NCBI GenBank assembly: GCA_022448455.1
Contig: JAKUUR010000005.1
Coordinates: 1-64,000 of the forward strand
Direction: 5' to 3'
Length of the DNA: 64,000 bases
From: Candidatus Thioglobus autotrophicus
GTDB lineage: Bacteria > Pseudomonadota > Gammaproteobacteria > PS1 > Pseudothioglobaceae
Shown: positions 1 to 64,000 of the stretch, piece by piece
Numbering within the stretch: position 1 is the stretch's first letter
Layout: each line of letters starts with the position of its first letter
Position numbers and translations under genes: made by a program
The notes under the pieces: generated by a model
The model's database searches: none
What the model was told of the DNA's origin: nothing
Seen by the model: only the letters and a program-made list of their open reading frames with translations

Positions 1-104
1 TAGAGAATTTCCAGTAAAAAACCCAATACTTGACAAATAAATTAAAAACTTTAGTAAAAATCTCATTTAATTAATATTCTCTAGATTACTACCAAAGAAA
101 CATT

Positions 105-134
105 TTGATTGTTGAGATGAATTCTTTGTATAAT
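105..134 (+). promoter_or_regulatory. putative sigma70-type promoter upstream of prs
   Basis: TTGATT (105-110) - 18 bp - TATAAT (129-134), 30 bp before the prs start codon. Confidence 0.4.
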
Positions 135-164
135 TGTCAACTAAATCAATAAGAGCGCAGCTGG

Positions 165-1127
165 ATGTCTATTGAAAGAATTAAAATCTTTAGCGGAAAT
201 GCCAATCCAAATCTTTCTTCCGAAATTATTGATAATCTAGAAATTACCCAAAGCAAAGCTTTAGTTAGTCAATTCAGTGATGGTGAATCACAGGTTGAAA
301 TACTAGACAATGTTCGCGGCTGTGATGTCTTTGTCATTCAACCAACCTGCGGCCCATCTCCAGCCGAAACACTCATAGAATTATTAGTGATGGTAGATGC
401 ACTCAGGCGCTCCTCAGCTGATCGAATTACAGCTGTGGTTCCTTATTTAGGTTATTCAAGACAAGATAGACGCTCTCGCCTGACACGTGTACCAATTACA
501 GCTAAACTGGTTGCTAAAATGATTGAAACATCAGGTGTTGATCGCATCTTGACGATGGATTTACATGCCGATCAAATACAAGGATTTTTTAATATCCCTA
601 TAGATAACATATACGCACAACCCGTTCTAGTTAAAGACATTTTGGATTGCAACTACAATGATGTAGTGGTTGTTTCGCCAGATGTAGGCGGCGTTGCTAG
701 AGCGAGAGCTGCAGCAAAAAGAATCAATGACGCTGATCTGGCTATCATTGACAAAAGACGCCCAGAGCCGAATTTAGTTAAAGTGATGAATGTAATCGGT
801 GATGTTTCTGGACGTACTTGTATTATTGTAGATGACATGGTTGATACCGCCGGTACACTTTGCCAAGCGTCCGATATCTTAAAAGAGAAAGGCGCCAATA
901 AGGTTTTTGCTTATGCAACACATGCAGTTCTTTCTGGAGTTGCTGTTAACAATATAACGAACTCTACTTTAGATGAAGTCGTAATCACAAACACAATACC
1001 TTTGACAGACAACGCAATGGCTTGCTCTAAAATTAGACAACTGTCGATTGCTCCTACCCTCGCAGACGTTATCAGAAGGATTAGTGAAGAGCAATCAGTT
1101 AGTTCAATTTTCCTTGACTCGAAGTAA
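165..1127 (+). CDS. prs: ribose-phosphate pyrophosphokinase
   Basis: 320 aa; [20 protein letters not shown] and PRPP-binding [13 protein letters not shown] / [12 protein letters not shown] motifs. Confidence 0.97.
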
Positions 1128-1216
1128 CATTAACCTTTCTAAGACACTGAATTAAGAATCAAAACATTAAGCTGACTTGGGTATAATCCTTCCTCTGTTT
1201 TGAAAAAAACTCAATT

Positions 1217-3055
1217 ATGAAAACAACCACAGAAGTTCACAAACAAGCACTCAATAGCCTAATCACAATAGGTAAGGAGCAAGGCTACTTAACTTACTCT
1301 GAAATTAATGACCTCCTGCCAGAAGACTTACTAACTCCTGAACAAGTAGAACCAATTGTTACTATTTTAGAGGAGCTTGATATTGTTGTAGCTGATGAGG
1401 CACCTGATGCTGATACATTAGTCATGGAATCAGGCGGAAAAGCACAAGCCAACTCTGCCGAGGTCGCTGTGGCTGCATTAGCCGCACTTGATTCAGAGTT
1501 TGGAAGAACTACTGACCCTGTCCGAATGTATATGAGAGAGATGGGTGTAGTGGAATTACTCGAACAAAAAGATGAGGTTCGAATTGCAAAGGAAATAGAG
1601 GCGGGCGTCTATCAGATTATGCAAGCCATTTCACTTTATCCTGAAATTTCTGATTACTTCTTTAAATCATATACAAGACTCGAGGAGGGAAAATGTAAGA
1701 TGACTGACGTTGTCATCGGCTACCAAGGTGATGCCGAAGAATTCGAAGAAAAACAGGCACTTATTTTGGAAAAACAAGCCCATCTTGATGAGATGAAACT
1801 TGACGAGATTAGTGAATCAGATGAAGAAGATTTTGATGAGTTAGAATATACAGGGCCAGACGAAGGGGAAGTATATGACCGCTTTGAGAAAATTCAAAAA
1901 ACCTTTAAAAGTTATATTAAAGCTATTAATAAGTATGGTTATCTTGATGGTAAAACAGTCGAAGCTAGAGAGGAATTCTCACAATTTATCTCAGAGTTGA
2001 GGTTGGCACCAAAATTAGTCAGTACTATGATCGAAGTTGTTTCGCATCGCGTCAATGAAGTGAAAAAAGAAGAAAATATAATCCGTCAAGCATGTTTTGA
2101 TGCTGGCATGACTAGACAACTTTTTTATGATTCTTTTCCTGGAAATGAAACTAACTTTGATTGGCTGACTTCGACTGACTTTGATAAGACTTTACAAAAA
2201 GCGTTAAAAGCCCACAAAGATGATATTTACTATGCACAAAAAAGCCTTTTAGAGCATGAAATTTCAATGCAAATTACTATGTCTGAATTAAAGAATATCA
2301 ATAAAAAACTTCGACAGGGTGACCGTATGGCAAAAAAGGCTAAAAGTCAAATGATTGAGGCGAATTTACGCCTTGTTATTTCAATCGCAAAGAAATATGC
2401 TAACCGTGGTTTGCAATTCTTAGACCTAATTCAAGAAGGCAATGTTGGCTTAATGAAAGCAGTTGATAAGTTTGAGTACCGACGTGGTTACAAATTCTCA
2501 ACATATGCCACTTGGTGGATTCGTCAGGCGATTACCCGTTCAATTGCTGACCAGGCTCGAACCATTCGTATCCCTGTTCATATGATTGAAACAATTAACA
2601 AACTAAATCGAGTGCGACGACAACTTTTACAAAGATTTGGACGAGAAGCCACACCAGAAGAACTTGCATTAGAGATGGAATTACCAGAATATAAAATTAA
2701 TAAAATTCTTAAAATTGCAAAGGAACCTTTATCCATGGAGAACCCAGTTGGTGACGATGAAGACTCTACGATTGGTGATTTTATCGAAGATGAAAAACTA
2801 TCTTCGCCAGTTGAAGTTACTACTCGTGAGAGTCTTAAAGAAACTACTGGTGACCTTTTGGCTAATTTATCTCCAAGAGAAGCTAAAGTCTTGAAGATGC
2901 GTTTCGGAATAGATATGAGTACAGATCACACCTTAGAAGAGGTCGGCCGACAATTTGATGTCACACGAGAAAGAATTCGACAAATTGAAGCAAAAGCGTT
3001 ACGCAAATTGAGACATCCATCACGTGCTCACAAATTACAAAGCTTTTTGGAATAA
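1217..3055 (+). CDS. rpoD: RNA polymerase sigma factor RpoD (sigma70)
   Basis: 612 aa; sigma region 2 ([44 protein letters not shown]) and region 4 ([22 protein letters not shown]). Confidence 0.98.
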
Positions 3056-3065
3056 TTCCTACTCC

Positions 3066-3142
3066 GGGCCTATAGCTCAGCTGGTTAGAGCAGTCGACTC
3101 ATAATCGATTGGTCCTTGGTTCAAGTCCAAGTAGGCCCACCA
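3066..3142 (+). tRNA. ileX: tRNA-Ile2 (CAU anticodon, presumed lysidine-modified)
   Basis: Full cloverleaf by eye: acceptor GGGCCTA/TAGGCCC, anticodon stem GTCGA/TCGAT with loop CTCATAA, T-arm CTTGGTTCAAGTCCAAG, encoded CCA. GACTCATAATCG resembles the Ile(k2CAU) arm rather than tRNA-Met. Confidence 0.93.
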
Positions 3143-3425
3143 AATTGGAATTTGTGCCGCTAGTTTCTTGTAACAGCTTGAAAGGTAATGAGAAATTAGC
3201 AGTTCCAAATCCCTTAGCTTTTGAGTACTCAATTGGACTCGTAAATAGCAAGGTTTGAACCAACCTTTTCTGGCGTAAATCACTTATTTAAGCTAAATCA
3301 TACGCTTACACATTCAGCAATTCTGACAATCACACTATACATGGATGGACAGTAGTTGATTTTCCCAATTTTGTAGCATGTACAAATATTGGTTCCAATT
3401 GTCTGACAATATGTCCACCAAACTC

Positions 3426-3460
3426 AATAAAAAACCTAGCTTACCGCTAGGTTTTTTATT
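3426..3460 (+). terminator. rho-independent terminator (possibly bidirectional)
   Basis: Perfect 15-bp inverted repeat aataaaaaacctagc / gctaggttttttatt with loop ttacc. Confidence 0.85.
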
Positions 3461-3535
3461 GATAGATAATCAGCATTCAAATTCTTATAAAATTGTTATT
3501 TCCAATATAATATTATAAGAAGGACAATAAAACTC

Positions 3536-4291
3536 ATGTTTTCAACTTTACTTCCAAAGCTTATATCACTGACTTTTAAGGTTGGTGAGACTATCATGAC
3601 TCTTCATAACGAGAACATGGGTTTTATTGTCAAATCTGATAGTACTCCTCTCACACAAGCAGATAAAATTTCTCATAGTCTCATCAGTGAGGCATTGAAA
3701 AAAATTACTCCAAATGTTCCAATATTGTCAGAAGAGTCCAAAAACATCCCCTTTTCTATTCGTAAGGGTTGGGATGCATATTGGTTAATTGACCCTTTAG
3801 ATGGAACCCGAAATTTTTTAGATGGAACCCGAGAGTTTTGTATAAGTATTGCCTTTATAGTAAATAACTATCCTGCTTTTGGTCTAATCTATGCACCCTT
3901 TGATAAGATTCATTATTACCGATTACCAGGACAAACCTCAATTAAACTTATAGATGATATTTGTTACAAACTTTGCACTCAAAAGCCTAGACGCTGGGAA
4001 AATATTGTCATTGGTAGATATTCAACAAAAAATAAACAACTCCAACAACACCTCCGATCAAAGACTAATTTTGAAATCTTCCGCTTAGGAAGTGCTCTAA
4101 AATTTTGTTCAATCGCAGAGGGTCGTAACCATTATTACCCTAAATTTGGCCGTTGTTCAGAATGGGATACAGCTGCTGGTGTCTGTATTTTAGAAGGAGC
4201 GGGCGGTAAAGTTGTGGATTTCCAAAACCAGCCTTTGCGCTACAACACTCGAGAAGACAATCTAAGTTCAACCTTTGTAGCTAGCGCCTAA
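3536..4291 (+). CDS. cysQ: inositol monophosphatase family, CysQ-like 3'(2'),5'-bisphosphate nucleotidase
   Basis: LSEES, WLIDPLDGTRNF and CSEWDTAAGVCILEGAGG motifs. Confidence 0.8.
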   Translation: MFSTLLPKLISLTFKVGETIMTLHNENMGFIVKSDSTPLTQADKISHSLISEALKKITPNVPILSEESKNIPFSIRKGWDAYWLIDPLDGTRNFLDGTREFCISIAFIVNNYPAFGLIYAPFDKIHYYRLPGQTSIKLIDDICYKLCTQKPRRWENIVIGRYSTKNKQLQQHLRSKTNFEIFRLGSALKFCSIAEGRNHYYPKFGRCSEWDTAAGVCILEGAGGKVVDFQNQPLRYNTREDNLSSTFVASA

Positions 4292-4292
4292 T

Positions 4293-5114
4293 TTAGTCAA
4301 GCCTTAAAGATAAATCGATTGAATGAATATTTTTTGTAATTGAACCTATTGAGATAAAATCCACACCTGTTTCAGCATATTCAATTATATTTTTTTCATT
4401 GATATTTCCAGAGGCCTCTAAGGGGCATATTCCTTTAGCTATAACTACTGCTTCAAACAACTTCTGAGAAGAAAAATTATCACAAAGGATGCGGGTTATG
4501 CCTTTTATTGGTACAGCTATCTTAAGCTGATCAAGTGACTCAACTTCAACAATAACAGGCTTATCCGGATACTCATCAAGAGCCTTCTCTATAGATTTTT
4601 TAAGTGAACCAATCGATAAAATATGATTTTCTTTAAGCAAAACACAATCGAACAGGCCCATACGATGATTAACACCACCACCACACTTGACAGCATGCTT
4701 TTGAGCATACCTCATATTTGGAATTGTTTTTCGAGTATCCAATAATTTTGCATTCGTATGTTTAATCATATCCACTAAGTGTTTAGTTTGAGTTGCTGTA
4801 GCACTGAGCGTTTGGAGAAAATTAAGCGCAGTTCGTTCCGCACTGATTATTGCTTGAGATTTCCCTTTAAGATTACAAATCACAGTACCAGGTGTTGCCT
4901 CTTTGCCTTCTTTAATTTTCCAATCTATTTCGATATCCGAGTCTAGGGTTGAAAAACAAAGATCAGAATAATCAATTCCACAAATTATTGCTTTTTCACG
5001 GCAGATGATTTTAGCACTTGTAACATTATCATCAAGTAAACTAGATGACAAATCTCCAGTTCCAATATCCTCTGACAAAGCCATATTAACAATTTGTCGT
5101 AGAATCTTACTCAT
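4293..5114 (-). CDS. nadC: nicotinate-nucleotide pyrophosphorylase (carboxylating)
   Basis: EDIGTGDLSS, ERTALNFLQTLSATAT, LLDTRKTIPNMRYAQKHAVKCGGGVNHRMGLFD; likely start is the internal Met overlapping the lpxB stop (track ORF extends to 5150). Confidence 0.96.
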   Translation of the reverse strand: MSKILRQIVNMALSEDIGTGDLSSSLLDDNVTSAKIICREKAIICGIDYSDLCFSTLDSDIEIDWKIKEGKEATPGTVICNLKGKSQAIISAERTALNFLQTLSATATQTKHLVDMIKHTNAKLLDTRKTIPNMRYAQKHAVKCGGGVNHRMGLFDCVLLKENHILSIGSLKKSIEKALDEYPDKPVIVEVESLDQLKIAVPIKGITRILCDNFSSQKLFEAVVIAKGICPLEASGNINEKNIIEYAETGVDFISIGSITKNIHSIDLSLRLD

Positions 5115-6192
5115 TCGCAAACTCGAGAATTGCTTTTGCAGATTGAGCACTAGACTCCTGATGTAATTGGCTATGAATCTTTCTCAATTCAGAGACTAGT
5201 TTTGAATTATCAGAGACGATTATTTGCATTGCAACATTTGCAATATTTTTTCCATTAGCACTCTCTTGAATTAATTCTGGAACAACTTCTTTTCCTAAAA
5301 TAACATTCGGTAGAGAAATAAATTTAGTTCTTAAAAGGCGTTTTACAATCTGATAGCTGACACCTGAAAGTTTATAAATAACTACCATCGGTACACCAAG
5401 CATCGCTATTTCAAGTGTTGCAGTGCCCGAGGCAACAATCACTAAATCCGATTTTACAATTTGTTCATGGGCATCACCAACACTGAGTTCTATCCCTAAT
5501 TTATGGATTCGATCTTCAACCCACTCCTTAAAGTGGTTATTAGCTAGAGCCAATGAAAATTGTATTTTTGAATCCTGCTCACGCATTAAATTAACAGTAG
5601 ATAACAACTCAGGCAACAAAGATTTTATTTCTGCTTCACGTGATCCAGGCATCAATAAAACTTTTTTACTCGGCTTGTAGTTTTGTCTGGGTTGTAATTT
5701 TTCAGTCAGAGGATGACCAACAAATAAGGCTTTTTGGCCATGTTTTTCATAAAAATCCACTTCAAAAGGAAAAAGGCAAAGCATTAAATCTGTCGAAGCT
5801 TTAATTTTTTTAATTCGATTCGAACGCCATGCCCATACTGATGGACTAATGAAATGAACAGTTTTGACACCACGCTGTTTGAGTTTTTGTTCAATCTTAA
5901 AATTAAAGTCAGGAGAATCTACACCAATAAAAACATCTGGTTTATTTTCAGAAAAGTATTTAACAATTGAATTTCTTAATCGCAATAATGAGGGTAGCTT
6001 ATTGACTACTTCACTCAGTCCCATTACGTTGGCCTGATCAATATGCCACAACCTTTGGCAACCTGCATCACTCATCTTGTCACCCACCAAACCCTCTATT
6101 TGACAATCGGGTTGATATTCAAGTAATGATTTGACTATGGCTGAGGCAATAAGATCGCCCGAAGTTTCTGCTGCACTAATCGCAATTTTCAT
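5107..6192 (-). CDS. lpxB: lipid-A-disaccharide synthase
   Basis: AAETSGDLIASA, ISPSVWAWR, LLMPGSREAEI, ASGTATLEIAMLGVPMVVIYK. Confidence 0.96.
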   Translation of the reverse strand: MKIAISAAETSGDLIASAIVKSLLEYQPDCQIEGLVGDKMSDAGCQRLWHIDQANVMGLSEVVNKLPSLLRLRNSIVKYFSENKPDVFIGVDSPDFNFKIEQKLKQRGVKTVHFISPSVWAWRSNRIKKIKASTDLMLCLFPFEVDFYEKHGQKALFVGHPLTEKLQPRQNYKPSKKVLLMPGSREAEIKSLLPELLSTVNLMREQDSKIQFSLALANNHFKEWVEDRIHKLGIELSVGDAHEQIVKSDLVIVASGTATLEIAMLGVPMVVIYKLSGVSYQIVKRLLRTKFISLPNVILGKEVVPELIQESANGKNIANVAMQIIVSDNSKLVSELRKIHSQLHQESSAQSAKAILEFANE

Positions 6193-6237
6193 TGTCTAAG
6201 ATCATTATAGATTGTAAGATTGAGTCTATATGAACAC

Positions 6238-6537
6238 TCATGTCCTAGGCAAAATAATACTAGGGTTCTCATCAAAAGGTCGGTAAATAACTAATACACC
6301 ACCAATAACTTGCACTAATGCTGCTTTTGAGAAATTTAGTATTTTGTCTACTATCTCTTGTTTCTCGTCACGGTCATTAGCACGAACTTTTATTTTAAGA
6401 AGTTCATGCTTGGTCATTGTTGATTCTAGCTCAGCCAAAACAGCATCACTAAGACCTTGCTGGCCTACCATTACAATCGGTCTTAAGTCATGTGCAAGTG
6501 TACGCAAGTGTTTTTTTTGATTGTTAGTTAATTTCAT
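6238..6537 (-). CDS. yhbY: YhbY/CRS1 family RNA-binding protein
   Basis: MKLTNNQKKHLRTLAHDLRPIVMVGQQGLSDAVLAELE; start trimmed to the internal Met-16; overlaps the lysA 3' end. Confidence 0.88.
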   Translation of the reverse strand: MKLTNNQKKHLRTLAHDLRPIVMVGQQGLSDAVLAELESTMTKHELLKIKVRANDRDEKQEIVDKILNFSKAALVQVIGGVLVIYRPFDENPSIILPRT

Positions 6538-7777
6538 CATTAAAGATAAATTCATTTTCAAATAAAGAACCAACAGTTTCACGTTTACGTACTAATGCAT
6601 GGTTACTTCCAGACACCATAACCTCTGCAACACGTGGTCTAGAATTATAATTAGAGCTTAAAACAAAACCATAAGCGCCAGCAGACATTAAAGCAATATA
6701 ATCTCCCTGTTCGAGAGTTAATTCTCTATCTTTTGCCAAAAAATCACCAGTCTCACAAATCGGTCCAACCAAATCCCATGTATCTTTTATTCCTTTTGAA
6801 TTATCTTCAACAGCAATAGCTTGGTGATATGAACCATAAAGAGAAGGGCGCTGTAAGTCATTCATTGCACCATCAATAATAGCGAATGATTTAACACCAC
6901 CTTGCTTAAGATATTCAACCTGAGTGACAAATATGCCGGCATTTCCTACAATGGCTCGACCTGGCTCTAGCAACACCTCTAAATCACCAACCTTGTCGAG
7001 TACTGATTGAACATATTTTTCAATATTGATTGTTTTTTCTTCATTATATGTAATACCTACACCACCACCTATGTCTATATGTGACATCTTTATACCTTCA
7101 GCTTTTAATTCTGAAATTAGCTCCAATGCCTTCTCAAGGGCCTCAATAAAAGGTGAAACTTCGGTAATTTGGGAGCCAATGTGATAATCTAAACCAAAAA
7201 CGTCTAAATGCTTTGAAAGTTCTGCTTTTTTGTATAGCTCCAAGGCGCTGTTAATACTAACGCCAAACTTATTTTCCTTTAGACCTGTAGCAATATAAGG
7301 ATGAGTATTAGCATCTACATCTGGATTTATACGAATTGAAATCGGCGCCTTAGTGCTCATTAATTTTGCAGCGGACTCAACACTATCTAACTCAGCAGCG
7401 GACTCAACATTAAAACAATAAATTCCTAGCTCCAATGCTCTTTGAATTTCTGTTTTTGTTTTAGAAACTCCTGAAAATACGCAACGGCCTGGCTTTCCAC
7501 CTGCAGCAATTACTCTTTCTAGCTCGCCAATAGAGACAATATCAAAACCAGAACCCAGCTTCGCCAAAACATTTAACACACCTAAATTAGAATTAGCTTT
7601 AACTGCATAACAGATCAGGTGAGGATGATCTCCAAAAGCCTGATCAAATTGCTGCCAATTCGATTCTATTTGACCACGAGAGTATATATAAATTGGTGAG
7701 CCATACTCCACCATTAAGTCAGTTACTGCAACTGACTCAGCATACAAGGCTTTATTTTTAAAGGAAAATGTATTCAA
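6524..7777 (-). CDS. lysA: diaminopimelate decarboxylase
   Basis: YAVKANSN PLP-Lys motif, HIGSQITE, HIDIGGGVGITY, LEPGRAIVGNAG, CETGDF. Confidence 0.96.
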   Translation of the reverse strand: MNTFSFKNKALYAESVAVTDLMVEYGSPIYIYSRGQIESNWQQFDQAFGDHPHLICYAVKANSNLGVLNVLAKLGSGFDIVSIGELERVIAAGGKPGRCVFSGVSKTKTEIQRALELGIYCFNVESAAELDSVESAAKLMSTKAPISIRINPDVDANTHPYIATGLKENKFGVSINSALELYKKAELSKHLDVFGLDYHIGSQITEVSPFIEALEKALELISELKAEGIKMSHIDIGGGVGITYNEEKTINIEKYVQSVLDKVGDLEVLLEPGRAIVGNAGIFVTQVEYLKQGGVKSFAIIDGAMNDLQRPSLYGSYHQAIAVEDNSKGIKDTWDLVGPICETGDFLAKDRELTLEQGDYIALMSAGAYGFVLSSNYNSRPRVAEVMVSGSNHALVRKRETVGSLFENEFIFNDEIN

Positions 7778-7789
7778 TGAACTCGAACG

Positions 7790-7924
7790 TTAGTAAGTAC
7801 TTGAGGTCGCGGTTTCAGAATCAGCTTGAGTATCTGTAACAGGCACCAAGTCACCCATTCTTCCACACGCAATCAAAGTGAGCGCAAACGATGCGATCAT
7901 GGTAAATTTCAACAGGTTTTTCAT
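7790..7924 (-). CDS. small LptM/YifL-like lipoprotein (44 aa)
   Basis: Not in the ORF track. Reverse-strand translation MKNLLKFTMIASFALTLIACGRMGDLVPVTDTQADSETATSSTY*, with lipobox LIAC and CGxxGDL(x)P motif, directly upstream of lysA. Confidence 0.8.
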   Translation of the reverse strand: MKNLLKFTMIASFALTLIACGRMGDLVPVTDTQADSETATSSTY

Positions 7925-7958
7925 ATTGCCTCACTTGCTTTGCTTTAATAGGGCTATT

Positions 7959-8618
7959 TTACACAAAGGCCTTAAGCTGTTGTATAAACAAATCTCGAGG
8001 TAGTCTGAATGCCCCTAAACTTTGAAGATGTTTGTTTTCTACTTGACAATCTATTAATCGATAATGACTATTTTGAAGTAGATAAGCAAAAGCAACCTTT
8101 GAAGTATTACTCACTAAAGAAAACATAGATTCACCAAAAAACACACTCCCCAAAGCAACTCCATACAAACCACCAACAAGTTTATCCTTCTCATAAACCT
8201 CGTATGAATGCGCATACCCTGCCTCATTAAGGTCACAATAAGCTTGGACCATGGCATCATCTATCCAGGTACCAGCTTGATCAGGCCTAATCACTGAACG
8301 ACACTGATAAATAACATCATCAAAAACAGTATCTACCCGAACCTCAAATCGAGACGAATGAGTGATTTTTCTTAAACTTTTTGAAAGATGAAACTTATCA
8401 GGTGTTATAACCATCCTGGGATCAGGCGAATACCACAAAATCGGCTCGCCCTCGCTATACCAAGGGAATATGCCTTTTGAATAAGCATCTAACAACCTCT
8501 CAATAGATAAGTCACCACCGATGGCAATAAGACCATTAGGCTCCTTTAATGCCAAGCTTACATCTGGGAAAGGTGTATCAAGTTGATCAAGCCAAAAGTG
8601 AGATGGAATCTCAATCAC
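7959..8618 (-). CDS. aat: leucyl/phenylalanyl-tRNA--protein transferase
   Basis: LIAIGGDLSIERLLDAYSKGIFPWYSEGEPILWYSPDPRMV; LVGGLYGVALGSVFFGESMFS. Confidence 0.97.
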   Translation of the reverse strand: MIEIPSHFWLDQLDTPFPDVSLALKEPNGLIAIGGDLSIERLLDAYSKGIFPWYSEGEPILWYSPDPRMVITPDKFHLSKSLRKITHSSRFEVRVDTVFDDVIYQCRSVIRPDQAGTWIDDAMVQAYCDLNEAGYAHSYEVYEKDKLVGGLYGVALGSVFFGESMFSLVSNTSKVAFAYLLQNSHYRLIDCQVENKHLQSLGAFRLPRDLFIQQLKAFV

Positions 8619-8620
8619 TT

Positions 8621-9166
8621 TTAACGATTACGAATAATCTCTCGTACCATGTAAAGTGCCAATATACTTCTAGCTTCTGTCAAATCCTCATCATAAGTTA
8701 ATCGCTCTAAGTTTGACAGTTTATGAGTGACAATTTCCAGTGGTTCTGGTTCATCACCTTCTGTTTTCTCCTCATATAAATCTTCTGCGAGAACGATATG
8801 CGTTGTATTCGATTGATAACCTGGAGCCAAGGTAATAGTTTTAAGGAATGTGAACTTATTAGCTCCGTAACCAATTTCTTCTTTAAGCTCCCTTCCCGCT
8901 GCTTCAATTGGGGTTTCACCTTTGTCTATCCTACCTTTCGTTAAACCCAACTCATAACACTCAGTGCCGGCAGAGAACTCATAAATCATCAACACGGTAT
9001 CGTCATCCAACATCGGCACTACCAGAACAGCACCATTACCTTTTGGATTGAGTCGCTCATAAGTTCGCTTCGTACCATTTGAAAATTCGACATCCATGGA
9101 CTCGACATTGAAGATATGACTTCGAGCGACAGTGTGAACGTTAGTTACTTTTGGATTTTTTCGCAT
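8621..9166 (-). CDS. nudE: ADP compounds hydrolase NudE (Nudix)
   Basis: Nudix box GRIDKGETPIEAAGRELKEEIGYGA; overall NudE-like N-terminus. Confidence 0.88.
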   Translation of the reverse strand: MRKNPKVTNVHTVARSHIFNVESMDVEFSNGTKRTYERLNPKGNGAVLVVPMLDDDTVLMIYEFSAGTECYELGLTKGRIDKGETPIEAAGRELKEEIGYGANKFTFLKTITLAPGYQSNTTHIVLAEDLYEEKTEGDEPEPLEIVTHKLSNLERLTYDEDLTEARSILALYMVREIIRNR

Positions 9167-9278
9167 AAACGCAATTATGCCATTGGTTGAATGGTTTGCG
9201 GTTTATTATTTATAAACTTGAAGTCATTGTAAATAACTAGAATCTATTCTTTTCCTCTCACCAAAAAAAATTAAGTGA

Positions 9279-10136
9279 TTATTTATCCTTCCATAAGATA
9301 GGGAAAAAACTTTCGTTTAACTCATCAGTATCATTCATTTTGTATTTTCTATATATTCTTCCTGTGCCACCACAATTGGTAGGATGAAATTTAGCGTCAT
9401 GAGGAACACAGTGAGCAACCAACGCTCTTCGATGATATGGTGACTTATTGGTACCAGATCCATGCCATGTTAAGCCATGATGAAAAGAAACCCCACCTGC
9501 AGGAACTTTTATCTCCACTATATCCAAAATTTTATTATTATTTTTTGCATACATTTTTAATTCTTTTTTATAATCGTCTGGAGCATGAAACGTTCCTGAG
9601 GGTGGGCATAAATCCCATTTGTGTGAACCGACCACATATTCTAAAGTACCAGTTTCTATGGAAGAATCATCTAATGGCATCCAACATGTAACCATTGTCT
9701 GAGGTGTAACCCAGTCATCATATGATGCATCCTGATGAAATAATAATGACCTTCCTAGAGGCGGTTTCCACAAAACGTTATCCTGCAATAATCTGGCACC
9801 CTTCCAACCCATTAGCTTTGAAACACATTCACCAATAATGGAATTGCAAACAATTTTTTTAATAAGATTATCTGATTTCCATGCATTGCAAATTTGACGT
9901 GTTACATCATTTGAGTCTCTTCCGGACTTCCAGTTCCATTCATCTGGTTCAATACCAGTTTCAAACTCCCCTTTAAAAAGGGGCTCAATTCTATCTTTTA
10001 ATTTATCTAAATATTGTAAATCAATAAATTCATCTAAAATTAGGAAACCGTTTTGATTGAACTCTTCTAATAAATTGCTGTTTAGAGAGGCATTAATCAT
10101 GTTTTTTTTCACCCCTGACCTCGTGTTCTGTAGCAA
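9279..10136 (-). CDS. phytanoyl-CoA dioxygenase (PhyH) family protein
   Basis: HQDASYDDW (HxD) and distal HGLTWHGSGTNKSPYHRRALVAH motif of PhyH-type 2OG-Fe(II) enzymes. Confidence 0.82.
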   Translation of the reverse strand: MLQNTRSGVKKNMINASLNSNLLEEFNQNGFLILDEFIDLQYLDKLKDRIEPLFKGEFETGIEPDEWNWKSGRDSNDVTRQICNAWKSDNLIKKIVCNSIIGECVSKLMGWKGARLLQDNVLWKPPLGRSLLFHQDASYDDWVTPQTMVTCWMPLDDSSIETGTLEYVVGSHKWDLCPPSGTFHAPDDYKKELKMYAKNNNKILDIVEIKVPAGGVSFHHGLTWHGSGTNKSPYHRRALVAHCVPHDAKFHPTNCGGTGRIYRKYKMNDTDELNESFFPILWKDK

Positions 10137-10146
10137 TAGCTATAGA

Positions 10147-11031
10147 TTAATTATTTAATTCGTTAAATAACATTAAGGCTGAAGTGTCACTATATGCATG
10201 ACCTTTGTCCATCAAACTAACGTAACGCTCATAGACCTCTTTAGTAAAGCCAAGGTCTGAATTATTGGATTTAGCCTGGTCTATGCAATAGCCCAAATCT
10301 TTAACCATCCATTTAATAGCGAACCCAAAGTCGAATTCTCGTTGGTGCATCGTCTGTGCGCGATTATCCATTTGCCATGACTGAGCAGCGCCTCCAGAGA
10401 TCGCTAAGAGTAAACTTTTCATATCAATATTTTCAGATTCTGCAAATAACAAACCTTCAGACAAGCCTTGCAATAATCCGGCAATACAGATTTGGTTTAC
10501 CATTTTTGCCAACTGTCCTGAACCAGACTGCCCCATATGTGTAATGTTTTTCGAATAAGTCCTAATCAACGATTCAGATGACTTTAAAACAGCTTTGTCT
10601 CCACCCGCCATAACACTTAATATGCCGTTGACAGCGCCAGCCTCACCTCCACTCACTGGTGCATCAATAAATGCAACACTTTTCGCCTGAAAAGATTCAT
10701 TTAAATGCTTGGCTAATTTAAATGATGTAGTTGTGTGATCAATAAAAATAGCTCCTTCTTTGAGGAAGGCATACAATCCATCATCAGCAAAGACTATTTC
10801 CATCATATCTTCATCTCTGCCTGTGCAAGTAATAACAACATCAGCACCAGAAACGGCTTGTTCTAATGAAGTAACAACTTCACCTTCAAATTCTTCATTC
10901 CACTTCAACGCTTTTTCCATTGTTCGGTTAAATACCCTTAAATTGACTATACTCGATTTAGATAAGTGACCAGCCATAGGGTAACCCATCTTGCCAAGAC
11001 CAATAAATGTAACGTTTCTTTTTTTGTTCAT
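10147..11031 (-). CDS. NAD(P)-dependent 3-hydroxyisobutyrate dehydrogenase / tartronate semialdehyde reductase family
   Basis: FIGLGKMGYPMAGHL Rossmann start, FIDAPVSGGEAGA, GQLAKMVNQI. Confidence 0.88.
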   Translation of the reverse strand: MNKKRNVTFIGLGKMGYPMAGHLSKSSIVNLRVFNRTMEKALKWNEEFEGEVVTSLEQAVSGADVVITCTGRDEDMMEIVFADDGLYAFLKEGAIFIDHTTTSFKLAKHLNESFQAKSVAFIDAPVSGGEAGAVNGILSVMAGGDKAVLKSSESLIRTYSKNITHMGQSGSGQLAKMVNQICIAGLLQGLSEGLLFAESENIDMKSLLLAISGGAAQSWQMDNRAQTMHQREFDFGFAIKWMVKDLGYCIDQAKSNNSDLGFTKEVYERYVSLMDKGHAYSDTSALMLFNELNN

Positions 11032-11222
11032 AAAATTTCCTTTGGATCTTTGTATTGTTATAAAGACTTTGTGAGATTATACGACGATGTGTATTGTTCT
11101 AATAATCAGATACAGTATATTTAATAGAATAAGTTAGCAATGATCTTAAACTGAAAATATAAAGATTAACTTTAATTCGGCAATTTTTGTAAAAAAATTG
11201 TCATTTTTAGTCTAATTTTCCT

Positions 11223-11261
11223 ATTTTTTTAATATTTTTAATCATTTTTTTAATATTTTTA
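11223..11261 (+). repeat. 18-nt AT-only direct repeat (two copies)
   Basis: atttttttaatattttta at 11223-11240 and 11244-11261; the second copy runs into the start codon of the downstream gene. Confidence 0.85.
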
Positions 11262-11887
11262 TGAAAAAACCTGAATATTGGCAAGAATCTATTGATTATT
11301 TGAGTAATATCGATGCAAAATTGGGTGAATTAATCAATAAATATAGTCAATCCACTCTAACCACGCGTGGTGATGCACTGGAAACCTTGATGCGTTCAAT
11401 AGTTGGCCAGCAGATATCAGTCAAAGCCGCAGCAAGTGTTTGGAAAAAAATAATTGATTTATTAGACGAAATTAAGCCTGATAATGTCCTCTTAGTCGGT
11501 TTTGAGAATTTAAGATCTTGTGGACTTTCCAAACAAAAAACTCAATATATTATGAACATTGCTGAACACTTTAAATCTCATAATATTAATGATGACTCTT
11601 ATTGGCATGACCGAGAATTTTCAAACATTTGTGATGAATTAATCACAATTAAAGGCATCGGCCCTTGGACGGCTGAAATGTTTGGCATGTTCTATTTACT
11701 AGAGGGAGACATTTTTCCACTAAAAGATCTCGGCATCATAAGGGCAATTAATCAGCTCTACTGTGTTGATGGAATTCCTTTGAAAATAGACCAAGTGATC
11801 GCTATTTCAGATCGTTGGAAGCCCTATCGTACTGTCGCTTCCTGGTATTTGTGGCGCTCTATTGATAATGAGGCTGTTCTCTATTAA
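11261..11887 (+). CDS. DNA-3-methyladenine glycosylase II (AlkA-like HhH-GPD)
   Basis: SIVGQQISVKAAASVWKK, ITIKGIGPWTAEMFGMF, RWKPYRTVASWYLWR. Confidence 0.9.
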   Translation: MKKPEYWQESIDYLSNIDAKLGELINKYSQSTLTTRGDALETLMRSIVGQQISVKAAASVWKKIIDLLDEIKPDNVLLVGFENLRSCGLSKQKTQYIMNIAEHFKSHNINDDSYWHDREFSNICDELITIKGIGPWTAEMFGMFYLLEGDIFPLKDLGIIRAINQLYCVDGIPLKIDQVIAISDRWKPYRTVASWYLWRSIDNEAVLY

Positions 11888-11958
11888 GCTTCTATAGTTG
11901 CACTTTTTGAAATCCTTGATATGACCAGTCTGTTCTGTTAATATAAGGTTCCAAACAA

Positions 11959-12162
11959 ATGGAGAAATTTATGGCAACATACGAATGTAGTGAATGTGGT
12001 ATGGCAGTTAATGCAACTTGTGCTCACTGTGATGCACCTTTAGTAGATGATATACTGACACTAGATGACGGAACCGAAGTCCAAATTTCAAAATGTCCAA
12101 ATGAGCATGGAAAAATAAAGTCACCGTCATGTTGCGGACAAGAAATGACTTGTACTGCTTAA
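11959..12162 (+). CDS. small zinc-ribbon protein, Cys-rich
   Basis: 67 aa (likely start MATYEC at 11971); CSECG, CAHC and SCCGQEMTC Cys pairs. Confidence 0.7.
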   Translation: MEKFMATYECSECGMAVNATCAHCDAPLVDDILTLDDGTEVQISKCPNEHGKIKSPSCCGQEMTCTA

Positions 12163-12187
12163 CAATATCTACTTGTTTTAAATAAAT

Positions 12188-13258
12188 CTACTCGATTGCA
12201 TCGACAATTAGATCACCCATTGCATCGGTACCAACTATCGTGTCGCCTGCAGCTGAGATATCTTTCGTTCTATAGCCCTGATCAAGAACCACATTAACTG
12301 CAGCATTAATTTTGTCAGCTAGTGATGCTTGACTGAGTGAATATCGTAACATCATTGAAACCGAAAGTATTGTCGCTAAAGGGTTAGCAATATCATTGCC
12401 AGCAATATCAGGTGCAGAGCCATGAATAGGCTCATACATACCGTAATTGTTTTTGTTTAGTGAGGCAGATGGAAGCATTCCAATCGATCCAGTGAGCATG
12501 GCAGCACAATCTGACAATATGTCACCAAAGAGATTACTGGTTACCATAACATCGAACTGTTTTGGAGCTCTAACGAGCTGCATTGCAGCGGTATCAACGA
12601 GCATGTGAGTAAGTTCGACGTCGGGATAATCTTGAGAAACTTCCTCCATAACTTCTCTCCAAAGCTCACAAACCTCTAACACATTAGCCTTATCCACAGA
12701 GCAGACCCGCTTATCTCTTTTTTGTGCAATTTGAAAAGCGGAATGCCCAATGCGGGCTATTTCTGACTCAAAATACGTGGCCGAATTAACACCAAAGCGC
12801 TCTCCATCTTTGATCTCAATACCACGCGGTTGACCAAAATAAATACCGCCAACAAGCTCTCTAACAATCATTAAATCAAGGCCAGAAACAACTTCATTTT
12901 TTAGGGTTGAAGCATTTGCAAGTTGTGGATAGAGAATTGCTGGTCTTAAATTAGAAAACAAATCCAACTCAGAACGTATGCCTAATAAACCTCGCTCTGG
13001 CCGCAGCTCTCTTTCCAATGACTCCCACTGTTGTCCACCAACAGCTCCCAATAGGATAGAATCGCATTCTTTAGCAGTTACTAAAGTTTCCTCAGGAAGA
13101 GGCGAACCGGTCTCTTCATAAGCACTGCCACCAATCAATCCATGAACAAGATTCATGCCCAAACCGTGATTGGCATTTAATGAATCAATTACTTTTATTG
13201 CTTGGGCAATTATTTCTTTTCCTATGCCATCACCTGGAAGAATTAATATCTTAGACAT
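12188..13258 (-). CDS. leuB: 3-isopropylmalate dehydrogenase
   Basis: [58 protein letters not shown]. Confidence 0.97.
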
Positions 13259-13346
13259 CTATTTTTACGAGCTTAATACAAAAAATGATTATTTTACTCT
13301 GGCAGGCACATCAGCCCATTTGAATTTGAGTTTAGATTTGTTGTGG

Positions 13347-13511
13347 TTAAATTTCCACCATCTCAAAGTCTTCTTTACTGGCACCACAGTCAGGACAAGA
13401 CCAGTCTTCTGGGATGTCTCCCCAGGCTGTACCTGGCGCAATACCTTCGTCAGGATCACCTAAAGCTTCATCATAAATATAGCCACACATCATGCATTCA
13501 TATTTTTTCAT
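13347..13511 (-). CDS. rubredoxin
   Basis: Not in the ORF track. Reverse strand gives [54 protein letters not shown], with two CxxCG motifs typical of rubredoxin. Confidence 0.95.
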
Positions 13512-14107
13512 CGTGCCTCTCCATTCATAAAATCTTGATTAAGCTGGTCTTGGACTCTTTTCTCTAAAATAAGTTCGCAATCATAGTTTGGATGAGAAAC
13601 ACCAATTTTGACATTAGTGCCTTTACAAAAATCAACAATCATAGCCTGGTCAAACTCAAAGCGCATAAAGTGTACAGATGAAGTCTTTTCATCAGTTTCT
13701 CTTTCTAAGTCTTCATTGCAAATAGCATATACATTTTGGTGATTACCAACTTGGAAGTATATACTTTTTTCAATTCCAATTAAATTAGACAAAGCTTTTG
13801 TACGCTCAACAACATCTGTATACTCGATCATCATAGTTGCTTTTAAGTTAGAGCCGTCTGGGATAAGAGGGTTATATACATCTAATTCTGCCTGTATACT
13901 GGCTGCTTCAAAGATTTTTTCAATACGCAGCATTTCTTGAATCTGGTATTGAACAGTTTGGTGATTTTCAAACAATAAACGTATGTGTTCCCCAAGGTTA
14001 ACCTCTCTAAGTTTTTTTACGTCCATAACATTTTTCCGAATATTTGAACGCTGTTCTACATATTCTTCTAATGAAAATAAATCTTCTCTTTTTAGCAAGT
14101 TTGTCAT
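13508..14107 (-). CDS. DUF3501 family protein
   Basis: 199 aa; [17 protein letters not shown]...[19 protein letters not shown] resembles DUF3501; position next to the rubrerythrin cluster. Confidence 0.75.
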
Positions 14108-14117
14108 TTCACTTTCC

Positions 14118-15422
14118 TTATAAACAATAAGCCATTTTCACCAAGGTAATGGGATGAATAGCCTCTATATTTTGGGTGGCAATATGGGCAATATGATTAC
14201 CTGCCATAACGCAATCACTCACAACTAAATCTGTATTATCAGTTATTTTTTTTACAACTGGTTTTGCAATTGTAACTGCATAGGTGTGTGTTTCTTTTCG
14301 AACACCATAAGTTCCATTATGTCCAGAACATCGTTCTGCTATATTCACATGTAAGTCAGGAATCAACCCAAGGATTTTTTTAGTATGCGATCCAATATTT
14401 TGCACTCTTTGGTGACAAGCCATTTGATAAAGCACCTCTTTATCAATGGCACTGAAATTTGTGTCTAATTGGGCACTATCATTTAAAAATGATAAATATT
14501 CAAAAGGATCAAAAAAAGCTTTTGAAATTAACTTAATATCTTCATTATCGCTAATTATCATTGGTAATTCACTCTTAAACATCAATACACAGGAAGGGAT
14601 TGGTGCAATTAATTTATAACCATCACCAACTAACTTTTTAAGTGGAGTAATATTTTCATTTGCATATTTAATAACTGTTTCAAGGTCTCCTAATTCCATC
14701 TTTGGCATGCCACAACATTGTGTGTTTTTGATAAGTTTTACCTCAACATTATTGTGTCTAAGAACATCAACCAAATCAATAACAGATTTAGGATCATTAT
14801 ATTCACCATAACAAGTTCCAAATATTGCAACCTTGAATTTACTTACAGTTTTATCTTCTACAAAAAGTTTCGTTAATGTCTTTGAATGATATTTTGGAAC
14901 TACTGCGTCAACATGAACCCCCATAATCTTTTCGGTAATCTTTCTGATAGTTTTATTACTATTAGACCAATTCACAATAGATGAAATAACTGGTTTTGAT
15001 GCAACAGAACCAACTTGTTGTGGTGATGTTAAGACTTTGTATGACTTCTTAGTTTCGCCTTTTTTAAACTGAATTGCCTTAGCTCTAAGCATAAGATGAG
15101 GAAAATCAACATTCCATTCGTGTGGGGGAACGTAAGGACATTTTGTCATATAACATAAATCACATAAGTAGCATTGATCCACTACTTTTTTGTAGTCTGC
15201 TTTATCAACACTATCAACCTCAAATGTTTCAGATTCATCAATTAAATCGAATAATGTTGGAAAAGCTTTGCACAAACTTACACAACGTCTACATCCATGA
15301 CAAATATTAAAAACTCTCTCCAGTTCATCATTAAGAAATTGTTCATTATAAAAATCCTCATCTTGCCAATTTAAAGGATGACGAACAGGCGCTTCCAAAG
15401 AACCTTCTCGGTATTTGCTCAT
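14118..15422 (-). CDS. (Fe-S)-binding heterodisulfide-reductase/GlpC-like oxidoreductase
   Basis: Ferredoxin motifs CHGCRRCVSLC and CYLCDLCYMTKCPY; CCG-domain cysteines (NTQCCGMPKME, ACHQRVQ, ERCSGHNGTYG). Confidence 0.85.
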   Translation of the reverse strand: MSKYREGSLEAPVRHPLNWQDEDFYNEQFLNDELERVFNICHGCRRCVSLCKAFPTLFDLIDESETFEVDSVDKADYKKVVDQCYLCDLCYMTKCPYVPPHEWNVDFPHLMLRAKAIQFKKGETKKSYKVLTSPQQVGSVASKPVISSIVNWSNSNKTIRKITEKIMGVHVDAVVPKYHSKTLTKLFVEDKTVSKFKVAIFGTCYGEYNDPKSVIDLVDVLRHNNVEVKLIKNTQCCGMPKMELGDLETVIKYANENITPLKKLVGDGYKLIAPIPSCVLMFKSELPMIISDNEDIKLISKAFFDPFEYLSFLNDSAQLDTNFSAIDKEVLYQMACHQRVQNIGSHTKKILGLIPDLHVNIAERCSGHNGTYGVRKETHTYAVTIAKPVVKKITDNTDLVVSDCVMAGNHIAHIATQNIEAIHPITLVKMAYCL

Positions 15423-15474
15423 AATAAATTAATCTTTTGTTACCATAAGCTAGAAACTCATGGCAACAAATTGT

Positions 15475-15894
15475 TTATAGACTGTCTAATGCTTTATGGT
15501 ACCGATTAGCATGAGAACGCTCAGCTTTTGCTAGAGTTTCAAACCAGTCTGCAATTTCATCAAAGCCTTCATCTCTTGCAGTTTTAGCCATACCAGGGTA
15601 CATATCGGTATATTCATAAGTTTCACCATGAATTGCACTTTTAAGCATTTCATTTACTTCCTTCGCAGGCATATCTGTACATGGATCACCAACACCACCA
15701 TTAATCAAATGGTCCATGTGGCCATGCGCATGTCCAGTCTCTCCTTCAGCTGTTGATCTGAATAAAGCAGCCATATCGGGCTCACCCAATACATCACACT
15801 GGTTTGCAAAGTATAAATAACGTCTATTCGCTTGCGATTCTCCAGCAAATGCATCCTTCAAGCACTGTTCAGTTTTAGTCCCGCTTAATGACAT
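15475..15894 (-). CDS. rubrerythrin
   Basis: 139 aa ferritin-like diiron protein; [44 protein letters not shown]. Confidence 0.92.
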
Positions 15895-15972
15895 AATTAA
15901 CTCCTATTTGTTAAACGAGTGACTATCATAACATATATGTATATATAAATAAATTGAATAAAATTGTATATA

Positions 15973-15993
15973 ATATTCGTAAAAAACGAATAT
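15973..15993. promoter_or_regulatory. inverted repeat (putative operator) between rubrerythrin and the OxyR-like gene
   Basis: ATATTCGT-aaaaa-ACGAATAT, perfect 8-bp arms, 4 bp before the LysR-family start codon. Confidence 0.5.
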
Positions 15994-15997
15994 CACA

Positions 15998-16855
15998 ATG
16001 ACACCTACACTTAAAAACTTAAAATATCTAATCGCACTTAAAAAAACCAACCATTTCTCTAAGGCAGCGAGTGAGTGCTTTGTTAGTCCATCTACATTTA
16101 GTGCAGGAATATCAAAACTGGAACAAGATTTACAAGTACAACTAGTCGAAAGAGATAATAGGCATGTTTTGTTTACTCCAATTGGTAAACGTATTGCCAA
16201 TCAGGCTATATCAGCACTGGCTGAAATCAGCATTTTAGTTGACACTGCTAAATTAGATTTTTTTGAGTCCGAAGTTACTATTGGTGTTATTCCAACAATT
16301 TCTACCTATATTCTTCCAAACTTTTTGTCAAACTTAGATAAGCATTATCCAAAGCTAAAGGCTTCCTTTAAGGAAGATACGAGTGATAATTTATTGAAAC
16401 AACTTGAAAAAGCTGGGATAGATTTTGCATTATTTGCTTTTCCATATGACTTACCTGAGTTTATTGAAGATTTTCAAGTCTTTCGAGATTCAATTTATTT
16501 TATTCAGCATAAAAATCGAGATAAACAAGCAATTGAAAATGGCTCCTTATTGATGCTTGAGCAGGGACACTGTTTAAGGTCGCATATCTTACAAAATAAC
16601 GACATATCAAATCAACTTATCTCTAATTTTTCATGCACGAGTATTTCTACCTTGGTGGCAATGGTAGATATGAATATTGGCGTAAGCTTTCTACCTAAGA
16701 TGGCAATTGATTACGGCATACTCGATCACTATCCAAATATTTCTGTAGATATGGATTCTAGCAAAGCAAAGCGGGATATTGGCGTGATTTATCGGAAAAA
16801 TAACCCACAAAAGGAAAATATCAAGAAATTAGCGCAATTATTAATAAAAAATTAA
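15998..16855 (+). CDS. LysR-family regulator, OxyR-like
   Basis: N-terminal HTH (FSKAASECFVSPSTFSAGISKLEQDL); LEQGHCLRSH matches the OxyR peroxidatic-Cys motif. Confidence 0.88.
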   Translation: MTPTLKNLKYLIALKKTNHFSKAASECFVSPSTFSAGISKLEQDLQVQLVERDNRHVLFTPIGKRIANQAISALAEISILVDTAKLDFFESEVTIGVIPTISTYILPNFLSNLDKHYPKLKASFKEDTSDNLLKQLEKAGIDFALFAFPYDLPEFIEDFQVFRDSIYFIQHKNRDKQAIENGSLLMLEQGHCLRSHILQNNDISNQLISNFSCTSISTLVAMVDMNIGVSFLPKMAIDYGILDHYPNISVDMDSSKAKRDIGVIYRKNNPQKENIKKLAQLLIKN

Positions 16856-16976
16856 GTTTATAACTAAGACCATCGTATATACCAATAGTAAAAACAAGCT
16901 TACTAATTAAGTGTCTTTAGATGCATTAATTACTTGTATAGCTTCCTTTAAAGACAAACCTGTATAAAATATTGCT

Positions 16977-18365
16977 ATGCTCAAAATATATAACACCTTA
17001 ACCAATCAAAAACAGGTATTTAAACCCATTAATCCTAGCAGTGTTGGGATTTATGTTTGCGGTATGACAGTTTATGACTTTTGCCATATGGGACATGCGA
17101 GGGTATTGGTTATGTTTGATGTCATGACGCGACATATGCGACGTACTTTTCCTAAAGTCAAGTATGTAAGAAATATCACTGACATAGATGACAAGATAAT
17201 TAATCGTTCCATTGAAAATCAAGAAGATATTTACACCTTAACAAATCGTTTTATTAAAGCAATGCATGAAGATGAGATAGCATTGAACATTCTCAAGCCT
17301 GATTTTGAACCTCGTGCCACTGAATCAATAGACCAAATGTATTCTATGATTGCGTCACTAATAGAAAAAGGTTTCGCTTACCAAGGTAAAAACGGTGATG
17401 TCTATTATTCGGTTAAAAGCTTCAAGAATTATGGAAAACTTTCAGGAAAAAACCTTGATGACCTTAAGGCTGGAGCCCGTGTTGATATAGAAAGTGACAA
17501 GCGAGATCCGCTTGATTTTGTATTATGGAAAATGGCAAAACCAAATGAGCCAAAATGGTCATCGCCATGGGGAGAAGGTAGACCGGGATGGCATCTAGAG
17601 TGTTCTGCAATGTCAACCCATCATCTCGGTAATCATTTTGATATTCACGGTGGTGGCATGGATTTGACATTCCCTCATCATGAAAATGAAATTGCACAAT
17701 CCGAAGGAGCCAATAATTGCTCATTTGTAAATACATGGATGCATGTAGGATTTGTAAATATAAATGATGAAAAAATGAGCAAATCTCTTAACAATTTCTT
17801 TACCATTCGCGATGTCTTGGAGAAATATGACGGGGAAACTCTTCGTTATTTTCTTATCAGTAGTCATTATCGCTCTCCTTTGAACTTTAGCGACGAGAAT
17901 CTTGCAAGTGCAAAGTCTGCATTGACACGTCTCTATACAGCAACTAGAGGGCTCTCAGCAAGCTCGAAAGCAATGGATCAAGTCACCATGCGTTTTGACT
18001 ATGAAAAGCGTTTTAACGAAGCACTCGATGACGATTTTAATACTCCTATTGCACTCAGTATATTATTTGAAATTGCCAAGCATGCCAATACTGAGCGTGA
18101 AGATGATAAAGATCAAGCAGGAGCTTTGTCTGAGCTATTGAAAAAATTGGGAAACCATATTGGCATAATGAGATACGATGCTGACGATTACCTCAAAATG
18201 GGAATAGAACTTTCAGATGCAAAAATTGATGAAAAGATTTACCAAAGAGAATCTGCAAGAGCTTTAAAAGACTTTGCAATGTCAGACCAAATACGTGATG
18301 AACTTTTAGCACTAGGCATTATCCTTGAAGACAGTATAAATGGCACCACTTGGCGAAGAAAGTAA
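16977..18365 (+). CDS. cysS: cysteinyl-tRNA synthetase
   Basis: CGMTVYDFCHMGHAR, GWHLECSAMS, HGGGMDLTFPHHENEIAQSE, KMSKSLNNF. Confidence 0.98.
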   Translation: MLKIYNTLTNQKQVFKPINPSSVGIYVCGMTVYDFCHMGHARVLVMFDVMTRHMRRTFPKVKYVRNITDIDDKIINRSIENQEDIYTLTNRFIKAMHEDEIALNILKPDFEPRATESIDQMYSMIASLIEKGFAYQGKNGDVYYSVKSFKNYGKLSGKNLDDLKAGARVDIESDKRDPLDFVLWKMAKPNEPKWSSPWGEGRPGWHLECSAMSTHHLGNHFDIHGGGMDLTFPHHENEIAQSEGANNCSFVNTWMHVGFVNINDEKMSKSLNNFFTIRDVLEKYDGETLRYFLISSHYRSPLNFSDENLASAKSALTRLYTATRGLSASSKAMDQVTMRFDYEKRFNEALDDDFNTPIALSILFEIAKHANTEREDDKDQAGALSELLKKLGNHIGIMRYDADDYLKMGIELSDAKIDEKIYQRESARALKDFAMSDQIRDELLALGIILEDSINGTTWRRK

Positions 18366-19032
18366 GTTGAACCCTTTCGTTGATTGGACTCAAATAGATT
18401 CAATTTTGCTTGATTTGGATGGCACACTCCTAGATTTAAATTTCGATATACATTTTTGGTTGGAATATCTACCCCAAGTGTATTCAGAAAAACATAATAT
18501 CAGTCACCAGCAAGCTCAAGATATTTTACTGCCAATGTTAAATGCTGAAAAGGGTAAATTGAATTGGTATTGCACCGATTTTTGGCAGGAAAAATTAGAT
18601 CTAGATATTATGCAACTAAAAAATAATATCTCGCACCTTATTCAAGTACATCCCAATGTAAAAAGATTTTTGACACTAGCTAGGAAGCATGATAAGAAAA
18701 TCTATTTAGTAACTAATGCGCATCGAAAAACCATCAAACTAAAAATGTCTATCACTCAACTTCAAGATTATTTCGATGGTATTGTTTCCTCCCACGATTT
18801 TGGTGTTGCCAAACAAGATCAAGCTTTTTGGCACAAATTAAGCGAAGCAATTCATTTAGATAAAAACAGAACCATTTTTTTTGATGACTCGCTTGACGTT
18901 CTGCAATCCGCTTTTGAGTTTAAAATCAAACACGTAGTTGCCATAAGCAAGCCCAGCTCTAGAATAAAGGCAGAAATTGTTCCTGGCTTTATCAATATTG
19001 AGAATTTTTCCCAAGCGCTGCCACTTGCCTAA
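18340..19032 (+). CDS. HAD-family hydrolase, YrfG-like GMP/IMP nucleotidase
   Basis: LLDLDGTLLDLNFD, VTNAHRKT, FFDDSLDVLQSA. Confidence 0.8.
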   Translation: MAPLGEESKLNPFVDWTQIDSILLDLDGTLLDLNFDIHFWLEYLPQVYSEKHNISHQQAQDILLPMLNAEKGKLNWYCTDFWQEKLDLDIMQLKNNISHLIQVHPNVKRFLTLARKHDKKIYLVTNAHRKTIKLKMSITQLQDYFDGIVSSHDFGVAKQDQAFWHKLSEAIHLDKNRTIFFDDSLDVLQSAFEFKIKHVVAISKPSSRIKAEIVPGFINIENFSQALPLA

Positions 19033-19218
19033 AGCTCAAAAAGCAATAGAGCTAGCAAAATAATTAAACCATAATATAGAATAATTGAAAGCTGATTTTT
19101 AGATAACTGGTATAATTATTGTGAGCCAAAGGATGGCTTGGCGGATTTTATGTATTGCCCAGAATCGCAAGTCATTGTCACTCAATAAAGTTCAAATATA
19201 AATCAAAAAGAGGAAAAC

Positions 19219-20463
19219 ATGAAAAACGCTTTTTATGCTCAATCTGGCGGTGTGACTGCAGTTATAAACGCTTCTGCCTGTGGCGTCATTGAAACGGCGC
19301 GTAAGCATTCAGATAAGATTGGTAAAGTTTACGCAGGTGAAAACGGCATTATTGGTGCTCTAACTGAAAACCTGATAGACACCTCTCTCGAATCACATTC
19401 AGATATAGCCGCCCTAAACCATACCCCATCAGGTGCGTTCGGCTCCTGTCGCTATAAAATGAAATCTTTAGAAGCCAACAAAGCTGAATATGAGCGCTTG
19501 ATTGAAGTTTTTAAGGCCCATAATATTGGTTATTTTTTCTACAATGGTGGTGGTGACTCAGCCGATACTTGTTTAAAGGTTTCTCAACTCTCTGAAAGTA
19601 TGGGATACCCAATACAGGCCATCCACATCCCTAAAACGGTTGATAATGATTTACCAGTCACAGACAATTGTCCAGGTTTTGGTTCTGTTGCTAAATATAT
19701 TGCTGTATCTACAATGGAGGCTAGCTTTGATGTTGCCTCAATGGCAGCTACATCAACCAAAATTTTTGTGCTCGAAGTGATGGGCAGACACGCAGGATGG
19801 ATTGCAGCAGCTGGGGGGCTAGTGGATGCGTCAATACCAGTTGTCATTCTATTTCCTGAGGTTGATTTTGATGAAAAAGCTTTCCTCGATAAAGTTGATA
19901 ACAACGTAAAAGAATTTGGTTATTGTACCATTGTTGTCTCTGAAGGTACAAAATGGCCAGATGGAAGATTCCTAGCAGAGCAAGACACTCGTGATGACTT
20001 TGGGCATGCACAACTAGGTGGCGCTGCTCCTGTCGTCGCAAATTTAATTAAAAACGCTCTGGGATATAAATTTCACTGGGCAGTGGCAGACTACTTGCAG
20101 CGTTCAGCACGCCACTTGGCTTCAAATTCTGATGTTGAACAGGCATATGCTCTTGGGCAAGCGGCAGTCGAAATGGCTCTAGAAGGAAAAAATTCTGTAA
20201 TGCCAGCTATTGTTCGAATCTCCAATAACCCTTACAAATGGGAAATTGGTTGTGGCGAATTAAAAGATGTTGCGAACGTCGAAAAGATGATGCCTAAAAA
20301 TTATATTTCAACAGACGGCTTTTCTATTACCGATTCATGTCGTGAATATTTACTACCGCTTATTGGGGGCGAGAATTATCCACCCTATAATGATGGATTG
20401 CCAAATTATGTGGTATTAAAAAAGTCAAAGGTTGTTCAAAAACTACCTCCATTTGAAGTTTAA
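19219..20463 (+). CDS. pfp: 6-phosphofructokinase, PPi-dependent type
   Basis: AQSGGVTAVINASACG, NGGGDSADT, PKTVDND (Lys where ATP-PFK has Gly), MGRHAGWIA. Confidence 0.88.
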   Translation: MKNAFYAQSGGVTAVINASACGVIETARKHSDKIGKVYAGENGIIGALTENLIDTSLESHSDIAALNHTPSGAFGSCRYKMKSLEANKAEYERLIEVFKAHNIGYFFYNGGGDSADTCLKVSQLSESMGYPIQAIHIPKTVDNDLPVTDNCPGFGSVAKYIAVSTMEASFDVASMAATSTKIFVLEVMGRHAGWIAAAGGLVDASIPVVILFPEVDFDEKAFLDKVDNNVKEFGYCTIVVSEGTKWPDGRFLAEQDTRDDFGHAQLGGAAPVVANLIKNALGYKFHWAVADYLQRSARHLASNSDVEQAYALGQAAVEMALEGKNSVMPAIVRISNNPYKWEIGCGELKDVANVEKMMPKNYISTDGFSITDSCREYLLPLIGGENYPPYNDGLPNYVVLKKSKVVQKLPPFEV

Positions 20464-21135
<672 letters not shown>

Positions 21136-21203
21136 ATTAATCAAGCACTTCGAAAGTAATTTTTAGCTAGATGACAAAGCAATCTTGATTGACTAAGATT
21201 TCA

Positions 21204-21695
21204 TTACAATACTATTTTAAATTTAACCCGCTCCGTGCCGTCTTCGGAACCTTTAACGACTACCTTGTCATTATTGATATCATAATTCAATGTATTTCCA
21301 CTAAACGAATCAAAACCCTGTACCAGGCGTGCATTACCAACCAAAAAAATCATACCTTTATCTACGTCATAAGTAATTAGTGTTGCAGTGGCTTCAATAA
21401 AACGCGCTTGATTTTCTTGACTTTGGATGTATTTCGCAGGTTTTTCCAGACTACCCTTTGCAATCATACTAACGACCTCGTCATTATTGGTTAGCACTTG
21501 GATAAGTTCAGCCAACAAAAGGAGAGAACCTTGCCTGACTTCTGCATTACCACTAAACTCACTAAACCCAGTAGTCTCATCAACTATAACAGACTGAGCC
21601 TCAATTTCAATAGGTTGCTTTTTATCCTCTGGAAGCGCAAGAACCAGAGAAGCTACAAAAGCCATCAATAAAATAAGCAATTTATTCATAAACAC
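21204..21695 (-). CDS. lptA: lipopolysaccharide transport periplasmic protein LptA
   Basis: N-terminal signal peptide; PIEIEAQSVIVDETTGFSEFSGNAEVRQGSL OstA domain. Confidence 0.85.
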   Translation of the reverse strand: MFMNKLLILLMAFVASLVLALPEDKKQPIEIEAQSVIVDETTGFSEFSGNAEVRQGSLLLLAELIQVLTNNDEVVSMIAKGSLEKPAKYIQSQENQARFIEATATLITYDVDKGMIFLVGNARLVQGFDSFSGNTLNYDINNDKVVVKGSEDGTERVKFKIVL

Positions 21696-22668
21696 CTAGC
21701 ACTCCGCCCATTAGTTCAACTTTTTTTGTTTTTGCGTCATAATGCATTTTTTCTGCACGTATGTCAGAGACTTTTGTTTGGTAATGAGTTGAATCATTCG
21801 TTTTGTACACTTCGCCTCCGTTCGATTGGTCTACGATAAGATTATAACTATTCATTGTACTGCCTGAGCTGTTCAATACCTCCACTTTACCAAGTAATTT
21901 CATCAAATTCTCATTCATATTTAAATCCACACCCATCTCTGCATTAATCGTATTATCTTTTGAACGGTATATTGTTCTCTCTTTGCTCTCATAATGCTTT
22001 TCTCCATCAGCATGACTGATAAATAAGTTCCTGCTTGTAATCACTCCGCCAAGCTCTTGCTCAATTATTACATCTCCTACCAAAGACATAGTGTCATCGT
22101 TATTACTCATTTCCATGCCCTGTGCATGTATTATTGCATTTTCACCTAAATAGGTAACCTCCCTATTACTTTTTATTTGGCCACTATTGGAAAGAACAAT
22201 TAGGGACTCGGTATTTATCTCATGAGAAATGTCATTTTTAGATTGAATGTTTATTTCGCCATTAAAAAAAATCTCTCCTGATTTTAGAATTTCTGCACGA
22301 TTCGATGTTAATACAAGCCCCTTTTGACCAACTTCATCATATGTTGTCAATTTAATGTTACATAACTGGACTGGAGAATTTTTATAACTGTAATACGTAT
22401 CAGCTTCAATAGTATGTAACAAAAGTTGTTCCTTTGAATACTCCTTAATAAAAAAATTATCTATTTTTTCTAGATAACTAATAGCTTTCGAATCGTCCAT
22501 ACACTTATTATATTCAAGGAGTTTCTCTTTAGTAGTATCAAACTGTTGCGTGTTTTTTTGGAGCATAGAAATCTTTGCAATGTTGTCTTGAAATAACCAC
22601 AGAATAGCTATCAAGACTATAATAAAAACTATGATTAATTGAATTTTCCTAATCTGAAAAGCTGCCAT
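21682..22668 (-). CDS. lptC: LptC-like protein with extended C-terminal repeats
   Basis: N-terminal TM helix, position directly upstream of and overlapping lptA; 328 aa with recurring beta-repeat segments. Confidence 0.75.
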   Translation of the reverse strand: MAAFQIRKIQLIIVFIIVLIAILWLFQDNIAKISMLQKNTQQFDTTKEKLLEYNKCMDDSKAISYLEKIDNFFIKEYSKEQLLLHTIEADTYYSYKNSPVQLCNIKLTTYDEVGQKGLVLTSNRAEILKSGEIFFNGEINIQSKNDISHEINTESLIVLSNSGQIKSNREVTYLGENAIIHAQGMEMSNNDDTMSLVGDVIIEQELGGVITSRNLFISHADGEKHYESKERTIYRSKDNTINAEMGVDLNMNENLMKLLGKVEVLNSSGSTMNSYNLIVDQSNGGEVYKTNDSTHYQTKVSDIRAEKMHYDAKTKKVELMGGVLGVYE

Positions 22669-22669
22669 T

Positions 22670-23239
22670 ATGTTAGATCAAAGAATACAAGGTTTATACG
22701 GAATTACACCAAACAATAATCTGAATATCGCACTCATTGAGCGTGTGATTACCGAACATCAAGTCAACATTCTCCAATACCGCCATAAAACTAACGACGA
22801 GCAACTAAAACTAGACGAAGCTCAACAGTTGCTCGACCTTTGCCTAACACATAATACTTTATTTATAGTCAATGATGATATTAACCTTTGCGAGAAAGTT
22901 GGCGCCGATGGTGTTCATTTAGGTCAAAACGATACTTCTATTAATACTGCTCGAGAACAACTGGGTGAAAAAGCAATAATTGGTGTGTCTTGCTACAATC
23001 AATTACAGCTTGCCCTTGATGCGGAAGCAATGGGGGCTAACTATGTCGCTTTTGGCGCACTTTTCAACTCGATAACCAAACCTATTTCAAGTTACTGCCC
23101 TTTATCAGTAATTAAGAGTGCGAAAGAAAAACTCAAGTTACCGATTGTTGGAATTGGAGGTATTACTTTTGAAAATAAAAAATTGGCTTTTGCAGCGGGT
23201 TGTGATGCAGTGGCAATGTTGAATGGTTTATTTTCTTAA
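22670..23239 (+). CDS. thiE: thiamine phosphate synthase
   Basis: LQYRHKTNDEQL, FIVNDDINLCEKVGADGVHLGQND, YVAFGALFNSITKP, VGIGGITFEN. Confidence 0.93.
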   Translation: MLDQRIQGLYGITPNNNLNIALIERVITEHQVNILQYRHKTNDEQLKLDEAQQLLDLCLTHNTLFIVNDDINLCEKVGADGVHLGQNDTSINTAREQLGEKAIIGVSCYNQLQLALDAEAMGANYVAFGALFNSITKPISSYCPLSVIKSAKEKLKLPIVGIGGITFENKKLAFAAGCDAVAMLNGLFS

Positions 23240-23279
23240 TGTCTTACAAAACAAGGAATTTATTAACAAAATAATTTAC

Positions 23280-23978
23280 CTAGTAGAACCTTTTTGTTGA
23301 CCTCTTACCATATTCTCTTTCACTCAAAAATTGTGAAATATATCCCTGTCTTGTCCACAAAAGTTGATAGTATAAGCTCTGAATTTCCGCTACAGTTGAG
23401 CGTTGCACTGCTTTTAATGACAATAAGTTATCTCTCCACTTTGCTAGTTTTGGATGCCTTTTTGTAACAATAATAGGTTTGTAAATTTGTGCTAAAAACT
23501 CCAACCTTTGGAATATAGGAGCATAACTCGAGTCCACTAAAGAAAACTGCTCTCCGTTGAAAAATGGTTTAGCGTTTATATAATCCTCAACCAGATCAAA
23601 ATCGTTCAGCAATTCTGCAAGTGTATTCTCAAAGTCATTTTTTTTCTCTTTTATGGTTAGCTGAAAAGTGTACAAGCTGATATTGTTACAGAACTCAATC
23701 CAACTTCTATTTATCGCTTTCATAAGTAAATCTTCTGGATGAAGCATTGGTGAATATACTTCATCAATATATTCATTGATAACAGCCGATTCAAAAATTA
23801 CCGTGCCATCAACGATTAAAAGTGGTACTTTTTTTAGGGGCGATATAGCTAAAAACCATTCAGGCGGACTACCTAAATCAATATATTCTATATCATAATC
23901 AATGCCCTTATATTGAAGCGTAATGGCAACTCTTTGTACGAAAGGGCAGGCCTTAAAACTGACAAGTTTAAGTGTCAT
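23280..23978 (-). CDS. glutathione S-transferase family protein
   Basis: KACPFVQRVAITLQYKGIDYDIEYIDL and VPLLIVDGTVIFESAVINEYIDE thioredoxin-fold GST N-domain. Confidence 0.88.
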   Translation of the reverse strand: MTLKLVSFKACPFVQRVAITLQYKGIDYDIEYIDLGSPPEWFLAISPLKKVPLLIVDGTVIFESAVINEYIDEVYSPMLHPEDLLMKAINRSWIEFCNNISLYTFQLTIKEKKNDFENTLAELLNDFDLVEDYINAKPFFNGEQFSLVDSSYAPIFQRLEFLAQIYKPIIVTKRHPKLAKWRDNLLSLKAVQRSTVAEIQSLYYQLLWTRQGYISQFLSEREYGKRSTKRFY

Positions 23979-24038
23979 ATTTTTTTGATAAAGAACTCAG
24001 AACTGACTGGCATGTTAAGTTTCTATATATTGCATTGG

Positions 24039-25172
24039 TTAATCAAACCTAGGGTTGTTTTTGTAGGTGTATCCTCCCTTAAGTCCACTCTTTGACATTA
24101 CCAATTGCCATACTTGGTTCCGTCTAGACCGAAAAGTTCCAGCACACATTAACAAATAGTACTCCCACATACGCTTAAATCGATCATCATATAAATCTTT
24201 TAATTTATCAAAATTATTTTGAAAGTTTTTATTCCAAGACATCAAGGTTGCATCATAATTCTGTCCAAAATTGTGCCAATCTTCAACCACAAACAGATCT
24301 TCTGAAGCAGCACTAATTTGTTGAGCTGAAGGTGTCATACCGTTAGGAAAAATATACTTATTCACCCAAGGATCAGTTGCATGAACCGAGTTGTTTCGAC
24401 CAATTGTGTGAAGTAAAAATAGCCCATCCTCCTTTAAACATCGATGAACAACCTCCATGTATTTTTTATAATTTTTATAACCTACATGTTCAAACATACC
24501 AACTGAAACGATACAATCATATTGACCGTTTAGTTCTCGATAATCCTTTAATTCAATGCTAACATTCAAACCTTTACAGGAATCTTGTGCAAATTCGGCC
24601 TGCTGTTTTGAAATTGTCACACCATGAACACTAACACCATAATTTTCAGCAGCATATTTGGCGAAACCGCCCCAACCACAACCTATCTCAAGTACATTCA
24701 TACCAGATCTTAAATGCATCTTCCTACACATTAAATCTAGCTTATTGATTTGTGCCTGATCCAAGTTTTCAGCATTCCTCCAATAAGCACAAGAGTAGTT
24801 CATTCTTTCATCAAGCATTAATGAAAACAAGTCATTACCTACATCGTAGTGTTTTTCTCCTACTATAGGAGCTCTTTTTTTACTTTGGGGGTTAACAAGG
24901 TAAGCTCTTAATACAGCCAGAAAAAAAGATGGATTGGAAGCTCTAACTTGCTTGTCTATACGACCACTTAATAGTTTTTCACTCAATTGGTCTAATGCCT
25001 TGCAGTCCCACCATCCATCCATATAGCTCTCACCAAACGCTAAAGAGCCACCACTTAAAACACGTGAGTAAAAACGTTCGTCGTGAACTTGAAGATCCCA
25101 AGGTCTTGAACCATTGATTTCAACATCAACAGATTTAAGAATTTTCTCAATTGTATTTTTAAAATCTGCCAA
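24039..25172 (-). CDS. cfa: cyclopropane-fatty-acyl-phospholipid synthase
   Basis: GESYMDGWWDC, HYDVGNDLFSLMLDERMNYSCAYW, VLEIGCGWGGFAKYAAE. Confidence 0.94.
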   Translation of the reverse strand: MADFKNTIEKILKSVDVEINGSRPWDLQVHDERFYSRVLSGGSLAFGESYMDGWWDCKALDQLSEKLLSGRIDKQVRASNPSFFLAVLRAYLVNPQSKKRAPIVGEKHYDVGNDLFSLMLDERMNYSCAYWRNAENLDQAQINKLDLMCRKMHLRSGMNVLEIGCGWGGFAKYAAENYGVSVHGVTISKQQAEFAQDSCKGLNVSIELKDYRELNGQYDCIVSVGMFEHVGYKNYKKYMEVVHRCLKEDGLFLLHTIGRNNSVHATDPWVNKYIFPNGMTPSAQQISAASEDLFVVEDWHNFGQNYDATLMSWNKNFQNNFDKLKDLYDDRFKRMWEYYLLMCAGTFRSRRNQVWQLVMSKSGLKGGYTYKNNPRFD

Positions 25173-25205
25173 CTCTTGCCTGTTTTATTTCATCAATACC
25201 TAATA

Positions 25206-25715
25206 TTAACTATTACTAGATTTTGATTTTAAAACTATTAATATACTCAAAACCAAAAACAAAGTAAAGCCAATAAAAGACCAGCCAGCCATACTGAGGC
25301 CTAAAAACTGCCAAGGTATTTCTGCACAATTACCATCCCCTATGAATAGTGCGTTCAGTAAATCCCCGAAAGGGAACACTTCTAATATATACTCCAGTGG
25401 TGGTCCACATAAGGGAACTTCATCTTCTGGCAAACTTTGCAACCAAACTTGACGACCAGCTACCCATATTCCTGCAGCTGAAGCTAAAAATATAATTGTA
25501 GCATAAAAACGGCTAATTATTGCTACAGGGTTGTGATTGAAGGCAATGAATGCTGTAATACCGACAATACTATAAAAGAATTGTTGAGTGATACATAAAG
25601 GACAAGGCTCTAATCCAAGGATTTTGATGCTATAAGCTGCATATCCAATAAGACCTCCTACAGCTAAAAAAATTATTAAGTAGATTTGACGAGCTGAAAG
25701 TTGTCGAATTTTCAT
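25206..25715 (-). CDS. dsbB: disulfide bond formation protein DsbB
   Basis: CPLCITQQFFY motif, multiple TM helices, VPLCGP and GNCAEIPWQFLGLSMAGWS. Confidence 0.92.
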   Translation of the reverse strand: MKIRQLSARQIYLIIFLAVGGLIGYAAYSIKILGLEPCPLCITQQFFYSIVGITAFIAFNHNPVAIISRFYATIIFLASAAGIWVAGRQVWLQSLPEDEVPLCGPPLEYILEVFPFGDLLNALFIGDGNCAEIPWQFLGLSMAGWSFIGFTLFLVLSILIVLKSKSSNS

Positions 25716-25727
25716 TTTACATTTGCC

Positions 25728-26315
25728 TCAAGTTCTTTTTCCATACCTCGCAACTTCTTCAGGGTCGTTAGCTTTTGGTTTGGCAAAGAAATTATTGATC
25801 ATAGGAATAAAAAAGTCTAGAGTTTCTGAATCGTAATCTGGATCAAAGCAGTTTTGATCGTATTCATGACAGAAATTTATAGCATCTTGATACCAAGGGC
25901 TGTCACTAAACAATTCACGAACGTTTCTATCTCCACCGGAATGGTGGGCGTAATAATACATCTGAAAAACTCCGTGATGTTTAACAATCCAGTAAGTCTT
26001 CTCAGAAACAAAAGGTCTCAGCAATGCTGCTGCCATTTCTGAATGAGAGTATGGAGCCAACTCATCACCAATATCATGAAACAATACAGCCATCACCATT
26101 TCCAGATCTTCACCGGAACGGTATGCTCTGGTGGCGCCTTGTAGGCTATGTTCCAAACGACTAATTTGATAACCTGATAGGCTGGAATTTAGAAACTTAA
26201 GTCTTTCTATCAATCGCTTTGGTAGGTCAGCCTTGAACTGCCCTTCTAGCTGTTCAAGAAAGGCATACTCTTCTGCAGTGCCATTCTCCATCCTAGTAAA
26301 GTTAACTTTATCCAT
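25728..26315 (-). CDS. HD-domain protein, possible mixed-valent diiron oxygenase (PhnZ/TmpB-like)
   Basis: SRLEHSLQGATRAYRSG, AVLFHDIGDELAPYSHSEMAA, VKHHGVFQ metal-ligand pattern; adjacent to soxG. Confidence 0.7.
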   Translation of the reverse strand: MDKVNFTRMENGTAEEYAFLEQLEGQFKADLPKRLIERLKFLNSSLSGYQISRLEHSLQGATRAYRSGEDLEMVMAVLFHDIGDELAPYSHSEMAAALLRPFVSEKTYWIVKHHGVFQMYYYAHHSGGDRNVRELFSDSPWYQDAINFCHEYDQNCFDPDYDSETLDFFIPMINNFFAKPKANDPEEVARYGKRT

Positions 26316-26348
26316 TTTCTAGTCCCTTTCTAATCATTAGTTCAATCT

Positions 26349-26942
26349 CTATACTCTCTTTGCACTATCCTTTAACAAGCCTGCCACATAATGAGAGAAT
26401 GAATGCCTAACCATCATCATAAGTTTACCTTCTGAAGTCCGAAAAACAATCACAGGTGCTTGCCCCAAAGTAGTTGATACAACTTTTCCAGAATTAAGTG
26501 AGCCACTTAAATCATAACTCATCCACCTCGACAACAGTTTATTTACCTTTCCCCCAATAAATTCAAGAACACCATATGCTGCAGAATTATCTACCATCGA
26601 CATCTCAACAGGAAGTGATTCAATTTTATTCCATATGTCGGCCTTTTGTTGTTGGCTATGTACCAACCAAAACTCATCAGGACTAATCCAAAGACACTGA
26701 ACGCCATCACTATTCGTCGTCATAGAAAGCTCTTCTGGCAAAGCTACATCCCATATTTCTTTAGCATCTTTTTTACTTTTTTTATGATCTTTAGATGTTC
26801 GTAAAATCGCTAAAGCTTTCCCAACAACTTCACGACAAGAAAGATCGTCTTGATTGACTAAATAGCCCTCCTGATCAATGAGTGGTTGAAACGTTGATGC
26901 AAACTTTGGCATTAAATTTTCTTTTGAACTAGTCATTACCAT
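26349..26942 (-). CDS. soxG: sarcosine oxidase gamma subunit
   Basis: Position after soxA; CLWISPDEFWLV, DNSAAYGVLEFIGGKVNKLLSR pattern of SoxG. Confidence 0.88.
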   Translation of the reverse strand: MVMTSSKENLMPKFASTFQPLIDQEGYLVNQDDLSCREVVGKALAILRTSKDHKKSKKDAKEIWDVALPEELSMTTNSDGVQCLWISPDEFWLVHSQQQKADIWNKIESLPVEMSMVDNSAAYGVLEFIGGKVNKLLSRWMSYDLSGSLNSGKVVSTTLGQAPVIVFRTSEGKLMMMVRHSFSHYVAGLLKDSAKRV

Positions 26943-29900
26943 CTACCTTTTCACCTTCAATGTCATAAAAAACACTGCTAGATATTTCGCAAGGAATTTC
27001 TTTCAACCCTTGCTTTTTTTGAACTATTTTAACCAGTACTGTTTCATCCATTTTTGCTAAACCCCCTTGAATTTGCGCCATGGCAATAGACCTGTCAAGT
27101 ATGGGACTGAAATAACTGGAGGTAACATAACCGATAGATTTACCCTTATTATCAATAACATGTGCTCCCTCAGGAAGCACAGTAGATGAATCTTTTGTCA
27201 ACAAACCTACTAATTGTAAGCGGTCTTCAGCGCAAAGAGCAGAAATACTAAAAGAGCGACGACCTACATATGAAAAAGGCTTATCTTTTGCAAGAATCCA
27301 ACTCATGTTAACATCCATCGGTGTCATCGAGCCGTCAGTGTCTTGACCAACAATAATGTAACCTTTTTCTGCCCGCAGCACGTGCATTGATTCTGTGCCA
27401 TAAGGAGTTATATTCCATTTCTCGCCAGCAATAGCAACCTGATCCCAAATATATCGTCCATAATTTGCTTCAACATTAATCTCATAAGCAAGCTCACCAG
27501 AGAAGCTGATTCGCATAATTCGAGCATCAACTCCACAAACTGTACCCGGACGCCACTGCATAAATTTGAAATTTTCGCGTTCAAAGTCAACATCTTGACA
27601 AAGCAATTTCACCAACTTGCGTGCATTAGGGCCTACAACGGCAACGGTTGAATACTGATCAGTAACACTATTGAGGTGGACATCTAAATCACTCCACTCA
27701 GTTTGCAACCACATTTCTAATGCAGAGTAAACACTTGCAGCACCACCCGTTGTGGTCGTCATGATGAAATGGTTGTCATTTATACAGGTTGACACACCGT
27801 CATCAATGATCATTCCTTTTTCATTACACATAAGGCCATAGCGACAGCTACCTGGTGCAAGCTTCATCCAAGCATTAGTATAAATTCTTGATAAAAACTC
27901 TCTGGCGTCACTGCCCTGAACGTCGATCTTACCTAGCGTTGAAGCGTCCATCATGCCAAGCGAGGTTCTGACAGCTAAACACTCTCGATACACCGCTTGA
28001 TGAATATTCTCACCAGTTTTTGGATAATACCAAGGACGATACCATTGCCCTACAACTTCAAACTCTGCACCACTTGCAACATGGGAATCATGGATCGTCG
28101 TATAGCGTTGAGGATCAAAAAAGTCTCCAATCTCTCGACCTGCCATGGCACCAAAATCAACTCCAGTGTATGCAGGACGAAAAGTCGTCGTACCTACTTC
28201 CGACATCGGGATTCCCATCAATTCGGCTGCGACTGCTATGCCATTAATATTGCCTGTTTTCCCTTGGTCAGTTCCAAAACCCATAGCTGTGTAGCGTTTA
28301 ATATGTTCAATCGAACGATAACCCTCTCTTATTGAAAGGGCGACATCCAAAGTAGTCACATCATTCTGCAAATCAAGAAATACTTTTGGCTTATTTAGGA
28401 TTTCTTTTGGGGTGAAAAATTGACTAACGTTGAAATAGTTTGAGTAATTTTCACTCAAGATTTCTTGTGTCAACTTACTCACAGTACCCAACGCATTGAG
28501 AGTAAATTGGGCTTTATTTTTGCCATCATTGATGGCATCTTGCCAAGCACTTGCACCTGCTACTGCGCCACACACCTCCCTATTATCTCGTTCTTGTTGT
28601 GGTAAAAATGATTGTGAAACTTCATCAAAATAAGTTTTTGCACCGTTATGACAGTCAAGATGAACGACTGGATTAAAACCGCCAGAAGTTGCCAATAAGT
28701 CACAACTCAATGTTTGTGTATCTCCAAAAACCTGCCAATCATTGCCTTGAAGCTTTGTTTGTACAATTTCAACACCTTTAACCCGGTGCGAACCAAGTGC
28801 CTTAACAATAGAATAACCCTGTAAAACCTTGACACCTGAGTGTTTTAGTTCGGCAACAATCTCAATTGGATCTTCGGAAGATCTGACGTCAACAACTATA
28901 CATTCAATGTCATTAACATGAAGGTCTCTAGCAGTACTATAAATACTGTCATTGTTGCCATATATAACAACTTTTTTACCTGAAATTACACCATATTCAT
29001 GCAAGTAACGTCTCACTGATTGACTCAACATAATATTGGTCAAATCATTAGCCTCAAAAAGCATAGGACGTTCATGGGCACCTGTTGCTAAAATTACTTC
29101 TTTGGCTCGAATTCTATGTATTATTTTTCTAGCCTTTTGGGGCTCCGATGAAGTTAATGACTCAGCTGTTGTGATAGTTTCTAGAACTTCAATGTAGTTC
29201 TGGTCATGCCACGCATAGGCGGTTGATTGGGTCAGCAAGGTAAATCGCTCACTGTCCTCATTAGCAAAAGATAATAATCTATTAACACTATCCTTATGCC
29301 ATGTCATAGCAGCTTCATCACTCGAGAATTCATTAAATAATTCGCCACCTAATTGTGTACGTTCATCAACCAGAATAACTCTTTCTTTCTTAGAATTATT
29401 GAGAACCTCCAATGCTGCTGAAATGCCTGCAGCACCGCCACCAATGACAACGACTTCAGCATGATGAAAGATATGGTCGTAAACATCAACATCTTCCTCA
29501 GTTGGCGCTTTTGAAAAGCCTGAAAATGCACGGATACTGTCTTCTACTTTTGCCCAAACCTTTTGTTTGATAAAAGTCTTATAGTAAAAACCGGCCGGCA
29601 TAAAACGATGTAATGGTTTGATAAAGGCACGTATATCGAATGCATTTGGATTGCTTGCACTAACAGCACTTAGGCCATCATAGAGCATAATTTCAGTAGC
29701 CTTTAGGTTAGGTGTATAACGACCACCTATTTCTAATGATACCAAGGCATTTGGCTCTTCAACACCTGCAGCTATAAGGCCACGTTTTCGTCCATACTTA
29801 AAACTTCTTGTAAACAAAAGGGCATCATTCGCCAGTAATGCAGATGCTAAAGTGTCGCCCTCATAACCTTTATACCGTTTATTGTTAAAAATAAAATTTA

Positions 29901-29949
29901 ACGACTTAGAATAGTCAACTTGATGGCTTGGATGTTGTGCTAATCTCAT
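26929..29949 (-). CDS. soxA: sarcosine oxidase alpha subunit
   Basis: 1006 aa; N-terminal FNNKRYKGYEGDTLASALLAND, FAD motif VVIGGGAAGISAALEV, C-terminal GcvT-like THF-binding domain. Confidence 0.96.
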   Translation of the reverse strand: MRLAQHPSHQVDYSKSLNFIFNNKRYKGYEGDTLASALLANDALLFTRSFKYGRKRGLIAAGVEEPNALVSLEIGGRYTPNLKATEIMLYDGLSAVSASNPNAFDIRAFIKPLHRFMPAGFYYKTFIKQKVWAKVEDSIRAFSGFSKAPTEEDVDVYDHIFHHAEVVVIGGGAAGISAALEVLNNSKKERVILVDERTQLGGELFNEFSSDEAAMTWHKDSVNRLLSFANEDSERFTLLTQSTAYAWHDQNYIEVLETITTAESLTSSEPQKARKIIHRIRAKEVILATGAHERPMLFEANDLTNIMLSQSVRRYLHEYGVISGKKVVIYGNNDSIYSTARDLHVNDIECIVVDVRSSEDPIEIVAELKHSGVKVLQGYSIVKALGSHRVKGVEIVQTKLQGNDWQVFGDTQTLSCDLLATSGGFNPVVHLDCHNGAKTYFDEVSQSFLPQQERDNREVCGAVAGASAWQDAINDGKNKAQFTLNALGTVSKLTQEILSENYSNYFNVSQFFTPKEILNKPKVFLDLQNDVTTLDVALSIREGYRSIEHIKRYTAMGFGTDQGKTGNINGIAVAAELMGIPMSEVGTTTFRPAYTGVDFGAMAGREIGDFFDPQRYTTIHDSHVASGAEFEVVGQWYRPWYYPKTGENIHQAVYRECLAVRTSLGMMDASTLGKIDVQGSDAREFLSRIYTNAWMKLAPGSCRYGLMCNEKGMIIDDGVSTCINDNHFIMTTTTGGAASVYSALEMWLQTEWSDLDVHLNSVTDQYSTVAVVGPNARKLVKLLCQDVDFERENFKFMQWRPGTVCGVDARIMRISFSGELAYEINVEANYGRYIWDQVAIAGEKWNITPYGTESMHVLRAEKGYIIVGQDTDGSMTPMDVNMSWILAKDKPFSYVGRRSFSISALCAEDRLQLVGLLTKDSSTVLPEGAHVIDNKGKSIGYVTSSYFSPILDRSIAMAQIQGGLAKMDETVLVKIVQKKQGLKEIPCEISSSVFYDIEGEKVDGND

Positions 29950-30230
29950 AATTCAGTCTCGCTATTTCTTGCACCGAAAGGTGCCACTTGTAATATTTGG
30001 TGACTGATAGTTGAGCGCTCTACCAAGAAATATTTTCGACAGCCGTTGCTGTGAACCCATTGTTCCCAATGATTGCCTTTGTGGTTGGTGCGGTAAAAAA
30101 CGTAATCGGCCCACTCTTCGTCACTGATACCTTCTGGACTCTTAGGCCTTGCGATAAAAGCTTCCCCGGCTGGGGAAAATTCACTCTGGTCTCTTGATTC
30201 TTTACAGTATGGACAATGAATTAATAACAT
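29946..30230 (-). CDS. soxD: sarcosine oxidase delta subunit
   Basis: MLLIHCPYC...R.QSEF; WADYVFYRTNHKGNHWEQWVHSNGCRKYF. Confidence 0.96.
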   Translation of the reverse strand: MLLIHCPYCKESRDQSEFSPAGEAFIARPKSPEGISDEEWADYVFYRTNHKGNHWEQWVHSNGCRKYFLVERSTISHQILQVAPFGARNSETEL

Positions 30231-30249
30231 ATTACTACCTATTTTTTAA

Positions 30250-31512
30250 CTAGTGAGCGACACCTGCGGCGCCATGCTCGTCAATTAGAGCGCCAGTTTT
30301 AAAACGATCAATGTGGAATGGCTCTGCTAGTGGGTGCTGTTTATCTTGGGCAATGGTATGTGCAAAAACATGACCAGAACCTGGTGTCGCTTTAAAGCCT
30401 CCTGTTCCCCAACCACAATTAAAGTATAAACCCTCAACATTTGTCGGACTAATAATAGGGCAAGCGTCAGGACAGACATCAACAATACCACCCCATTGTC
30501 TGTTCATACGGACGCGCGAAAATATTGGAAATAATTCCAATATAGCTGCTGCAGCATGCTCAACAATCTTTGTGCTGCCTCTCTGAGCATAGGAGTTATA
30601 GCCATCAATCCCCGCACCAATGACAAGGTCTCCTTTATCACTTTGGCTAATGTAGCCATGAACGGCGTTAGACATCACAACAGTATGTAGTACCGGTTTC
30701 ATTGCTTCAGAAACAAATGCCTGCAAAGGGTGACTCTCAATTGGCAATCTAAGACCGGCCATTTTTGCCAGCACTGAAGAATGACCTGCACTGACACAAC
30801 CAATACGGTCTGCCATAATTTCTCCCTTGGTTGTTTTAACGCCTTTCACTCTTCCCTCTTCGACCTCAATATCAATCACTTCGCAATCTTGAATGATGTC
30901 AACACCAAGCATTGAAGCGGCTCTAGCAAAACCCCAAGCAATACCATCATGTCTTGCAACACCCCCGCGTGACTGGTAGGAAGCACCCATAATTGGGTAT
31001 CTTGCATTTTTTGATGTATTTATAATGGGAATTTGTTGCTTTATCTCATTAGCGTCAACAACCACAGCATCGACACCATTCAGAACGTTTGCATTAACTC
31101 TACGTTCAATATCTCGCATATTTTGTAGGCTATGACCTAGATTGTAAACACCTCTCTGGCTAAACATGACATTAAAATTGAGATCTTCACTGATACCTTC
31201 CCAAAGTTTCAGTGCATGTTCGTAAAGGCTTGAAGCTTCATCTCTAAGATAGTTTGAACGAATAATAGTAGTGTTTCTACCGGTATTGCCACCGCCAATA
31301 TAACCTTTTTCGACAACAGCAACATTGTTGATGCCGCATTCTTTTGCTAAATAGTAAGCAGTCGCTAAACCGTGCCCTCCACCGCCAATGATGATGACGT
31401 CATATTTAGATTTGGGTTGAATCAACGGAATCGCTTGATCCCAATCTTGGCCACTCAAGCCAGCCTTTAATAATGAATACCAGGAATATTTTTTTTGCAT
31501 AATTCTACTCAA
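30250..31512 (-). CDS. soxB: sarcosine oxidase beta subunit
   Basis: [83 protein letters not shown]. Confidence 0.96.
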
Positions 31513-31741
31513 CCAATAAATCTATAATTCCAAAACATAATATATCAAATCGCAATTGTAGCACTCAGTGTTATGTAAATGCCTGAGAACACAAAATATT
31601 CAGAGACTATACTTCAACATCTTTTACTATCAGCTTATTAATTAAATTAAAGCAGAAAGTAAAAAGAGCGAATTTTATCAATGAAGCATGCTCAAAGCAA
31701 TAACTTTGTTCTAAGCCAGAAATAATCAGATCACATAATTT

Positions 31742-32638
31742 TTAAGGCATCGGGATAATGTGCTGTTTTCTTGTGGCTATTCCTTGGAAAATAATAGCTG
31801 TCAGAATAAAGAATCCGCCAATAAGGGTATTAGCTTCTGGAGTTTCATGAATTCCAATGATTGGCAACCAAGCCCAAAAAATCCCAGCAACCACTTCAAG
31901 CAGTGTTAGTAGTACAAGTTCCCCGCTAGGTAAATATTTTGCCCCCAAACCAAACAGAATCAATCCGACACCGATAACTAAGCCGTTGATCAAACTTATC
32001 CCTAAATTGATTGGTGGCATTTCAAAACTACCACCTGTTGCAACAAGTAAAATTGATGCTAGTATCACACTAAAAAAGCCAGCAAGTCCCGGAGTTAGCA
32101 ATTTGGGAATCTCAGGATTGTGGCGAATGGTAATCGTATAAATGGCAAAACCAAGTGCCACAAAGAAACCGTAAGTCGCACCAATTATCGTGCTTGATTT
32201 TTCGGCATCCCAAACCATAACAATAACACCAACAACAACAATTACCATGTTTACTAATGTGACTCGACTGAGCCTTTCCCCAAGAATTAAATACCCTAGG
32301 AATGCAGAAAGAGTCGGCGACAATGCGAGCATTAACAAACTCACAGCAACACTTGTTGTCGTTAAAGCATAGATCCAACCAAACATAGTAAGAGATAACA
32401 CAAGACCGCCAAAAACAACCCAAATATCGATTCGTTTCAATGAATTAAGAAAGTTTCTGCCTTCTCTTAACAAAACATAGGCAATAACAACCAAGAAAAT
32501 AGTAATTCCTCGATAAATGAGAAAGGGAAGCCTATAGTGTTCTGCGTCTTCTAATAAACGAACAAGTGGTGCGCCCAAACTCCAGACAAGTCCGCTAATG
32601 ACCACTAGAACAAAACCTAAGAAATAGTTATTCTGCAT
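31742..32638 (-). CDS. EamA/DMT-superfamily permease
   Basis: 298 aa, about 10 TM segments, EamA repeats (LALSPTLSAFLGYLILGERLS). Confidence 0.88.
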   Translation of the reverse strand: MQNNYFLGFVLVVISGLVWSLGAPLVRLLEDAEHYRLPFLIYRGITIFLVVIAYVLLREGRNFLNSLKRIDIWVVFGGLVLSLTMFGWIYALTTTSVAVSLLMLALSPTLSAFLGYLILGERLSRVTLVNMVIVVVGVIVMVWDAEKSSTIIGATYGFFVALGFAIYTITIRHNPEIPKLLTPGLAGFFSVILASILLVATGGSFEMPPINLGISLINGLVIGVGLILFGLGAKYLPSGELVLLTLLEVVAGIFWAWLPIIGIHETPEANTLIGGFFILTAIIFQGIATRKQHIIPMP

Positions 32639-32676
32639 TTTTTAAGCCTCTTAATAACATCTGATTAGATGCCACT

Positions 32677-32688
32677 AATGCGCGCATT
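32677..32688. promoter_or_regulatory. 12-bp perfect palindrome in divergent intergenic region (putative operator)
   Basis: AATGCGCGCATT between the DMT permease (-) and the hydantoinase (+). Confidence 0.3.
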
Positions 32689-32806
32689 TTGTTCTTAAAT
32701 ACAATTTCTGTCAATCATTTTTTTTTACTTAACTATCTGAGCATAATAAAACTTGGAGATTTAATTTAAAATATACTATATCAATTCAAACTTAACAGCG
32801 TAGTGC

Positions 32807-35800
32807 ATGAATTTAGAACCTCAAGAGGATAAAAAACTTTGGCAATTTTGGATTGATCGTGGCGGAACCTTTACAGATATCGTTGGCTGCAACCCAGATG
32901 GTGAGATTTTGATACATAAATTACTCTCAGAAAACCCAAATCAATATTCTGACGCTGCGATTCAGGGCATAAGAGATCTACTCAAGTTAACTCATGAAGA
33001 GGCAATCCCAATGACTCAAATTGATGTCGTAAAAATGGGTACAACGGTTGCCACAAATGCCTTACTAGAAAGACAAGGGGAAAAAACACTGCTTGCAATT
33101 ACCCAAGGTTTTGGGGATATCTTAAGAATTGGTTATCAAAATAGACCCAAACTCTTTGCAATCGATATTCAACTACCAGAAATGCTTTACAGTGACGTGA
33201 TTGAAATTGACGAACGCCTAGACCCACGTGGTTACGTTATTAAACCGCTTGATGAGAAAAATACCGAAAAGCAATTACAAAAATACTTTGTTGACGGTTA
33301 CAGAACAATTGCAATTGTCTTGATGCACGGCTATCGATATCCTGAACATGAAAAAAAAATAGCAGCCATTGCGCAAAGAATTGGTTTTACTCAAATTTCG
33401 ATTAGTCATCAAGTCAGCCCCTTAATGAAAATTATTCCTAGAGGTGATACCACTGTTCTAGACGCATATTTATCACCAGTACTTAGACGCTACGTCAGCC
33501 AAGTAGAAAACGCACTTGGCAGAGAAGCGAAACAAACAGGTCGCTTAATGTTTATGCAATCCCATGGTGGACTAACCGATGCGCGCTTCTTTGCAGGAAA
33601 GGACGCAATACTTTCAGGGCCTGCAGGTGGCGTTGTGGGAATGGCTAAAACAGCGAAAGCAGCAGGCTTTAACAAGTTAATTGGGTTTGACATGGGTGGC
33701 ACTTCAACTGATGTCTCTCATTTCGCTGGTGATTACGAGCGTGCCTTTGAAACCGAAGTTGCTGGGATTAGATGTTGTGCGCCAATGATGCTCATCCATA
33801 CCGTTGCCGCTGGTGGAGGCTCTATACTTCATTTTGACGGATCACGCTATAGAGTTGGTCCTGATTCTGCAGGCGCCAATCCAGGTCCTGCATGTTATCG
33901 AAACGGAGGGCCTTTAACGATTACTGATTGTAATGTCATGTTAGGCAAATTAGACCCAGACTTCTTTCCTAAAGTTTTTGGTCCGAAAGCAGATCAACCT
34001 CTTAATAGTGAAGTTGTAAAAGAAAAATTTAATGATCTAACAAAACAAATCGAAAATGCAACAGGCAAACCAATCACACCCCAAGAAGTTGCAGAAGGTT
34101 TTCTATCTATTGCCATTGACAACATGAGTAATGCTATCAAAAAAATCTCAGTTCAGAGAGGTCATGATGTAAGTGACTATACCTTATCTTGTTTTGGTGG
34201 TGCAGGCGCACAACATGCATGTCTAGTTGCAGACAATTTGGGAATGAAGCAAATTCACTTACACCCGTTCGCAGGGGTTTTGTCAGCCTTTGGCATAGGT
34301 CTTGCAGACACTCGCACAATTAATGACATGGCAATTGAAGCTCAACTTGATCAACAACTAATCACCACCATTTCTTTAGAGCTTAAGACACTCAAGCAAA
34401 GGGGCGTTGAAGACTTATTAGCCCAAGGATTGAATACCTCAACACTGATTTACCATCAACGTGTTTATATCCGCTATCTAGGTTCGGATACAGCAATAGC
34501 AGTCACCTTTAACAATCTTGAGGAACTTATAAAAGAATTTGAAAGCATTCATTTTGACCGATTTGGCTTCACCTCTCCTGAAAAAAAACTGATAGTTGAG
34601 TCCATTCAAGTCGAAACTGTATCAAAAAGTACACAAACTACCTTAAAGAGAAGCACCTTGAGCACAAAGCAAATCTTAACATTGGCTGAACGGCAAGCTG
34701 TAATGGCTGGAAATATACACAATGTTTGTTTTTATGATCGTGAACAAATCCCTATAAACTTTGAAATTAAAGGACCTGCTATTATCATTGAAAAAGCCTC
34801 CACTATTGTTATTGAGCCAGGCTGGAGGGCACAGCTTTCATCAAATAATGATTTAATTCTAGAACGAATTGAACCACTCAAAAGGCAAAACGCTATAGGC
34901 ACCAATGTTGACCCTGTGATGCTTGAGGTATTTAATAACCTGTTTATGAATATTGCTGAACAAATGGGTACAGTTCTTGAAAATACTGCGGCCTCTGTGA
35001 ACATCAAAGAGAGACTTGACTTTTCCTGCGCAATTTTTACACCTGAAGGTGAGCTTGTAGCCAATGCACCTCATATACCAGTACATTTAGGATCAATGAG
35101 TGAATCCATCAAAACAATTATTCGTGAAAACGCTACCTCAATGAAATCAGGTGACGCATTTTTAATAAATGCACCCTACAACGGCGGAACTCATTTACCT
35201 GATATCACCTTAATTAAACCCGTTTATGATGAAAACAATAGTAAGGTTATTTTTTATGTTGCTAATCGTGGACATCACGCTGACATTGGAGGCATGACAC
35301 CTGGTTCTGCGCCTGCGAACTCGACACATGTTAATGAGGAAGGAGTTCTCATAGACAACTTTAAACTTGTATCTTCAGGAAAATTTTTAGAAAGTGAGAT
35401 ACACCAACTGCTGGGTACTGGTCCCTATCCTGCAAGAAATATAAAACAAAATATTGCTGACTTAAAAGCACAAGTAGCTGCAGCAGAAAAGGGTGCGAAA
35501 GAATTACTAATTATCATTGAGCGTTATGGTCTTGATGTTGTTCATGCTTATATGCAGCACGTACAAGACAATGCAGAGGAGTCAGTTCGCAGGATTATAG
35601 ATGTACTGAAAGATACTAGTTTCACTTATAAAATGGATGATGGCCATCAAGTAAGTGTTGCCATTAAGGTTGATAAAATCAGACGTTGCGCAACCATTGA
35701 TTTTACTGGAACCAGTTCACAACACCCCGGCAACTATAATGCACCAATTGCAATCTGCTATGCCGCTGTACTTTATGTCTTTCGCTGCCTAATTGACGAT

Positions 35801-36439
35801 GACATCCCGCTAAATAATGGGTGCTTTAAGCCACTAAATATAATCGTACCTGAGAAGAGCATGATTAATCCCGTCTATCCAGCCGCAGTTGTCGCCGGTA
35901 ATGTTGAGACTTCTCAATATATAGTTGATGCACTGTTTGGTGCCCTGGGAAAGATGGCTGCATCACAAGGCACAATGAATAATTACATTTGGGGAAATGA
36001 CAGAATACAAAACTATGAAACTATATGTGGTGGTTCTGGCGCTAGTGCTAATCAAAACGGATGTAGTGCAGTTCAGACTCATATGACTAATACCAGATTA
36101 ACAGACCCAGAAGTTTTAGAGTGGCGCTTTCCTGTAAGACTTGAAACTTTTAAAATTAGAAAAAATTCCGGTGGCAAAGGTAAGTACAAAGGCGGAGAAG
36201 GGGTGGATCGACAGATGCGCTTTCTTGAACCAATGACCGTTAATATGATAGCAGGACATCGAATTGAACCTCCTTATGGAATTGCAGGAGGCGAGCCAGG
36301 TGCTGTCGGTGAAAATTACGTCGTTCACTCTGATCAAAAAATTACAAATATAGGAACAAAGGGTCAAGTCGAAGTCAATAAAAATGATATTTTTATCTTA
36401 AAAACTCCCGGTGGTGGCGGTTATGGCTACCCTGACTAA
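32807..36439 (+). CDS. fused hydantoinase A/B (5-oxoprolinase / N-methylhydantoinase type)
   Basis: 1210 aa; HyuA WIDRGGTFTDIVG, GTTVATNALLERQG, GFDMGGTSTDVSH; HyuB ERLDFSCAIFTPEGELVANAPHIPVHLGSM, NRGHHADIGG. Confidence 0.93.
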   Translation: MNLEPQEDKKLWQFWIDRGGTFTDIVGCNPDGEILIHKLLSENPNQYSDAAIQGIRDLLKLTHEEAIPMTQIDVVKMGTTVATNALLERQGEKTLLAITQGFGDILRIGYQNRPKLFAIDIQLPEMLYSDVIEIDERLDPRGYVIKPLDEKNTEKQLQKYFVDGYRTIAIVLMHGYRYPEHEKKIAAIAQRIGFTQISISHQVSPLMKIIPRGDTTVLDAYLSPVLRRYVSQVENALGREAKQTGRLMFMQSHGGLTDARFFAGKDAILSGPAGGVVGMAKTAKAAGFNKLIGFDMGGTSTDVSHFAGDYERAFETEVAGIRCCAPMMLIHTVAAGGGSILHFDGSRYRVGPDSAGANPGPACYRNGGPLTITDCNVMLGKLDPDFFPKVFGPKADQPLNSEVVKEKFNDLTKQIENATGKPITPQEVAEGFLSIAIDNMSNAIKKISVQRGHDVSDYTLSCFGGAGAQHACLVADNLGMKQIHLHPFAGVLSAFGIGLADTRTINDMAIEAQLDQQLITTISLELKTLKQRGVEDLLAQGLNTSTLIYHQRVYIRYLGSDTAIAVTFNNLEELIKEFESIHFDRFGFTSPEKKLIVESIQVETVSKSTQTTLKRSTLSTKQILTLAERQAVMAGNIHNVCFYDREQIPINFEIKGPAIIIEKASTIVIEPGWRAQLSSNNDLILERIEPLKRQNAIGTNVDPVMLEVFNNLFMNIAEQMGTVLENTAASVNIKERLDFSCAIFTPEGELVANAPHIPVHLGSMSESIKTIIRENATSMKSGDAFLINAPYNGGTHLPDITLIKPVYDENNSKVIFYVANRGHHADIGGMTPGSAPANSTHVNEEGVLIDNFKLVSSGKFLESEIHQLLGTGPYPARNIKQNIADLKAQVAAAEKGAKELLIIIERYGLDVVHAYMQHVQDNAEESVRRIIDVLKDTSFTYKMDDGHQVSVAIKVDKIRRCATIDFTGTSSQHPGNYNAPIAICYAAVLYVFRCLIDDDIPLNNGCFKPLNIIVPEKSMINPVYPAAVVAGNVETSQYIVDALFGALGKMAASQGTMNNYIWGNDRIQNYETICGGSGASANQNGCSAVQTHMTNTRLTDPEVLEWRFPVRLETFKIRKNSGGKGKYKGGEGVDRQMRFLEPMTVNMIAGHRIEPPYGIAGGEPGAVGENYVVHSDQKITNIGTKGQVEVNKNDIFILKTPGGGGYGYPD

Positions 36440-36506
36440 TATATGTATTTATAATGGAGCAGAGCTAATTAGACGCTCATCATTAAAACTGAAAGAGAGT
36501 TGAACT

Positions 36507-37370
36507 ATGAAAAACATCAAACAAAACCAGGCCCCTCTTGATGCCCATAAACGCCAACAAAATAAACCCGTTATCGCCTATCCTATAGATGCCTTGCCTA
36601 AATCAAATAAAGACCTCTACGAATCTGCAAGAAAGCAATTAACTTTGATTGATGAAACCATCATTCCTCCAAGAGAGGCAAAAACTTTTGTTGTTCCTGC
36701 GGGTCATTTTTTTCGAATTGTATGTAGCGAAGGCCCACAAGTAGGAGATCTAAACCTTTGGAACAATGACAACATCAATGAGCACTTTTATAGTGGCAAA
36801 ACGAGAGCACTTTATGGCACCCATGTTAGTACCGCTGATCGCCTATATTCAAATTTTCCCTATCTCAGACCGATGGCGACTATCACCCACGACACACTAG
36901 ATTGGTATGGCTGGGACAAAGATGGCGGCGGTGTCCACGATGTCATTGGTACTCGCTGCGACCCCTACACTCATATGGCGCTTAGTGGAAATGAATATCA
37001 TTATTGCTGCCATTCAAACCTTTGTCGAGCGCTATCCAAGCAGCAAAGAAAACCAATCTCTGAAATAGAAATCCTAGTTCATGATGTTCTTAATGTTTTC
37101 ATGTGTACTGGCTTTACCAAAGACACCCACCAGTACTTTATGAAAGCGAGTCCAGTTCGCCCTCATGACTTCATTGAGATGTTTGCTGAAATTAACTTGT
37201 TGGGAGCGCTGTCAGCCTGCCCTGGAGGAGATTGCAGTTCTTCACATTCAAGTGACTCAGCCACTTGTTATCCTTTGAAGGTTGAAATTTATAAGCCAAA
37301 TCAGGATAGCTTGAATGACTGGCGCCCACCATCAACTAGTAAATATTCTGGCGATCATGGTTATAAATGA
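36507..37370 (+). CDS. DUF1989 / urea carboxylase-associated family protein
   Basis: ETIIPPREAKTFVVPAGHFFRIV, GPQVGDLNLWN, YHYCCHSNLCRAL, CPGGDCSS. Confidence 0.85.
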   Translation: MKNIKQNQAPLDAHKRQQNKPVIAYPIDALPKSNKDLYESARKQLTLIDETIIPPREAKTFVVPAGHFFRIVCSEGPQVGDLNLWNNDNINEHFYSGKTRALYGTHVSTADRLYSNFPYLRPMATITHDTLDWYGWDKDGGGVHDVIGTRCDPYTHMALSGNEYHYCCHSNLCRALSKQQRKPISEIEILVHDVLNVFMCTGFTKDTHQYFMKASPVRPHDFIEMFAEINLLGALSACPGGDCSSSHSSDSATCYPLKVEIYKPNQDSLNDWRPPSTSKYSGDHGYK

Positions 37371-37400
37371 AACTGAATTACATACATTCAAATATAGTAA

Positions 37401-39005
37401 ATGACTAGTTACGATTACATTATTGTTGGCGCCGGTTCAGCTGGCTGTGTTTTAGCCAATCGTTTAAGTGCAAATCCTGAAAATAGCGTTTGTTTGATTG
37501 AAGGTGGTGGTAGCGATAAAAGCCCATGGATTCAAATTCCAGCTGGAATTTTTGGATTATATGGCCACAAGAAATTTGATTACGCATACCAAGGCGTTCC
37601 TCAGAAGAACCTAAATAACCGCACTATCACAGTCAATCGTGGTAAGTGTCTCGGCGGTACCAGTTCGATCAACGGTATGATCTACATACGTGGCAACAAG
37701 AATGATTATGACAATTGGGCCAAGCTGGGCTGTGAAGGCTGGTCCTACGAAGAAGTCCTGCCTGTATTTAAAAAACTTGAGAATGACCAAACAGGTGGAG
37801 AATCAAAATATCACTCTTCAGATGGAGAGTGGCCAGTAGTTAAACCACAAGACGTGAACGCAACTGCCAAACGCTTTGTTAAGGCTGGAAGAACAATCGG
37901 GCTACCGCATAATCAAGACTTTAATGCCAGCTCACAATTGGGCCTTGGAATTTATAATGTAAACCAAAACAAGGGTACTCGAGTGAGTTCTTATACAGCC
38001 TTTGTCGAACCTATTCTGAAAAGACCAAATCTGACAATCCTTACCCATGCAAAGGTTAAAGCATTGGATATTGAGGGTGATTGTGCTAAGGCAGTCAATA
38101 TAGTAATGAATGAAACCGATAAAAAGCTAATTTGCAACAAAGAAATTATTCTTAGTGCCGGTGCTATCGATTCACCTAGAATTCTCCTTGCCTCGGGCAT
38201 TGGAAATAAAAATGACCTTGACGAGCTAGGAATAACTTGCAAACACAACGTGGTCGGTGTTGGCGAGAATCTTCAAGACCACCTGGACACAATGGTTACT
38301 ATTCGCTCGAAAAAGGCTGAATCTATAGGTGTCTCTTGGAAATCTTTGTTGCCTGATGTAATTACTGCTCCGTTTAAATACTATTTTAATAAGATGGGAT
38401 GGTGGACAACTAATTATGTCGAAGCGGGAGGCTTTGCTGAGACCAAATATGCCAATAATAACTATCCAGATGTTCAATTCCACTTCACTCCAATATATAG
38501 GAGTCACCGCGGCAAAAGATTTGAGTTTGGCCATGGCTACTCGCTTTTCACTTGTTTATTGCGCCCTCACAGCACAGGCTCTATCAAGTTGACCAAGGAG
38601 GGGTCAACATTTAAACTACTCATTGATCACAATTTTTTATCCGATCCAAGAGATGAAACTATCATAATTGAGGCAGTAAAAAAAGCCAGAGAAGTCTTAT
38701 TATCGGCAGAATTTGACGAAGTTCGTGGCAAAGAAATGGCTCCAGGAAAAACAGTACAGAGCGATCAAGAGATATTGGAATACATACGCAGAACCGCACT
38801 GACGGTCTACCACCCAGTTGGAACCTGCAAAATGGGAATTGATGAACTAGCTGTGGTTTCGCCAGAAAATTTAAAGGTAAAAGGGATGAATAATTTGCGT
38901 GTTATCGATGCCTCAATTATGCCAACCATTGTCAGCGGCAATACCTCAGCACCGACCATGATGATTGCAGAAATGGGCTCAAGAATGATACTGAATAAAT
39001 CGTAA
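37401..39005 (+). CDS. GMC-family FAD oxidoreductase (choline dehydrogenase-like)
   Basis: YDYIIVGAGSAGCVLANRLS, RGKCLGGTSSINGMIYIRGN, YHPVGTCKMG, SGNTSAPTMMIAE. Confidence 0.95.
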   Translation: MTSYDYIIVGAGSAGCVLANRLSANPENSVCLIEGGGSDKSPWIQIPAGIFGLYGHKKFDYAYQGVPQKNLNNRTITVNRGKCLGGTSSINGMIYIRGNKNDYDNWAKLGCEGWSYEEVLPVFKKLENDQTGGESKYHSSDGEWPVVKPQDVNATAKRFVKAGRTIGLPHNQDFNASSQLGLGIYNVNQNKGTRVSSYTAFVEPILKRPNLTILTHAKVKALDIEGDCAKAVNIVMNETDKKLICNKEIILSAGAIDSPRILLASGIGNKNDLDELGITCKHNVVGVGENLQDHLDTMVTIRSKKAESIGVSWKSLLPDVITAPFKYYFNKMGWWTTNYVEAGGFAETKYANNNYPDVQFHFTPIYRSHRGKRFEFGHGYSLFTCLLRPHSTGSIKLTKEGSTFKLLIDHNFLSDPRDETIIIEAVKKAREVLLSAEFDEVRGKEMAPGKTVQSDQEILEYIRRTALTVYHPVGTCKMGIDELAVVSPENLKVKGMNNLRVIDASIMPTIVSGNTSAPTMMIAEMGSRMILNKS

Positions 39006-39110
39006 CCAAATAAAAATACACTTAATTTAAAAACTAGAGATAAAAATAATAACTTTGCACTACACAAGGTTGCGAAAATTCAAATTAATTAACTAACTTT
39101 CAGGCGAAAT

Positions 39111-39977
39111 ATGGAAAATTTACGGGGTATTTTATTCATGATTCTGGCTATGGCTGGGTTTGCTCTTGAAGATTTATTTATCAAACTTCTCTCATCGCAT
39201 GTACCAGTATCACAGATATTAATCATTCTTGGCTTTAGTGGAACCGCTGTATTCTTAATTATTGCAATCCTGACCCATGCGCCAATTCTGCAAAGAGATC
39301 TATTAAATAGGCCCGTTATCATTCGGACATTTTGTGAACTGTTTGCAGCATTATTCTTTGTTTCAGCGATCGCTTTAACACCACTTTCATCTGCAGTATC
39401 AATTTTAATGATAACCCCGTTAATGGTAACGATGGGAGCTGCAGTATTTTTTGGAGAAAAAGTTGGCTGGCGACGTTGGAGTGCTGTGATGATTGGATTT
39501 ATTGGGGTCTTATTAATCTTGCGCCCAGGATTTGATAGTTTTATGCCAGCCTCACTTCTAGCAGTTATTGCAACTATATTTTTAGCGGTAAGGGATTTAG
39601 TTACCCGTGCCATGCAGTTTGAGATTTCAACAACAACAGTTTCTATGTATGCATTTTTAGCATGTGGCATCTCAGGTTTTATTGCTATGCCTTTCTATTC
39701 AGCTATGGTTATTCCTTCTTCAATTGAAATAGTGTATTTAATCTCAGCCACGTTTGTCGGCGTAATTGGCTATTACGCAGTCGTCCTTGCTACTCGCAAT
39801 GGAGATGTATCAGTTATATCACCATTCCGTTATTCACGGCTGCTGTTTGCTATGCTTTTATCAATCATAATTCTCTCAGAAAGACCAGACTTACTAACAT
39901 TGAGTGGAGCTTCAATAATTTTGGTTTCAGGCATATACACATTCATTCGTGAAGGTCGTTTGAAGCAAATACACTAA
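39111..39977 (+). CDS. EamA/DMT-superfamily permease
   Basis: 288 aa polytopic; duplicated EamA domain (PLMVTMGAAVFFGEKVGWRRW). Confidence 0.88.
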   Translation: MENLRGILFMILAMAGFALEDLFIKLLSSHVPVSQILIILGFSGTAVFLIIAILTHAPILQRDLLNRPVIIRTFCELFAALFFVSAIALTPLSSAVSILMITPLMVTMGAAVFFGEKVGWRRWSAVMIGFIGVLLILRPGFDSFMPASLLAVIATIFLAVRDLVTRAMQFEISTTTVSMYAFLACGISGFIAMPFYSAMVIPSSIEIVYLISATFVGVIGYYAVVLATRNGDVSVISPFRYSRLLFAMLLSIIILSERPDLLTLSGASIILVSGIYTFIREGRLKQIH

Positions 39978-40094
39978 AGTGGTGTTGATAGTTTTCTTCT
40001 CGTTACAGCATAAGAATATACTGTATAGAAAAAGCTTGATTTCCTAAGCAAACTTTATTAACATCCGCAGGATAAATCACATCGAGGAGATGCT

Positions 40095-41303
40095 ATGAAT
40101 ATGCCAAGAACAAAACTGATACCAAACGGCGACAATATCGTTCATACGTTTACCGATACAGAATATAAAAACCGTCAAGCTCGTCTTAGACAACATATGG
40201 CAGCAAATAATATTGATGCTGTTATCTTTAGTTCTATCCATGGCATTAATTACTATAGCGACTTTCTATATTGCTCTTTTGGACGCCCTTACGCACTAGT
40301 TCTAACCCAAGACAAAGCCACAACTGTAACAGCCAACATTGACGGAGGTCAACCATGGCGTCGCACCTTTGGTGAAAATCTAGTTTATACCGACTGGCAA
40401 AAAGACAGTTACTTCTATGCTTTACAGCAACTAATAGAAAACAAAGGAACAATTGGTATTGAGCATGACCATATCACTATGGAACGATTAGACAAACTTC
40501 AAAGTGCTTTCGATAAAGCTAAACTTGTTGATATTTCGGTTGATTGTATGAAAATGCGTTCAATCAAATCAGATGAAGAAATAGCTCACATCATCCAGGG
40601 GGCCAATGTCTGTGATATCGGAGGTGCTGCTTTGTTAGAAGCGATCAAAGAGGGGGCTCCAGAACATGAAGTGGCACTTCATTCCACACAAGCCATGGTC
40701 AGAGAAATCGCAAAGAGATACCCACACTCCGAACTGATGGATACTTGGACCTGGTTTCAGTCTGGAATTAATACCGACGGCGCTCACAATCCTGTCACTA
40801 CAAGACAGGTTCAAAAAGGTGACATTCTGAGTCTCAACTGTTTTTCTATGATTGCTGGTTATTACGTTGCACTTGAACGCACATTGTTCTACGACCACGT
40901 TGATGATGAATCCTTAAGACTATGGGAAATTAATGTTAAAGTTCACGAAGAAGGCATGAAATTAATCAATCCAGGTGTTGCTTGTAGGGATATCGCTCTT
41001 GAACTGAATAAAATTTTCGAAGAATATGGCTTACTTGAAAGCCGTACCTTTGGCTACGGTCATTCTTTTGGAGTTCTATCTCACTATTACGGTCGAGAAG
41101 CTGGTGTAGAATTGAGAGAGGATATCGACACAGTTCTTCAAAAGAATATGGTGGTCTCAATGGAACCGATGATTATGATTCCTGAAGGTCAACCGGGTGC
41201 AGGTGGATATCGTGAGCATGATGTTATGATAATAACAGAGGATAGCGCTTATGACATTACCAAATTCCCTTACGGACCGGAACACAATATTATCACTAAC
41301 TAG
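40095..41303 (+). CDS. creatinase (creatine amidinohydrolase)
   Basis: 402 aa, pita-bread M24 fold; near full-length resemblance to characterised creatinases (NINYYSDFLYCSFGRPYALV-like segment, NIDGGQPWRRT, ELMDTWTWFQSGINTDGAHNPVTTR, YGHSFGVLSHYYGREAGVELREDIDTVL, MIPEGQPGAGGYREHD, ITKFPYGPEHNII). Confidence 0.93.
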   Translation: MNMPRTKLIPNGDNIVHTFTDTEYKNRQARLRQHMAANNIDAVIFSSIHGINYYSDFLYCSFGRPYALVLTQDKATTVTANIDGGQPWRRTFGENLVYTDWQKDSYFYALQQLIENKGTIGIEHDHITMERLDKLQSAFDKAKLVDISVDCMKMRSIKSDEEIAHIIQGANVCDIGGAALLEAIKEGAPEHEVALHSTQAMVREIAKRYPHSELMDTWTWFQSGINTDGAHNPVTTRQVQKGDILSLNCFSMIAGYYVALERTLFYDHVDDESLRLWEINVKVHEEGMKLINPGVACRDIALELNKIFEEYGLLESRTFGYGHSFGVLSHYYGREAGVELREDIDTVLQKNMVVSMEPMIMIPEGQPGAGGYREHDVMIITEDSAYDITKFPYGPEHNIITN

Positions 41304-41318
41304 TATGCCGAGGCTAGA

Positions 41319-41837
41319 CTAGCTTTCGTAAGAGTAAATCTCCACCATCATCTCGTCAGCTATTAGCTCTAGCTTATCTTTAATGAGGCGCTCATCAATA
41401 GAAATTGGTAAATGTAAGTTAATTTGTGCCTTAAAGAGCTGCTCGCCTGACATCGATGCGTCAATTATTTCGGTCTTTATCCCCTCTACATTGGCTTTCA
41501 GTTCATAAGTTAAGACATGAGACAATTTATTAATAATACCTACATGATTTTGACCTATTAGCTCAATATTGTAGCTCTTAAAATCAGAGTGCGTTGCTGG
41601 TGTAGTCTCTTCACACGCAATTTGTAAGCCTAACTTGGATGAGGTTAGCTCTTTTATAAGCTTTTTGGCATTCTTTGCTGGCACGTTAACCCTTAAAATA
41701 CCGGCAAACTTAGCCTCAATAGTTGACATATTACTCTCTATCCAGTCGCCATCATTTGAGACAATTATCTCTGACAGACTATCCAACAGTCCTGGTTTAT
41801 CATCACCCAAAACACTAATTAAAATTGATTTCATCAA
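41319..41837 (-). CDS. double ACT-domain protein, GcvR-like
   Basis: LISVLGDDKPGLLDSLSEII and IELIGQNHVGIINKLSHVL ACT repeats; downstream of gcvP. Confidence 0.82.
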   Translation of the reverse strand: MMKSILISVLGDDKPGLLDSLSEIIVSNDGDWIESNMSTIEAKFAGILRVNVPAKNAKKLIKELTSSKLGLQIACEETTPATHSDFKSYNIELIGQNHVGIINKLSHVLTYELKANVEGIKTEIIDASMSGEQLFKAQINLHLPISIDERLIKDKLELIADEMMVEIYSYES

Positions 41838-41838
41838 C

Positions 41839-44691
41839 TTACTCGTAATTTTCTATACTTGGACAAGAACAAATTAAATTCTTATCACCATAAACATTAT
41901 CTACTCGGGAAACTGGAGACCAATACTTAACCTTTTTTAGTGTTTCTACTGGATAAGCTGCGTCTTCTCTCGAGTAAGAAAAATTCCAAGTTGAAGATGA
42001 TACCATTTCTAATGTATGAGGCGAATTAATTAGCGGATTATCTTTGACCGAATACTCACCCGATTCGACTTTTCGTATCTCTTTTCTGATTTGAATCATT
42101 GCGTCACAAAAACGATCTAACTCATCTAAAGATTCTGACTCGGTTGGCTCAATCATTAATGTTCCAGCAACTGGAAATGACATTGTAGGCGCATGAAAGC
42201 CGTAATCAATCAAACGTTTTGCAACATCATCTACACTAATGTTGAACTTTTCCTTGATGGGACGAAGGTCAACAATGCATTCGTGAGCGACCCTGCCATT
42301 CTCATCACTATAGAGTATAGGATAGTGCTTTGACAAACGAGTTGCTATGTAATTTGCATTCAATATTGCATTTGTGGTCGCCTCGTAGAGACCATTTTTA
42401 CCAAGCATAGTAATGTACATCCAGCTAATTGGCAAAATACTACCCGAACCCCAAGGCGCACCAGCAATACTACCGACACCAGTGTTATTTAATGGTGTTG
42501 TGGGTAAAAAATCTACCAAATGCTCCTTAACTCCGATAGGTCCAACTCCTGGACCTCCACCTCCATGAGGGATGGCGAATGTTTTGTGTAAGTTAAGATG
42601 AGAAACATCACCACCGAATTCACCAGGAGCTGAAATTCCAACCATCGCATTCATGTTTGCACCGTCGATGTATACCTGACCTCCAGCTTTATGAACAACC
42701 TTACAAACCTCTTTTACATCTTTTTCAAACACTCCGTGAGTAGAGGGATAGGTAATCATAATGGCAGCCAAATTATCTGCATTTTCTTTGCACTTAGATT
42801 TTAAATCTGACATATCGATGTAGCCATTATCTGCAGTCTTAACTACAACCACTTTCATACCCGCCATTTGTGCAGAGGCTGGATTGGTTCCATGAGCCGA
42901 GGCAGGAATTAAACAAATATTTCGATTTTCCTCTCCGTTACTTCGATGAAAAGCACGAATTGCTATAAGTCCTGCATATTCACCTTGAGCTCCCGAGTTA
43001 GGTTGCAAAGAAATTGCCGAGTATCCAGTTGCTTCGCATAGCATCTCTTCAAGCTCACTTATCATTTGCTGATATCCTATCACCTGATTCATTGGCACTG
43101 CAGGATGGATTTGAGAAAATTCTGGCCAAGTAACGGGTATCAATTCAGCTGCAGCATTCAACTTCATAGTACATGATCCAAGCGGTATCATTGCTCGATC
43201 AAGTGCAAGGTCTTTATCGCCTAAATAACGAATGTAGCGCATCATATTAGTTTCTGAGCGATATGTATTGAACACATCATGAGTCATGAATTCTGAACTT
43301 CTTTTTAAGTTTTTACTTATTTGAGATTTATTTTTTTCAAACAGTAGTTGTGCGCTGAACTTAGATTCTGTATTAAATATCTTCCATAAATACTCTATAT
43401 CCTCTGGAGTGCTGAGCTCATCAAATGAAACTGAAACGAGGGTTTTACTAAAAACATTTATGTTGTATCCATTTTTTTCAGCCTGCATGACAACAGCGTC
43501 GGAGTTTTTAACTTCTATCGTTAATGTATCAAAAAATGTTCCGTTAACAATACGAAAACCCATTTCAGAAATACCATCTGCAAAAACAGCAGCGTAACGA
43601 AAAATTCTTTCAGCAACCTTTTTAAGACCTTCAGGGCCATGATAAACGGCATACATGCTGGCCATGACAGCTAAAAGAGCTTGCGCCGTGCATATATTGC
43701 TGGTGGCTTTTTCACGACGAATGTGCTGTTCACGGGTTTGTAGAGCCAGGCGATACGCTAACCTACCTTTCGTATCAACCGTAGCGCCAATAATTCTTCC
43801 GGGCATAGAGCGTTTATGTTTTTCCTTGATTGACATATACGCTGCGTGAGGTCCGCCATATCCAATTGGCACTCCAAATCTTTGTGTATTACCAATCACC
43901 ACATCTGCGCCCATTTCACCAGGTGGCTTTAAAAGCGTTAACGATAATAAATCTGCACTTACAGCAGCTAAGGCTTGCTTTTCATGTATTGAATCTATTA
44001 GTTTCGAGTAATCGCTACAGTTACCATAAGTATTCGGATATTGCAGCAACACACCAAAAAAATCAAGTTTTTCTAGGTCTACTAATGGATCACCGATTAC
44101 CACTTCAATACCTAATGGCTCAGCTCTTGTTAACACCACTTCAATATTCTGAGGATAGCAATCATTTGCAACAAAAAAAACTTTACTCTTCGATTTACTT
44201 ACTCTCTGACAAAAACTCATAGCCTCGGCACAAGCACTAGCTTCATCTAGCATTGATGCATTTGCTAACTCCATTCCCGTTAAATCGGTAACCATTGTTT
44301 GAAAGTTCATTAATGCTTCTAAACGGCCTTGAGATATTTCTGGTTGATATGGAGTATAGGCCGAATACCAGGCAGGATTTTCCTGGATATTGCGCTGGAT
44401 CACGGGCGGTGTAATTGAATTGTAATAGCCTTGGCCAATGAATGACTTATACCGGATATTCATTCTGGCTAAATTTCTTAACTGTTTAAGTGCCGCTAAT
44501 TCTGAAATACCATCAGCTATATTCATCGGCTTTTTCCGACGAATAATATCTGGCACAATTTCTTCGATCAAGTCATCTAAGTTATCAAAACCAAGATAAT
44601 CAAGCATCTTTTGTTTCTGAGCACTGGAAGAACCAATATGCCTATTGGTAAAAACGTCGTTATTTAATAAATCTTCTATCTTAGTGGCCAT
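41839..44691 (-). CDS. gcvP: glycine dehydrogenase (decarboxylating)
   Basis: 950 aa; [47 protein letters not shown] (PLP Lys). Confidence 0.98.
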
Positions 44692-44703
44692 TTATTTTTC
44701 AGT

Positions 44704-45075
44704 TTAATCTTCAATAAAAGTTTGATAGGCATCGTCATCCATTAGGTCATCCAACTCAGATACATTGGAAAGTTTGACTTTAATAAACCAGCCATCGCCC
44801 ATTGAGTCTTCTGAAACAAGTTCCGGTTCATCTGCCAATCTATCATTTACCTCAACGATCTCTCCAGAAACAGGAGCAACCAAATCTGAAGCCGCCTTAA
44901 CCGACTCAATCACAGAAATGTTGTCTCCTCGACTACACTCATCACCGACCTCTGGTAGTTCAATAAAAACCAAATCGCCCAATTGTTCTTGAGCAAAATC
45001 GGTTATTCCTATAATTACCAGGTCTTCGTCTTGAACTTTAACCCACTCATGATCTTCGGAATATTTAATACTCAT
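44704..45075 (-). CDS. gcvH: glycine cleavage system H protein
   Basis: MSIKYSEDHEWV, lipoyl-lysine VIESVKAASDLVAPVSGEIVEVN. Confidence 0.98.
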   Translation of the reverse strand: MSIKYSEDHEWVKVQDEDLVIIGITDFAQEQLGDLVFIELPEVGDECSRGDNISVIESVKAASDLVAPVSGEIVEVNDRLADEPELVSEDSMGDGWFIKVKLSNVSELDDLMDDDAYQTFIED

Positions 45076-45096
45076 TACTGCTCCTCATTTTGTTTT

Positions 45097-46221
45097 TTAA
45101 CCTCTAAAATAATTTTGTTTAACGAAAGGCAATTTTACTACACTAACCGGAATCTTCTTATCACGAACCAGTGCAAACAAGTTGGATTTATCATCAATAC
45201 AGCTCACTTCAATTCTTGCAATAGCTACAGGTTTTCCTGTACTGGGGCTAAAACCACCGCTGGTAACTTGTCCTACTCGATTACCCGCACCATTCTCTAT
45301 CATAGCGCCATCACGAACCGGCACTCTACCCTCAGGTTGCAAGCCAACTATCTTGACTTTGGTGCCTTCAGAAAGATGACTCATAACAATTACATCCCCA
45401 GGATAGCCGCCAGGACGCTCACCGCCAAGTCTTCTTGTTTTCGATAATGCCCAAGTCAATGAAGACTCTACTGGACTATGTTGTTGGTCTAGTTCATGAC
45501 CATATAGTGACAAGCCAGCCTCTAAACGAAGTGAATCTCTTGCTCCAAGTCCAACCCATTCAACCGCCTGATCTGATATTAAAAGTTTGGCAATACGCTC
45601 AGCCTGATGTCCTGGCATTGAAATTTCAAATCCATCCTCGCCGCTATAACCAGACCTTGTCGCTAAGCATTCAACCCCATCAATCTCTAATATCTTAGCC
45701 GTCATAAAGGTCATCTCACTACAAGAAGGTGCAAATTTTGACAACACTTCACATGACTTAGGACCTTGCAAAGCCAACAGCGCAACATCTTCAAGAAGTT
45801 CAACCTCACAACCACTATCAACTAAACTCTTCAAGTGTTCAAAATCTGCAACCTTGCATGCTGCGTTGACTACTAAGAACAAACCATCATCGCCAATATT
45901 CGTCACCATCAAATCATCCATTACGCCGCCCTTCTTATTTGTAAAGACAGCATAACGTTGTTTCATTAGAGGTAAATCAACTATATCGACCGGAACTAGG
46001 GTCTCTAAAGCTTGTTTTGCGTTCTGACCTGTAAGCTTGATTTGACCCATATGGGAAACATCAAAAAGACCAGCGTTTTCGCGTGTATGCAGATGCTCTT
46101 TTTTAATCCCTAACGGATACTGAAGCGGCATTTCATAGCCCGCAAATGGTACCATTTTTGCATCAGCGTCAAGATGCATTTGATGTAGCGGAGTAGTTAG
46201 TATTCGGTCAACTGATGACAT
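45097..46221 (-). CDS. gcvT: aminomethyltransferase
   Basis: LHQMHLDADAKMVPFAGYEMPLQY, FDVSHMGQIKLTG, GARDSLRLEAGLSLYGHELD. Confidence 0.97.
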   Translation of the reverse strand: MSSVDRILTTPLHQMHLDADAKMVPFAGYEMPLQYPLGIKKEHLHTRENAGLFDVSHMGQIKLTGQNAKQALETLVPVDIVDLPLMKQRYAVFTNKKGGVMDDLMVTNIGDDGLFLVVNAACKVADFEHLKSLVDSGCEVELLEDVALLALQGPKSCEVLSKFAPSCSEMTFMTAKILEIDGVECLATRSGYSGEDGFEISMPGHQAERIAKLLISDQAVEWVGLGARDSLRLEAGLSLYGHELDQQHSPVESSLTWALSKTRRLGGERPGGYPGDVIVMSHLSEGTKVKIVGLQPEGRVPVRDGAMIENGAGNRVGQVTSGGFSPSTGKPVAIARIEVSCIDDKSNLFALVRDKKIPVSVVKLPFVKQNYFRG

Positions 46222-46404
46222 TAAAATAATTACTTAAAAAATCATTTTTATCTACTAAAAAATGAAGCCAAAAGCTAGCATTCAAAGAGAAGCGTTATTA
46301 TATTCTCTTATTTTAATTTAATTACTCATTATTGAATTAAATTATCTTCAAACGGATGATGACTTATAAAAAATCTCTATCCTCGTCTAGGTTAAAAGAA
46401 CCAT

Positions 46405-47343
46405 TTAGTAACCTTTGGTAATGTTATAGATAGGAAATGGCATTTTTCCATCCTCTATGCGGCGGATATTTTCAGCAATTGTTTTTGCTGAAGATTTTGG
46501 ATTGCTTTGTCCTGCAATGTGAGGCGTAATGTAGACAGATGGATGACTCCAGAGAGGATTGTTTGTAGGCAAAGGCTCTTGTTCAAATACATCCAAAGCC
46601 GCCGCAGTAATATGGTTTTCATCTAGTAGAGACAATAAATCTGCCTCATTGATAATACCACCTCTGCCCATATTAATAATAAATGAACCTCTAGGTAAAA
46701 ATTTGAGCTCATCCTTTCTAAGCATATTTTTTGTGTCTTTAGAAAAAGGTAGAACATTAATTAATATATTTGTCTTAACTAGAAAATCACTTAATTGCAC
46801 CTTTCCAAAAAAGTATTTAATATCACCCAAAGATGATTTTTGATTGGCACCCCAACCCAACACCTTAAAGCCTTGATCAATTAGTGACTCACCAATACCT
46901 CTTCCAATATTGCCTAAACCCATAATTCCAACTGTCCTATCTTCAGGTTGAATGGAGCTTTGCTGTTGCCATTTTCTATCAAGCTGTTGTTTCATGTACA
47001 GATAGTGGTCACTATGAAAATGCAATACCCAATGAAGAGCATGAAAACACATCTCATGCGTTAACTTTACATCAACCAAACGAACAATTGGCAAATCCTT
47101 TGGCAAGTCAGGATCACTGAGAATATGATCCACTCCTGCACCTAAAGAGAGAATCGCTTTAAGATTTGGATATCGTTTTAAAATCCCATGTGGGTGCTTC
47201 CATACAACAGCATACTCGATTTCATTCTCGTTACCGACATCAGGATAGACTCTGACATCAATCTCTGGCAACTCAGACTGAACCCATTGATGCCAAACCT
47301 TTTCATCTTCCCAAAATTCGCTAACTGAAATTAATAATGCCAA
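46405..47343 (-). CDS. D-2-hydroxyacid dehydrogenase (glyoxylate/hydroxypyruvate reductase A-like)
   Basis: VGIMGLGNIGRGIGESL, NMGRGGIINEADLL, TPHIAGQSNPKS. Confidence 0.88.
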   Translation of the reverse strand: MALLISVSEFWEDEKVWHQWVQSELPEIDVRVYPDVGNENEIEYAVVWKHPHGILKRYPNLKAILSLGAGVDHILSDPDLPKDLPIVRLVDVKLTHEMCFHALHWVLHFHSDHYLYMKQQLDRKWQQQSSIQPEDRTVGIMGLGNIGRGIGESLIDQGFKVLGWGANQKSSLGDIKYFFGKVQLSDFLVKTNILINVLPFSKDTKNMLRKDELKFLPRGSFIINMGRGGIINEADLLSLLDENHITAAALDVFEQEPLPTNNPLWSHPSVYITPHIAGQSNPKSSAKTIAENIRRIEDGKMPFPIYNITKGY

Positions 47344-47352
47344 AACTGACTC

Positions 47353-48252
47353 CTATGTTTTGCTTCTAAGTTGTTGATTATGTCTTTCTTCAATTAATCG
47401 AACAATACTTAAATGAGGCGCCTCATCACCATACAGCTTTGTTGCTTCTTGATAAGTGTTATAAACTTTTTCCCCGAGTGGCATTGAGATACCAAGGTGG
47501 TGGCCGAGCTCGACAATCAGTTTCATATCTTTTTCAGCCAGTCCAAGTGCAAATGAAGTGTCGTAGCTACCATCCAATACTTTTGGGATATAGTTTTCAA
47601 CCACGTAGCTTTGAGAACAACTATTCATCAACACTGAATGAAGGGTTTTTAAGTCTAGGTTGGCTTTCGCACCCATCATTAGAGTCTCTCCAATCCCTTG
47701 TGCAGCAAGGTAATTTAGATGCAGTTGTACCAACTTGGTGACATAACCTGACCCAGAGGGGCCCATGCGAATGACCTTACTAGCAAACACTTTCAACAAT
47801 GACTCAAACTTTTTCAAAACTTCTTTTTCAATACCAAGAAAGGTAGTTAAAGTTCCTGCTGCTGCCCGCTCTGCACCGCCACTAACTGGAGCATCAATCA
47901 ATGTCAAATGATTTGGCGCGCACTCCTTAACTTTCTCCCACTCAGCTAATTCGTTTGTAGTGGTTTCAAACCAAGTAGCACCTTCTTTTAAATTATTCAA
48001 AATACCTTTATTGCCAAATGCTAAAAGATTGACTTCATTTGAGCTTGGGAGGGATGTAAAAAGCACATCGCACTGTGGACACATCTTTGATGCACTTTCT
48101 CCATTTATAGCGCCTTTAGCAATGAAGTCAGCTAAAACTGTTTCGTTAATATCCAAAACAATTAACCTATCGCCTGAATCTTTGCAATGCATTAATAAAT
48201 TATGTGCCATACCAGCACCCATATTTCCTAAACCAATAAATCCTATATTCAT
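47353..48252 (-). CDS. NAD(P)-dependent beta-hydroxyacid dehydrogenase (3-hydroxyisobutyrate dehydrogenase family)
   Basis: MNIGFIGLGNMGAGMAHNLL, LIDAPVSGGAERAAAGTL, GYVTKLVQL. Confidence 0.9.
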   Translation of the reverse strand: MNIGFIGLGNMGAGMAHNLLMHCKDSGDRLIVLDINETVLADFIAKGAINGESASKMCPQCDVLFTSLPSSNEVNLLAFGNKGILNNLKEGATWFETTTNELAEWEKVKECAPNHLTLIDAPVSGGAERAAAGTLTTFLGIEKEVLKKFESLLKVFASKVIRMGPSGSGYVTKLVQLHLNYLAAQGIGETLMMGAKANLDLKTLHSVLMNSCSQSYVVENYIPKVLDGSYDTSFALGLAEKDMKLIVELGHHLGISMPLGEKVYNTYQEATKLYGDEAPHLSIVRLIEERHNQQLRSKT

Positions 48253-48286
48253 TTTCTATCCTCAGTCAGTTAGATTGTTGAGACTA
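48169..48286. repeat. direct repeat copy A (start of HIBADH gene plus upstream junction)
   Basis: 84-nt coding part differs from copy B (49859-49976) at 7 positions; similarity continues about 34 bp upstream of the ATG. Confidence 0.88.
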
Positions 48287-49016
48287 TTAAACGGTGAGCA
48301 CACAGGTGTTCATAGTGCGGCATGACAATATCGTAAATTTCTTTGACACGATCTGGCAAATCATTAACTTCAACATAATTGCGTTTTTGTGGTTTTAAAC
48401 CATCTGAGTTGCGCAAATTTTCATGAAATATACCGCCATCCCACCAACTCACTTCATCGCGTGCACCCGGCTCCCAACTAAGAGCTCGTTCAATAAATGG
48501 AATGCCAACAGTGTTGCAATAAGCTTCAACAATACCATGAGGATTTTCAAGTAAGTCATCACTATCAATAACCACTGGAGTTTTACCTGTATTACTCCAA
48601 ACTATATCGAACAACTCTCTTTGTTCTATGTAACCTATTTCTTTTAAAACGAAATCAGGAAAATATTTGTATATTGAGCTTATTGTTTTTGCAGGATCTC
48701 GGATTAAAAAGCTATGATTAAAATGGGATAGAAACTCGTCAGTCCAAAGATGACTAATATAATGTGGAAAATCTTTGCAAAAAACAGATTTTTGAGCAAC
48801 CGTTTTCTTAAGTTTTGTAAAAACACCCTCTAATGATAATCCTGGTATGCGTAAACTATTTTCTTGCACTCTTGGCCAAAGCGGATTCTCTCCTTGATAC
48901 CAAGCTTCCCCAAAAGGTTCGTGAAAACATTCCATATCTCCTCGTTGGCGCATCATCCATTCGAATGCGGTTGAAGTAGACCTAGGAGTTGCCCATAGAA
49001 CGAGTATTTTATTCAT
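48270..49016 (-). CDS. sulfotransferase-like family protein
   Basis: MNKILVLWATPRSTSTAFEWMMRQRGDMECFHEPFGEAWY (PAPS-binding-like P-loop); start trimmed from 49067. Confidence 0.72.
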   Translation of the reverse strand: MNKILVLWATPRSTSTAFEWMMRQRGDMECFHEPFGEAWYQGENPLWPRVQENSLRIPGLSLEGVFTKLKKTVAQKSVFCKDFPHYISHLWTDEFLSHFNHSFLIRDPAKTISSIYKYFPDFVLKEIGYIEQRELFDIVWSNTGKTPVVIDSDDLLENPHGIVEAYCNTVGIPFIERALSWEPGARDEVSWWDGGIFHENLRNSDGLKPQKRNYVEVNDLPDRVKEIYDIVMPHYEHLCAHRLIVSTI

Positions 49017-49032
49017 TAGTTGAAATCTATAT

Positions 49033-49860
49033 TTATTTAAGTTTGGAAAGTAAGTGACCATGTTCACCGGTAGGCGCTATTCCAAGGCTTTTAAATATAC
49101 GCCAGTAGAGCGCAACATCTGATGCAATGACTGGCTTACCTATTATTTTCTCGAAATTCGGAGTATAGAATAGTGCTCTTTGTGGCAATCCATCTAATCG
49201 CCGCCAATTAGGCATGCCATTAATCACAATAGCATCAGCATCAGGTACTTTTTCTGATACGTAAATCATAGATTTTTCCGCTAATTCATTAGGGAAGATC
49301 CAAGTTAAATCATTAACCTCTTGTTGTGTTTTATAGAAGCCTTGGTCAACAAAATTTCCAACATATGCAACATCAAAACCCGCTTCTCTTAAGAAGCGAG
49401 TAATACCATCGCGCCAATCAGGCCAATAATAAACTGAGTTTAAGGCTATTTTTTCTGCATTTAGTTCATGAAGAGCTTCCACTAAACACATGCCAGCCAT
49501 ATGGAAAGGTGTTTCATATTTGTCACTTAGTTTGTTACAGAATTGACGGATTTGGTCTGGACTAGTGCCATTGCAATGCACCCAGTTTGTACCAACCTGG
49601 CCCACTACATCTGCACCACTATTTGACATACAGTGGACAAATTCTTCTAAAAGATCGAAGTTTTTGGTTCTCTGAGTTAATTCGTGGGCATATCCTGGTA
49701 CATGCAGAATACGACCGTGCACGCCCACTTCTTCGGGAGCTATTATAAGGAAATCACTTGGTGCGGCATCATAGTCATAAGGAGGAGAAGTGAAACCTAC
49801 TTGAGAAGGGAATAATTTATTATCTGGGTTTGACCATTTTTCCGGTTTCATTGCCTTCAT
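49033..49860 (-). CDS. Asp/Glu racemase superfamily (maleate isomerase / arylmalonate decarboxylase-like)
   Basis: GADVVGQVGTNWVHCNG, MCLVEALHELNAEKIAL, DADAIVINGMPNWRR, KPVIASDVALYWRIFKSLGI. Confidence 0.75.
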   Translation of the reverse strand: MKAMKPEKWSNPDNKLFPSQVGFTSPPYDYDAAPSDFLIIAPEEVGVHGRILHVPGYAHELTQRTKNFDLLEEFVHCMSNSGADVVGQVGTNWVHCNGTSPDQIRQFCNKLSDKYETPFHMAGMCLVEALHELNAEKIALNSVYYWPDWRDGITRFLREAGFDVAYVGNFVDQGFYKTQQEVNDLTWIFPNELAEKSMIYVSEKVPDADAIVINGMPNWRRLDGLPQRALFYTPNFEKIIGKPVIASDVALYWRIFKSLGIAPTGEHGHLLSKLK

Positions 49861-49942
49861 CTCCTGAATCTTTACAGTACATTAATAAATTATGTGCCAT
49901 ACCAGCACCCATATTACCTAGGCCAATAAATCCTATATTCAT
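49859..49942 (-). pseudogene. 5' remnant of a 3-hydroxyisobutyrate dehydrogenase gene (duplicate of 48169-48252)
   Basis: Encodes MNIGFIGLGNMGAGMAHNLLMYCKDSGD, then runs into the AMDase-like gene start; 77/84 nt identical to the intact gene start. Confidence 0.88.
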
Positions 49943-49976
49943 GTTGTTATCCTTAGTCTGTTAAATTGTCGAGTCG
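49859..49976. repeat. direct repeat copy B
   Basis: Includes the 3' end of the 49953-50837 gene (DNLTD*) plus the HIBADH 5' remnant; copy A retains the same NLTD* codons in an alternative frame. Confidence 0.85.
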
Positions 49977-50837
49977 TTCTAAGTCACGCTCGTGATGAAT
50001 TGACATTGAGCGTCCATAGAAAGCTTCAGCGTGATGAGGTCTGTTAACCAAGTATGGATTAGTGACATACGTTGGCAAGGCAATAATTCTTGGTGTATCG
50101 CCTCTAGTAACAGTTACTCTATGCAACGAGTAACGCCCTTTAAATATTTGCAAATCTCCCGTCTTCAAGCTTAACATTCTTACCTTATCGCGTTCACCTT
50201 GTAACACTCTCTTTACATCCTCAAAGTGTTCATTATGTGGTGAACGAATATCTGGTGCATACTCAAAGTCACCACCTTCATCAGATTCACTAACGAGAAT
50301 ACTAACAGTAAATTCATTGCCATCGAAGTGCCATGGAAAGTAGTCACCATCATTCATAATACTGTAAGGATTTCGACCTAAGGGTTCTGCCCATCGATAA
50401 ATAGGGCCGACATTCAAACAGTCAGAGACAAAATGTACTACCACGTCAGAGTCATATATTTTTCTAAGAACCGAGTCACTTTCTAATAGATCTGAATTTA
50501 TAAATGACGACGTTCTTTCTTCAAAAAAACGGTTTGGGTGGTCTTTAGGAAGTGTGGTGTCCTCTTTTGTGAGATAAGGGTTTACAAGCGTATGCGCCCT
50601 TCTAGCCCCATCCATTATTCTGAATGCTTCATCTTTCATTTTCTTAATCGCTGAAGAGGAAATAAAATCAGGTATATGTGCACATCCCCATTTATTTAAA
50701 TCTAAACGACAATCTTTAACTAATTCAGCCCTTTTTAGATGGGTTAAATCATGGATAGGGAATTGCTCTAAATCAAGAAACTCGTCCAAACGAATTTCTG
50801 CAGCACTGTAGGCTGAAGGAGCAACAATTTCTGACAT
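49953..50837 (-). CDS. PhyH/2OG-Fe(II) dioxygenase-like protein
   Basis: FPWHFDGNEFTVSILV (HxD), GGDFEYAP, LQIFKGRYSLHRVTVTRGDTPRIIAL distal His/Arg. Confidence 0.75.
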   Translation of the reverse strand: MSEIVAPSAYSAAEIRLDEFLDLEQFPIHDLTHLKRAELVKDCRLDLNKWGCAHIPDFISSSAIKKMKDEAFRIMDGARRAHTLVNPYLTKEDTTLPKDHPNRFFEERTSSFINSDLLESDSVLRKIYDSDVVVHFVSDCLNVGPIYRWAEPLGRNPYSIMNDGDYFPWHFDGNEFTVSILVSESDEGGDFEYAPDIRSPHNEHFEDVKRVLQGERDKVRMLSLKTGDLQIFKGRYSLHRVTVTRGDTPRIIALPTYVTNPYLVNRPHHAEAFYGRSMSIHHERDLERLDNLTD

Positions 50838-50850
50838 AATTCTTCCCTAT

Positions 50851-51588
50851 TTATTTTTTATAAGAGGGATCCAATCGATCGCAACGACGTAACAAAGCTG
50901 GCCACTCATACTTACCTGGAGGAAAAGCTTCATATTGTTCACAGGCTAACTGCCATATCTTAGGGCTGGTCTTTACTCTAGTTAGAGAGCAAGGCTCTAC
51001 TTGCAGAGCGACCTCGCACATGCGAATTAAATAATACATTTTCATAAAACTCTCACCAGCCGTCTCACCAGCTGTTAAAAAACCATGGTTGCGCATCACT
51101 AACAAGCCATGCTCGCCCATATTCTTAGCGATACGGTGACGCTCACCCGGGTCAACCGATAAGCCCTCCCAGTCATGATATCCGACCTTGCGATAAAGCA
51201 TGGATGAATCCTGAATCAAATAAGGTATTTCCTCAAAAACAGTAGCAGCAATCGCACTGGGTGGGTGAGCATGGAAAACAAATTTATTATTGGGATGGTT
51301 TAAGTGGATTGCGCTGTGAATAATAAATCCCGCAGTATTAACATCTTCAGGCCCTTCAAGCACATTTCCATCTTCATCAACCTTGATTAAATTTGAAGCG
51401 CAAACTTCTTCATAGGCGAGACCAAAACGATGCATATAAAAATGATGATCTGAGCCAGGTACGCGCGCAGTAATATGGTTCCAAATAGTGTCGTCCCAAC
51501 CGTGCATAGCGGTCAATCGAAACATAGCAGCCAAGTCAATTTTCACTTTTTCTTGTAGTTGCTTTAGATTTGATGCAGTTTTACTCAT
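50851..51588 (-). CDS. class II aldolase/adducin family protein
   Basis: WDDTIWNHITARVPG, FVFHAHPPSAIAATV, LLVMRNHGFLTAGETAGESFMKMYYL. Confidence 0.9.
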   Translation of the reverse strand: MSKTASNLKQLQEKVKIDLAAMFRLTAMHGWDDTIWNHITARVPGSDHHFYMHRFGLAYEEVCASNLIKVDEDGNVLEGPEDVNTAGFIIHSAIHLNHPNNKFVFHAHPPSAIAATVFEEIPYLIQDSSMLYRKVGYHDWEGLSVDPGERHRIAKNMGEHGLLVMRNHGFLTAGETAGESFMKMYYLIRMCEVALQVEPCSLTRVKTSPKIWQLACEQYEAFPPGKYEWPALLRRCDRLDPSYKK

Positions 51589-51650
51589 GTTAACTTACGC
51601 TAGTTCAAATTCGAATTATAAACCAGAATTAGCTAGCGACAGTTGATAAA

Positions 51651-52739
51651 ATGAAGTTGATGAAAATTACCAAGATAGCAACTCGAATTGTAAATTTGCC
51701 CTTTGAAAGCACTATAACAACTGCTATCCACGAAATGTCATCAGTCGGGTGTGTTCTACTAACTATTGAAACTGACGAGGGGATAGAGGGACAGAGTTAT
51801 TTGTTTAGTTTAAACGCTACCCAAATTCATTCCTTTAATGAGACACTAAAAGGCTTTGAATACCATCTGATTGGTAAAGACCCTCAGTTTGTCGAAGTTA
51901 TTTGGCAAGAGATTTGGCAAGCAATTAGCTCTATGCGACATAAAGATATTGCTATTCCAGCACTTTCAACAATTGATACTGCTATTTGGGACATTGTTGG
52001 CAAAACAGCTAACTTACCTCTTCATCGACTTTTTGGTGCCTGCCGTACAAAAATAAAAACTTACGCCAGTGGTGGTTTGTGGCTATCTCAATCAATTGAT
52101 TCACTACTAAAAGATACACAAAACTTTCTTGACCAAGGTTTTCGTTCTATGAAAATCCGTGTTGGCAGCACTAACTGGAAGAATGATGTTGAACGCGTCA
52201 AAGAAGTCAGAAATGCTATTGGTCCGGATATTGAACTGATGGCAGATATTAACCAAGCACTGGAACCTAAACAGGCGATTCAACTTGGGAAAGAACTGGA
52301 AGAGTATGATTTGCTATGGCTAGAAGAGCCGGTAGCATCCAATAACCGTGTTGGTCACGCTGAAGTTAGAAGCGCATTAGCTACCCCGATAGCTTCGGGT
52401 GAGAATGAATACAGTCTATCTGGCATGCATGAAATGATTGAAGCCAAAGCTTGTGATATTCTAATGCCTGATTTACAACGTATTGGTGGAATTTCGGAGA
52501 TGCGTAAAGTTGCAAACTTAGCCGAGTCTTACAATTTACCAATTTCAACTCACATCTTTACAGAACATAGTTTGAGTGTTGCCGGATCAGTCACTAATTG
52601 TCTTTCAGTTGAGCATGTGCCGTGGTTTTCTAAGTTGTTCAATGAACAAATTGATGTTATCAATGGTTATATTGATATACCTGAACGTCCAGGAACAGGC
52701 TTTACTTTTAACGACACCTACATAAAATTAATAAATTAA
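51651..52739 (+). CDS. mandelate racemase/muconate lactonizing enzyme family (enolase superfamily)
   Basis: FRSMKIRVG, ELMADINQAL, LLWLEEPV, SGENEYS, DILMPDLQRIGGISEMRK, STHIFTEHSL (metal ligands plus His). Confidence 0.92.
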   Translation: MKLMKITKIATRIVNLPFESTITTAIHEMSSVGCVLLTIETDEGIEGQSYLFSLNATQIHSFNETLKGFEYHLIGKDPQFVEVIWQEIWQAISSMRHKDIAIPALSTIDTAIWDIVGKTANLPLHRLFGACRTKIKTYASGGLWLSQSIDSLLKDTQNFLDQGFRSMKIRVGSTNWKNDVERVKEVRNAIGPDIELMADINQALEPKQAIQLGKELEEYDLLWLEEPVASNNRVGHAEVRSALATPIASGENEYSLSGMHEMIEAKACDILMPDLQRIGGISEMRKVANLAESYNLPISTHIFTEHSLSVAGSVTNCLSVEHVPWFSKLFNEQIDVINGYIDIPERPGTGFTFNDTYIKLIN

Positions 52740-53467
52740 TCTGTGTCAACTATTCCTGCACCTGCACCTGATGCACGAGACTCAGCTGTTGATTTCACTA
52801 AACAACGCGAAAAATAGTCGTAAATGCCTTGCCAGTGTTCTCCAACCTTGACTCCGGTTTGAAGTATTTTTTCTTTTTCTTCAATTGTAACAAATTTCCT
52901 TAAAACCGCATTGGCGGGGTATTTTTTTGTTTCAACTAGGGGACGAATAATCATATTACCTCCCTTACTTAACTCTATCGGTTGGGTATTTGAACTAACC
53001 ATTTCCCAAACCCCAGGCTCAGTAAAGTTTACTAAATACTCGTAATTACTCTCATCCAACCAGATTGCCTGCCAATCACTGCATTGATTTGCTCCCATTG
53101 CTGCAATAACCAGTAGCGGTGAGTCTACATTTTTAACAATCAATTCAACATTTCGAGATCCGACATTAATCCAATCGACCACACTGACAGAGGCAATAAG
53201 AGAAGATAAATACACATTATTAGGATTAACGAAATGAACCTGCGTATCTGAGTGTTCTAACTCTACGGCTAAATCACTTGTATGGCTGTCAAGATTGTTA
53301 AGCGCTTCTATACTGCAACTAGAAGGATCAAAACCGTTTTCTGCTATCCACATATTACTGCGCGCAAAATCCTCAGCTATACCAATCGGAGCATTCACTC
53401 CAAACCCTGCACGAGTAAAGAAAAACAACACCTCATTGAGTGAAATAGTTAATTGTTCTGTTGCCAT
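52736..53467 (-). CDS. DUF3726-like protein of unknown function
   Basis: 243 aa; SLNEVLFFFTRAGFGVNAPIGIAEDFARSNMWI resembles the DUF3726 N-terminus from memory. Confidence 0.5.
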   Translation of the reverse strand: MATEQLTISLNEVLFFFTRAGFGVNAPIGIAEDFARSNMWIAENGFDPSSCSIEALNNLDSHTSDLAVELEHSDTQVHFVNPNNVYLSSLIASVSVVDWINVGSRNVELIVKNVDSPLLVIAAMGANQCSDWQAIWLDESNYEYLVNFTEPGVWEMVSSNTQPIELSKGGNMIIRPLVETKKYPANAVLRKFVTIEEKEKILQTGVKVGEHWQGIYDYFSRCLVKSTAESRASGAGAGIVDTD

Positions 53468-55174
53468 CTAAATTACCTGCTTTGGTATAACTGGGAAGAA
53501 CCACTTGTCGTGATCGGGATCAGACAACTGGTCTGGCATTGGTGCTCCTTGATACATTGAGATTCTAGTCCAAAGGTCTGACTTGGGGTCAAATTTAGAA
53601 GCACCAAAAAACGCCAACTTAAAGCGCAACAAATCCAACGGTCTCATAGACTCATCCAATAAATTATCCTGAACTTCTGAATAAGGTCTTTGAAGGGTGT
53701 TTTGAATACGACGGATAATATGTCTAAACTGCGGGAAGGATAGTACAAACTCACCCACCAACATTTCATCACTTGTTGACAATAAGGCATGGTTAAGTTC
53801 ATGTGCATCTCGACCTATAGCTAAGGGCATTTCTTGTTCCGAACCCTCATCAACATCACGAGAACCAAAACGTGGCTCTAACTTATCTTCTGAGTAATAC
53901 CAAAAATGATGCTGTGACTCAGTGAGCGTAAAATCAATTGTCGTTGCCCAAACATAGTAATCTTCAACGATCCCTTTTAATTGACTTAGTGGCATGTCAG
54001 CTACCAACTTTGGAGTAGACACGGAAGACATCGTTTCAGCCAAATCATCCACCAAAGGCCCATGTGGCTCGATTATTAAAGACACAACCATTTCTTGACA
54101 TTCTAAGGAAAAACGATCTTCAACATACTGATAGATTCCATTCCAAGGGTAGGGCTTCATTAAGTTAATTTGATCACTACACCAATTACTAAGTGATCCA
54201 ATTTCATCCTTAAGACGATCAATTCTTGTTGTTTGCACTTCATCCTCTACACACCACTCCCTAAGGTGTTGGCTAACTTGAATCAGTGACTGCGTAAATT
54301 TTTCAAGTGTACCTTTGAGTGGAGTTTCCATACTTCTAACCTTTGCCAATGCACTTTCTTTGGCCACGACCCAGTTATGAATTAAAACAGGATGTTTTAA
54401 CAAAAAGGGAGCCATACCTAAACCAGTAGCATTACCAACGCCAATAAATTGACGAATATGTGGTTCAAACTTAACCGCCTTATTACCACCCCTTTTTCTC
54501 GCCAAATACTCAACCAAATCTATCGTAAACCAACGAATTAAGTAAACGGCCAAAAGTTCAATTTGAAATGCGCCCTTACACTCTTCACGGTCAGCAATTT
54601 TAGCTCTATCAGCGCAACCAAATTTACCACTACCATAAACTGCTGTAGTGCGCATCAAGTAACCTACTGATGACAGCAATTCAATATCTGGTTGATTGCC
54701 TTTTGCTAGGGTGGATATAACGTGCTCGAAAATCCTTAAACTTTTATTAGCTCTCGCTAAAACAAGTTCACTGGGGCGATATCTACCATCTTCCTGTTTA
54801 GGAGTATTGTTAGCTAGATAATCTATATCTGCTTGAGTTGGGATACCATCAAACAAGTTAAAAGTAGCATCCCAAACCTCAGCTATGACTCTGTCGGTAC
54901 GTTTTTTTGGTGGAATATCTTGAGTAAAAGCAATCAATGAGTAAGTTCTTAGTGGAGTAGTTACAGCATAAACACTAACACCAAAACCGTCACTGTCAAT
55001 ATCACGTCGAAGACATTCAAATTTCCAATTCTCTTTAGACATGCGTCTAATCAGAGAACGCATAAAACTTAGCCTAGTTTGGTGAGAAGATCCCATTCTG
55101 TCTAAACGCATAACTTGTTCAGGTGGGCGCATAAATTGCGCACTAAGATTAGACAAGTTTGACTCAGAAATCAT
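53468..55174 (-). CDS. conserved-looking protein of unknown function (568 aa)
   Basis: Long intact ORF, immediately upstream (1 bp) of the DUF3726-like gene; no recognisable domain. Confidence 0.8.
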   Translation of the reverse strand: MISESNLSNLSAQFMRPPEQVMRLDRMGSSHQTRLSFMRSLIRRMSKENWKFECLRRDIDSDGFGVSVYAVTTPLRTYSLIAFTQDIPPKKRTDRVIAEVWDATFNLFDGIPTQADIDYLANNTPKQEDGRYRPSELVLARANKSLRIFEHVISTLAKGNQPDIELLSSVGYLMRTTAVYGSGKFGCADRAKIADREECKGAFQIELLAVYLIRWFTIDLVEYLARKRGGNKAVKFEPHIRQFIGVGNATGLGMAPFLLKHPVLIHNWVVAKESALAKVRSMETPLKGTLEKFTQSLIQVSQHLREWCVEDEVQTTRIDRLKDEIGSLSNWCSDQINLMKPYPWNGIYQYVEDRFSLECQEMVVSLIIEPHGPLVDDLAETMSSVSTPKLVADMPLSQLKGIVEDYYVWATTIDFTLTESQHHFWYYSEDKLEPRFGSRDVDEGSEQEMPLAIGRDAHELNHALLSTSDEMLVGEFVLSFPQFRHIIRRIQNTLQRPYSEVQDNLLDESMRPLDLLRFKLAFFGASKFDPKSDLWTRISMYQGAPMPDQLSDPDHDKWFFPVIPKQVI

Positions 55175-55184
55175 AATTAATTAG

Positions 55185-56177
55185 CTAATTAATTATAGGC
55201 CCGAAAGATGATTCAAAAAAGTTCAGCCAATTATTTCCCATCACTGCAGCCACTTCATCATCAGAAAAGCCGACATCTTTTAGACCCAAGGCAATATTTG
55301 AAAAATCGCGGTTATCACGAAACCATAAAGGTTGATCAGGAAAGCCAGCAGAACCAGCAGAACCTTCACCGAAGTCTCGCTCGTTTGTCCAGGTACCATT
55401 TCTCATCCACTCAACAACGCTGTCAGGCTGATTTTGACACAAATCAGTTCCGATTCCGATGTTTTGAACTCCCATGATCTCAGCAGTATCCGCAATCATT
55501 GCAGAAAAACTTTCGAGTGTACAGTTTGTGCCGTCCTTGAGATGGTGCGGGTATACCGAAAATCCCAACATACTTCCGCTTTCACCCAATGCCTTGAGGA
55601 CTTCATTAGACTTATTTCTAAGTGCTGGATGCCAGAAGGTTGGGTTGGCATGTGTAATGACAATCGGACGCTCTGATATTTCAATAGCCTCCAGTGTTGA
55701 ACGTTCAGCAGAATGACTCATATCGACAACCAGACCGACCCGATTCATCTCTTTAATCACCTGCTTACCCATTCTTGTGATTCCAGAATCGTTCTCTTCA
55801 TAACAACCTGTAGCCAACAAGCTCTGGTTGTTATAGGTCAGCTGCATAAACCTTACACCTAGCTGATGACATATCTCTACCAGACCAATATTGTCCTCAA
55901 TCGGTGAACAGTTTTGAAAACCAAAAAATATTGCAGTACGGCCCTCTTTCTGAGCCTTGCGAACGTCGTCAGCTGTTCGACCATGAAAAATCATATCCGA
56001 ATAACTTTCAAATCGACGATTCCAGTCAATTACATTCTGCACCATTTCTTGAAAATCTTCGTGATAACAAATAGTGACGTGAATTGCACTCAAGCCACCC
56101 TCGTTGATTTGCTTAAAAACTTCTTCACTCCAGTTGTTGTATTGCAGAGCGTCAATAAACAGAGATGGATGTGCCAT
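55185..56177 (-). CDS. membrane dipeptidase (M19, renal dipeptidase family)
   Basis: FMQLTYNNQSLLATGCYE, VGLVVDMSHSAERSTLEAIEISERPIVITHANP, IGIGTDLCQ. Confidence 0.92.
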   Translation of the reverse strand: MAHPSLFIDALQYNNWSEEVFKQINEGGLSAIHVTICYHEDFQEMVQNVIDWNRRFESYSDMIFHGRTADDVRKAQKEGRTAIFFGFQNCSPIEDNIGLVEICHQLGVRFMQLTYNNQSLLATGCYEENDSGITRMGKQVIKEMNRVGLVVDMSHSAERSTLEAIEISERPIVITHANPTFWHPALRNKSNEVLKALGESGSMLGFSVYPHHLKDGTNCTLESFSAMIADTAEIMGVQNIGIGTDLCQNQPDSVVEWMRNGTWTNERDFGEGSAGSAGFPDQPLWFRDNRDFSNIALGLKDVGFSDDEVAAVMGNNWLNFFESSFGPIIN

Positions 56178-57625
56178 TATGGATTACCTGCGGAAATATA
56201 AGATGTTTTGACTTGAGTATAAAGCTCTTTTGCATACTGGCCTTGCTCTCTGGGACCAAAACTGGAATTTTTTCTGCCTCCAAATGGAACATGGTAGTCA
56301 GTACCGGCTGTAGGAAGATTAACCATCACACAACCACTCTCTGCATTCCTACGGAAGTGGCTTGCAATTGACAATGACTGGGTGATGATGCCTGAAACTA
56401 GGCCAAAGTCGGTATCATTGGCTACTGCAAGCGCTTCATCATAATTCTTGACTTTAATAACACAGGCCATCGGCGCGAATAACTCTTCACGATTAACTCT
56501 CATTGAGTTGTCGCCTCCTATCAGTAAAGCTGGTTGCATATAAAAACCAGGGGTCTTTAATTCAAGCTGCTCTCCACCGCAAGCAACTTCACAGCCTTCC
56601 TGTCTAGCTAAATCCATATATTTAAGGTTTGAAGCTAATTGCTCCTCGCTTGATGCAGGACCAATTTGAGTACCCTCCTCAAGTGCATGACCCACTTTAA
56701 GTGCAGAAGTTGATTTTTGCATACGATCGACAAACTCGTCATGGATTGACTCATGAACAACTAATCGAGAAGAGGCTGTGCACTTTTGACCAGTACTCCC
56801 AAACGCCCCACCTGTTGCTGCTGCAACAGCAACTTCAATATCAGCATCGTCCATTATCACCAAAGGATTCTTTGAACCTAATTCTAGTTGGAACTTGGTT
56901 AAATTTTTCGCTGCAGCGCTTGCAATCTGAAGACCAACATCATAAGAACCTGTAAAACTGATGGCATGAACCATAGGACTTTCTACTAGTGCTTGACCAA
57001 TAGAAGAACCAGAGCCCATAACTAGGTTAAATAAACCTTTTGGAATATCCTGTTTTGAGATAATCTCAGTTAATGCAACCGCACTAGCTGGAGTCAGGTT
57101 GGCAGGCTTCCAAATAACGGCATTACCAAATGCAAGTGCTGGGGCAATCTTCCAACTCGCGGTCGCTGTAGGAAAATTCCAAGGAGAAATAATTGCAACC
57201 GTACCCATAGGTTCACGACGAACGTCAACCTCTATGCCCGGCCTAACTGAGTCTGCCGTGTCACCACTTTGACGAAGAACCTCAGCAGCGTAATAAGTAA
57301 AAAATTGACCGGCCCTATAAACTTCTCCTTTACCTTCAGCTAAAGGCTTTCCTTCTTCACGAGACAACAACTCACCTAACTCTGCACTACGGGCCATCAT
57401 CTCTTCACCGATCTTCATTAGCACAGCTTGTCTCTGCTCTAAGCCTGTAGCTGACCATTGCTTTTGAGCAATCTGAGCGGAGTTTAGTGCGTCTTCAAGT
57501 TGCGACTTACTTGCTTGTGCATACTCACCAATAACATCATGGGTATCGGAGGGATTAATGTTTGATATGGAACCAGAACCTGCAATCCAGTCACCAGCAA
57601 TAAAATTATTTGATAAATTTGACAT
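56177..57625 (-). CDS. aldehyde dehydrogenase family (NAD(P)-dependent)
   Basis: ISPWNFPTATASWKIAPALAFGNAVIWKPA, FQLELGSKNPLVI, GQKCTASSR, VPFGGRKNSSFG; likely start MSNLSNNF at 57625 (track ORF extends to 57715). Confidence 0.93.
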   Translation of the reverse strand: MSNLSNNFIAGDWIAGSGSISNINPSDTHDVIGEYAQASKSQLEDALNSAQIAQKQWSATGLEQRQAVLMKIGEEMMARSAELGELLSREEGKPLAEGKGEVYRAGQFFTYYAAEVLRQSGDTADSVRPGIEVDVRREPMGTVAIISPWNFPTATASWKIAPALAFGNAVIWKPANLTPASAVALTEIISKQDIPKGLFNLVMGSGSSIGQALVESPMVHAISFTGSYDVGLQIASAAAKNLTKFQLELGSKNPLVIMDDADIEVAVAAATGGAFGSTGQKCTASSRLVVHESIHDEFVDRMQKSTSALKVGHALEEGTQIGPASSEEQLASNLKYMDLARQEGCEVACGGEQLELKTPGFYMQPALLIGGDNSMRVNREELFAPMACVIKVKNYDEALAVANDTDFGLVSGIITQSLSIASHFRRNAESGCVMVNLPTAGTDYHVPFGGRKNSSFGPREQGQYAKELYTQVKTSYISAGNP

Positions 57626-57760
57626 GTAATGTTTTGAAGATTTGATAGGACTGAATTTTACTCTGTGTTTTTGATTTTTCAATGGGTTAAGGCGCTTACG
57701 AGCCAAATAATACACTTTTTCACTAAATGAAGGCTATTATTGTGGTGACTTCAAATATTA

Positions 57761-57788
57761 TTGACTTTTAAATAATAATGCATAATAA
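57761..57788 (+). promoter_or_regulatory. putative promoter upstream of the MttB-family gene
   Basis: TTGACT - 16 bp - TAATAA, about 30 bp from the start codon. Confidence 0.35.
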
Positions 57789-57818
57789 TTCTTTTGTATT
57801 CATTTATCCTAATTTATC

Positions 57819-59360
57819 ATGAGTAGTGCTGTAGAGCGTCTTGGTCGGAACGTAAGAAGAGCTGAACGATTAAAAACTAAAATCGAAATGCTTCCGACTT
57901 TAAAGCGCAACATTCCCTTAACGGAGCCGATGAGCGAAGAGCAGATTCTGCAAATGGACAATGCCTCTTTATCAATCCTTGAGGAGGTAGGTGTTGAGTT
58001 TCATGACCCCATTGCCCTTCAACATTGGACTGATGCAGGCGCTGATGTTCAGGGAGAGCGCGTTCACTTTGATAGAGGCCTTATTCGTGAATTAATTTCA
58101 ACGATTCCTGAAAATCTCACTATGGAGGCACGTGACCCTGAAAAGTCACTTGAAATTGGAGGCAATAACTCAATCTTTGTGCCCATGACTGGCGCCCCAT
58201 TTATCTCTGACCTTGAAAACAAAAGACGCCTTCCAACTCTGGAAGACTTGGCCAATTTCCACAAACTTTCACATATGCTACCTGCTCTCCATTCGAGTGC
58301 TCACCACATTGTTGAGCCAATGGACCATCCGATTTCTCATCGTCACCTAAGAATCACCTATTCATCAATGAAACACTCAGATAAAACCTTTATGGGTATG
58401 ACAACTAGTGGTAAAAATGCTGAAGATGTGATGGAAATGTGCAAGATACTCTTTGGTGCAGAATATATTGATAGTCATCCGGTAGTCACCGGTAATGTAA
58501 ACGGAAATTCTCCACTGGTATGGGACCAAACCATGCTCTCAGCGCTACGCGTTTTTTCTGCTCACAACCAGCCTGTACTTTGTTCACCATTCGTTTTAGG
58601 TGGTGCCAATACGCCAGCAAGTGTCGCCCCGACTGTTGCTCAACTAAATGCAGAAGCCCTATCGGCACTTGCTTATACGCAAGTTATCCGCAAAGGAGCG
58701 CCGGCAATCTATGGCCACTATCTTGCTACAGTATCAATGCAATCAGGAGCACCAATGGCGGGTACACCTGAAATCTCTTTAATGAACTTTATGATTGGAC
58801 AAATGGCGCGTTATTACCAAGTTCCCTGGCGCAGCTCAAGCACACTAGGCGGTTCAAAACTATTTGATGCACAATCAGGCTATGAAAGCGCCTCGACTAT
58901 GATGGCTGTTCTTCTGTCTGGTGCTAACTATATTTGGCACTCTGCCGGTTGGAATGAAGCTGGAATGCACTGCTCAATGTCAAAGTTTGTAGTGGATGCT
59001 GAGCAATGTGAAATGGGTTATAGAATGGCAGAAGGTATTCGCTGGGATGATTTTGATGAGGGTTTAGCTGCTATTAGAGATGTCGGTCCTGGTGGCCACT
59101 ATCTCGGACATCAACATACAATGGACAATTTCCAAAGGGCATTTTTTATGCCCAAGTTATTTGACAATAATTCTATCGAACAATGGGAAGCTGATGGCAG
59201 TAAGGACACAATACAGAGAGGGATTGAGGGTGCCAAGAAATTACTAGCTGATTACCAAGAACCTAAATTGGATGAAGATAAGGATGAAGAACTTCTTGAT
59301 TTTATTGCTAGAAGAGAAACAACAATTCCTGCAATGGAAGCGCTTAATCAGGAATATTAA
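57819..59360 (+). CDS. trimethylamine methyltransferase (MttB) family protein, non-pyrrolysine
   Basis: 513 aa; TMEARDPEKSLEIGG, VPMTGAPFISDLENKRRLPTLEDLANFHKL, GAPMAGTPEISLMNFMIGQMARYY; no in-frame stop within the ORF, so no amber/Pyl codon. Confidence 0.9.
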   Translation: MSSAVERLGRNVRRAERLKTKIEMLPTLKRNIPLTEPMSEEQILQMDNASLSILEEVGVEFHDPIALQHWTDAGADVQGERVHFDRGLIRELISTIPENLTMEARDPEKSLEIGGNNSIFVPMTGAPFISDLENKRRLPTLEDLANFHKLSHMLPALHSSAHHIVEPMDHPISHRHLRITYSSMKHSDKTFMGMTTSGKNAEDVMEMCKILFGAEYIDSHPVVTGNVNGNSPLVWDQTMLSALRVFSAHNQPVLCSPFVLGGANTPASVAPTVAQLNAEALSALAYTQVIRKGAPAIYGHYLATVSMQSGAPMAGTPEISLMNFMIGQMARYYQVPWRSSSTLGGSKLFDAQSGYESASTMMAVLLSGANYIWHSAGWNEAGMHCSMSKFVVDAEQCEMGYRMAEGIRWDDFDEGLAAIRDVGPGGHYLGHQHTMDNFQRAFFMPKLFDNNSIEQWEADGSKDTIQRGIEGAKKLLADYQEPKLDEDKDEELLDFIARRETTIPAMEALNQEY

Positions 59361-59363
59361 CTT

Positions 59364-59508
59364 ATGAGTGATGAAATGAAAAAAGTGGCATTAATCACAG
59401 GATCCTTTGGTGGCATGGCTTGCCTCACCTGAGTCAAGCTTTGTTACCGGTCAGGTTTATACTATTGATGGTGGACGTATGGCAAAACTTAGCCTACCAA
59501 ACATTTAG
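59364..59508 (+). pseudogene. short-chain dehydrogenase (SDR) remnant with large internal deletion
   Basis: Frame 1: [18 protein letters not shown] (SDR N-terminus); another frame: [30 protein letters not shown] (SDR C-terminus); catalytic middle absent. Confidence 0.88.
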
Positions 59509-59516
59509 GGGAAAAA

Positions 59517-60425
59517 ATGAAATTTGAAGGAATATATACACCAATTGTCACTCCCTATGATGACAATCATGGCATCAATTACGACGTAATTGAGGCTATT
59601 GTTGATGATCTGATTAGTAGTGGTGTTCATGGCTTACTTGTAGCCGGCACTACCGGTGAATACTACTCCCAAGAGAAAGATGAGCGCGTGCAGTTAATGA
59701 AAACTTGTAAGGAGATTATTGGCAATCGACTGCCCTTCGTTGTCGGGACAGGTGCTATTCGAACTGAAGATTCCGTTTTTTTCGCTGAAGAGGCAGCTAA
59801 GGTGGGCGCTGATGCAATTTTAGTTTCAACTTCACCTTATGCACTACCTACAGAGAGGGAAAATGCACTCCACGCCCTGGCTATTGATCGAGCCGCAAAT
59901 TTACCTATCATACTATACAATTATCCTGGACGTACTGGTGCTATGATGGGTGCAGAATATCTGGATCGAGTTGGAAGGTCTTCTAATTTTTGTGCCATTA
60001 AAGAAAGTAGCGGTGATATTGACCGACTCCACTTATTGGCAAGAGATTACTCGCACATTCAACTATGTTGTGGCATGGATGACCAGGCATTAGAATTCTT
60101 TGCTTGGGGCGCAAGCTGCTGGGTCTGCGCTGGCTCAAACTTTGCCCCAGAAGCGCACATTGCTCTCTATCAAGCTTGCCGAGTTGAGGGTAACTTTGAT
60201 AAAGGTAGGCGCATAATGTCTGCAATGATGCCATTGATGAGAGTACTCGAACAAGGTGGCAAATTTATTCAATGTGTAAAACACGGATCAACAATGAGAG
60301 GTCTACCGGTAGGTCCGCCAAGAAAGCCATTACAACCACTCAACAAAGATGATAAGCGCCAACTCGAGCAGGTCATCGGTGTGATGAACCATACGATTAA
60401 TCTAATTACAAAGGAGGGTAGCTAA
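59517..60425 (+). CDS. dihydrodipicolinate synthase/N-acetylneuraminate lyase (DapA) family
   Basis: YTPIVTPYDDNHGINYD, GLLVAGTTGEYYSQEKDER, ILYNYPGRTGAMM, FCAIKESSGDIDRL. Confidence 0.93.
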   Translation: MKFEGIYTPIVTPYDDNHGINYDVIEAIVDDLISSGVHGLLVAGTTGEYYSQEKDERVQLMKTCKEIIGNRLPFVVGTGAIRTEDSVFFAEEAAKVGADAILVSTSPYALPTERENALHALAIDRAANLPIILYNYPGRTGAMMGAEYLDRVGRSSNFCAIKESSGDIDRLHLLARDYSHIQLCCGMDDQALEFFAWGASCWVCAGSNFAPEAHIALYQACRVEGNFDKGRRIMSAMMPLMRVLEQGGKFIQCVKHGSTMRGLPVGPPRKPLQPLNKDDKRQLEQVIGVMNHTINLITKEGS

Positions 60426-61928
60426 ATGCCAGATTTACTAACTCACGAGGAATACCAAGCGATTGGAAAATCACTAGATTTTCCAACTAACGCTTTTATC
60501 AATGGACAATTTCAGGCCTCTAAATCAGGTAACACTTTCGAAACAATTAACCCAGCAACGGGTCAAGTGATTGCCAAGATAGCGGCCTGCAACGCTGATG
60601 ATGTTGACCATGCCGTCATGAAGGCGCGAGAATCGTTCGACCAAGGACACTGGTCTAAGCTTCACCCAAGTGAGAGAAAAGAGGCACTCATTAAACTTTC
60701 AAAACTCATTAAGCGAAACATTCAAGAGCTCGCTGTGATGGAAAGCATTGATTCGGGTAAACCGATTCGTGACTGTGCAACAATTGACCTTCCAGAGACG
60801 ATTGATTGTCTTCTTTGGCATGCCGAGGCAGTTGATAAGATTTATGATCAAACCGCCCCTGCAGGTGAAGACGCTCTGGCAGTTATAGTTCGTGAACCAA
60901 TAGGTGTTGTTGGCTGTGTTTTGCCATGGAACTTCCCGTTATTGATGCTGGCTTGGAAAATAGCGCCTGCACTCGCTGCTGGTAACTCGGTTATTGTTAA
61001 ACCAGCTGAACAAACCAGCCTAACTGCTCTTAGAATAGCCGAACTATCAATAGAGGCAGGCATTCCAAGAGGTGTTTTTAATGTACTGACAGGAATGGGG
61101 CCAGATGTAGGGCAGCCCTTAGGTTTGCATCCAGATGTTGATATGGTTTCATTTACAGGTTCAACGGAAACTGGTCGTCGATTTCTGCGTTATTCGGCTG
61201 ACTCTAATCTCAAGAAAATCGTCCTTGAGTGTGGTGGAAAGAACCCGGCAATTGTTTTAGATGATGCCGAAGAATTGGATTTAGTTGCTGAACACTTGAT
61301 CAACGCCTCTTTTTGGAATATGGGCCAGAATTGCTCAGCTAGCTCTAGGTTAATCGTTCAAGAAAACATCAAAGAAGCCTTGTTAGACAAAATGCTTGCC
61401 CATCTTCGTGATTGGAAAACAGGAGATCCACTAGACCCTTCCAACTACCTTGGTTCTTTAGTTGATGTGGAACACTTCAAAAAAGTTTGCAGTTATTTGG
61501 ATAACGACAATATCATTACTGGCGGTGTCACCGAGAGTCCTTGTTACGTACTTCCAACTATAGTTGATAAGGTTGATCCTAACTCTAAATTAGCCCAAGA
61601 AGAAGTTTTTGGTCCGATACTCTCGGTAATAACTGTGAAATCATTCGATGAGGCCATCGCTGTTGCAAACAATACCGATTATGGTCTTGCCGCAAGTGTG
61701 TTTACAGCCAATGGCAAAAAAGCAATCAGGGCTGCAAGGTCAATTAAAGCTGGTACAGTAACAGTGAACTGCTATGGTGAAGGTGACATGAGCACACCAT
61801 TCGGCGGCTATAAGCAGTCAGGCTTTGGTGGAAGAGACAACTCTATTCATGCACATGATCAATACACAGAATTAAAAACGATCTGGATAGATCTTTCCGA
61901 CCGCGCTCCTGAAGAGTCTATCGACTAG
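60426..61928 (+). CDS. aldehyde dehydrogenase family (betaine aldehyde / gamma-aminobutyraldehyde type)
   Basis: LPWNFPLLMLAWKIAPALAAGNSVIVKPAEQTS, VLECGGKNPAIV, GQNCSASSRL, GGYKQSGFGGRDNS. Confidence 0.95.
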   Translation: MPDLLTHEEYQAIGKSLDFPTNAFINGQFQASKSGNTFETINPATGQVIAKIAACNADDVDHAVMKARESFDQGHWSKLHPSERKEALIKLSKLIKRNIQELAVMESIDSGKPIRDCATIDLPETIDCLLWHAEAVDKIYDQTAPAGEDALAVIVREPIGVVGCVLPWNFPLLMLAWKIAPALAAGNSVIVKPAEQTSLTALRIAELSIEAGIPRGVFNVLTGMGPDVGQPLGLHPDVDMVSFTGSTETGRRFLRYSADSNLKKIVLECGGKNPAIVLDDAEELDLVAEHLINASFWNMGQNCSASSRLIVQENIKEALLDKMLAHLRDWKTGDPLDPSNYLGSLVDVEHFKKVCSYLDNDNIITGGVTESPCYVLPTIVDKVDPNSKLAQEEVFGPILSVITVKSFDEAIAVANNTDYGLAASVFTANGKKAIRAARSIKAGTVTVNCYGEGDMSTPFGGYKQSGFGGRDNSIHAHDQYTELKTIWIDLSDRAPEESID

Positions 61929-61945
61929 CTTTTACCTGATAGTAA

Positions 61946-63301
61946 GTGGCTAGTATGATTCATCTCCCTGCCAACCCTGGCATCTCAGGCTGGAGAGGGA
62001 TTCTATCTGCTAGGCAGACCCATAAACAATTGGATGAAAATCTGAATGCTGACTATCTTGTAATTGGCGCAGGTTTTGCAGGACTCTCTGCGGCACGTCG
62101 CCTCAATCAATTACAGCCCGATGCCAAGATTGCAGTATTGGAGGCTTGTGAGGTGAGTGAAGGGCCGGCTGGTCGCAATTCAGGTTTTATGATTGACCTA
62201 CCTCATGACTTATCATCTGACGATTATTTAGGTAGCGTTAAAAAAGATATTGAACAAACGCTTATTAATCGATCTGCAATTGAATTTGCAAAAAGTGCTG
62301 CCGAAGAGTATCAAATGCCTTCAGAAGCACTACAACAAGTCGGCAAAACCAATGCAGCTGCAACCCCCAAAGGTATGACTTTCAACGCCGACTACGCAAA
62401 ACATTTAACCAAAACAGGCGAGGATTATCGACTATTAGATGCCACTCAAATGCATGACCTTACTGGCATCAACTACTACCAAGGGGGGTTATGGACACCC
62501 GGAACCGTGCTCTTGCAACCCGCCCTCTATATCCGAGGCTTTGCCGATGGTGTTGCGCAATATGCAAACTTACATCTCTATGAAAACTCTCCGGTCATTG
62601 ATTTGATTTATGAAGGTAAACACGATGGTCAAACAATTTGGAAAGCTAAAACTATGCTAGGTTCAGTCACCAGCCCTAAAGTCATTTTGGCTGTCAACGG
62701 TTTGATTGAAAAATTTGGATATTTTCAAAATAGACTGATGCATATTTTTACATATGCCTCTATGACCAGACAACTTAGCTCCGAGGAAGTTGAGAGTTTA
62801 GGAGGTCAAGCTGAATGGGCATTTACCTCAGCAGACCCAATGGGCTCATCCATTAGGCGCTTATCCGGAATAGGGGGGGATCGGATTATGGTTCGCAATC
62901 GCTTTACCTATGATCCCAGCATGGAAGTCTCACAATCACGAATGGCTGCAGTGTCCAATAGCCATATATCGGCTTTCAATGCTCGATTCCCGATGCTAGA
63001 CAAAGTATCAATGGAGTATTGCTGGGGAGGCCGCTTATGTTTAAGTTTAAACAACGTCTTCGCACAAGGCGAGGTTGCAGAAGGCGTATATTCTGCATGC
63101 TGTCAGAATGGTCTTGGTACAGCCAAAGGTACAGCCATTGGAATTATCTCTGCTGAAAAAGCGAGTGGCACTAAAGAAAGCCTTGTTCCTAATTTTAAAA
63201 CAGAAGAAGCACCAAAAAAACTCCTCCCAAAGCCGTTGATGTGGATTGGCGTCAATAGCTATATTCGCTGGAAAGAGCTAGGCGCAGGCAAAGAAAAATA
63301 A
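61946..63301 (+). CDS. FAD-dependent oxidoreductase, DAO family (PuuB/DadA-like)
   Basis: DYLVIGAGFAGLSAARRLNQL, GPAGRNSGFMIDLPHDL, YCWGGRLCLSLN, CCQNGLGTAKGT; start GTG 61946 or ATG 61955. Confidence 0.9.
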   Translation: MASMIHLPANPGISGWRGILSARQTHKQLDENLNADYLVIGAGFAGLSAARRLNQLQPDAKIAVLEACEVSEGPAGRNSGFMIDLPHDLSSDDYLGSVKKDIEQTLINRSAIEFAKSAAEEYQMPSEALQQVGKTNAAATPKGMTFNADYAKHLTKTGEDYRLLDATQMHDLTGINYYQGGLWTPGTVLLQPALYIRGFADGVAQYANLHLYENSPVIDLIYEGKHDGQTIWKAKTMLGSVTSPKVILAVNGLIEKFGYFQNRLMHIFTYASMTRQLSSEEVESLGGQAEWAFTSADPMGSSIRRLSGIGGDRIMVRNRFTYDPSMEVSQSRMAAVSNSHISAFNARFPMLDKVSMEYCWGGRLCLSLNNVFAQGEVAEGVYSACCQNGLGTAKGTAIGIISAEKASGTKESLVPNFKTEEAPKKLLPKPLMWIGVNSYIRWKELGAGKEK

Positions 63302-63450
63302 TCGCTAATTAAAACCTATAACTGGATCACCACAATATCTATTCGAAGTCATACCTAAGCCTGATATTTTTGGTGTTAAAATAACCAAATTTCCATTTAT
63401 GAGCGCGATAAATCTAGGCTCAGAACACAAATAAATTAAGGTTAATTTTT

Positions 63451-64000
63451 ATGATTGATAAGTTTGATAGAATTAAATTAGGCCATTTTCCAACTCCTAT
63501 AGAATATTTAAATAATATTACCGAACATTTAAACGGTCCTCAAATATATATAAAAAGGGATGATTGCACTGGTTTAGCCACAGGCGGAAATAAAACAAGA
63601 AAATTGGAATTTCTAATGCCTGATGCCATTAAAAACCAGGCTGATCTTGTTGTTACTGTGGGTGCCGTTCAATCCAACCATACCCGTCAAACCGCTGCTG
63701 CGTGTGCAAAACTTGGTTTGAAGTGTCTAATCGTTTTAGAACAAAGATTGAAAGATGCCCCAAATGCTTACATGACATCAGGAAATGTTTTCTTAGATAA
63801 ACTTTTTGGCGCTGAAATCGTGCTATGCCCTAGCGGAAAAGATGTCAAAGAATACGCTGAAGAAATAATGGCAGAAAGAAAAAATGATGGCGCTAATCCT
63901 TATTACATTCCTGTTGGTGGCAGTAATCATATTGGTACACTTGGATATATTGAATGCATGAGAGAAATTATTGAAGACGATAAAGACAATTCGTTTACTC
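63451..64000 (+). CDS. PLP-dependent D-cysteine desulfhydrase / L-cysteate sulfo-lyase family, truncated by window end
   Basis: MIDKFDRIKLGHFPTPIEYLNNITEHLNGPQIYIKRDDCTGLATGGNKTRKLEFLM...GAVQSNHTRQTAAACAKLGL, open to the window edge. Confidence 0.88.
   Translation, partial: MIDKFDRIKLGHFPTPIEYLNNITEHLNGPQIYIKRDDCTGLATGGNKTRKLEFLMPDAIKNQADLVVTVGAVQSNHTRQTAAACAKLGLKCLIVLEQRLKDAPNAYMTSGNVFLDKLFGAEIVLCPSGKDVKEYAEEIMAERKNDGANPYYIPVGGSNHIGTLGYIECMREIIEDDKDNSFT

Follow-up and report, generated by a model that had tools for sequence, protein, structure and literature searches.

The window, that is the whole stretch of 64,000 nucleotides analysed here (positions 1–64,000 of contig JAKUUR010000005.1 from genome G000, which belongs to the Ca. 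Thioglobus/Pseudothioglobus group of marine bacteria; all coordinates are window positions), contains a dioxygenase gene, a pair of genes encoding an AMDase-like protein and a sulfotransferase-family protein, and a gene for a HIBADH-family dehydrogenase (Table 1). A truncated HIBADH start (the remnant) lies between the dioxygenase gene and the pair, and the sulfotransferase stop codon falls within a relic of a dioxygenase 3′ end. Farther away, positions 26929–39005 and 57819–63301 hold genes for a sarcosine-oxidase-like protein, a hydantoinase A/B fusion, a GMC oxidoreductase, an MttB-family methyltransferase and a FAD oxidoreductase, which hints at a broader region devoted to the catabolism of methylated amines or hydantoins.

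Table 1. Features of the dioxygenase–HIBADH locus (window positions).
Feature	Position	Strand	Basis
Full HIBADH-family dehydrogenase, mosaic: 5′ ~400–600 nt foreign-like, 3′ third native-like	47353..48252	-	Identity profile and MaxChi
Right, putatively homologous breakpoint zone in HIBADH (gene nt ~400–607)	47646..47852	-	MaxChi
Dioxygenase 3′ end relic (S-L-N-N-L-T-D-stop, out of frame) and HIBADH leader, probably brought with imported HIBADH	48253..48288	-	~28/33 nt as in G013
Sulfotransferase-family protein (PF19798), 248 aa, second gene of pair	48270..49016	-	Pfam 6.4e-15; TPRSTST and RDP motifs
AMDase/maleate-isomerase-fold protein, 272 aa, first gene of acquired pair	49033..49851	-	PF17645 2e-8; PDB 4ix1 1.1e-30; 80 related loci
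Left, putatively illegitimate junction, native HIBADH (GGAGATGA) to AMDase-like leader	49852..49862	-	Comparison with G005 and G006
Remnant, probably first 28 codons of native HIBADH (copy B), decaying scar	49859..49942	-	Grouping with G005 in tree; AU test
Dioxygenase (PF23169 HalD family, Fe/2OG-oxygenase-like), upstream gene of ancestral pair	49953..50837	-	Pfam 2.6e-13; same-genus orthologues

The AMDase-like protein scores above the curated cut-off of the PF17645 profile (34.6 versus 25.9 bits) and does not reach that of the NCBIfam equivalog (27.5 versus 225). Its likeness to arylmalonate decarboxylases, maleate isomerases and Asp/Glu racemases is one of superfamily level (PF17645; PDB 4ix1 and, weakly, 4fq5). 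Members of the arylmalonate decarboxylase family have a catalytic cysteine. Unlike the enzymes of these three groups, the protein encoded here is without the canonical catalytic cysteines and is paired with a sulfotransferase-family gene: Cys96 is a cysteine at 37 of the 80 related loci and an alanine at 43, and in a weak profile alignment to maleate isomerase (E = 0.001) the first cysteine corresponds to a glycine and the second to an invariant methionine. The name thus describes the fold and not the reaction. Across this family several histidines are invariant, among them H95 and H120 (in a 275-aa reading), and no catalytic cysteine is conserved. Across 59 sequences, the sulfotransferase residues P11 R12 S13 T14 S15 T16, R106, P108 and S114 are conserved at 93% or above, and the protein appears, by its motifs, to be of the PAPS type (PF19798), with a 5′ P-loop-like and a 3′ RDP-type motif. 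Between this genome and G012, dN is 0.022 and dS is 0.236 for the AMDase-like gene, and the pair is under purifying selection.

A sulfotransferase-family gene adjoins the AMDase-like gene at 64 of the 80 loci (60 downstream, 4 upstream), which include the three other carriers of the pair described below. The AMDase-like relatives come from records titled Gamma- and Alphaproteobacteria, Acidimicrobiales and Anaerolineales, the nearest outside the genus sharing ~75% protein identity. In L080, L083 and L086, two to three sulfotransferase-family genes stand in tandem around the AMDase-like gene. At two loci of the Ilumatobacter group, in another phylum (L105 and L110), the AMDase-like and sulfotransferase genes follow, in this order, dioxygenase, HIBADH, class II aldolase and enolase-superfamily genes that are homologues of the window cluster (35–63% identity), and at L127 the pair lies beside homologues of the 568-aa protein, the dipeptidase and the aldehyde dehydrogenase. 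These gene contexts link the pair to the same pathway, and it is a conserved unit that probably adds a reaction to this catabolic pathway. Tentatively, it could also be seen as a cysteine-free enzyme module that bacteria from several phyla have built into catabolic operons of the dioxygenase/dehydrogenase kind; a possible role, in which a hydroxylated intermediate is sulfated and then undergoes elimination or decarboxylation, is speculation. As for the source of the pair, a foreign composition was rejected, GC and GC3 being like those of its neighbours. No AMDase-like relative was found in the viral contigs searched for a virus-borne origin, no donor among 83 genomes of the family outside the four carriers, and no AMDase–sulfotransferase operon in the literature searched.

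The sequence-only reading had described a direct repeat of ~118 bp around a two-gene cassette. The repeat is real: in a pairwise comparison within the window, positions 48169–48255 (copy A, the start of the full HIBADH) and 49859–49945 (copy B, the remnant) are 91% identical over 87 nt, with a spacing of 1690 nt. The details given at that time also hold, with 77 of 84 nt identical over the HIBADH start, six of the seven changes synonymous (the lone replacement is H22Y) and a similarity that continues upstream through the dioxygenase stop codon; the NLTD-stop codons terminate the dioxygenase at copy B, and at copy A they lie out of frame in the sulfotransferase 3′ end. A whole-genome search with the HIBADH start as query matched 49859–49973 at 88% (E = 1.2e-34) and detected no second comparable copy, the next match in this genome having an E-value of 2.3e-5 over 31 nt. 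In G012 and G018, the remnant is interrupted by a stop codon and small changes; it is therefore not maintained as a gene.

Among 29 same-genus genomes searched, 12 have a close dioxygenase orthologue (identity of at least 74%). The cassette-free order was found at nine loci in 8 same-genus genomes, against four genomes in which the pair lies at the dioxygenase–HIBADH junction (this genome, G012, G018 and G006), in agreement with the earlier proposal that dioxygenase–HIBADH is the ancestral order and that the pair was gained at this junction. The cassette-free relatives look as predicted, with a HIBADH ATG 8–12 bp after the dioxygenase stop codon where about 10 bp had been expected. The truncated HIBADH start is retained in this genome, G012 and G018, and G006 is without it. 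An assembly artefact is unlikely, since these three separate assemblies have the left junction and the remnant in common.

At the left junction, codon 28 of the native HIBADH is joined to the AMDase-like leader in the same three genomes. The ATG exactly at the breakpoint (49860), previously taken as the AMDase-like start, is probably not the start, as the native HIBADH of G005, the closest cassette-free relative, reads GGAGATGAC there. Translation probably begins at the ATG at 49851 (~MKPE), where the alignments of most relatives begin, and an AGGAG belonging to HIBADH codons ~9 nt before this ATG may act as ribosome-binding site. For the sulfotransferase, the ATG at 49016 is probably the start rather than the GTG at 49067, because a stop codon interrupts the corresponding longer reading in the other carriers. 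The relic in front of the full HIBADH gene matches the dioxygenase end of G013 at ~28 of 33 nt (hand count), which suggests that in the donor lineage the pair probably lay already between dioxygenase and HIBADH.

The full HIBADH gene is a mosaic. Its identity between the carriers and G005 is 78–85% over nt 1–600 and 91–93% over nt 601–897, the background elsewhere being about 91–95%. MaxChi places a breakpoint at 607 for G000 and G005 (p = 0.0015) and at 393 for G012 and G018 versus G005 (p = 0.0005, the lowest value that the test can give). Over all sites, MaxChi detected no significant step between the carriers and G028 or G006; at third positions, G000 and G028 show a weaker step of opposite sign (p = 0.02). 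When G006 (filled) is compared with G028 (empty), the flanks are 91–100% identical, for the most part 95–100%, and the HIBADH 5′ part mostly 69–80%, with a breakpoint at 627 (p = 0.0005), in an independent case of the same pattern. As both contrasts are mosaic, the pair seems to have travelled with the 5′ part of a neighbour's HIBADH gene in both lineages. A cassette-linked HIBADH type shared by G006 and the clade of this genome was not seen; for either part of HIBADH, G006 groups with G028.

The carriers' dioxygenase shares only 82% identity with that of G005, versus 88–97% for neighbouring genes and 92–95% for most of the surroundings; the locus has therefore recombined more than once. Between nt 451 and 600, the dioxygenase (window 49953–50837; G005, L036) is nearer to G022 and G001 (86%) than to G005 (81%), which gives it a mosaic look. 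The 2-hydroxyacid dehydrogenase gene (46222–47343) is 83–85% identical to both G005 and G012, and at its start G012 and G005 are 95–97% identical to each other, pointing to another exchange that is private to this genome.

Over the first 84 nt, the remnant differs from the native HIBADH of G005 at 4 positions and from the full HIBADH of its own genome at 7, and copy A differs from G005 at 9. In the tree, the three remnants cluster with G005 (77% support), apart from the three full copies, so that the nearest kin of the remnant is the native HIBADH of G005 and not the adjoining full gene. From this affinity, the filled and empty sites, the common junction and the HIBADH mosaic, all of them observed, we infer a one-step mechanism, its direction and its donor. 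We consider it likely that the remnant is the stump of the old native HIBADH gene beside an imported AMDase-like–sulfotransferase–HIBADH′ fragment, left by a single event of homology-facilitated illegitimate recombination (HFIR). The recipient would be the ancestor shared by this genome, G012 and G018, with a resident dioxygenase–HIBADH operon, and the fragment would come from another Pseudothioglobus lineage. On the right side, homologous recombination within HIBADH would have produced a gene with a foreign 5′ and a native 3′ part; on the left side, the fragment would have been fused to the native HIBADH behind codon 28, with no long homology involved. Native codons 29 to ~130–200 would have been lost, with the orthologous part in their place, and since HIBADH′ came with a start of its own, the stump would look like a duplication.

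A history in two steps, with a clean import followed by the illegitimate joining of a native dioxygenase–HIBADH-start fragment at the AMDase leader, would give the same end product. Such a clean arrangement is seen in G006, and the 82% identity of the carriers' dioxygenase to that of G005 leaves room for a separate history of the left side; however, one more event is needed and the intermediate occurs in no genome of this clade, which makes this history rather unlikely.

We also regard as unlikely an in situ duplication, in which the pair was inserted with a doubling of ~118 bp of resident sequence (by template switching or staggered joining) and the copies diverged later. The two copies do stand as direct repeats on either side of the cassette, each with a dioxygenase end and a HIBADH start, but a true duplication would make copies A and B closest relatives. 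In an AU test on an alignment of ~118 nt, with the limited power of that length, a sister relationship of A and B was rejected (p = 0.011), as was one of A and G005 (p = 0.020), and the HIBADH mosaic would not be explained unless a foreign allele later overwrote copy A. The earlier interpretation as a duplication of resident sequence is thus probably wrong, the remnant being apparently the native HIBADH start and the 5′ part of the full gene that of another lineage. Excision of the 1,690-bp unit by recombination between the repeats, suggested by the same reading, found no support either: the hybrid HIBADH left behind would resemble the carriers at ~93% in its 5′ body, whereas that of G005 is only 78–85% identical to theirs, so that G005 does not fit as an excision product. 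A mobile element or site-specific insertion with target-site duplication, which the direct repeats at the cassette edges and the wide distribution of the pair might evoke, is highly improbable, since no transposase or integrase gene adjoins the cassette, its edges have no inverted repeats, the cassette shows no target-site duplication of single origin (the AU test points to different origins for remnant and full copy) and in G006, where the pair occupies this very site, no such repeat is present.

HFIR, the reading that we prefer, has been defined by one homologous and one illegitimate end, the latter in most cases with 3–10 bp of micro-homology, and by an associated deletion (PMC3240628). The locus resembles the cases of Streptococcus pneumoniae, Acinetobacter baylyi and Pseudomonas stutzeri (PMC3240628) in having one homologous joint, at the mosaic breakpoint of HIBADH (MaxChi p = 0.0015 and 0.0005), together with a non-homologous one, and in the coupling of the insertion to a loss of resident sequence, here codons 29 to ~130–200 of the native gene. 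In the known system, the process is RecA-dependent and the incoming DNA is linear. In contrast to these cases (PMC3240628), the event would be natural, older and inferred from relatives, and the lost resident part was apparently replaced by its orthologous counterpart, leaving the operon intact; as to micro-homology, the G006 leader (GAGAGGAA) set against the native sequence (GAGATGAC) gives hints only. A similar process has been proposed for leftover genes in Vibrio (PMC5361080). The displacement of T6SS effector modules in Vibrio cholerae likewise involves a homology-anchored incoming module and resident sequence left beside it, but here the operon is metabolic instead of effector–immunity and the leftover is a non-functional stump (PMC5361080). 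As a case of HFIR, the locus is a new instance of a known process and a well documented natural one.

The filled and empty sites show how streamlined marine bacteria can add a metabolic step to an existing operon with no mobile element in sight, neighbouring genes in common serving as homology arms for such a gain. They also call for caution, as a flanking direct repeat may consist of two orthologues brought together and not of a duplication. The gene pair that moved is a conserved, uncharacterised unit.
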